This document shows positions 1-36,035 of a stretch of 36,035 nt of DNA, piece by piece. The stretch is from NCBI GenBank assembly GCA_026391195.1, contig JAPLEI010000082.1:1-36035 (forward strand). The letters run 5' to 3'. The notes under the pieces are model-generated. The model was not told the DNA's origin and made no database searches. It saw nothing but the letters and a program-made list of their open reading frames with translations. The DNA is from Bacteroidota bacterium. GTDB lineage: Bacteria > Bacteroidota > Bacteroidia > Chitinophagales > Chitinophagaceae. The position numbers and the translations under genes are program-made. How positions within the stretch are numbered: the first letter of the stretch is position 1; each line of letters starts with the position of its first letter.

Positions 1-486
1 GATGATATGCACCTGGTACCGGAAGGGAAAATCTGTTCTACTATTTTACAATTGTATAACCAGGATGCAATAGTAGTGGAACCTGCTGGAGCCATGACGA
101 TTGCTGTTTTGGATGATTATGCGGATAAGATTAAAGGCAAAAATGTGGTATGTATTGTAAGTGGAGGCAACAATGATATAGACAGGATGCAGGAAATAAA
201 AGAGCGGTCGTTGCAATACGAAGGACTGAAACATTATTTTTTGATTCGGTTTGCCCAGCGTCCCGGTGCTTTAAAGGAGTTTGTAAGTAAAGTATTAGGG
301 CCGAACGACGATATTATCCGGTTCGAGTATATGCAAAAGCATAATAAAGAAACCGGACCTGCTTTGGTGGGGATTGAATTAAAGACTAAGTCGGATTATG
401 AAGTATTGATTCAAAACCTACATCAATATCAAATTAATTTCACGGAAATTAAACCCGAAGATAATTTGTTTGGGTATCTGATATAA
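1..486 (+). CDS. ilvA: Threonine dehydratase (biosynthetic), C-terminal part including the ACT-like regulatory domain; truncated by window start
   Basis: Translation has the IlvA C-terminal pattern (VEPAGAMTIAVL...GKNVVCIVSGGNND...RPGALKEFV...LFGYLI) and is open at the 5' window edge; lies next to thrABC. Confidence 0.85.
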   Translation, partial: DDMHLVPEGKICSTILQLYNQDAIVVEPAGAMTIAVLDDYADKIKGKNVVCIVSGGNNDIDRMQEIKERSLQYEGLKHYFLIRFAQRPGALKEFVSKVLGPNDDIIRFEYMQKHNKETGPALVGIELKTKSDYEVLIQNLHQYQINFTEIKPEDNLFGYLI

Positions 487-588
487 GTTTTCATCTCATT
501 TTAGTTGGGATGGATATCGCAGGTGCTAAGCCTACTTATTATCTTTTGGCAGTAACTGCTCACGAAGTGTATTGAAAATAGTAAAAGT

Positions 589-3030
589 ATGCAAGTAATT
601 AAGTTCGGAGGAAGTTCTGTTGCGAATGCGGAGAATATAAAAAAGGTAATGGAAATTACCCGGCAGAAAATGGAAAATGGCAGAACCCTTGTTGTAGTTT
701 CTGCGCTGGGGGGAGTAACGGATTTTTTATTAAAGATCGGCAGCATGGCTGCAACGGGAGAAGATGGGTATAAAAATGTATTACAGGAAGTGGAAACCCG
801 CCATTTGGATGTTGTAAGGGGTTTGCTGCCCATTCAACAGCAAAGCGCAACACTTAGCCTTGTAAAGCAGCACTTCAATCAATTAGAAGGACTGTGTGAT
901 GGGGTATTTTTGTTAAGAGAACTTTCTGCCCGAACCAAAGATAAAATGGTGAGTTATGGAGAACTTTTATCTTCCCTGATCATTTCTGCCAGCTTTCAGG
1001 CAAATCAAGTGGAACAACATTGGTTAGATTCGAGGGAGTTGATTAAAACTGATAGCCATTTTGGAATGGCTGCGGTAAATTTTTCACTTACCAACTTGGC
1101 CATTCAAGCCTATTTGAAAAGCCATCCTGCGAATCTTTATATCGCACCTGGTTTTATCGCTTCCGACGAACATCAGCAAACTACTACCCTTGGAAGAGGG
1201 GGTTCTGATTATACGGCTGCTATTTATGCTGCTGCAATTGATGCAACTGTATTGGAGATTTGGACAGATGTGAGTGGAATGATGACGGCTGACCCAAGAT
1301 TGGTTCAAAATCCACGCCCCATTGCTCGTATATCTTATCAGGAAGCTATGGAGCTTTCACACTTTGGAGCTAAAATTATTTATCCACCCACGATTCAACC
1401 GGTAATGGCCAAAAACATTCCGGTATGGATCAAAAACACTTTTGCACCGGAAGATTTTGGAACCCTGATAGAAAAGGATGCTGCTGCATCTGATAGTTTT
1501 ATCAGAGGAATTACCAGCATCAATAAAATTTCCCTGCTAAGTTTAGAGGGAAGCGGAATGGTAGGTATTCCCGGATTTTCAAAAAGATTATTCGAGGCAC
1601 TTGCCAGTGAAAGTGTAAATGTTATTTTAATTACGCAAAGTTCTTCTGAACATTCTATTTGCGTAGGCGTAAATGAAGGCGATGCCCATCGGGCTAAAGT
1701 AGCTGTTGACCAGCAATTTGAAGTAGAGATAGTTAGTGGAAAAGTTGAACCCCTGCATATCGAAACGGGATTGTCTATATTGGCACTCGTAGGGGAACAG
1801 ATGAAAAGTCACCCGGGTGTAAGTGGAAAAATGTTTGGCGTATTGGGCCGGAATGGCATCAATGTGCGGGCAATCGCTCAGGGTTCGTCTGAAAAAAATA
1901 TATCCGCGGTATTGCTTGAAAAAGATGTGAAGAAAGCGATTAACGTATTGCATGAAGCGTTTTTTGAAACCACCTACAAGCAACTGAATGTTTTTATTGC
2001 CGGAACCGGAAATGTGGGTGGAAAATTAATCAGTCAAATCCATCAGCAAATTGCCTACCTGCAAGAACATTTGCGTTTGCAAATTCGGATTACCGGATTG
2101 GCGAACAGTAAAAAAATCTGCATCCAAGAAGAAGGTATACCCTTAGATAATTGGCGCGATCAGTTGGCCGCATCTCCTTCGGGTACTATTCATGATTTTG
2201 TACAAGCTATCAAAAACGCCAATCTGCGGAATAGTGTATTTGTAGATGTAACGGCTAATGATGTGGTAGCGGGTGTGTATAGTGCCTTGCTAGAAAAGAG
2301 TATATCAGTGGTGGCTTGTAATAAAATTGCCTGCTCCGCTTCCTATGCGCATTACAGGCAGCTTAAATTACTGGCACGAGAATACAACACCCATTTTTTA
2401 TTCGAAACCAATGTGGGGGCAGGATTACCGGTTATAGGAACCCTCAACGATTTATTGCGTAGTGGGGATACCATCATTACTATTAAGGCGGTGTTATCGG
2501 GTACCTTGAATTATGTGTTTAATAATTATGATGCTACAATTCCATTTTCACAGGTTGTGCGACAGGCACAAAAAGAAGGCTATACCGAACCGGATCCGAG
2601 ATTAGATTTAGGAGGTACGGATGTGATGCGTAAAATTATGATTTTGGCAAGAGAGGCAGGCCAAGCAATAGAAATGACCGACATTCATAACGATCCATTT
2701 TTGCCGGCTGCTTGCTTTGAGGGTTCTGTAGAGGACTTTTACAAGGAAATGGAAAAGCAGGAGCCCCATTTTCAGCAGTTGTATCATCAAGCCGCTGCTA
2801 ATAATTGTAAATTAAAATTTGTAGCTACCTATCAGCAGGGAAAAGCAGCAGTTGGGTTACAGCATATTTCTGCTGATTCTGATTTTTATCATTTATATGG
2901 GAAAGATAATCTGGTATTATTTTATACAGAAAGATATCCTGAGCAACCCATGGTAATAAAGGGAGCGGGCGCTGGGGCAGATGTAACAGCTTCCGGCGTG
3001 TTTGCTGATATAATTCGCGTGGCCAGATAA
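589..3030 (+). CDS. thrA: Bifunctional aspartokinase / homoserine dehydrogenase
   Basis: N-terminal KFGGSSVANAENIKKV (aspartokinase), central ACT-type region, C-terminal FIAGTGNVGGKLI...ETNVGAGLPVIGTLNDLL...GTLNYV (homoserine dehydrogenase). 813 aa fits the fusion. Confidence 0.97.
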   Translation: MQVIKFGGSSVANAENIKKVMEITRQKMENGRTLVVVSALGGVTDFLLKIGSMAATGEDGYKNVLQEVETRHLDVVRGLLPIQQQSATLSLVKQHFNQLEGLCDGVFLLRELSARTKDKMVSYGELLSSLIISASFQANQVEQHWLDSRELIKTDSHFGMAAVNFSLTNLAIQAYLKSHPANLYIAPGFIASDEHQQTTTLGRGGSDYTAAIYAAAIDATVLEIWTDVSGMMTADPRLVQNPRPIARISYQEAMELSHFGAKIIYPPTIQPVMAKNIPVWIKNTFAPEDFGTLIEKDAAASDSFIRGITSINKISLLSLEGSGMVGIPGFSKRLFEALASESVNVILITQSSSEHSICVGVNEGDAHRAKVAVDQQFEVEIVSGKVEPLHIETGLSILALVGEQMKSHPGVSGKMFGVLGRNGINVRAIAQGSSEKNISAVLLEKDVKKAINVLHEAFFETTYKQLNVFIAGTGNVGGKLISQIHQQIAYLQEHLRLQIRITGLANSKKICIQEEGIPLDNWRDQLAASPSGTIHDFVQAIKNANLRNSVFVDVTANDVVAGVYSALLEKSISVVACNKIACSASYAHYRQLKLLAREYNTHFLFETNVGAGLPVIGTLNDLLRSGDTIITIKAVLSGTLNYVFNNYDATIPFSQVVRQAQKEGYTEPDPRLDLGGTDVMRKIMILAREAGQAIEMTDIHNDPFLPAACFEGSVEDFYKEMEKQEPHFQQLYHQAAANNCKLKFVATYQQGKAAVGLQHISADSDFYHLYGKDNLVLFYTERYPEQPMVIKGAGAGADVTASGVFADIIRVAR

Positions 3031-3044
3031 TAGGAGTTCAGCGT

Positions 3045-4052
3045 ATGGAAAACATATTTAACAACAAACGAATTTTTGATGCTTCCCCGGCTGCTTCTGG
3101 GGGTTTTGTATGGGATATTCAACAGGATAAAGTAGTTACTGTTCAGTCACCGGCTACGGTTGCTAATATGGTGTGTGGATTTGATGTACTGGGTTTTGCG
3201 GTAGAAGCGCCCTATGATATAATGCGGATTCAGTTTTCTAACCATCCGGGTATTACCATTATTAATGAAGACGATTTTCAATTGCCGGTTGAGCCCGAGA
3301 AAAATGTTGCTGGTGCGGCTTTGATGGCGTTATTAGCGGAAGTTCCAATTCCCGGCTTAGGGATGGAAATACGAATCCGAAAACAAATTAAACCCGGTAG
3401 CGGTGTAGGATCCAGTGCGGCCAGTGCGGCAGGGGCAGTAGTGGCAGCTAATTATTTGCTCAATGAGCCTTTTAATAAATCAGATTTGGTAAGGTTTGCG
3501 ATGAATGGCGAAAAGCTGGCTTCCGGGGTGAAACATGCCGATAATATTGCTCCTTGTATTTATGGAGGTGTAACCTTAATCCGATCTATTTTTCCACTCG
3601 ATATTGTATCTATACCCGCTCCGGAATTATATGTAACCATTGTGCATCCTCAAATTGAAGTGCGAACATCCGATGCCCGAAGTATTTTAAAGCAAAATGT
3701 GTTGCTGAAAGATGCCATCAAACAATGGGGCAATATAGCAGGGCTGGTGGCCGGCTTATTACAATCAGATTATGCCTTAATTGGCCGATCACTAGAAGAT
3801 GTGCTGATTGAACCCGTTAGAAGTATTCTCATTCCGGGATTTCATGAAGTAAAAGAAAAAGCGCGGGAAGTAGGTGCTTTGGGAGGAGGCATTTCAGGAT
3901 CCGGACCTTCTATATTTATGCTCAGCACCCGCAGAGATATTGCCGAATCAGTAGAGCAAGAGATGAAAGCAATTTTTTCGCGCATCGAATTAGCCCATCA
4001 TACTTATGTAACTACTATTAATCCCATTGGTATTCGTGTTATTGAATCGTAG
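3045..4052 (+). CDS. thrB: Homoserine kinase (GHMP kinase)
   Basis: VQSPATVANMVCGFDVLG and GSGVGSSAASAAGAVVA GHMP motif; between thrA and thrC. Confidence 0.95.
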   Translation: MENIFNNKRIFDASPAASGGFVWDIQQDKVVTVQSPATVANMVCGFDVLGFAVEAPYDIMRIQFSNHPGITIINEDDFQLPVEPEKNVAGAALMALLAEVPIPGLGMEIRIRKQIKPGSGVGSSAASAAGAVVAANYLLNEPFNKSDLVRFAMNGEKLASGVKHADNIAPCIYGGVTLIRSIFPLDIVSIPAPELYVTIVHPQIEVRTSDARSILKQNVLLKDAIKQWGNIAGLVAGLLQSDYALIGRSLEDVLIEPVRSILIPGFHEVKEKAREVGALGGGISGSGPSIFMLSTRRDIAESVEQEMKAIFSRIELAHHTYVTTINPIGIRVIES

Positions 4053-4075
4053 CTACCAGCCTATTTTACCTATCC

Positions 4076-5374
4076 ATGCAATATTACAGCTTACATAATC
4101 CCCAGTTGAAAGTTGATTTTCGCGAAGCAACTATATTGGGTCAGGCTCCTGATAAAGGATTATTTTTTCCGGAGTCGATTCCAACCTATTCAGTTGAAGA
4201 ATGGGAGGAGCTGCTTCATTTGCCCGCTCAAGAGATGGCTTTCCGAATTATGCAGCCCTATGTGGGTGATACTATTCCGGCTGCCACATTACAAAAAATT
4301 ATTGCCGAAACCCTTTCTTTCCCTTTTCCTTTGGTTCCGGTTACTTCCTCTCTGTATGCGCTTGAACTATTTCATGGCCCTACCCTTGCTTTTAAAGATG
4401 TAGGTGCCCGATTCATGAGTCGTTGTTTGGGATATTTCTTTCAATCGCATCCTAAAAAAGTAACTGTTCTGGTTGCAACATCGGGTGATACCGGCGGAGC
4501 TGTTGCCAGTGGTTTTTTAGGGGTAGCAGGTGTTGAAGTAGTTATCCTGTATCCAAAGGGGAAGGTAAGTCCGGTGCAGGAGTTACAGCTTACTACCTGT
4601 GGACAAAATATTTCAGCGCTTGCTGTTGAGGGAAGTTTTGATGATTGTCAGTTTATGGTAAAAGAAGCATTCATGGATGCTGACTTACAACAGCATCGTC
4701 AACTTACTTCTGCCAATTCTATTAACGTAGCCCGCTGGTTACCGCAGCAATTGTATTATATACTTGCCTGTCAGCAGTGGCCCAAACAACTTCCTTTGCC
4801 AGTAGTGTCTGTTCCCAGTGGCAACTTTGGAAATCTTTGTGCCGGATTGGTTGCCTGGAAAAGTGGTTTGCCGGTGCATCATTTTATTGCCGCTTGCAAT
4901 GCCAACGACTCGGTGGCAGCCTTTTTGCAGGGTGCCGCTTTTTCACCACAAAAAGCCATTGCTACCATCTCAAATGCTATGGATGTGGGCAATCCAAGTA
5001 ATTTCATTCGCATACTTGAATTGTTTCAGCAGGATAATGAATTGATACGTGGTTTAGTTTCGGGATATACTATTTCAGATGCTGATACAAAAGCTACCAT
5101 GGAAAGGGTATATCGCGATTATCATTATGTACTTGATCCCCATGGTGCTGTTGCGATGCTTGCCTTGGAAAGATTTCTGGCTGATAATCCCTCCGAAGCG
5201 GGACTCTTTATGGCAACAGCTCATCCGGTAAAGTTTCCGGAAACGGTTGAACGCGCTATTGGAAAGCAGCTTGAAATGCCCGCAGCTGCAAAAGATTTAA
5301 TAGGGAAAACCAGTTATTCAGTTCCTATGGCGGCTGATTTTTTGTTATTCAAGTCCTGGTTATTGAATCGCTAA
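4076..5374 (+). CDS. thrC: Threonine synthase
   Basis: ELFHGPTLAFKDVGARFM (PLP lysine motif), ATSGDTGGAVASGF, SVPSGNFGNL; last gene of the thr cluster. Confidence 0.97.
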   Translation: MQYYSLHNPQLKVDFREATILGQAPDKGLFFPESIPTYSVEEWEELLHLPAQEMAFRIMQPYVGDTIPAATLQKIIAETLSFPFPLVPVTSSLYALELFHGPTLAFKDVGARFMSRCLGYFFQSHPKKVTVLVATSGDTGGAVASGFLGVAGVEVVILYPKGKVSPVQELQLTTCGQNISALAVEGSFDDCQFMVKEAFMDADLQQHRQLTSANSINVARWLPQQLYYILACQQWPKQLPLPVVSVPSGNFGNLCAGLVAWKSGLPVHHFIAACNANDSVAAFLQGAAFSPQKAIATISNAMDVGNPSNFIRILELFQQDNELIRGLVSGYTISDADTKATMERVYRDYHYVLDPHGAVAMLALERFLADNPSEAGLFMATAHPVKFPETVERAIGKQLEMPAAAKDLIGKTSYSVPMAADFLLFKSWLLNR

Positions 5375-5375
5375 A

Positions 5376-6854
5376 TTAATATGCTTTTCCAGCCGGTCTG
5401 ATTCCTTTGCCTTTTCTCTTTTGTAAATCATCTCCTAACTCTTCTCGTGCTTTCTCTGCTAATTGCATTAATTGCTGAACAACTTCTGGATGGTCTGTCT
5501 GTATATCATATCTTTCTCCGGGATCTCTCCGTAAATCATATAATGCCATAGTTACCGGCACATTTTCCGGTGCCTTACCGGGAAACCCATCCTTGCCGGG
5601 TAGCTGATTCAGATAGCTACGCCCCTCATGGGGGAACACCAATTTATATTGTTCATTTCGAACCGCTTCTAAACTATTTTGCCGGTAATAATAGTAAAAG
5701 GTTGTTCTGATAGCGCCTGAAGAGGGATTGAGTAAAAGAGGAAGGATATTTAATCCATCGATTGTATGTGTCGGAAGGGAGGCATTGGCAATTTTTGTTA
5801 TGGTTGGCAAGAGGTCGATTGTAGCAGCCAATTCCGTACAAATAGTTCCTGCCGGAATTTTTCCGGGCCATCGCATGATGCAGGGTACTTTTTGTCCACC
5901 CTCAAAACTGGTACCTTTTCCTTCCCGCAACCCGCCAGAACTTCCTGCATGATTACCATAATTCATCCAGGGGCCATTGTCGCTCGTAAAAATGAGCAGC
6001 GTATTTTTGTCAAGATGAGTAGCTTTCAAGGTTTTCATGATTTCACCAACAGACCAATCAATTTCCATCAGTACATCTCCATATAATCCCTGTTTGCTTT
6101 TTCCTTTAAATTTTGCAGAAACCGCCAACGGAACATGCGGCATTGAATGTGGTAAGTATACAAAAAAGGGTTGTTGCTTATTTGCCTGAATAAATCGAAT
6201 GGCTTCTTCTGTGTACCGCGTGGTAAGGAATGCCTGATTTTCCAGCGTTTGAATGGTTTCAATTACCTGATTATTTTTATAAAGTGGGAGTAAGGGATAT
6301 TTACCTCTGTTCACAGTTGTATCCTGATAGGGGATGCCATCATAATTTACTGGCCACATATCATTTGAGTAGGGTAATCCGAAATAAGAATTAAATCCAT
6401 GTTGCAGGGGGAGAAACTTTGCTTGATCGCCTAAATGCCATTTTCCAAAAATACCGGTTGCATATCCTTTGGATTTTAATATTTCTGCAAGGGTAGTTTC
6501 GTTTTCATGTATCCCCGTTTTACTACCCGGCCCCAATGCACCGGAAATGCCTATTCGATTGGGATAGCAGCCGGTTAATAAGCCTGCTCGAGACGCAGAG
6601 CATACTGCCTGGGCAGCATAGAACTCGGTAAAGCGAACTCCTTCTTTTGCTAATTGATTCAAATGGGGTGTTTCCGTTTGGGTTCCCCCATATAAGGGAA
6701 TGTCACCATACCCTAAATCGTCACAAAAAATGATGATAATATTGGTTGTGCTTGCTGTAGATTGTTGGCTCAACAGTAACCAGGGATTTAGCAACAATAA
6801 CAAAATCATACTCCCTGTAATCCGATATTTTATATTGAATAAAATTGCTTGCAT
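5376..6854 (-). CDS. Sulfatase (arylsulfatase-type, secreted)
   Basis: IIFCDDLGYGD, CSASRAGLLTG (C-x-A-x-R formylglycine maturation motif), GKWHLG, SDNGPWMNYGNHAGSSGGLREGKGTSFEGG. The ORF track starts at 6935, but that start overlaps the HAD gene; MQAILFNIKYRITGSMILLLLLNPW at 6854 is a more plausible start. Confidence 0.92.
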   Translation of the reverse strand: MQAILFNIKYRITGSMILLLLLNPWLLLSQQSTASTTNIIIIFCDDLGYGDIPLYGGTQTETPHLNQLAKEGVRFTEFYAAQAVCSASRAGLLTGCYPNRIGISGALGPGSKTGIHENETTLAEILKSKGYATGIFGKWHLGDQAKFLPLQHGFNSYFGLPYSNDMWPVNYDGIPYQDTTVNRGKYPLLPLYKNNQVIETIQTLENQAFLTTRYTEEAIRFIQANKQQPFFVYLPHSMPHVPLAVSAKFKGKSKQGLYGDVLMEIDWSVGEIMKTLKATHLDKNTLLIFTSDNGPWMNYGNHAGSSGGLREGKGTSFEGGQKVPCIMRWPGKIPAGTICTELAATIDLLPTITKIANASLPTHTIDGLNILPLLLNPSSGAIRTTFYYYYRQNSLEAVRNEQYKLVFPHEGRSYLNQLPGKDGFPGKAPENVPVTMALYDLRRDPGERYDIQTDHPEVVQQLMQLAEKAREELGDDLQKRKGKGIRPAGKAY

Positions 6855-6873
6855 AGAATTTATTATTGCTGCC

Positions 6874-7572
6874 TTAGCAAATGAGGGTAAGTATTTCGGA
6901 TATATGAAGCATATGTTTAAAATTCGGATGAGCAATTTCTTTTTCTATTGCTTCGTGAGCCCAAGTGATGTGATACGGGATATGTATCGCATGGCCTCCT
7001 AATTCCAATACCGGAATAACATCTGATTTTAGTGAATTGCCTATCATCATAAATTCATCCGGCAAAATATCGAGATGCCGAATCAACTTTGCATAATCAT
7101 TTGGTTGTTTATCCGACATAATCTCTGTATGATGAAAAAACGAAAGCAGGCCCGATTTAATCAGTTTTCTTTCCTGGTCTAGTAAATCTCCTTTTGTAGC
7201 AACTACCAATCGGTACTTTCCCTGTAAATCTGCAAGCACCCGTTCAACTCCATCAATTATTTCAACAGGTCTGTCGAGCATTTCTTTTCCTATTCGCAGT
7301 ATCTCCTGAATAAGCGCAGGGGGGAGTTGCTGATTCGAAATTCGCAAGGCAGTTTCAATCATCGATAGCATAAATCCTTTTACTCCATAACCGTAGAGGG
7401 AAAGATTAGTAATTTCTGTGCTAAACAGCTCTTTTTGAATACTGTGCGCTGGCAGGTAGTCTAGCAATAAATTTGCAAAATCTTCCTCTGCCTTTCTAAA
7501 ATAAGGCTCATTCACCCAAAGGGTATCATCCGCATCAAATGCAATCACTTTCAGTTTTGGGCTAAGTGCCAC
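6874..7572 (-). CDS. HAD-superfamily hydrolase
   Basis: AFDADDTLWVNEPYF (motif I DxDxT), VVATKGD, GNSLKSDVIPVLELGG (motif IV-like). Confidence 0.85.
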   Translation of the reverse strand: MALSPKLKVIAFDADDTLWVNEPYFRKAEEDFANLLLDYLPAHSIQKELFSTEITNLSLYGYGVKGFMLSMIETALRISNQQLPPALIQEILRIGKEMLDRPVEIIDGVERVLADLQGKYRLVVATKGDLLDQERKLIKSGLLSFFHHTEIMSDKQPNDYAKLIRHLDILPDEFMMIGNSLKSDVIPVLELGGHAIHIPYHITWAHEAIEKEIAHPNFKHMLHISEILTLIC

Positions 7573-8348
7573 TAAAACATTTTTCTGAGATCTACAATAA
7601 ACTGGTTCGTGCCCTGCATATTTATAAAGCCTTGTCTGGGTCTGTCTAAATCAATAATTACTTGAATACATGCACAAACCATTAAGGCAAATACGATACT
7701 GATAATATATGGATTTCGGTTGGTCGATTTTTGAAATCCAAGGATAAAACTGCTGATAAAACAAAGCAGAAATAAAAGCCAAAGGATAGAATCCGGCACG
7801 GTTGCATTTTTTTCGGCATTGCGATTGGTTACAATATCTATCATTGCATTTAATGCAGGTATCATTTGATTGGAGGCAACCAGGTTATCTTTTACCTTAG
7901 ATGCTTTAGCAACTTCCGACCAAATCAGGTTATCCCATTTTTCGGTTTCCGCAATAGCTTTTTTTTCCTTTGCTTCATCACTGCCAGACTGAAAATAATC
8001 AATTCGGGCTTCTACATAGGGTTTCAGGTAATTTTTTAAAACAATTCGGGTAGAGTCGGGATAGAGGTCGCACCGTAAAATAACGGTTCCTATATTGTTG
8101 GCTTCTGATAACATTACAGCCCTTCTGCTTTCGTACCGAGATGCCGACATGCCGAAGGTAAATGCCAAGAGCAAGGCCAATAAGCCTAAAAGAGAGCCTT
8201 CAATCGGGTTAATGGTGTCGTCTACATATTTGCTAAAAATCGGACGTTTCGCCAGTTGATTGGCAATAAAATAAATCAAAATCATCCCTATAAATAAACC
8301 GAGAGAAATGGAAAGGGGACTTAAGCCAGATAGAAAAGTATGCTGCAT
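7572..8348 (-). CDS. Bestrophin-like / DUF4239-type integral membrane protein
   Basis: Two N-terminal and two C-terminal hydrophobic segments, EGSLLGLLALLLAFTFGMSASRYESRR motif; start placed at internal ATG (MQHTFLSG) because the longer ORF overlaps the upstream gene. Confidence 0.65.
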   Translation of the reverse strand: MQHTFLSGLSPLSISLGLFIGMILIYFIANQLAKRPIFSKYVDDTINPIEGSLLGLLALLLAFTFGMSASRYESRRAVMLSEANNIGTVILRCDLYPDSTRIVLKNYLKPYVEARIDYFQSGSDEAKEKKAIAETEKWDNLIWSEVAKASKVKDNLVASNQMIPALNAMIDIVTNRNAEKNATVPDSILWLLFLLCFISSFILGFQKSTNRNPYIISIVFALMVCACIQVIIDLDRPRQGFINMQGTNQFIVDLRKMF

Positions 8349-8358
8349 ATAACAAGTA

Positions 8359-9159
8359 TTAGAAGTTAATGGTGATATATTCATCCACGGATTGTCCGCC
8401 CCAATTTTGCACTTTATTCATGATCCATTTCTTTTGTTTACTATTGGCAGTAAATCTGATTTTGCCTTCTCTTTTGCAAATTTTGCCCCCGTTAATGATT
8501 GCTTCCTGACTAACAATGGTACCACTAAATTCCACGATGCTGGCACTGATTATTTGCAGGGTGCCATTGATTGTCATATAACCCTTGTTATCTCTGCCGG
8601 TTTGTTTGCCGGAGATTGAATATTTACCGTTTCCTGCAGCCGTAATGGTTGCTTTTCCGGGCTTATCCCAGCTCATCCATTCGGCCCAATATATTTCAAT
8701 ATCGTGTGAGCCTGTTCGAATGGTGGGGGAGGGTGCGGGGATATTTCTTTTATAGAATCCATCTACATATACGTTTTTCCCAAATCCACAGGCAAATGCT
8801 GAGGAAGCAGATGTTTGTTTTACCTGAACACCCTGTTCGGTAAACTCAAAACTTACCCGGCAAGAACTGTCTTCGTTTGTGCGATAATAGGTGTTGGTTC
8901 CATATACCATCAGCGAATCTTTGATAATGCCTAAATGGTTCGCCGGTGCGCCGGTTGAATACCTAAGGTGAAACAGGCATTTGTTATTGGAGGCGGCTGA
9001 AACAACCAGTTTGCCATAAGGACCTCCTGATTTGGTGGCTTGTGCCTCGGTTTTGTCGTTTAAGGTGTATGTACCAGGTACAATTGGAGAAACAAATGAA
9101 GGGGTTTGTGCGAAAACTCCTAAAGGAGCAATTAAAAGAAAGAATTTAACCGCGTTCAT
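8359..9159 (-). CDS. Secreted hypothetical protein
   Basis: Long ORF with signal peptide (MNAVKFFLLIAPLGVFAQ); tightly linked to the downstream minus-strand genes. No family recognised. Confidence 0.6.
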   Translation of the reverse strand: MNAVKFFLLIAPLGVFAQTPSFVSPIVPGTYTLNDKTEAQATKSGGPYGKLVVSAASNNKCLFHLRYSTGAPANHLGIIKDSLMVYGTNTYYRTNEDSSCRVSFEFTEQGVQVKQTSASSAFACGFGKNVYVDGFYKRNIPAPSPTIRTGSHDIEIYWAEWMSWDKPGKATITAAGNGKYSISGKQTGRDNKGYMTINGTLQIISASIVEFSGTIVSQEAIINGGKICKREGKIRFTANSKQKKWIMNKVQNWGGQSVDEYITINF

Positions 9160-9349
9160 TTTTTTCTTAAAAATAACTAACGTTTCCCAATTGAGAAAAC
9201 CAATTTTTTACTAAGACCTATTTCAGCTAATTGGCAATAATTGATCTTGAAAAATCTGATTATTAAATGATTGCAGGTAACCTTTAGAAAAAATCATTCA
9301 TTTGTATATGTTTATCATAATTCATAGCTAGGACAAACATTTTTTTATT

Positions 9350-10795
9350 CTAAAAATCGTATTGCTTCCTTCTGGGTCGGGAGAGCATGGCAGTTGCTTC
9401 TGAATCGTTATTGCTGAAACGCTCTTTTGCAGGATCCCAGTAGATTTTTCTTTTCAGCTTCATGGCTATTTGGTGTAACAAACAGGCGCTGCAAGAACGG
9501 TGTCCGATTTCAACAGGTGCAACGGGTTGTTTACCCGATTGAATGCAGTTTAGCCAGTTTAGGTGTTGTTCGGGACTATCGTAGAGATGAATTTCATTAG
9601 CACCAATAACCGATTGCAGTATAGTAGGGTTACTGGCATCGATGGGTTTTACTCCGTTATTATCTGCTACCGGATCGGTATCGGTTACGCGATAATTACC
9701 ACGGGTTACCCATATCCATCCTTCTGTTCCAATAAATTTTACGCCATTTGGTAATTCATTCGATACAACCATGGTTACCCCATTTGCATACAGGGCTTCG
9801 GTTCTAAAAATTCCGTGAACGTTCCATAAGCCAGTATAGTTGGGGTCATCTGTAGGGAAATTCGCCTTACCCCAGATTTCTATTGGGCCACTGTATTCCA
9901 TATCCATGCCCCAGTGGGCAATATCTATATGGTGAGCACCCCAACCGGTGATCATACCGGCACCAAACTGCTCGCAGCGCAGCCAGCCTGGTCGGCTATT
10001 GATTCCTTTACTGCCTGCTTCTTGCGAATGTACCCGGTCTTCGGTATAAAATGCTTCCGGGGTAGCTCCCAGCCACGCATCGTAGTTTAAAGATGCTGGA
10101 ACGGGCATTACTATTTTATTGCCACCACCGGGATCGCCGGGTAAGCCCACTTCAACCGTTTTTAATTGACCAATTCTGCCGTTTCTTACTAATTCAGCAG
10201 CTTTTTTAAACTGCGGCCAAGGATCGGCAGATCTTTGCTGACTTCCTAGTTGTAATATTTTTCCGCTCTTTTTAACGGCATTGCTCAGCATGCGTCCTTC
10301 TTCAATGGTAAGTGAGGCAGGTTTTTGTAGGTATACGTGCTTACCCGCATTTACTGCATGCGTACTTACAATGGCATGATGATGATCGGGTAAACTTACC
10401 AATACCGCATCGATATCTTTATTTTGCAATAGCTCTTTGTAGTCGTAATACACTTTCATATCCCAATCGCCGGTTAAACCGCCATTCTCTTTGGCTGCTT
10501 TACTGTAGCTGCTTTTTACTGCAGCAGGGGCAGCGTCGGCACGGTTTCTATCTAAATCGCATACAGCAATAATGCGGGCACTATTAAAACGGGCAGTAGA
10601 AGCAATATCATGCGTAACGGCAATCCGTCCGCAACCAATTGCCCCAACATTAATTCGGTTACTGGGGGCATTTTTACCAAATACAGAGGAAGGAACAATG
10701 GTAGGAAATTGACTCATTACTAAGGTTCCGGCAGCGAATTTTCCGGATGATTGCAGAAATTTTCTTCTGCTAACAGCATTCGTATTTTTTTTCAT
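9350..10795 (-). CDS. Gfo/Idh/MocA family oxidoreductase with Tat signal
   Basis: N-terminal SRRKFLQSSGKFAAGTLV twin-arginine signal; NVGAIGCGRIAVTHD Rossmann motif; YLQKPASLTIEEGRML (EKP-like motif); GWGAHHIDIAHWGMD. Confidence 0.92.
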   Translation of the reverse strand: MKKNTNAVSRRKFLQSSGKFAAGTLVMSQFPTIVPSSVFGKNAPSNRINVGAIGCGRIAVTHDIASTARFNSARIIAVCDLDRNRADAAPAAVKSSYSKAAKENGGLTGDWDMKVYYDYKELLQNKDIDAVLVSLPDHHHAIVSTHAVNAGKHVYLQKPASLTIEEGRMLSNAVKKSGKILQLGSQQRSADPWPQFKKAAELVRNGRIGQLKTVEVGLPGDPGGGNKIVMPVPASLNYDAWLGATPEAFYTEDRVHSQEAGSKGINSRPGWLRCEQFGAGMITGWGAHHIDIAHWGMDMEYSGPIEIWGKANFPTDDPNYTGLWNVHGIFRTEALYANGVTMVVSNELPNGVKFIGTEGWIWVTRGNYRVTDTDPVADNNGVKPIDASNPTILQSVIGANEIHLYDSPEQHLNWLNCIQSGKQPVAPVEIGHRSCSACLLHQIAMKLKRKIYWDPAKERFSNNDSEATAMLSRPRRKQYDF

Positions 10796-11000
10796 GGGGC
10801 AAGCGTTATTCAGATAAAGAAAGAATCTCTAAGATAAAGAAATACTTGGTTTTACCAATCAACCCGCACTAATTAATCCTATTTATTATAGAAGGGCCCT
10901 TTGTTGGAAGATTTGGTCGAAATTGTAGAATTCAAACCAATAAAATATACACTAATCTGACTTTAAGGGCTATTTTGATAATTAAAAAAGTGAAACAAAG

Positions 11001-11150
11001 TTACTCTGGCTTCAAGCGGATAATTTTATCTTCCCGAAGAACCACCACTACGCTATTTTTTTGTTTCTTGAATTCTAGCATTTTCCTGTAAGAATTTTCA
11101 AGCCCCATCAAAATCTTGTTTCTTCTATCAAGCTTATTTTGCGTTTTCAT
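11001..11150 (-). CDS. Small protein (about 49 aa), possible antitoxin partner of the zeta-type kinase
   Basis: ORF MKTQNKLDRRNKILMGLENSYRKMLEFKKQKNSVVVVLREDKIIRLKPE; its internal ATG lies inside the 3' end of the kinase ORF (overlap about 17 bp), consistent with translational coupling. Confidence 0.6.
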   Translation of the reverse strand: MKTQNKLDRRNKILMGLENSYRKMLEFKKQKNSVVVVLREDKIIRLKPE

Positions 11151-11721
11151 ATTGCTCCTTGAGTTTTGAAAATAAATGCTGATCCATAGTAGTGAGCGGT
11201 TCATTTTGAGACTTTTCGGCTATCAATACTGGAAGTCCTTCCGAGTTATCGAAAATCATAACCTCATCCGACAAAGGTATAAATATTTCAAATAAATTAA
11301 CTATTCCACGAATATATCTGCGTTCTATTATCGATTCCTCAACATTATGTCCGCCTTCTAAAACCCGAGTCTTAACGCGCTCTTTTGCTAATTCCATATT
11401 TCGGAGCCAGAAAAATAACAGGGTAACATTATATCCATGCGTCTTGGCTGACTTTATGCGTTCTTTATGGCTAATTGATGAAAGCGTTGTTTCGAAAGCA
11501 AAATTATTTCCTTCACGCATCAATTCATCTATTCTATGCAACATAATTCTACCCGCCTCAATAGCAACTTTTTCTGGCTGAAAAGGGGATAGGCCTCTAG
11601 CAATTTCGTCAGCATTCACAAACTCCCGGCAATCTAAAATTTCGGGAAGAATAGTAAATGAGGCAGTTGTTTTTCCAGCACCATTGCAACCGGCTATTAC
11701 ATATAGGGATTTAGCATCCAT
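11134..11721 (-). CDS. Zeta toxin-family / AAA kinase
   Basis: YVIAGCNGAGKTTASFTILPEI (Walker A), FVNADEIARGLSPFQPEKVAIEAGR, NFAFETTLSS: classic zeta-toxin/UDP-GlcNAc kinase-like pattern. Start at MDAKSLY assumed. Confidence 0.85.
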   Translation of the reverse strand: MDAKSLYVIAGCNGAGKTTASFTILPEILDCREFVNADEIARGLSPFQPEKVAIEAGRIMLHRIDELMREGNNFAFETTLSSISHKERIKSAKTHGYNVTLLFFWLRNMELAKERVKTRVLEGGHNVEESIIERRYIRGIVNLFEIFIPLSDEVMIFDNSEGLPVLIAEKSQNEPLTTMDQHLFSKLKEQYENAK

Positions 11722-11925
11722 TATTACAATATACAAAGAAAATTCGGCAAATTGCCTTTTTCAGTATAGGGTTAAGAAAGCGACTTCTTTTTTATGAGTT
11801 TACTCAATTACTTTTTTTCATGGGGTAGTTTGAGTTATAAAAAAACTGCTGAAATGAAATCAGCGGTACGATGTTATTTTTATAATAATATAGGGCCTTT
11901 GATGGGACCAGTTCTGATGAAATCA

Positions 11926-12005
11926 TAGTCGGGTTGAGTGACAATATAAAAAATAATGGCCGCTGGAATATTGTTTCCAGCGACCATTATTTTTTCTGAA
12001 ATATT
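11926..12005. repeat. Palindromic repeat, copy 1 (perfect-looking 12+8 bp stem with one mismatch, 6-nt loop, at 11948-11995)
   Basis: aaaaaataatgg c cgctggaa tattgt ttccagcg a ccattatttttt; about 75 bp including flanks align with copy 2 at 12386-12466. Confidence 0.75.
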
Positions 12006-12066
12006 AGTAACCAGAAATGGATTATCTTAAATTAGGCAATGAAATGCGAATATTCTACATTTGAAA

Positions 12067-12279
12067 ATGAATCGTTTCAAACTCGAAAGATCTGTTAGTA
12101 AAGCCCAAACCTTACAGGAAGCTGCAGACCATACTGCTGAGTACAAAAAGCTATCCTGGCTGGAGCGTTTAGAGATTGCTGCCTACTTGAACAGTGTTGC
12201 CTATAATTTTGACGTGAACAACCCCCCTAGGATGGATAGGACTAAATTTATTGCTAAATCGAGTACTTTTCGTGGGTAA
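12067..12279 (+). CDS. Small hypothetical protein (70 aa), resembles small Bacteroidota proteins found next to nucleotidyltransferase-type genes
   Basis: MNRFKLERSVSKAQTLQEAADHTAEYKKLSWLERLEIAAYLNSVAYNFDVNNPPRMDRTKFIAKS...; compositionally a real protein; ATG at 12067 preferred over the TTG at 12061. Confidence 0.6.
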   Translation: MNRFKLERSVSKAQTLQEAADHTAEYKKLSWLERLEIAAYLNSVAYNFDVNNPPRMDRTKFIAKSSTFRG

Positions 12280-12324
12280 TATTTTCAATACCGACTTTCG
12301 TGATTTTCCGGCATGATAAAAAAA

Positions 12325-12384
12325 AGTGAGTGTGAGTTTGCGTGTGGGGATATTTTCGTCCTCCATACTCAAACCCCACTCACT
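12325..12384. repeat. Long imperfect inverted repeat (about 26-bp arms, 8-nt loop) downstream of the small ORF
   Basis: agtgagtgtgagtttgcgtgtgggga / tcctccatactcaaaccccactcact; many of the arm differences would be G-U wobbles in RNA. Confidence 0.55.
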
Positions 12385-12385
12385 C

Positions 12386-12466
12386 TAGCCGATTTGAGGG
12401 ACCTTCTAAAACAATAATAGCCGCCGGAATAGTACTCCCAACGACCAGTATTATTTTCTAAAATAA
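12386..12466. repeat. Palindromic repeat, copy 2 (degenerate)
   Basis: aataatagccgccggaatagtactcccaacgaccagtattatt matches copy 1 (aataatggccgctggaatattgtttccagcgaccattatt) with few substitutions and small indels; flanking ttgagKgac and ttttctRaaata also shared. Confidence 0.7.
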
Positions 12467-12524
12467 CTTAGCACAATCTGTAAGTGCTGCTAACAGCGAT
12501 AATTTTATCGATATACCTGTTTAC

Positions 12525-13817
12525 TTATCCAAAAGGCTGATCAATAGAGGTACTTTGTGCACTGAAAAAGCGGGGGCCATTTTCGGTGATATAAAGACAA
12601 TCTTCTAGCCGTATCCCAAACTCTCCGGGAATAGAAATAGTAGGCTCATCACTAAAACACATGCCTACCCCAATGGGTGTTGTGTTGCCTTTTACAAAGT
12701 TGGTCCACTCGTGCCCCTCCATGCCTATGCCATGTCCGGTTCTATGGGGTAGTCCGGGTAACTTATAATTTTTACCATAGCCAGCATTTTCAATCACTGC
12801 GCGGGCTGCGGCATCTACTATTTCGCAGGGTGCTCCTAAACGAATGGCTGCAAAAGCGGCATCCTGGGCTTTTTTCTCCTGATTCCACACTGCTATTTGT
12901 TTGTCGGTTGGCTTGCCTACTACAATAGTTCGCGTAATGTCGGAAGCATAGCCCTGGCAAGAAGTTCCCCCATCTACCATCACTACATCCCCCTCCATTA
13001 TTTTTTGAGGAACAATACTTCCATGTGGAAGGGCTGAGTATTTACCCACCTGAACAGAAGCTCCACCGGTGTATCCCAGCTTTTCAAAAGCAGCCGAAAT
13101 ATTTCTGCTCAGTTGTGCCTGCGTCATGCCGGGTTGAATAGAGGCAAAAGCAGCTTTATATGCTTCAATGGTAACATCATTGGCTTTTTGCATCAGGGCA
13201 ATTTCAGCCGCCGATTTATACATTCTGCAACCAGCTGTTATTGGGGTAGCATCTACTATTTCTATGCCGCTGGCTAGTTTCTTCACACCATCTGCAATAA
13301 AAAATCGTACCCTTTCTTCCATTCCGATTCTTCTAAAGCGAATTCCACGGTCTTTTATGATACCTAGTATTAAGGCATAAGGACTTTCATGTTCTTCCCA
13401 ACAGCGAACCTCTTCTCCAAATACCGGGTTAATCAATTCCCGGGCTCTGTCTTCCTCAAATTGCGGACAAACATAGGCGATGGAGCCTTTGGCAGGAATT
13501 ACCACTCCAAAAGTTCGTTCGCTTTGTCCCCACCTAAGCCCTGTAAAATAGTTACAGGAAGTAGTGCCTTCTAAAAAAATACCATCTATTTTATTTTTTT
13601 GCATGAGGTCTTGTGCCTTGGCAATCCGTTGTTTTCTTTCTTCAACGGAAATGGGCACTACGCCATCTAAAGCGGGTTGCAGTGCTTGAATTTCCCGGGG
13701 AAGAGGGGTTTCCTGCTTTTCGTTGGAAAGGGTATTTCCGAATCCGGTTTGGGTTATACCCAGGGCACCTGCTAGGATACTGGTTTTCTGTAAAAAAGAT
13801 CGTCTGTTCTGTTTCAT
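12525..13817 (-). CDS. M24 family metallopeptidase (Xaa-Pro aminopeptidase/creatinase-like) with Tat signal
   Basis: MKQNRRSFLQKTSILAGALG Tat signal; VMVDGGTSCQGYASDITRT, GLPHRTGHGIGMEGHE, FSDEPTISIPGEFGIRLEDCLYIT metal-ligand motifs. Confidence 0.93.
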   Translation of the reverse strand: MKQNRRSFLQKTSILAGALGITQTGFGNTLSNEKQETPLPREIQALQPALDGVVPISVEERKQRIAKAQDLMQKNKIDGIFLEGTTSCNYFTGLRWGQSERTFGVVIPAKGSIAYVCPQFEEDRARELINPVFGEEVRCWEEHESPYALILGIIKDRGIRFRRIGMEERVRFFIADGVKKLASGIEIVDATPITAGCRMYKSAAEIALMQKANDVTIEAYKAAFASIQPGMTQAQLSRNISAAFEKLGYTGGASVQVGKYSALPHGSIVPQKIMEGDVVMVDGGTSCQGYASDITRTIVVGKPTDKQIAVWNQEKKAQDAAFAAIRLGAPCEIVDAAARAVIENAGYGKNYKLPGLPHRTGHGIGMEGHEWTNFVKGNTTPIGVGMCFSDEPTISIPGEFGIRLEDCLYITENGPRFFSAQSTSIDQPFG

Positions 13818-14052
13818 AAGTAAGCGTTGTATTGTTTAAAGATATTAATAAATCGAAAAGCAGGTATAAAGAGTTTTCTATAAATAGACTTTTAGGAAGG
13901 GCCTATTAGTTCCCTCTGTTCTAAGTAATCTGCAATCCTATGAAACTACTGAATAAGAGCTGCTCAAAATATTTAAGTATATTGTATGTAGAAATAGCAG
14001 GTTTCAACTGTACCCCCTATTTATACTGTTTCGAATCATAAATCATTCCTCT

Positions 14053-14727
14053 ATGCGGGTAAGCCTTCAGGATCCACGGCTGATTTCGTTTAATACACTT
14101 CGAAGGTCAATAGGATGGCTTAGCATTTTATTACCACCCGCCATGCTTATCGGAAATTACTGGTTGGGTGATTGTTCGGATATTCAGCAGTCTTTAAGTG
14201 ATTATTATTATACCATCACGGGTAATCTGCTGGTTGGGATGTTATGTGCTATGGCACTTTTTTTTATCTCCTATAAAGGGTATCCCGGTGATCGGCTGGA
14301 TGGATGGCTTTCAACGATTGCAGGATTGCTGGCACTGGGCGCTGCTTTTATACCTACCAATGAGCCATTGTTGAATGGGTGTGCTGTTATTCATTTACCC
14401 TGGAATGATGCCCGAAGTTTAACGCATAACCTCTTGGCCTCTGTGCTCTTTATTGATTTAGCCCTCATTTCATTATTTCTTTTTACCAAGGGGCAGGGAA
14501 TACCAACCCCCCAAAAAAGAAAACGCAACCAGGTTTATAAAGCCTGTGGATATATCATTCTTGTGGTAATCATTTTGGTGCCTATCTATAATCGATTGGT
14601 AAAAAGCTATCCCGAACTGGCCGTGTATAAATTAGTATTTGCATTAGAATGGATAGCTATGACGGCTTTTGGATTTTCTTGGCTGGTGAAAGGGGGACTT
14701 ATTTTACACGATCAGCCGAAGAAATAA
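14053..14727 (+). CDS. DUF998-like multi-pass membrane protein
   Basis: Repeated hydrophobic helices, LSDYYYTITGNLLVGMLCAMALFFISYKG; family call by resemblance only. Confidence 0.6.
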   Translation: MRVSLQDPRLISFNTLRRSIGWLSILLPPAMLIGNYWLGDCSDIQQSLSDYYYTITGNLLVGMLCAMALFFISYKGYPGDRLDGWLSTIAGLLALGAAFIPTNEPLLNGCAVIHLPWNDARSLTHNLLASVLFIDLALISLFLFTKGQGIPTPQKRKRNQVYKACGYIILVVIILVPIYNRLVKSYPELAVYKLVFALEWIAMTAFGFSWLVKGGLILHDQPKK

Positions 14728-14898
14728 ACCGTTTCTTTTCTTTGCAAATTTCAATTGATTTGCTGCTATTAGTTATAATATGAGTGTGATTTTGGTGCTG
14801 GCGGGGCTAAAAATTGAAAACTTCTACTTGCTGGCGGGAAAAATTTACCGACTAAATATTATATTTACCTCAAGCCACCCATCTTCATTTTTTAAACA

Positions 14899-16509
14899 AT
14901 GTATATGCGCAAATATTTTTTATCCTTTCTCATAGTATGTTTTCCGGTTCTTTTATTCTCCCAAGTTAAACAAGACGCTGCATGGGTAGAGTCCTTGAAA
15001 AAAAATGCAGTAATGCAGGTGCAGAGCAAGGCCAAAAATATTCAGGAAATGGTAGACATGGTTTTTAGCTATGGTGAGTTAGGTTTTCAGGAATTTGAAA
15101 CCTCCCGCTACCTTACAGAAGTGTTAGCCAAAAATGGGTTTACCATTCAAAAAGATATTTCAGGTATTCCAACAGCCTGGATGGCAAAATGGGGATCGGG
15201 TAGCCCGGTTATTGCTTTGGGAAGTGATATTGATTGCATTCCAAAGGCTTCCCAAAAGCCAGGGGTAGCGTATCGTTCGCCTATAGTAGAGGGTGCGCCC
15301 GGACATGGGGAGGGACATAATTCTGGTCAGGCCGTAATCATTTATGCAGCGATTGCAGTAAAAAAAATAATGGAGGAAAATAAAATACCCGGAACCCTGG
15401 TAATATGGCCGGGTGTTGCCGAAGAATTGGTGGCCAGTAAAGCTTGGTATATCCGGGATGGATATTTTAAAAATATTGATGCCTGTATTTTCACCCATGT
15501 AAGCAGTGATTTTTCTGCCGATTATGGCGATAATGGTGGGAATGGACTGGTTAGTATCAACTTCGATTTTGAAGGGGATGCAGCCCATGCAGCGGGTGCT
15601 CCGTGGCGGGGAAAGAGTGCATTAGATGCCGTTGAATTGATGAATGTAGGATGGAACTATAAGCGGGAGCATTTGAAGCCAACCCAGCGTTCCCATTATG
15701 TTATCCGAGATGGGGGCGACCAGCCCAATGTGGTACCCTCACAAGCAAGTGTTTGGTATTACTTCCGCGAAAGAACCTACGACGATATTTACAAAAATAT
15801 GCAGGCCGGAATTAAAATCGCACAGGGAGCCGCGATGATGACGGATACGAAAATGTCGTATAAAATTGTAGGTACCGCCTGGCCCGGGCATTTTAATAAG
15901 CCCATTGCAGAAGCCATGTATAAAAATATTCAGCGGGTAGGTATGCCGGAATGGTCGGAGCAGGATGAACAACTGGCCATGGCGGTTCAAAAATTATTGG
16001 ATGCACCGGAAAAAGATAATCAGGGCCGACCAATAAAAGGGATGCGGAAAGTAATTGATACAATTAAAGGATCTGTTCCATTTTCGTGGGGTGGGGGCTC
16101 TGATGATATTGCAGATATTTCATGGAATATCCCTACCATCGTTTTGCGGTACCCAGCTAATATTCAGGGTACCAAGGGGCATCATTGGGGAGATGCCATT
16201 GCTATGGCTACTCCTATTGCCCATAAGGGTTGCGTAGCGGGTGCAAAAGCTACTGCCTTAACGTTGGTAGATTTATTTACCAACCCAGCCCTGCTAACTC
16301 AGGCCAAAGATTATTTTACCAATGTGCAAACGAAAGATCAAAAATATATACCCTTTATTTCTGCAAAAGATCCGCCCCCTGTTTACCTGAACAGGGAAAT
16401 TATGGATAAGCACCGAGATAAGATGAAGGCGTTTTATTATGATCCCACTAAATATGGCACTTATCTGGAGCAGCTGGGAATAAAATATCCAACTTTATCG
16501 CCCCAATAG
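14899..16509 (+). CDS. M20-family amidohydrolase, AbgB-like (aminobenzoyl-glutamate utilisation protein B-like), secreted
   Basis: Signal peptide MRKYFLSFLIVCFPVLLFSQ; GELGFQEFETSRYL, GSDIDCIPKASQ, GHGEGHNSGQAV, FDFEGDAAHAAGAPWRGKSALDAVELMNVG. Confidence 0.9.
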   Translation: MYMRKYFLSFLIVCFPVLLFSQVKQDAAWVESLKKNAVMQVQSKAKNIQEMVDMVFSYGELGFQEFETSRYLTEVLAKNGFTIQKDISGIPTAWMAKWGSGSPVIALGSDIDCIPKASQKPGVAYRSPIVEGAPGHGEGHNSGQAVIIYAAIAVKKIMEENKIPGTLVIWPGVAEELVASKAWYIRDGYFKNIDACIFTHVSSDFSADYGDNGGNGLVSINFDFEGDAAHAAGAPWRGKSALDAVELMNVGWNYKREHLKPTQRSHYVIRDGGDQPNVVPSQASVWYYFRERTYDDIYKNMQAGIKIAQGAAMMTDTKMSYKIVGTAWPGHFNKPIAEAMYKNIQRVGMPEWSEQDEQLAMAVQKLLDAPEKDNQGRPIKGMRKVIDTIKGSVPFSWGGGSDDIADISWNIPTIVLRYPANIQGTKGHHWGDAIAMATPIAHKGCVAGAKATALTLVDLFTNPALLTQAKDYFTNVQTKDQKYIPFISAKDPPPVYLNREIMDKHRDKMKAFYYDPTKYGTYLEQLGIKYPTLSPQ

Positions 16510-16552
16510 TATTCAGTGATTTGCTAAAATAATAATGGGTAAATCGGAGAAG

Positions 16553-16575
16553 AAAGAATTTTTATTGAATTCTTT
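16553..16575. terminator. Weak bidirectional terminator candidate (AT-rich 8-bp hairpin)
   Basis: aaagaatt-tttattg-aattcttt between convergent genes. Confidence 0.3.
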
Positions 16576-16589
16576 AAGTGGGTAGGCTG

Positions 16590-17612
16590 TTATTTTTGCT
16601 TAATTACAACAGCACTCACTACCGGTCTTTCTACTCCATTGTCGCCGGGCCTAACTAATAATTGATTGCCCACCACCATACTGGTAGATCCACCACCATC
16701 TAGATTAATCGCATTGGTGCAGGAAAGATCTTTTAACATAGCCGCCAATTCTGCCAAGTTCATACCGGCATAACCTGCCGAAGTATTATCACCCTCTACT
16801 GCCAGCACAATTACTAAGCCACTGCTATTCGCACCAATGGCAGATCTTGGCCGGGAAGTAGTATTATTAATATTGATTAATTCCGCTACATCGGATATTT
16901 GAATGGTACCATTTCTAATCAACATAGGAGAACCTCCAATTGCAGCCGTGGTTACCCATCTGCTGCCTCCTGCAGGGAATAACGCAGTAGGTTCCGCTTG
17001 GGGCGCACTCCCTTCTGCATTGGGTGAGGGGGCTGGGTAGCTGTACACATCATTTAATCCAGCTCCCACATGGTAAATCCAGGCACTAACTGGTTCTCCG
17101 GATGCGTTCATCCCAAAAGCCGCACGCGTTGGATAATAGGCTGTATTTACCCCATTCAATGCACGACTAACTGATTTAATATTTGCACTTAATACGGTAT
17201 TGTTATACTGCACCAGACTATAAGATTGGTTGCTACCAAAAAATCCTCCATTTATGCAGGCATACACCACCCCGGGTTCCTCTTTAAAAAAGTCACTCGG
17301 TTTTTTAGCAGCTGCAGCCAACAGCGGTTTGAACTCGAGGTTTGTTTTTTTACTATCATAGGCCAAACAAAAAGCCTTGGTTTTTTTACCCTGATACAGT
17401 GTGTCGAAATAATATAATTGGATGCCGCTGGGAAATGAGGCAGTGAGTAAGGTTGATAATTTCCAACCAGCGGGAAGGGTTAATAAAGTGGTAGGTGGGG
17501 GGGTAGGTGTTGGGTTAACCGGAGGTACCGGCGTAACTGTTGTATTGTTGCTTTTCGTACAACCCGATAATATCCATAATGAGATGAGTAAAGAGTAGGC
17601 GAACCGTTTCAT
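16590..17612 (-). CDS. Phosphodiester glycosidase family lipoprotein (NAGPA-type)
   Basis: Lipobox LWILSGCTKSN followed by a P/T-rich linker; VVYACINGGFFG, RSAIGANSSGLVIVLAVEGDNTSAGYAGMNLAELAAMLKDLSCTNAINLDGGGSTSMVV (NAGPA domain hallmark). Confidence 0.9.
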   Translation of the reverse strand: MKRFAYSLLISLWILSGCTKSNNTTVTPVPPVNPTPTPPPTTLLTLPAGWKLSTLLTASFPSGIQLYYFDTLYQGKKTKAFCLAYDSKKTNLEFKPLLAAAAKKPSDFFKEEPGVVYACINGGFFGSNQSYSLVQYNNTVLSANIKSVSRALNGVNTAYYPTRAAFGMNASGEPVSAWIYHVGAGLNDVYSYPAPSPNAEGSAPQAEPTALFPAGGSRWVTTAAIGGSPMLIRNGTIQISDVAELININNTTSRPRSAIGANSSGLVIVLAVEGDNTSAGYAGMNLAELAAMLKDLSCTNAINLDGGGSTSMVVGNQLLVRPGDNGVERPVVSAVVIKQK

Positions 17613-17665
17613 GGATTACTTTTTTAATATTGTAGAGAATAGGAAAACTCAAAGCGAAATTTATT

Positions 17666-18763
17666 TTATTGATATAAAGGATCGGTAGCTTCCCGAATGG
17701 TTTCATAATAAAAGTACACTTCGCCCAAATAACCATATTTCCGGTTAATCGTTATCATACTGTTCAGCATGATTTTATCTGCTCGGTATCCATCGCCCAG
17801 TGAAGTAAGCATACCGGGAAATATCCTGTTTTTAAACTCAGCAGGTACCTGCGTGTCGATGGCTTTGAGCGTTTGTTCATAAGCATCAATTTTATAGCGG
17901 TACACCTGCGGTATAATAAAGTCGGCATATCCTTCTTTCAGCCAGGTAGGCCAATCTTGCAAATATTGTTCTTTGCTCCAGGGATAAATACTCGGTGCCC
18001 AGGATACTAAACAGTTCGGTTTTATTGCTTTTACTGCTTTGTAAAGCGATTGGCCAAATTGACTGATTCGATTGGTTTTCCAGTTTAGCCATTCCATTTC
18101 TCGGGGATTTTCGGGAGGCAGTTTCCCCTGATGTTCTTTGGCAAATGCCGCTTGGGTAAATGCGTCGTAGCCACCTTCTGCCGGCATGGCGGGTAACCTG
18201 TCATCTCCCTGTATACCATCCACAGCATAGTTATGTACCACTTCCAATACCAGTTGATTCATAAAAAGCTGTACTTCGGGGTGTAAGGCATTCCACCAGA
18301 AAAATCCATTTTTTTTAAGCAGATTTCCCTTTGCATCCTTGCCCACCCATTGTGGATACTTTGCCAACCAGGCACGCTGACTACTGTCTTTATACGCAAA
18401 GGAAAATCCAAATTCAAACCAGGCATGTACCCGAAGCCCAATTGCATGACCTTCCTCAATAAACACCTGTAAGGGATCAAATCCATTGTAGAGCGAGTCT
18501 TGTTGGATACCGATATAGGAGGCAACTACTTTACTGGGATACATGGTAACACCTCGGTTCCAGACTACCACAAAAATATCGGTGAGTCCATTTTTTTTAC
18601 ATTGGATTACGGTTTCGCGAATTTTCTCTGGCGAGCGCATGGCTTCACTGGCCACATTGGTAATCCAAGTGCCCCTGATAATTTTTTGCTGTGGCTGTGC
18701 AATTGCGGAATACGAAATAATGCCTGCACACAGTAACAGATATAATCGGAAGGGTAGGCTCAT
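17666..18763 (-). CDS. GHL10 (DUF187) glycosyl hydrolase-like protein, exported; DigH/YddW-related family
   Basis: Signal peptide ...IISYSAIAQ; RGTWITNVASEAMRSPEKIRETVIQCKKNGLTDIFVVVWNRGVTMYPS, DGIQGDDRLPAMPAEGGYD, ADFIIPQVYRY. Confidence 0.9.
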   Translation of the reverse strand: MSLPFRLYLLLCAGIISYSAIAQPQQKIIRGTWITNVASEAMRSPEKIRETVIQCKKNGLTDIFVVVWNRGVTMYPSKVVASYIGIQQDSLYNGFDPLQVFIEEGHAIGLRVHAWFEFGFSFAYKDSSQRAWLAKYPQWVGKDAKGNLLKKNGFFWWNALHPEVQLFMNQLVLEVVHNYAVDGIQGDDRLPAMPAEGGYDAFTQAAFAKEHQGKLPPENPREMEWLNWKTNRISQFGQSLYKAVKAIKPNCLVSWAPSIYPWSKEQYLQDWPTWLKEGYADFIIPQVYRYKIDAYEQTLKAIDTQVPAEFKNRIFPGMLTSLGDGYRADKIMLNSMITINRKYGYLGEVYFYYETIREATDPLYQ

Positions 18764-19689
18764 AATTTTATATATTCCTTATAGCGATTGTATAAATGAT
18801 GCGCTTGCGGATAAGCAGATTGGGGACTCATAAAATGGGAGAATTCAAAAGTAATCGCCTTATCATAGCCAGCTCTTGCGGCAGCATCTAATTTAAGCTT
18901 GAGCTTCTCGAACTTGATGGGTAAAAACTTGATGGGCATGTCTCTGTCAAAAGATTCGGCATTCGTCCAGCACTTCAGTTGATATCGATCTGCCAGTTGT
19001 TTGTTCACCCGAAAAAAATCTTCCATTTCATGAAAATCAATATGTCCATCCTGAAAAGCAACCGCATCAATTGCGTGTTGAATTCCATCAAAAATTTCAT
19101 TCCATTCTTTTTCATGTTCCTGCAGCGAGATGGCGTCTTCTTTGGTTAGTTGGCCCGATGCTGCCATCACCGCTTTCTTGCCATCTATCCAGGGAGAAAT
19201 AAAAACGGGTAATCCGCCACTAATTTGTTTACAGGTTTTTCCCAGGCTGTCAAAAATTTCTATGGCACCTTTTGTTTTTCGGCTGATTTCAGTGCTGATA
19301 TACCAACCCTTAAACGCTTTTCGGTTTCCGTACATTTTCCAAATCTCATCAATCACAAACCGATTCACATCTACCTCGTGTTGCATATTTCCTGTATCCC
19401 AATAAAAACCACTGTCGTACAATCCAAAATAAAATTGCATCTCATACTTTTCGGCCAGGGTTAAATACAGATCAATTAAATCGATAGGAGGGCGATAGCA
19501 TCCCTGCTGATTGATTAGATAGGGAGATGGATAAGTGAGGAAACGCCGGTAGCCACATCGGATAACAATTACAGTATCTATGCCTATGGCTTTCATGTGT
19601 TGAAAGTCTTTTTCCCATTCCTCCGGTCCCCAATTTTGATGGGGTATGTCGTGACTGATTTCGTCGATAAATGTGCCGGTAATTTGCAT
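18760..19689 (-). CDS. DUF4434-type TIM-barrel protein, apparently cytoplasmic
   Basis: ITGTFIDEISHDIPHQNWGPEEWEKDFQHMKAIGIDTVIVIRCGY...YPSP; no signal peptide; ATGA overlap with the downstream GHL10 gene. Confidence 0.8.
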   Translation of the reverse strand: MQITGTFIDEISHDIPHQNWGPEEWEKDFQHMKAIGIDTVIVIRCGYRRFLTYPSPYLINQQGCYRPPIDLIDLYLTLAEKYEMQFYFGLYDSGFYWDTGNMQHEVDVNRFVIDEIWKMYGNRKAFKGWYISTEISRKTKGAIEIFDSLGKTCKQISGGLPVFISPWIDGKKAVMAASGQLTKEDAISLQEHEKEWNEIFDGIQHAIDAVAFQDGHIDFHEMEDFFRVNKQLADRYQLKCWTNAESFDRDMPIKFLPIKFEKLKLKLDAAARAGYDKAITFEFSHFMSPQSAYPQAHHLYNRYKEYIKL

Positions 19690-19704
19690 ACGGGGGTATT
19701 GATA

Positions 19705-20991
19705 TTAAGTTTCCGGGTTGTTGGATTTGTCGGATAAAGGTACCAACCAGCTTACTAAAAATGCTGGTATAGTAGAAACTAATACCCAGATAAAGAAATG
19801 CGCATACCCCAGATAATCGCTGATGGCACCACTCATCATAGAGGCTATGGTATAACCAAAGTACGTAATGGCACTACCAAAAGCATAATGCGCCATCTGA
19901 TAGGGCCCGGGTGCAATCCGCTGCATAATGAATAAAATAATACCAATAAAGCCGAAGCCATAGCCGAAGTGTTCTACCGCTATAGCGGTTCCGATTACCC
20001 ATACGGAACTGGCCTGTGTGATGGCAAGATATGCATAGGCGGCAAAGGGCAAATTAAAAAAGGCACAAAGCAGTAGTAAAGTTGTTCGGGTTAGCCCCTT
20101 ATTAGAAACAAAGTATCCGGCTGCCAGTGAACCCAGAACAAATGCCGCTGTTCCATAGATGCCGGTAAGCAGGCCTACCGTAGCCTCTGATAAACCTAAG
20201 CCACCAGCAGCGCGCGTTGCTTTTAAAAATAAAGGCATAATTTTTATCCCCTGCCCCTCTGCGAATCGGTACAATACAATAAATAGAATGCCGGCCCATA
20301 TATGTTTTTTTCTAAAAAAGCTCACCATCACATCTTTTAGCGTAATCCATACTTCGCGGGTGCTGGTTACTGATCTGGCCGTTGTTGAATCTGGCAATAC
20401 ACCCCGGTTGTACATACCCAATGCCAACATAATAATGGCATAAATGGCTAATACTACGGCCCAGGCATCCCGGTCTCCAATAACAGGAATCAGTATGCCC
20501 GCTAAAAACACCATCCCCCCGTTAGAGAAAAGCTTTGCAACATTATAAAAAGTACCCTGCCATCCTACATAGCGCGCCTGATCACTGGCTGATAACTCAC
20601 TAAGATAAATACCATCCGCCGCCATATCCTGCGTAGCACCAAAAAAGGCAATCAAAAAGAACAACGTTACCGAAAGGGGAAAAAAGGTTGCCGTATACAA
20701 GGAAAGTACCGAAAGCGCAAACAAAACGCCACAGGCAATTTGGGAAACCTGGATATAGAACTTTTTGGTTTTGTACAACTCCATAAAAGGACCCCATAAT
20801 GGCTTAAAACTCCAGGGTAAAACAATGATGCCAGTCCAAAATGCAATCTGACCATCAGAATACCCCAAGCTCTTATACAGAAGTGAGGCTACCGTACCGC
20901 CCAGCACCAAATTGGGTAACCCCATCGCAAACCAGGTAGTAGGAATCCAGTAAAATGGATGGCGAGATGATTTTTTTTCAGCATTAGTCAT
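19705..20991 (-). CDS. MFS transporter, AmpG-like
   Basis: About 12 hydrophobic segments; GLPNLVLGGTVASLLYKSLGYSDGQIAFWTG...PWSFKPLWGPFMEL, FFGATQDMAADGIYLSELSASDQARYVGWQG resembles the AmpG/acetyl-CoA transporter-like MFS group. Confidence 0.88.
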   Translation of the reverse strand: MTNAEKKSSRHPFYWIPTTWFAMGLPNLVLGGTVASLLYKSLGYSDGQIAFWTGIIVLPWSFKPLWGPFMELYKTKKFYIQVSQIACGVLFALSVLSLYTATFFPLSVTLFFLIAFFGATQDMAADGIYLSELSASDQARYVGWQGTFYNVAKLFSNGGMVFLAGILIPVIGDRDAWAVVLAIYAIIMLALGMYNRGVLPDSTTARSVTSTREVWITLKDVMVSFFRKKHIWAGILFIVLYRFAEGQGIKIMPLFLKATRAAGGLGLSEATVGLLTGIYGTAAFVLGSLAAGYFVSNKGLTRTTLLLLCAFFNLPFAAYAYLAITQASSVWVIGTAIAVEHFGYGFGFIGIILFIMQRIAPGPYQMAHYAFGSAITYFGYTIASMMSGAISDYLGYAHFFIWVLVSTIPAFLVSWLVPLSDKSNNPET

Positions 20992-21084
20992 ACAGCAGTC
21001 CGAAAATTATTAATTAAAAAATTTAAAAACTATAGGTGAATTTATAATTTTTTTAATTTAGTAGCTCCTAATCACCCCAAATTC

Positions 21085-22275
21085 ATGCAAAATAACCTGA
21101 TTTTTTCCCGATACAACCCCTTCCGGATTGTAATTCTTGCCATTTTGCTATCTTTTTGCATCGGTTGTGCTAAGTCAGGCACAAACGGTGGAGGAACTAC
21201 ACCTCCTACACCCACTCCCAACCCTCCTTCACCTGTTTGGGATGCCAATGCAATGCGGGGGGTATGGGTAACAACCACAGCTAGTACCGCATTGGATTCA
21301 AGGGAAAATATTAAGACTATGGTTAGCAGTTGTAAAACTGCCGGCATCAATCATTTATTTATTGTAGTATATAACAATGCCCGAACCATTTACCCGAGTA
21401 CAGTTATGCAAAATCTGATTGGGAAACAACAGTTAGAGAAGTTTGTGGGCCGAGACCCTTTGCAGGAATGCGTGGAAGAAGCCAAGGCACAAGGTTTAAA
21501 AGTACATGCCTGGTTTGAGTATGGATTCTCCTCTTCTTATTCGGCCAATGGCGGACCCATTGTGGCAGCCAAACCCAATTGGGCGGGAAAAGACCAGGCT
21601 GGAAATCTATTGGTTAAAAATGGATTCGACTGGCTGAATGGCATTCATCCGGAAGTTCAGCAGTTTATGATTGATATGTTTAAAGAAGTTGTTACCAAAT
21701 ATGATGTGGATGGCGTGCAGGGCGACGATCGATTGCCCGCCATGCCCAGTACTGGCGGATATGATGCCTATACGGTTGGATTGTATCAGTCCGAAAATGC
21801 CGGTGCCTCCCCGCCCCCGAATCCGGCAGAAGTGAATTGGGTAAATTGGCGGGTAAAAAAGTTAAACCAATTTGTAAAGCGTTTGCGAACAGAAATACGG
21901 CAGATTAAATCTTCCATTCAATTGTCTATGTCTCCAAGCCCTTTCCCATGGGGAAGAGATGAATATTTACAAGACTGGCCAACCTGGGTAGACAGTGGAT
22001 GGGTTGATGCAGTAATACCTCAGTGTTACCGATATGATATCGGTGCATACAATACAGTTTTGTTGCAACAGAAATCCTATCATCGCAGTACCACCATTCC
22101 ATTATATTCGGGGGTATTATTGCGTTCAGGAACCTATACGGCAACAGATGCTTTTTTAACCCAGATGATTCAAAGTAACCGAAACAATGGCATCAAGGGG
22201 GAGACCTACTTTTTTTATGAAGGCATTAAGGATCGGGCTGCCTGGTTTCAGGGTCAGTATCCTTTTATAAAATAA
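21085..22275 (+). CDS. GHL10 (DUF187) glycosyl hydrolase-like lipoprotein, second paralog
   Basis: Lipobox LLSFCIGCAKSG followed by a GGGTTPPTPTPNPPSP linker; MRGVWVTTTASTALDSRENIKTMVSSCKTAGINHLFIVVYN, DGVQGDDRLPAMPSTGGYD, DEYLQDWPTWVDSGWVDAVIPQCYRY. Confidence 0.9.
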   Translation: MQNNLIFSRYNPFRIVILAILLSFCIGCAKSGTNGGGTTPPTPTPNPPSPVWDANAMRGVWVTTTASTALDSRENIKTMVSSCKTAGINHLFIVVYNNARTIYPSTVMQNLIGKQQLEKFVGRDPLQECVEEAKAQGLKVHAWFEYGFSSSYSANGGPIVAAKPNWAGKDQAGNLLVKNGFDWLNGIHPEVQQFMIDMFKEVVTKYDVDGVQGDDRLPAMPSTGGYDAYTVGLYQSENAGASPPPNPAEVNWVNWRVKKLNQFVKRLRTEIRQIKSSIQLSMSPSPFPWGRDEYLQDWPTWVDSGWVDAVIPQCYRYDIGAYNTVLLQQKSYHRSTTIPLYSGVLLRSGTYTATDAFLTQMIQSNRNNGIKGETYFFYEGIKDRAAWFQGQYPFIK

Positions 22276-22278
22276 ATT

Positions 22279-24435
22279 ATGCTTACAAGAAACCTGTTGG
22301 TAGCGGCATCAATTATTGCCGGCACCCATGCAACCGTTGCTGCACAAAATTTTACCCGATGGGTTGATCCCTTTCTCGGAACCGGAGGGCATGGACACAC
22401 CTATCCCGGCGCTACCCGTCCATTCGGGATGGTTCAACTGAGCCCCGATAATGGAACAGAGGGATGGGACTGGAGCAGCGGCTACCACTATAGCAGCGAT
22501 AGCATTGCCGGTTTTAGTACCCATCTCAATGGAACCGGTAGTGGTGACTGGTGCGATATTTCATTTCAGCCACTGGCAGATACTGTTAATAGTGGTAAAC
22601 GATTTATTAAGCATGCTTTTCAACATAAAAATGAAAAAGCGGCACCGGGATATTATTCGGTTCAATTCAATAATGGTATCCGCTGCGAACTCACGACAAC
22701 TAAGCGTGTTGGGTTTCACCGATATCAATATACGTCGGCAAAAAAATGGGTTCGAATTGATTTGGATTTTCATATCAACTGGGATAAAACAACTGCTTCT
22801 TATGTTAAATTATTGGATGATTCTACCATTGTAGGCTATCGTTATTCTACTGGTTGGGCAAAAAATCAGCGGGTATATTTTGCGGCACGGTTTAATCGCG
22901 CAGTAGTAAACCATCGTTTTCTGGGGGCCGACAATGCTGATGCTCTATCGGCCAGTGGACTTTCCCTTAAAATGTTGGTTGAACTAGGAGGAAACGATCG
23001 TAGTCTCTCAATCAAAACCGGATTGAGTAGTGTGAGTTATGAAAAAGCTTTGCTGGCTTTACAAGAAGTGGGAGGGCAAAGTTTTGAGCAGGTAGTAAAA
23101 TCAGCAACAATGGATTGGGAAAAAGAGTTGAGTAAAATCAGGATACCCACTACCGATCCTGCTTTTGCCACCCGATTTTATACAGCGTTGTACAGAACCT
23201 GTCTTTCTCCTTCTTTATATTCGGATGCCGATGGAACCTACCGCAACCAAGATAATCGGGTGCTTACTATGCCGGGAGGCAATAGTCGATATACCATCTT
23301 CTCACTCTGGGATACATTCAGGGCTTTGAATCCTTTGTATACTATCACGCAACCAGATAGGGTTCCGGCATTTATCAACAGCATGTTACAGTTTTATGCG
23401 GACAATGGTTTGCTGCCGGTTTGGGATATCAGTACCTGGGAAGCTAATACCATGACGGGGTATCATGCCATTCCGGTAATTGCCGATGCTATTTTGAAAA
23501 ATATTTCCGGATTTGATGAAGCGAAAGCATATGAGGCGATGCGAAAAAGTGCTTTTCAGCAACAAAGAGGTACCCAAGATTATATTAAATACGGCTACCT
23601 GCCACAAGACAAACATGGATGGAGTGTAACCATTACCCTAGAATATGCATACGACGATTGGTGCATTGCCCAGGTTGCCCGTAAATTGGGTAAGATGGAT
23701 GATTACAATCTTTTTATGCAACGCTCCAAAAGCTACCAGCCTTTGTTTGATGCATCCACCGGATTTATGCGGGCAAAAAATAGTAAGGGCGTTTTTATTG
23801 AGCAATTCGACCCCCTGCTTTCCGAACATGGATTTGATGGACAATATATTGAAGGTACCGCCTGGCAGCATAGTTTTTTTGTGCCCCATGATGTAAATGG
23901 ATTTGCTCAACTGATGGGAGGGAAACAGCAGTTAGTAAACAAACTAGATGAATTGTTTACCGCTCCCTCCGAACTGCATGGGGATAATACTTCTGCAGAC
24001 GTTACAGGTTTGATTGGCCAATACGCCCATGGAAATGAGCCCAGTCACCACATAATTTATATGTACAGCACATTAGGCAGAAGAGATAAGGCCGCCAAAT
24101 GGATAAAAGTAGTGGCCGACAGTATGTATAAAAATGGCGCAAACGGCTTAACGGGAAATGATGATTGTGGACAGATGAGTGCCTGGTATATATGGACCAG
24201 TCTTGGTTTATATCCCATGAATCCCGCTTCCGGTGAGTACGTAATTGGGTTTCCGCTGCTGGATTCGGCTACCTTACAATTGCCGAATGGAAAAAAATTG
24301 CAAATACAAACGAAAGGTAGAAGAACTAAGGATGCCTTTGTGAAAGAAGCATATTGGAACGGAAAAAAAGTTAATCAGTATTATATCACCCATGCTCAGC
24401 TAATGCAGGGAGGTGAGTTAATTTATGTTTTGTAA
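22279..24435 (+). CDS. GH92 family exo-alpha-mannosidase, secreted
   Basis: WVDPFLGTGGHGHTYPGATRPFGMVQLSPDNG, FSLWDTFRALNPLYT, EGTAWQHSFFVPHDVNG, GNEPSHHIIYMYSTLG, GNDDCGQMSAWYIWTSLGLYP: diagnostic GH92 motifs. Confidence 0.97.
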   Translation: MLTRNLLVAASIIAGTHATVAAQNFTRWVDPFLGTGGHGHTYPGATRPFGMVQLSPDNGTEGWDWSSGYHYSSDSIAGFSTHLNGTGSGDWCDISFQPLADTVNSGKRFIKHAFQHKNEKAAPGYYSVQFNNGIRCELTTTKRVGFHRYQYTSAKKWVRIDLDFHINWDKTTASYVKLLDDSTIVGYRYSTGWAKNQRVYFAARFNRAVVNHRFLGADNADALSASGLSLKMLVELGGNDRSLSIKTGLSSVSYEKALLALQEVGGQSFEQVVKSATMDWEKELSKIRIPTTDPAFATRFYTALYRTCLSPSLYSDADGTYRNQDNRVLTMPGGNSRYTIFSLWDTFRALNPLYTITQPDRVPAFINSMLQFYADNGLLPVWDISTWEANTMTGYHAIPVIADAILKNISGFDEAKAYEAMRKSAFQQQRGTQDYIKYGYLPQDKHGWSVTITLEYAYDDWCIAQVARKLGKMDDYNLFMQRSKSYQPLFDASTGFMRAKNSKGVFIEQFDPLLSEHGFDGQYIEGTAWQHSFFVPHDVNGFAQLMGGKQQLVNKLDELFTAPSELHGDNTSADVTGLIGQYAHGNEPSHHIIYMYSTLGRRDKAAKWIKVVADSMYKNGANGLTGNDDCGQMSAWYIWTSLGLYPMNPASGEYVIGFPLLDSATLQLPNGKKLQIQTKGRRTKDAFVKEAYWNGKKVNQYYITHAQLMQGGELIYVL

Positions 24436-24595
24436 CCGCATAGCTTATTTGTAGCTAACATATCGTATGGATTCTTATTACTCGAATTGGACTATGTTTT
24501 AGTTCCGCTAGAATTGTTTTCTGTAGATACAATAGCATCCTATAGACTCATCTCACTCCGGGTGAATGAGTATTGCAAACAAAAAGTGTAAAAAG

Positions 24596-24634
24596 AAAAG
24601 CAGGCCATCAAGTGAATGAGGCCTGCTTTTTTTT
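24596..24634. terminator. Bidirectional rho-independent terminator
   Basis: aaaagcaggcc-atcaagtgaatga-ggcctgctttt tttt: perfect 11-bp stem with U-tract, between convergent GH92 (+) and susD (-). Confidence 0.9.
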
Positions 24635-24664
24635 ACCTAAACTGCTGTTAGGCAAGGGGGAAAA

Positions 24665-26458
24665 CTACCAACCGGGATTTTGTGTTATACCAGGATTGTT
24701 ATCAATCTCTGGCTGAGGTATCGGCCAGAGTTTATATTTTGCGTTGGTGTTTGCACGTGTTTGTGCACGGAACCGAATCCGCTGATTGATGCTGGTACTA
24801 TAATCGGGAATATTATTGGCATCAAATACCGGAAGCGCAGCGGGAATAGCAGGATCTAATGAAATACCTACAATTGGAACGCTATTGGCTTTGGCATAAA
24901 TATCCCATCTTCTTAAGTCGAACAACCGCAATCCTTCTCCGGCAAATTCAACGGCTCTTTCTCTGCGAACCAGGGTTCTCAGATCGCTTTGAGCAGCAAG
25001 TGCAGTAGCAGGTTGGCCCGAACGGGCACGAACTGCATTGATAGCTGCAGTTACGGTTGCATCAATTTCATTCAATTCTATTTTCGATTCAGCATACATT
25101 AATAGAATGTCGGCATAACGAAGCAAATTGTAACCAACTTTCGATTCAAATGTATATTGGGTAGAATCGTTGTATTTGTTCCAAACATATCCAACCCCAC
25201 CAATATTTCCGGTTGCACTCACCTGCCACTGAATACCGGCAGCTTGCGCACCAATCCAATCGTTATTACCACCTGCTATATTATCCCACACGCCAGTGTT
25301 CCAGTTGAACTTTCTTCGAACATTGGTATAAATATTAAAAATGGTTCTCTCCCGAAGATTATTGTAAGGAAGTGCAGCTGTTTTAGATGCAAAATGCACC
25401 ATGGTATCACCCGGTTGATAAATACTCCAGGCCAACCGGCGGTCTCTGTTCAATCTTGGATTGGCAGGATCGTAGGTAGTAGAGGCATCAATTCGGTTAC
25501 CGCTTCTGTCTTCAAACTGGTCTACCAGTGCCTGTGATGGGAAATGGCTCGACTGAGAATTGGTTACCTGACGGGGAACACCCAAAATCGGTCCCCAGTT
25601 TTGGGGTTCATTCACATCTGTAGGATAGGTTTGGCAGAATAAAATTTCTCTACCTGCATTGGTATTCTGACCGGCCAGTGAAAACAGGTTCTGAAAAGAA
25701 GGATTCAATGAATACTGGGCACCATCAATAATTGCTTTGGAAGCGGCGGCTGCAGTTTTAAAATCCTTGATTAATAAAGCCAGTTTTGCTTTTATACCCA
25801 GTGCAACGGCTTTGTTTACTTTTCCCAAGGTTTGAACTGGTGCAGTTCCTGCAGCATCGAAGGCAGCAGCGGCCTCATCCAAATCTTTGTTCAAATCCGC
25901 TACAATAGTTGCAACTGCAGTACGTTTTGCACTTAACACTTCAGAAACGGCGGGAGGTGCCTTATAAAAAGGTACATCACCGAACCAGCTAATTAGGTGA
26001 AAATATCCCCAGGCTCTCAGCACCTGTGCTTCTGCTTTAATACGATTGTAAGTGGTTGCCGTAACATTGGCTCTTCCGTTTTCCATACCAGCAATTTGCT
26101 GATTGGCTCTTTGTACCAGCTTATAGGCCTGATTCCAAGCAGCACCTGTAACCGCGTTGTTTACAAGAAACGGTCCGCCATCTCCCATGGCAATCAGGTC
26201 GGCAGCATTACCACCTCTTTTCATAGCCATGTCGGTACTAGCTTCAATTTCGTACAGCATGGGTGTATTATTTGCAATCACCCACATAGAGGAGGCATAT
26301 ACCCCCGTAAGACCCTGTTCCATTTCTGCCTGATTACTTAAGAAAGTAGTAGCAGATGATGCATCCAGCGGCTTCCTGTCGAGAAATTTCTGACAAGCAC
26401 TGAAACTAAGTGCCAGCACTGGAAGCAGCAGTAATAGTTGCTTTTTCATATTATTCAT
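24665..26458 (-). CDS. susD-like: RagB/SusD family nutrient uptake outer-membrane lipoprotein
   Basis: Lipobox LALSFSACQKFLDRKPLD; ADILLMYAESKIELNEIDATVTAAINAVRARSG, RRERAVEFAGEGLRLFDLRRWD, KLWPIPQPEIDNNPGITQNPGW. Confidence 0.97.
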   Translation of the reverse strand: MNNMKKQLLLLLPVLALSFSACQKFLDRKPLDASSATTFLSNQAEMEQGLTGVYASSMWVIANNTPMLYEIEASTDMAMKRGGNAADLIAMGDGGPFLVNNAVTGAAWNQAYKLVQRANQQIAGMENGRANVTATTYNRIKAEAQVLRAWGYFHLISWFGDVPFYKAPPAVSEVLSAKRTAVATIVADLNKDLDEAAAAFDAAGTAPVQTLGKVNKAVALGIKAKLALLIKDFKTAAAASKAIIDGAQYSLNPSFQNLFSLAGQNTNAGREILFCQTYPTDVNEPQNWGPILGVPRQVTNSQSSHFPSQALVDQFEDRSGNRIDASTTYDPANPRLNRDRRLAWSIYQPGDTMVHFASKTAALPYNNLRERTIFNIYTNVRRKFNWNTGVWDNIAGGNNDWIGAQAAGIQWQVSATGNIGGVGYVWNKYNDSTQYTFESKVGYNLLRYADILLMYAESKIELNEIDATVTAAINAVRARSGQPATALAAQSDLRTLVRRERAVEFAGEGLRLFDLRRWDIYAKANSVPIVGISLDPAIPAALPVFDANNIPDYSTSINQRIRFRAQTRANTNAKYKLWPIPQPEIDNNPGITQNPGW

Positions 26459-26472
26459 TTTTACTGTTACAG

Positions 26473-29400
26473 TTAAAAGTTAACGTTAATACCTCCGGTG
26501 AATGTGCGCATCAGCGGATAAAATTCTGCATTGGCGCTGTTGATTTCTGGGTCAAATCCTTTCCAGGCATCCGACAAGGTTAGCAAATTGGCACAGCTGA
26601 AATAAACGCGCAGACTGCTAATTTTTGCTTTATTCAACAGCGACTTCGGAATGGTATATCCGATATTGATATTCTTGATACGGAAGTAAGCAGCACTTCT
26701 AATCCATTGACTGGCCAGCAAAAAGTTATTGCCGCCCGATCCAGAAGGAAGGAGTCTAGGGAATAAAGAATTTTGGTTTTCAGGCCGCCAGTAATCTTTA
26801 TGAATATCTAGTAGAGAGGCTGCGAAATCTGCTGAGTTGAATGGAACCGCACCGGTACCGCTCAGGTAGTTATTTCTCATTCCAACGCCCTGACCAAAGA
26901 GGTTGAAATCCCAGTTTCCATAAGTCAGGTTGATGTTGATAGAATATTCATATCTAGGGAAAGAATTTCCAATAAATTTCCGGTCGTTTGCATCAATCTT
27001 TCCATCATTGTTAATATCTGCATAGCGAACATCGCCGGGTTTGGGACCGGTAGTAAGACTAGAGCTCCATGGAATTCCGAATTGAACGGGAGAAATTTTA
27101 ACGTCATTCGAATCGCTGAAGTAACCGGAACTAACATAACCAAAATAAGAGCCCAATGCTTCGCCTGGGGCAGTTCTGATACCATCTCCAATAAAGGGGG
27201 TTCCATCTACCAGACTAACTACTTTATTCTTTACGTCTGAAATCATACCAGTTACATCCACACCCAGTTTGCCGAATTTGTTTCTGTAATTAACCGTAAA
27301 CTCCCATCCTTTGTTTTCCATGTTACCGGCATTTACAAATGGATTAGATAATCCACCTGCAGACTGTGGAAGGGTTCTTTGCAGTAACATATTTTTAAGT
27401 GACTTCACATAATAGTCGGCAGTGAAGGTGAAATGTTTTGCCAAGGTGAGGTCTAACCCGATATTGAATTGACGGGAAGTTTCCCAGCTTAAATCGGGAT
27501 TGGCAAATTGTAATAGGGCAAATCCTAGGTTGGTAGAATTGGCAAAGTAGGCATTGGTACCATTGTTGGGGTTGCTGTATCCTGACTGAGCATAGAAGGC
27601 ATCAAAGGCATAGTTGTTGCCGATATTTTGATTTCCGTTTCCTCCATAAGAAGCACGGAGTTTACCAAATATAATATCCTTACTAAGCGACTCCATGAAT
27701 TTTTCTTTAGAAAAAATCCAGCCGGCAGAAATGGCGCCAAAATTACCCCATTGCTTATCCAGTGCCTGTGAAAAACGAGAGCTACCGTCTCTACGACCAT
27801 TCAGTTCTAGATAATATTTATCGGCATAGCTATAGTTGAAACGGGCAAAGTAACCGGCGAGCGCCAGTTCAGAAGCTCCGGCATTATTATCACGAATACC
27901 AGATCCGAGATTCAGGTAAGGTTGATTTGAATTGATAAAGCCCTGACGGGAAGCACCAAAGAAATAATTGGTAAATAACTCAGACTGACCACCCACTAGT
28001 AATTTAAAGCTATGTGCTCCAATTCTTTTGCTGTAGGTACCCTGTGCGAGATAGGTGGTATATACGTTGTTCGTCCATGCTTCTGATAAGCTGGTTGTTC
28101 CGGGCCAAGTGCCTATCAACGAATAAGAAGAAGTAGCCAGGTTGGGCTGATAAATATTGGCATTGGTTATCCAGGTTTTCGAATTCGGGTTGGTGGTTTG
28201 TCTACCCCAATAGGCTTCCACCTCTAATCCCGTAATCGGATGATAATTAAATCCGGCACGGGTAAGTAAGATATTGTTATTTACAACCGAATTGCCGGTA
28301 GCTTCTGCCATGGCAATGGGATTACGGTTGTTCGATTGGGCAGCGGTTCCATACATACCCGGACCATATTTACCACCTCCAATAGCCGGCAATCCAATAG
28401 CCTGACGGATAACAAATTCGGCCGAACCGGTAGAAGGGTTGGTAGTAATACTGTTCGTGTAAGCAAGTACGCCTATAAGCGAAAGTTTTTTACTCAATTT
28501 GAATTCAGGATTCAGTCGCAGATCATATTTGCTAAATGAACTGTTTGGAATCAATCCCTGTTGCGTTAAATACGTGAATGAGCCAAAAAAATTCATTTTT
28601 TCACTGCCTGCATTCAGTTGAATGTTGTGGTTCTGCATGAGGCCGGTATTGGTTAATACTTCGTTTAACCAATCGGTATCTATAACATCCAGGTTATTGG
28701 CAGGTGTAGTTTTGTATTTATCAATCAATGCCTGCGAAAATAGAAATGCTGCCGGATTGCCGGTTCTGTTTTGCTCTGCCACATTACTCAGCTGCATATG
28801 ATCAATGGCACTTACCCTTTCTGGGATTGCAGTAGCTTGTTGTTTGGTAACAAATCCGTTATAGCTCAATTTCATTTGACCATTTGTTCCCCTTTTCGTT
28901 TTTACCAGCACAACCCCGTTGCTGGCTCTGTTTCCATAAATGGAAGTAGAAGCAGCATCTTTCAGCAGGGTGATACTTTCAATGGCATTGGGGTCTATCA
29001 GATCTAAGGAGCCAATGGCTAATCCGTCTACAATAATCAGCGGAGCACTGCTTCCAGAAATAGATCCTTGTCCACGTATAATAATACTGGCACCATCTGC
29101 ACCGGGTTTTCCGGATTGTTGTTGAACAGTTACCCCAGGAGCCAAACCTTGCAATGCTTGGCTGGTACTGGAAACCTGTCTGCGGTTCAGTGCCTCGTTA
29201 TTGAGGGTAACCAATGATCCGGTTAAGCTGGCCTTTTTCTGTGCGCCATAACCTACCACTACCACTTCACCCAAATCACCAGAAGTGGCCTGGAGAGCTA
29301 CATCGAGCAGGTTACCGGTAACTTTTACTTCTTTGGTTGCAAAACCAATTCCGGAAAATACCAGCTCGGCACCTTTGTCGGCCGGAATGCTAAATTCACC

Positions 29401-29571
29401 ATTTGTTCCGGTTGTGGTGCCGGATTTTTTGCCTTTAACTACAACAGTGATGCCTTCTGCTGGATTACCGGTTCCGGAACTAGTAACCCTACCCGACACC
29501 CTGTTTGTTTGCGCTATCGCCTGCTGAAATAGCAGCAATAACAGGCAAGCAAGGAAAGATAGTTTTTTCAT
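26473..29571 (-). CDS. susC-like: SusC/RagA family TonB-linked outer-membrane protein
   Basis: Signal peptide, carboxypeptidase-like N-domain, VVVVGYGAQKKASLTGS, plug domain IIIRGQGSISGSSAPLIIVDG, C-terminal beta-barrel ending in F. Confidence 0.98.
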   Translation of the reverse strand: MKKLSFLACLLLLLFQQAIAQTNRVSGRVTSSGTGNPAEGITVVVKGKKSGTTTGTNGEFSIPADKGAELVFSGIGFATKEVKVTGNLLDVALQATSGDLGEVVVVGYGAQKKASLTGSLVTLNNEALNRRQVSSTSQALQGLAPGVTVQQQSGKPGADGASIIIRGQGSISGSSAPLIIVDGLAIGSLDLIDPNAIESITLLKDAASTSIYGNRASNGVVLVKTKRGTNGQMKLSYNGFVTKQQATAIPERVSAIDHMQLSNVAEQNRTGNPAAFLFSQALIDKYKTTPANNLDVIDTDWLNEVLTNTGLMQNHNIQLNAGSEKMNFFGSFTYLTQQGLIPNSSFSKYDLRLNPEFKLSKKLSLIGVLAYTNSITTNPSTGSAEFVIRQAIGLPAIGGGKYGPGMYGTAAQSNNRNPIAMAEATGNSVVNNNILLTRAGFNYHPITGLEVEAYWGRQTTNPNSKTWITNANIYQPNLATSSYSLIGTWPGTTSLSEAWTNNVYTTYLAQGTYSKRIGAHSFKLLVGGQSELFTNYFFGASRQGFINSNQPYLNLGSGIRDNNAGASELALAGYFARFNYSYADKYYLELNGRRDGSSRFSQALDKQWGNFGAISAGWIFSKEKFMESLSKDIIFGKLRASYGGNGNQNIGNNYAFDAFYAQSGYSNPNNGTNAYFANSTNLGFALLQFANPDLSWETSRQFNIGLDLTLAKHFTFTADYYVKSLKNMLLQRTLPQSAGGLSNPFVNAGNMENKGWEFTVNYRNKFGKLGVDVTGMISDVKNKVVSLVDGTPFIGDGIRTAPGEALGSYFGYVSSGYFSDSNDVKISPVQFGIPWSSSLTTGPKPGDVRYADINNDGKIDANDRKFIGNSFPRYEYSININLTYGNWDFNLFGQGVGMRNNYLSGTGAVPFNSADFAASLLDIHKDYWRPENQNSLFPRLLPSGSGGNNFLLASQWIRSAAYFRIKNINIGYTIPKSLLNKAKISSLRVYFSCANLLTLSDAWKGFDPEINSANAEFYPLMRTFTGGINVNF

Positions 29572-29582
29572 AATTGTTTGTT

Positions 29583-31499
29583 TTAGTTTGAATATTTCGG
29601 TTGAAATTGTCCGTGGAGATTAACACCCAATAAATCGAAAGGATTTACCTGCGTATCTAGCAGCTTGGCAAACTGCACGCGGGTGATGGGTTGATTGGAA
29701 TTAAACAACCCAAACCCCCACTTTTTCCAAAGGGTTGCTATTTGCTTTTTTCGCAGGGGTGGGTTACTCGTGTTCGAAGATCCAGGTACTTGGTTTTGTA
29801 GTACAATGGATTTTACAATTGCCAGGGCCTCATTCCCCGTAAGGAATTCGCCGGCATTCAGTGAAATGGTCTTTCCTGTAAAGGGTTGCAGGTCTATCAG
29901 TAGGCTATCCTTTCGAATCAGCGAATCTGGATAGAACCAGGTTTGATTGGCCCAGGCATTGGGTTTGCCGGTTCCTCTCAATATTCCGGTAGCACCTATT
30001 CGTTGAACCGCTTCGAACTGTGGATGCTTGGCAGGTACATCATAATAAGGCATTAGATAAGCACCCTGTTGTAACAAACTGGCTTGCACCAATCGAACGG
30101 CTACATCAGCCGCATTTGCCTTGCCCTGTTGAACACTCAATGCTGCCAGCGTGCCCGCTGCTTGCCCGGTTAATAATACACAGGGCTGTAACCGGGTGGT
30201 ACCATTGGCCAGGTTAGAAACGCTGATGGCCTTTTCTGCTACAATCAATCCCTCCATATTCGCGGGTAACAATGCGCCTAAGGGAATAGTAAAAGAGGGT
30301 ACCGGATAAAAATCTAAGTGTTGTGGAGCGAGTGGATTTTTTTTGTGGTGATGATCTACCGGATAATCACCTACCGAAATACCGGTGCGGTAAAGGGGTT
30401 CGCCATTGTTATAGGGATTGGCAATATGTTGAATTTTAAATCTCACAATACCCTTTACCCTTCTGCCTTCGCGATGATAGGGAATCAGTGCAAGTTTGTC
30501 TTCGGTTGGAAATTCATCATCCGTCAGTCCCAAATTTTTAAAACCCAATTCATGTTGTATAAAGTATACAAAGCGGAGAGTTGTTTGCCGGGCTTTCGAC
30601 AATTCTACCTGGCGCATCGAATCGGATAACTGAATTACGTTCAAATAAGTATCGTTTCCAAATATTGGCCAGTTGAGCATGTACTTGTTGTTGGGTAGTT
30701 TACCATAGTCCAACATCTTTTTGGCATCAACACCGGGTGCTTTCCGGGAAAGGTCTTTGTAGTAATTGGTGCAACTGCCATCAAATTCTGCGGGATTATA
30801 ACCCACAGGCTTGGCAATGGTACAATCGGCAGCAGCCCCATACGTTTTTAATATTGCAACATAAGTGAGGTCTTGAATAATATCGTTTGTTTCGGCTACC
30901 GGGATATTTTCTCCGGTTAGGCGGTTGGCTTCCATGCCAATGTCGTAGGGCAGTTTTGCCATCTCCAGCAGGTCGCCTAATTCGGTGGCATCAATTACTT
31001 GTTGTGCAAAAATGTATACGGTACGGTTATTCTGCAAATTGCGCAGCACCGCCCCTTTCATATTTTCTCCTTCAACCATTGCCGCGATTGGTTGATGGCG
31101 GAATAGTACTTTCAGGTTCGGCAGGCGAGCCGCCATGCTTTTAAAAATACTGTCGCCAATATGGGGTTCAAATAAGGTATTGCTTACCCATCCGGTTGAT
31201 ACTTTCTTTTCACCGCCATATTTTGTGTACAGCGCATTGCGAAATTCTGCCCATAAACCCGAGGGTAAACTATGGTTACCATCTACTGCACTTACGCCAG
31301 CAGCTGTAAGCATTCCACCCAACCAGGTAGTTGCCTCCGTAATAATTACCTGCCTGCCTAATCGGGCTGCTTGAATGCCTGCAGCGGTTCCTCCCACACC
31401 GCCTCCTACTACTAGTATTTCAGTACGCAGGGTATCCTGCGCAACCATAGCGGTAGAAAGAGAAAGAAGGGGGATTATATGGAGTAGTTTCTTCAGCAG
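29583..31499 (-). CDS. FAD-dependent oxidoreductase (FAD_oxidored type) with SLH-like C-terminal region; probable non-ATG start
   Basis: EILVVGGGVGGTAAGIQAARLGRQVIITEATTWLGGMLTAAGV dinucleotide fold; VIDATELGDLLEMA. First ATG is at 31448, but the in-frame upstream codons CTG CTG AAG AAA CTA CTC CAT ATA ATC ... encode LLKKLLHIIPLLSLSTAMVAQ, a typical signal peptide. Confidence 0.85.
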   Translation of the reverse strand: MLKKLLHIIPLLSLSTAMVAQDTLRTEILVVGGGVGGTAAGIQAARLGRQVIITEATTWLGGMLTAAGVSAVDGNHSLPSGLWAEFRNALYTKYGGEKKVSTGWVSNTLFEPHIGDSIFKSMAARLPNLKVLFRHQPIAAMVEGENMKGAVLRNLQNNRTVYIFAQQVIDATELGDLLEMAKLPYDIGMEANRLTGENIPVAETNDIIQDLTYVAILKTYGAAADCTIAKPVGYNPAEFDGSCTNYYKDLSRKAPGVDAKKMLDYGKLPNNKYMLNWPIFGNDTYLNVIQLSDSMRQVELSKARQTTLRFVYFIQHELGFKNLGLTDDEFPTEDKLALIPYHREGRRVKGIVRFKIQHIANPYNNGEPLYRTGISVGDYPVDHHHKKNPLAPQHLDFYPVPSFTIPLGALLPANMEGLIVAEKAISVSNLANGTTRLQPCVLLTGQAAGTLAALSVQQGKANAADVAVRLVQASLLQQGAYLMPYYDVPAKHPQFEAVQRIGATGILRGTGKPNAWANQTWFYPDSLIRKDSLLIDLQPFTGKTISLNAGEFLTGNEALAIVKSIVLQNQVPGSSNTSNPPLRKKQIATLWKKWGFGLFNSNQPITRVQFAKLLDTQVNPFDLLGVNLHGQFQPKYSN

Positions 31500-31509
31500 A
31501 AAAATTTAT

Positions 31510-32709
31510 TTAAGATTCGAGAGATGATAAGGTATGGGCAACCTGATATAAAGCACGGGGAATATGGAAACAACCCTTCCATTTGCCACCCTTCAGGGGC
31601 GTAAGCACTTGCCCTTGTCTGTTCAGGTAGCCGAACCATTCTCCCTGCTCTTTATCTTTAAAATGTTTCCAGGTATACTCATGTAATTTTTTAAACCAAG
31701 GCACGCATCTGGCATCTCCCGTAAATGCATAGGCTTTTGCCAGGGCAACCAGTGCTTCTACATGCACCCACCAAAGTTTTTGATCCCACTCCAGCTGCTG
31801 CATAGGGTATCCCTTCACATCCTGAAAGTAAAAGATACCGCCATGTTCCTTATCCCAACCGAGTTCCAGCATATCAAACAGAATGGTTACGGCACGTTGA
31901 ATCAACGCTTCATCTTTCATTCTTTTACCCAGATCCATAATAAACCACATGGCTTCAATGGCGTGCCCGGGATTTAACAGTCTTCCCTCAAAACTATTCG
32001 AAAAGGAACCATCGGGTTGAACATTTTCCAATACCACTTTCCATTCCCGATTATAAAAAACTTCCATCACTTCATGGATAACTTCGGGCACAAAACTGTT
32101 CACTCTTTCGGTTCCTAACAGGTGTTCCAGCTCGAGCGACAGATTGCACAAAATCATGGGCAAGCTGAAATTCTTCAGGGGTCGGGTTCCGGGATAGGCT
32201 TTGTTATATTTCCCCTTGGTATTATTTTTTCTGGCAATGATATTTTCAAAAGTGCTCAGGGCGATATCTTTATATTCGTCGGAAGGTTGAATTCTATCTA
32301 AGGCTGCAAACGCCATGGTGGCAAAGCAATCGCTGAATATATTATAGGGCTGTACCAGGGGCTGTCCGTTGGCAGTAAGTGAAAAATACCAGTTACCCGA
32401 TTCATCTCGGCCATGTTGTTGCATAAACCGGGCACCATGTAAAGCCATTGCTAACCACTCTTGCTTGGGAGCTACATGCTGATACATATAACTGAAACAC
32501 CAAACCTGCCTTCCCTGCAGCCACATAAATTTATCGGTATCGTATACCTGGCCAGCTCTATCTAAACAAGTAAAAAATCCTCCATTTTGCTCGTCCTTAC
32601 TATTATGCAGCCAAAAGGGGAGAATATTATTAACCAATTCATCCTGATACATACCCGCATACGATTGTAAAGATTGCTCGGGAGCTGTTTTCAATGTTTC
32701 TAATTCCAT
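31510..32709 (-). CDS. AGE family epimerase (N-acylglucosamine 2-epimerase / RENBP-like)
   Basis: NNILPFWLHNSKDEQNGGFFTCLDRAGQVYDTDKFMWLQGRQVW, LNPGHAIEAMWFIMDL, LWWVHVEALVALAKAY. Confidence 0.93.
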   Translation of the reverse strand: MELETLKTAPEQSLQSYAGMYQDELVNNILPFWLHNSKDEQNGGFFTCLDRAGQVYDTDKFMWLQGRQVWCFSYMYQHVAPKQEWLAMALHGARFMQQHGRDESGNWYFSLTANGQPLVQPYNIFSDCFATMAFAALDRIQPSDEYKDIALSTFENIIARKNNTKGKYNKAYPGTRPLKNFSLPMILCNLSLELEHLLGTERVNSFVPEVIHEVMEVFYNREWKVVLENVQPDGSFSNSFEGRLLNPGHAIEAMWFIMDLGKRMKDEALIQRAVTILFDMLELGWDKEHGGIFYFQDVKGYPMQQLEWDQKLWWVHVEALVALAKAYAFTGDARCVPWFKKLHEYTWKHFKDKEQGEWFGYLNRQGQVLTPLKGGKWKGCFHIPRALYQVAHTLSSLES

Positions 32710-32881
32710 GAAGGCACCTATAGTTAGTAATCAAATAAAAGATAAGTACGGCAATATCTTAAAAATATTACAAATAACCCAATACTTAATAAAATAATTT
32801 ATTTAGTTGAGGCTTTCTTTGCAGTTTTTATCGAAAAATCAAACTAAATTGTCCCTGTTTTCACCCGAATTACAAGCTGGT

Positions 32882-34114
32882 ATGGCACGTAACCGTATTT
32901 TTTCCGATGTATTTAACGAAGAGACTTCTTCCGGGGTCGCCCTGAAAAACAAGGCACTTAAAAAGCTGATTTTTAATATATTAGATAAAGCCGACAGCAG
33001 TTCTATTACCGAGATCAGCAAGGAATTGAACATCAGTGTACCCAAAACAACCAGTTTAATCAATGAATTGATTGAAGATCGATTGATCAGCGATTATGGA
33101 AAGATTGATTCTACTGGGGGGCGAAAAGCCAGTATGTATGGGTTGGTGGCGGAAGCCTGTTTCTTTTTAGGGGTGGATGTGAAGAAATATTACGTGAATA
33201 TTGGCTTGATGGATTTTAAGAAGCACCTCGTTACCCAAAAAACCAAGATCCCCTTCCGCCTCGAAAATACCCAGGCTTCTCTTTCACAACTGATTCAATT
33301 AATTAACCAGTTTATTAAAGAGGCGCCGGTAAAGAAAGATAAGATATTGAGTATGGGCATCAATCTTTCGGGGCGTATCAATCATACCATTGGGTATAGC
33401 TATAGCTTCTTCCATTTTCAGGAAGAGCCTTTATCCGGCATCATCGAAAGCAAAACCGGCATAAAAACTTATCTCGAAAACGACTCACGGGCCATGGCCT
33501 ATGGCGAATTTATGTGCGGGGAAGTGAGTACCGAGAAGAACGTACTTTTTGTGAACGTAGACTATGGCGTGGGCTTGGGCATTTTAATAGACGGAAAAAT
33601 TTATTATGGTAAGTCGGGATTCAGCGGCGAATTTGGACATGCCCCCATTTTTGAGAATGAAATTATTTGTCATTGCGGAAAAAAAGGTTGTCTCGAAACT
33701 GAAGCTTCCGGCACTGCCCTTATCCGACGGTTTCGCGAACGGATTCAGGAGGGCTCTTCCTCTTCTGTTGTAAAGAAAGTAAAAAACCTGAACGACCTTA
33801 CGGTTACCGATTTAATACAGGCTGCCAATGCGGAGGATATGCTCTGCATCGAACTACTGGCAGAAGTAGGCGAGAAACTGGGAAAGGGATTGGCGGCACT
33901 TATCAATGTGTTTAATCCCGAACTGATCATTTTAGGAAGAACCCTATCCGAAACTGGCGATTACCTTCGATTGCCCACCAAAAGTGCTATTAATAAGTTT
34001 TCATTGAGCTTGGTAAATACAGATACACAGCTAAAGCTCTCGCGGCTGGGGGAGAAAGCGGGGGTGCTGGGGGCTTGCCTGCTGGCCAGAAATAAAGTGC
34101 TTACTGTTTTTTAA
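32882..34114 (+). CDS. ROK family transcriptional regulator (NagC-like: HTH plus sugar-kinase-like domain)
   Basis: ITEISKELNISVPKTTSLINELIEDRLISDYG HTH; GFSGEFGHAPIFENEIICHCGKKGCLETEASG ROK zinc motif. TTG at 32807 gives a longer ORF; ATG at 32882 is the more conservative start. Confidence 0.92.
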   Translation: MARNRIFSDVFNEETSSGVALKNKALKKLIFNILDKADSSSITEISKELNISVPKTTSLINELIEDRLISDYGKIDSTGGRKASMYGLVAEACFFLGVDVKKYYVNIGLMDFKKHLVTQKTKIPFRLENTQASLSQLIQLINQFIKEAPVKKDKILSMGINLSGRINHTIGYSYSFFHFQEEPLSGIIESKTGIKTYLENDSRAMAYGEFMCGEVSTEKNVLFVNVDYGVGLGILIDGKIYYGKSGFSGEFGHAPIFENEIICHCGKKGCLETEASGTALIRRFRERIQEGSSSSVVKKVKNLNDLTVTDLIQAANAEDMLCIELLAEVGEKLGKGLAALINVFNPELIILGRTLSETGDYLRLPTKSAINKFSLSLVNTDTQLKLSRLGEKAGVLGACLLARNKVLTVF

Positions 34115-34183
34115 GGGGGGAAGCTTTCTCGAACACTTGTTACGATTGCACCTATATAACACATCCTTCTATCATACATTCAA

Positions 34184-35461
34184 ATGGCATGCATGAAATA
34201 TTGTTTATCTATTTTATTGCTCTTGTTTGCTAGCAACGCAAAAGCGCAATGCGATACGGCCCTTCGTCCCGTAGTTTTTGTTCATGGGTTTCTCGCCTCC
34301 GGAGATACCTGGGCGAATGCTGTTCATTATTTTCAACAAGCCGGCTATTGCGCTAATCGTATCTATGCATTTGATTGGAACAGTGTTGGGGGGAATGGAA
34401 AGCGAACTGATAGTTTGTTGCATCAATTTATTGAGCAAATTCTTATACAAACTGGGGCAAGCCAAGTTGACCTCGTAGGGCATTCAGCCGGTGGCGGACT
34501 GGGCAGAAATTACCTGAAAGACAGTTTGCATGCTAAAAACATAGCCCATTATGTTCATATAGGTAGCCGAAAGTGGACTAGCGCCTATGCCTGGTTTCCG
34601 AACAACAGGTGTATGAATATTTTCTCTTCCGGAGACAAGGTTGCAGCTAATACGGCGGGCTTGGTAGAGGGAGCTTTCAATCTTGCATTGGAGGAGCAGG
34701 ACCATTATCAGGTAGCTACCAGCGATACTTCCATCAAATCGATGCTGCAATTTTTTACTGGTAAACAAATGTTCCTCCCTAACATTAAACCCAGCAGAAA
34801 AGTTACACTCTCCGGTAAGGCATTGATTTTGGGAGATAATACCGCCATGTCGGATGCGGTAATTAATATTTATCCGATTAATAAAAAGAACGGACAGCGG
34901 AAACAATCGGATCAACCCATACGTTTGCAAACCGATCAAGCGGGTGCCTGGGGGCCAGTTACCCTTCGTGCGGGAATCCCTCATGAGATGGAACTAATTC
35001 CGGCGGGAGCGAATAAGCGCATCATTTCTTATTTTTTTCCGAGGTTTGATTATTCCAATCCACTGGTATACCTGCGGGGATTTCCAGAAGATGGTCGCAT
35101 GACTTTTCTATTAGGAAAAATTCCTGCAATTGAAAACCAATCAACGCTGGTAGTGTATTCAGCCGCACAGGCGATGGTGGGTGGCAGGGATTCGGTTACC
35201 GTTAATGGATTGCCTATATGTTCCCCCTCGTTAACGCCTGCATCAAAAACTGCCATCACCAGTTTCTTGTTTGATGATGGAGATGCAATCAATTCCGGGA
35301 AAGCGTTGAAACAATTTTCGAATGTACCGTTTATTGGTGGAGTGGATATGGTATTACCTGCCAATGCCAAAGAGGGGATACGTATGTATTATAATGGGCA
35401 ACAACTTACCCTGCCTGCTCGGCCTTCTAAGGAAAGAATATTGTTGGCAGTGTTTAGATAA
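34184..35461 (+). CDS. Secreted lipase-like alpha/beta hydrolase
   Basis: Signal peptide MKYCLSILLLLFASNAKAQ; RPVVFVHGFLASGDTW oxyanion region; VDLVGHSAGGGLGRNYL nucleophile elbow (GHSAGG). Confidence 0.88.
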   Translation: MACMKYCLSILLLLFASNAKAQCDTALRPVVFVHGFLASGDTWANAVHYFQQAGYCANRIYAFDWNSVGGNGKRTDSLLHQFIEQILIQTGASQVDLVGHSAGGGLGRNYLKDSLHAKNIAHYVHIGSRKWTSAYAWFPNNRCMNIFSSGDKVAANTAGLVEGAFNLALEEQDHYQVATSDTSIKSMLQFFTGKQMFLPNIKPSRKVTLSGKALILGDNTAMSDAVINIYPINKKNGQRKQSDQPIRLQTDQAGAWGPVTLRAGIPHEMELIPAGANKRIISYFFPRFDYSNPLVYLRGFPEDGRMTFLLGKIPAIENQSTLVVYSAAQAMVGGRDSVTVNGLPICSPSLTPASKTAITSFLFDDGDAINSGKALKQFSNVPFIGGVDMVLPANAKEGIRMYYNGQQLTLPARPSKERILLAVFR

Positions 35462-35860
35462 TGGCACAGCCAACTCATCCGAGAGCTTCAACTATCAAAA
35501 TTATATCAATATCCTTTGTAGCTCTAAAATGCAAATCCTTTTGTTCCATATGCCAATCACAAGCGCTGCCCCCAAATAAAATCCCTACTCATTTAATCCA
35601 CAAATCAATAGTAATCATTATCAATTTTATTTTAGATTTGTATTGTTGGTTATAATGATACTGCAATGGCCTATCAAATGTAAAAGCAATGGATTGCAAA
35701 ATCAATATTTGATTTGATATCCTGCCAACTTTGTATATATTCTTCTACTAGTTAATAATAAATAGTAAAGTGGTTTCCCTCCCTCCTTTAATTATGGCAT
35801 GATAATTGTTTTGGTTCCAAAACCGATTAACCCAAAACCTGCCATTATGAAAAATTTACA

Positions 35861-36035
35861 CTATTGTCCGACTAAAATATAATAAAACTGGCATAAAAAG
35901 GGCAGTTCCTAAGAACCGCCCATAATCGTTAAGTTTGGTTTACCACAACTAAACATTACGATGAGCGAAGTTAAAAAATTTGTCGGACAGCCGGTATTAT
36001 CTCAAATATTAGATGTAATACCCAGTTCTTTGATA
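35861..36035 (+). mobile_element. Left end of an IS4-type insertion sequence (DUF4372 transposase group); truncated by window end, left boundary approximate
   Basis: Start of a transposase-like ORF preceded by two hairpins and a ttgtccgact-type terminus; boundary cannot be confirmed without the right end. Confidence 0.6.
35961..36035 (+). CDS. IS4-family transposase N-terminus (DUF4372-like), truncated at the window edge
   Basis: MSEVKKFVGQPVLSQILDVIPSSLI matches the typical xFxGQPVxSQxLxxIPxSxI start of these transposases. Confidence 0.7.
   Translation, partial: MSEVKKFVGQPVLSQILDVIPSSLI

Follow-up and report, generated by a model that had tools for sequence, protein, structure and literature searches.

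A conserved SusCD-type locus in Chitinophagaceae with a candidate ROK operator and probable kinship to the NanR region of Bacteroides thetaiotaomicron

The window analysed here, a stretch of 36,035 nucleotides, is one entire contig of a 3.16 Mb genome whose closest named relatives are MAGs of the Chitinophagaceae, one of them with a NAGPA 96% identical to that of the window. Eleven genes between positions 16590 and 34114 form three transcription blocks with a divergent ROK gene: MFS–DUF4434–GHL10–NAGPA on the minus strand, GHL10–GH92 on the plus strand, and AGE–FAD oxidoreductase–SusC–SusD on the minus strand. This layout was given correctly by a sequence-only reading that preceded our analysis, and 11 of its 11 named genes were found at the positions and on the strands it gave, with Pfam and NCBIfam scores far over the cut-offs. 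Two listed gene starts, those of the ROK and FAD oxidoreductase genes, need correction. The adjacent susC–susD pair, carbohydrate enzymes and regulator make this a SusCD polysaccharide utilisation locus. No tRNA or Rfam element was found in the window, and scans for sigma-70 promoters and terminators gave results below and near shuffle level, respectively.

Neighbourhood comparison showed that the block is kept in about 15 Chitinophagaceae relatives, with the recurring order ROK / AGE–FAD–SusC–SusD / GH92–GHL10b / transporter–(GDSL)–DUF4434–GHL10a–NAGPA. The flanking M20 peptidase and lipase genes are missing from all relatives except one near-identical contig; that contig apart, conservation thus ends at the block edges. 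With the order conserved and the flanks not, chance does not account for the assembly of the block. The earlier view that the blocks belong together is borne out by this conserved order and by an operator-like motif common to both divergent promoters, and we are dealing with a real, conserved locus and probably one regulon. Its distribution is patchy, with DUF4434 missing in two genomes of the same genus. An orthologue of NAGPA (at least 50% identity) occurs in 8 of 150 genomes of the family, and a contig scan of genomes yielded 36 loci.

The predicted NAGPA phosphodiester glycosidase (16590..17612, minus strand; PF09992, 98 bits against a cut-off of 25) has a lipoprotein-type leader (LSGC) and a C-terminal core that aligns with solved uncovering enzymes. 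This core and the motifs R-[ST]A-x-G and NLDGGGS are common to the window protein, the human uncovering enzyme NAGPA and the DUF2233 protein 3OHG, but confident sequence alignment with the latter two covers only about 75–90 residues. We searched the literature for bacterial NAGPA and for phosphodiester capsules and found nothing usable. The two GHL10 proteins, secreted GHL10a (17666..18763, minus strand; PF02638, 198 bits) and GHL10b with a lipoprotein-type leader (FCIGC; 21085..22275, plus strand; PF02638, 210 bits), fall by active-site comparison into the same distinct subfamily. They share the family and the central Asp pair (Asp195/Asp196 of Cwp19) with DigH and Cwp19. However, Gln77, Arg132 and Tyr197, which are common to Cwp19 and E. 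coli DigH, are replaced in 23/23 GHL10a and 20/22 GHL10b sequences (Arg132 being likewise lost), and the Ser368 position is also replaced in the window proteins. Hence, the earlier suggestion of a DigH-like peptidoglycan enzyme should not be carried over to this pair, and DigH/Cwp19-type specificity was rejected.

The secreted GH92 alpha-mannosidase (22279..24435, plus strand; PF07971, 555 bits) belongs by its residues to an alpha-1,3-type clade, near BT3130 and a plant-N-glycan enzyme. All aligned members carry Glu as the ordinary catalytic acid, and the window enzyme lacks the alpha-1,2 signature (His584-Glu585 pair). In CcMan5, a phosphodiester-specific GH92 enzyme, Gln takes the place of this acid. 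With Glu kept, we rejected the mannose-phosphodiester type, and the idea that this GH92 acts on mannose-phosphodiester caps is not supported.

The inner-membrane MFS transporter (19705..20991, minus strand; PF07690) is distantly AmpG-like, with 107 bits for TIGR00901 against a cut-off of 350, and a sodium:solute symporter (SSF) replaces it in several relatives. The label AmpG-like therefore holds loosely, but a close relation fails on both points, and a true AmpG muropeptide permease was rejected. The SusD-like surface glycan-binding lipoprotein (24665..26458, minus strand; PF07980, 154 bits) is encoded next to the SusC-like TonB-dependent transporter (26473..29571, minus strand; TIGR04056, 804 bits). 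For the FAD-dependent oxidoreductase (29583..31499, minus strand; PF12831, FAD_oxidored, 296 bits) the ATG-bounded ORF spans 29583–31448. Upstream of that ATG lies an in-frame hydrophobic leader, LLKKLLHIIPLLSLSTAMVAQ, which begins with CTG codons at about 31496–31499. In relatives, a leader occupies the corresponding position behind an ATG start, and thus the enzyme is probably periplasmic. Its sequence matches are at Rossmann level only, and fold matches were set aside owing to the low confidence of its structure model (pLDDT 62).

DUF4434 (18760..19689, minus strand; PF14488, 277 bits) is an orthologue of BT_0435. It scored 539 bits against PDB 4H41, which the fold search names as B. thetaiotaomicron BT_0435, about 71% identical. 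The modelled structure folds as a TIM barrel (mean pLDDT 78); apart from BT_0435, the solved structure closest to it is that of the Cwp19 GHL10 domain. Glu134 follows strand 4 (beta4) and Glu245 follows strand 7 (beta7), and both are invariant across 33 sequences. Glutamates after strands 4 and 7 are the pattern of clan-A-type retaining glycosidases. On this invariant pair, DUF4434 is probably a retaining glycosidase that would act through Glu134 and Glu245. Copies in Chitinophagaceae, that of the window included, have no leader, which points to the cytoplasm, whereas probable Bacteroidaceae copies, kin of the BT0433–BT0453 region, have a twin-arginine-type leader. A literature search for papers on DUF4434 found none.

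The cytoplasmic N-acylglucosamine 2-epimerase (AGE; 31510..32709, minus strand) passes the equivalog cut-off (NF052547, 658 bits against 600; Pfam GlcNAc_2-epim, 250 bits). It aligns closely with the solved AGEs 6F04 and 2GZ6, and the active-site motifs with Arg, two His and Glu are kept. Among 396 genomes of the phylum, DUF4434 orthologues occur in 20 and AGE in 58, and AGE is present in 20/20 of the DUF4434 genomes (Fisher p ~8e-19). Counted by genus, AGE is present in 14/14 with DUF4434 (p ~5e-11); both p-values ignore shared ancestry above genus. The two genes lie at most 25 kb apart in 15 of the 20 genomes.

The NanR/NagC-type ROK regulator gene (32879..34114, plus strand; PF00480, 189 bits) was listed as an ORF from TTG 32807. 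A palindrome of 24 bases at 32784–32807, ACTTAATAAAATAATTTATTTAGT, which has no strand of its own, is the candidate ROK operator in the AGE/ROK promoter, and since TTG 32807 stands at its end, ATG 32879 is probably the true start. A position weight matrix trained on ROK/AGE promoters of five relatives, with the window excluded, gave this site 19.8 bits, the top site of the window and a score reached in 0/300 shuffles. The best site of the 36 kb outside this promoter is a second candidate operator in the MFS/GHL10b divergent promoter (21039..21062, minus strand; 11.1 bits, 5/300 shuffles). For a scan of the promoters of relatives, the training set was extended by the AGE/ROK site of the window. 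Each of the nine MFS-type promoters, from eight genomes, carries a site reached by at most 5/100 shuffles, and among SSF-type promoters just 1/6 has a site at that level. Moreover, the motif is common to the window and Bacteroidaceae-like promoters: it is top-ranked at the FAD/ROK promoter of L094, upstream of a GHL10 gene in L093 and upstream of FAD in L096, all probable Bacteroidaceae loci, and in three Pedobacter loci the ROK promoter holds its first- or second-ranked site. Given these motif matches, a single predicted ROK regulon is the best reading of the three transcription blocks.

The closest partly described system is the BT0433–BT0453 region of B. thetaiotaomicron. BT0433 is NanR, predicted to be a ROK-family regulator for sialic acid and N-acetylglucosamine (PMC3878776), BT0438 is an alpha-N-acetylglucosaminidase (PMC8225759), and BT0446–BT0449 encode DUF5009, GHL10, calcineurin phosphoesterase and GHL10 (PMC10434189). 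Operons of this region are reported to be host-induced by substrates not yet known (PMC6989115). ROK, DUF4434, SusCD and GHL10 genes are common to this region and the window, and DUF5009 to this region and relatives of the window. In contrast, the window is without lyase, sialidase, GH89 and phosphoesterase, and adds GH92, another GHL10 pair and another transporter. The neighbourhood of ROK, AGE, FAD and DUF4434 genes, through which BT0433 was compared, was found in the window, L094 and L096. Two probable Bacteroidaceae genomes have relatives of these four window genes clustered, and in one of the two they are accompanied by a lyase-like DHDPS, a SASA esterase, DUF5018 and a GHL10–phosphoesterase fusion. 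From orthology and synteny, we infer that the window is a branch of the NanR region without the sialic-acid genes. The claim that no polysaccharide utilisation locus with exactly this gene set has been described seems to hold for the precise combination, although B. thetaiotaomicron has this related region, which is partly described. Epimerase, MFS transporter and SusCD pair are also common to the window and the Bacteroidetes nan operon (NanL, NanE, NanT, NanOU). However, no N-acetylneuraminate lyase or sialidase domain was found among the locus genes, as had been noted from sequence, and the SusD is distantly NanU-like (36 bits against a cut-off of 425).

Gene content, the conserved cluster, the common operator-like motif, the dependency of DUF4434 on AGE and the family membership of AGE are direct observations. 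We lean, with slightly better than even confidence, towards a single SusCD-type locus under NanR-type ROK control that is a sialic-acid-gene-free branch of the gut Bacteroides amino-sugar regulon. Its predicted substrate, on the best reading, is a glycan of GlcNAc/ManNAc and alpha-mannose, possibly phosphodiester-linked. SusCD and the lipoproteins NAGPA and GHL10b would capture at the surface a glycan that contains GlcNAc, ManNAc or both, together with alpha-mannose and possibly links of the sugar-1-phosphodiester type. GHL10a, GH92 and the FAD oxidoreductase would trim and modify it in the periplasm, and a small saccharide would be imported via the MFS transporter. The predicted cytoplasmic glycosidase DUF4434 would then free N-acetylhexosamine, and AGE would interconvert ManNAc and GlcNAc, leading into the GlcNAc route with a NagB::PIG-L protein encoded elsewhere in the genome. 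The amino sugar or its phosphate may lift ROK repression at both divergent promoters. The conserved neighbourhood and common motif agree with the earlier proposal of an amino-sugar-directed SusCD locus under ROK control, and amino-sugar partners recur in relatives (NagB::PIG-L, DUF5009, GH20 and esterases). However, several observations count against this explanation: it does not explain the role of the FAD enzyme, SusC and SusD are poorly conserved beyond the nearest relatives, and the best NCBIfam model for the ROK protein, NagC, reaches 192 bits, below its cut-off of 650. In addition, the motif is AT-rich, and the 21039 site is weaker and mostly missing in SSF-type relatives.

A special case of this explanation narrows the substrate to a polymer of the bacterial wall or capsule that contains amino-sugar-1-phosphodiester bonds; capsules of ManNAc- or GlcNAc-1-phosphate are examples, as is teichoic acid with its ManNAc-GlcNAc-1-P linkage unit. 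NAGPA would open the sugar-1-phosphate bond and AGE would handle the released ManNAc, in keeping with AGE being needed where no sialate lyase is present. NAGPA occurs in all near relatives and in three distant DUF4434–AGE loci, and phosphoesterases are recurrent partners too, as a GHL10–calcineurin-type fusion in L095 and a separate protein in L093. Thus the phosphodiester theme of the sequence-only reading keeps indirect support from NAGPA and these phosphoesterases, but not from a phosphodiester-type GH92. Against such a polymer, NAGPA aligns with the human-type enzyme over the C-terminal core only, the window has no phosphoesterase, and there is no obvious need for alpha-mannosidases; we regard it as possible but rather unlikely. 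Another candidate substrate is mannose-rich N-glycans or fungal phosphomannan, with GH92 trimming alpha-mannose and NAGPA removing GlcNAc-1-phosphate caps. The alpha-1,3-type clade of GH92 and the GH38 alpha-mannosidases of four distant DUF4434–AGE loci are consistent with this substrate. However, several otherwise complete loci have no GH92, no endo-glycosidase, PNGase or beta-mannosidase was found among the locus genes, and AGE is left unexplained because such glycans have no ManNAc, which makes this substrate improbable.

Use of denuded peptidoglycan, in which a DigH-like GHL10 cuts peptide-free strands and an AmpG-like transporter imports the products, is quite improbable given the replaced GHL10 residues, a transporter that is under the AmpG cut-off and swapped in relatives, and a pathway with no role for AGE or alpha-mannosidase. 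It would agree with DigH and Cwp19 as known GHL10 members, with an S66 LD-carboxypeptidase gene adjoining DUF4434 in two distant relatives, and with an apparently split MurQ-like gene on another contig of the genome. Other contigs also encode three GH20 proteins and a BNR_2 sialidase-like protein. The latter, the NanR-type regulator with AGE, and the lyase-like DHDPS beside AGE in L096 would suit the use of sialoglycans by means of a lyase and a sialidase that the genome encodes outside the locus. However, the sialidase-like protein reaches no curated cut-off, the second DHDPS of the genome has a higher score for DapA than for N-acetylneuraminate lyase, and a search of near-relative loci identified no lyase or sialidase; we consider sialoglycan use very improbable.

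Our preferred amino-sugar explanation predicts that DUF4434, for which a structure has been solved although the family is unstudied, acts as a glycosidase that feeds AGE. More speculatively, and in our judgement unlikely, BT_0435-type DUF4434 would found an as yet uncharacterised family of retaining glycosidases that supply AGE with ManNAc or with a product containing it, and the locus and its gut relatives would represent a widespread catabolism of ManNAc-containing, phosphodiester-linked bacterial surface glycans, apart from sialic-acid use. The environmental cousin makes the substrate question of the gut B. thetaiotaomicron locus testable: a candidate operator is now available, and the search for the gut substrate is narrowed to amino-sugar glycans. 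Comparison of environmental and gut loci gives a constant downstream core (ROK, AGE, FAD oxidoreductase, DUF4434 and transporter) and exchanged upstream parts (SusCD, GHL10 types and GH92/GH38/GH89). Divergent SusC and SusD beside a constant core suggest one amino-sugar product from different source glycans, and the source glycan may hence differ between branches. Identities between G381 and the window are 71% for DUF4434, 58% for AGE, 50% for ROK, 47% for FAD, 32% for SusC and 24% for SusD.

In locus L095 of another genome, a single protein (L095:4969-7644) carries a GHL10 domain, a DUF4985 domain and a complete calcineurin-type phosphoesterase. This fusion directly ties the GHL10 glycosidase family to phosphate esters. 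NAGPA-like domains also occur within very large proteins of ~1,830 aa in Rufibacter and Sabulibacter (L051-L056), and these domains are not in loci of the window's type.

The only peptidoglycan-type enzyme observed immediately adjoining DUF4434 was an S66 LD-carboxypeptidase, which is encoded right after DUF4434 in two loci of family f48 (L101:10970-12067 and L102:15057-16139). The window's own genome has a single MurQ-like match (MurNAc-6-P etherase), on another contig (G000:C57:20457-21280; L113, L114). This match is divided between two overlapping frames, which may reflect a pseudogene, a frameshift or an assembly error.

A conserved protein of ~400 aa without a Pfam match is encoded at L066:9280-10482, and has relatives in loci L063, L040, L041, L044 and L048. 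Where the branch has neither GHL10a nor GHL10b, a protein of this type is repeatedly encoded next to ROK or the SusCD pair.

Within the locus, a signal peptide is encoded in frame with the FAD oxidoreductase, upstream of the ATG of the gene (window 31449-31499, minus strand). CTG is the sole possible start of this extended frame, indicating either a sequence error or a rare start codon. Outside the locus, a zeta-toxin-like P-loop kinase was matched at window 11134-11736 on the minus strand (43 bits).
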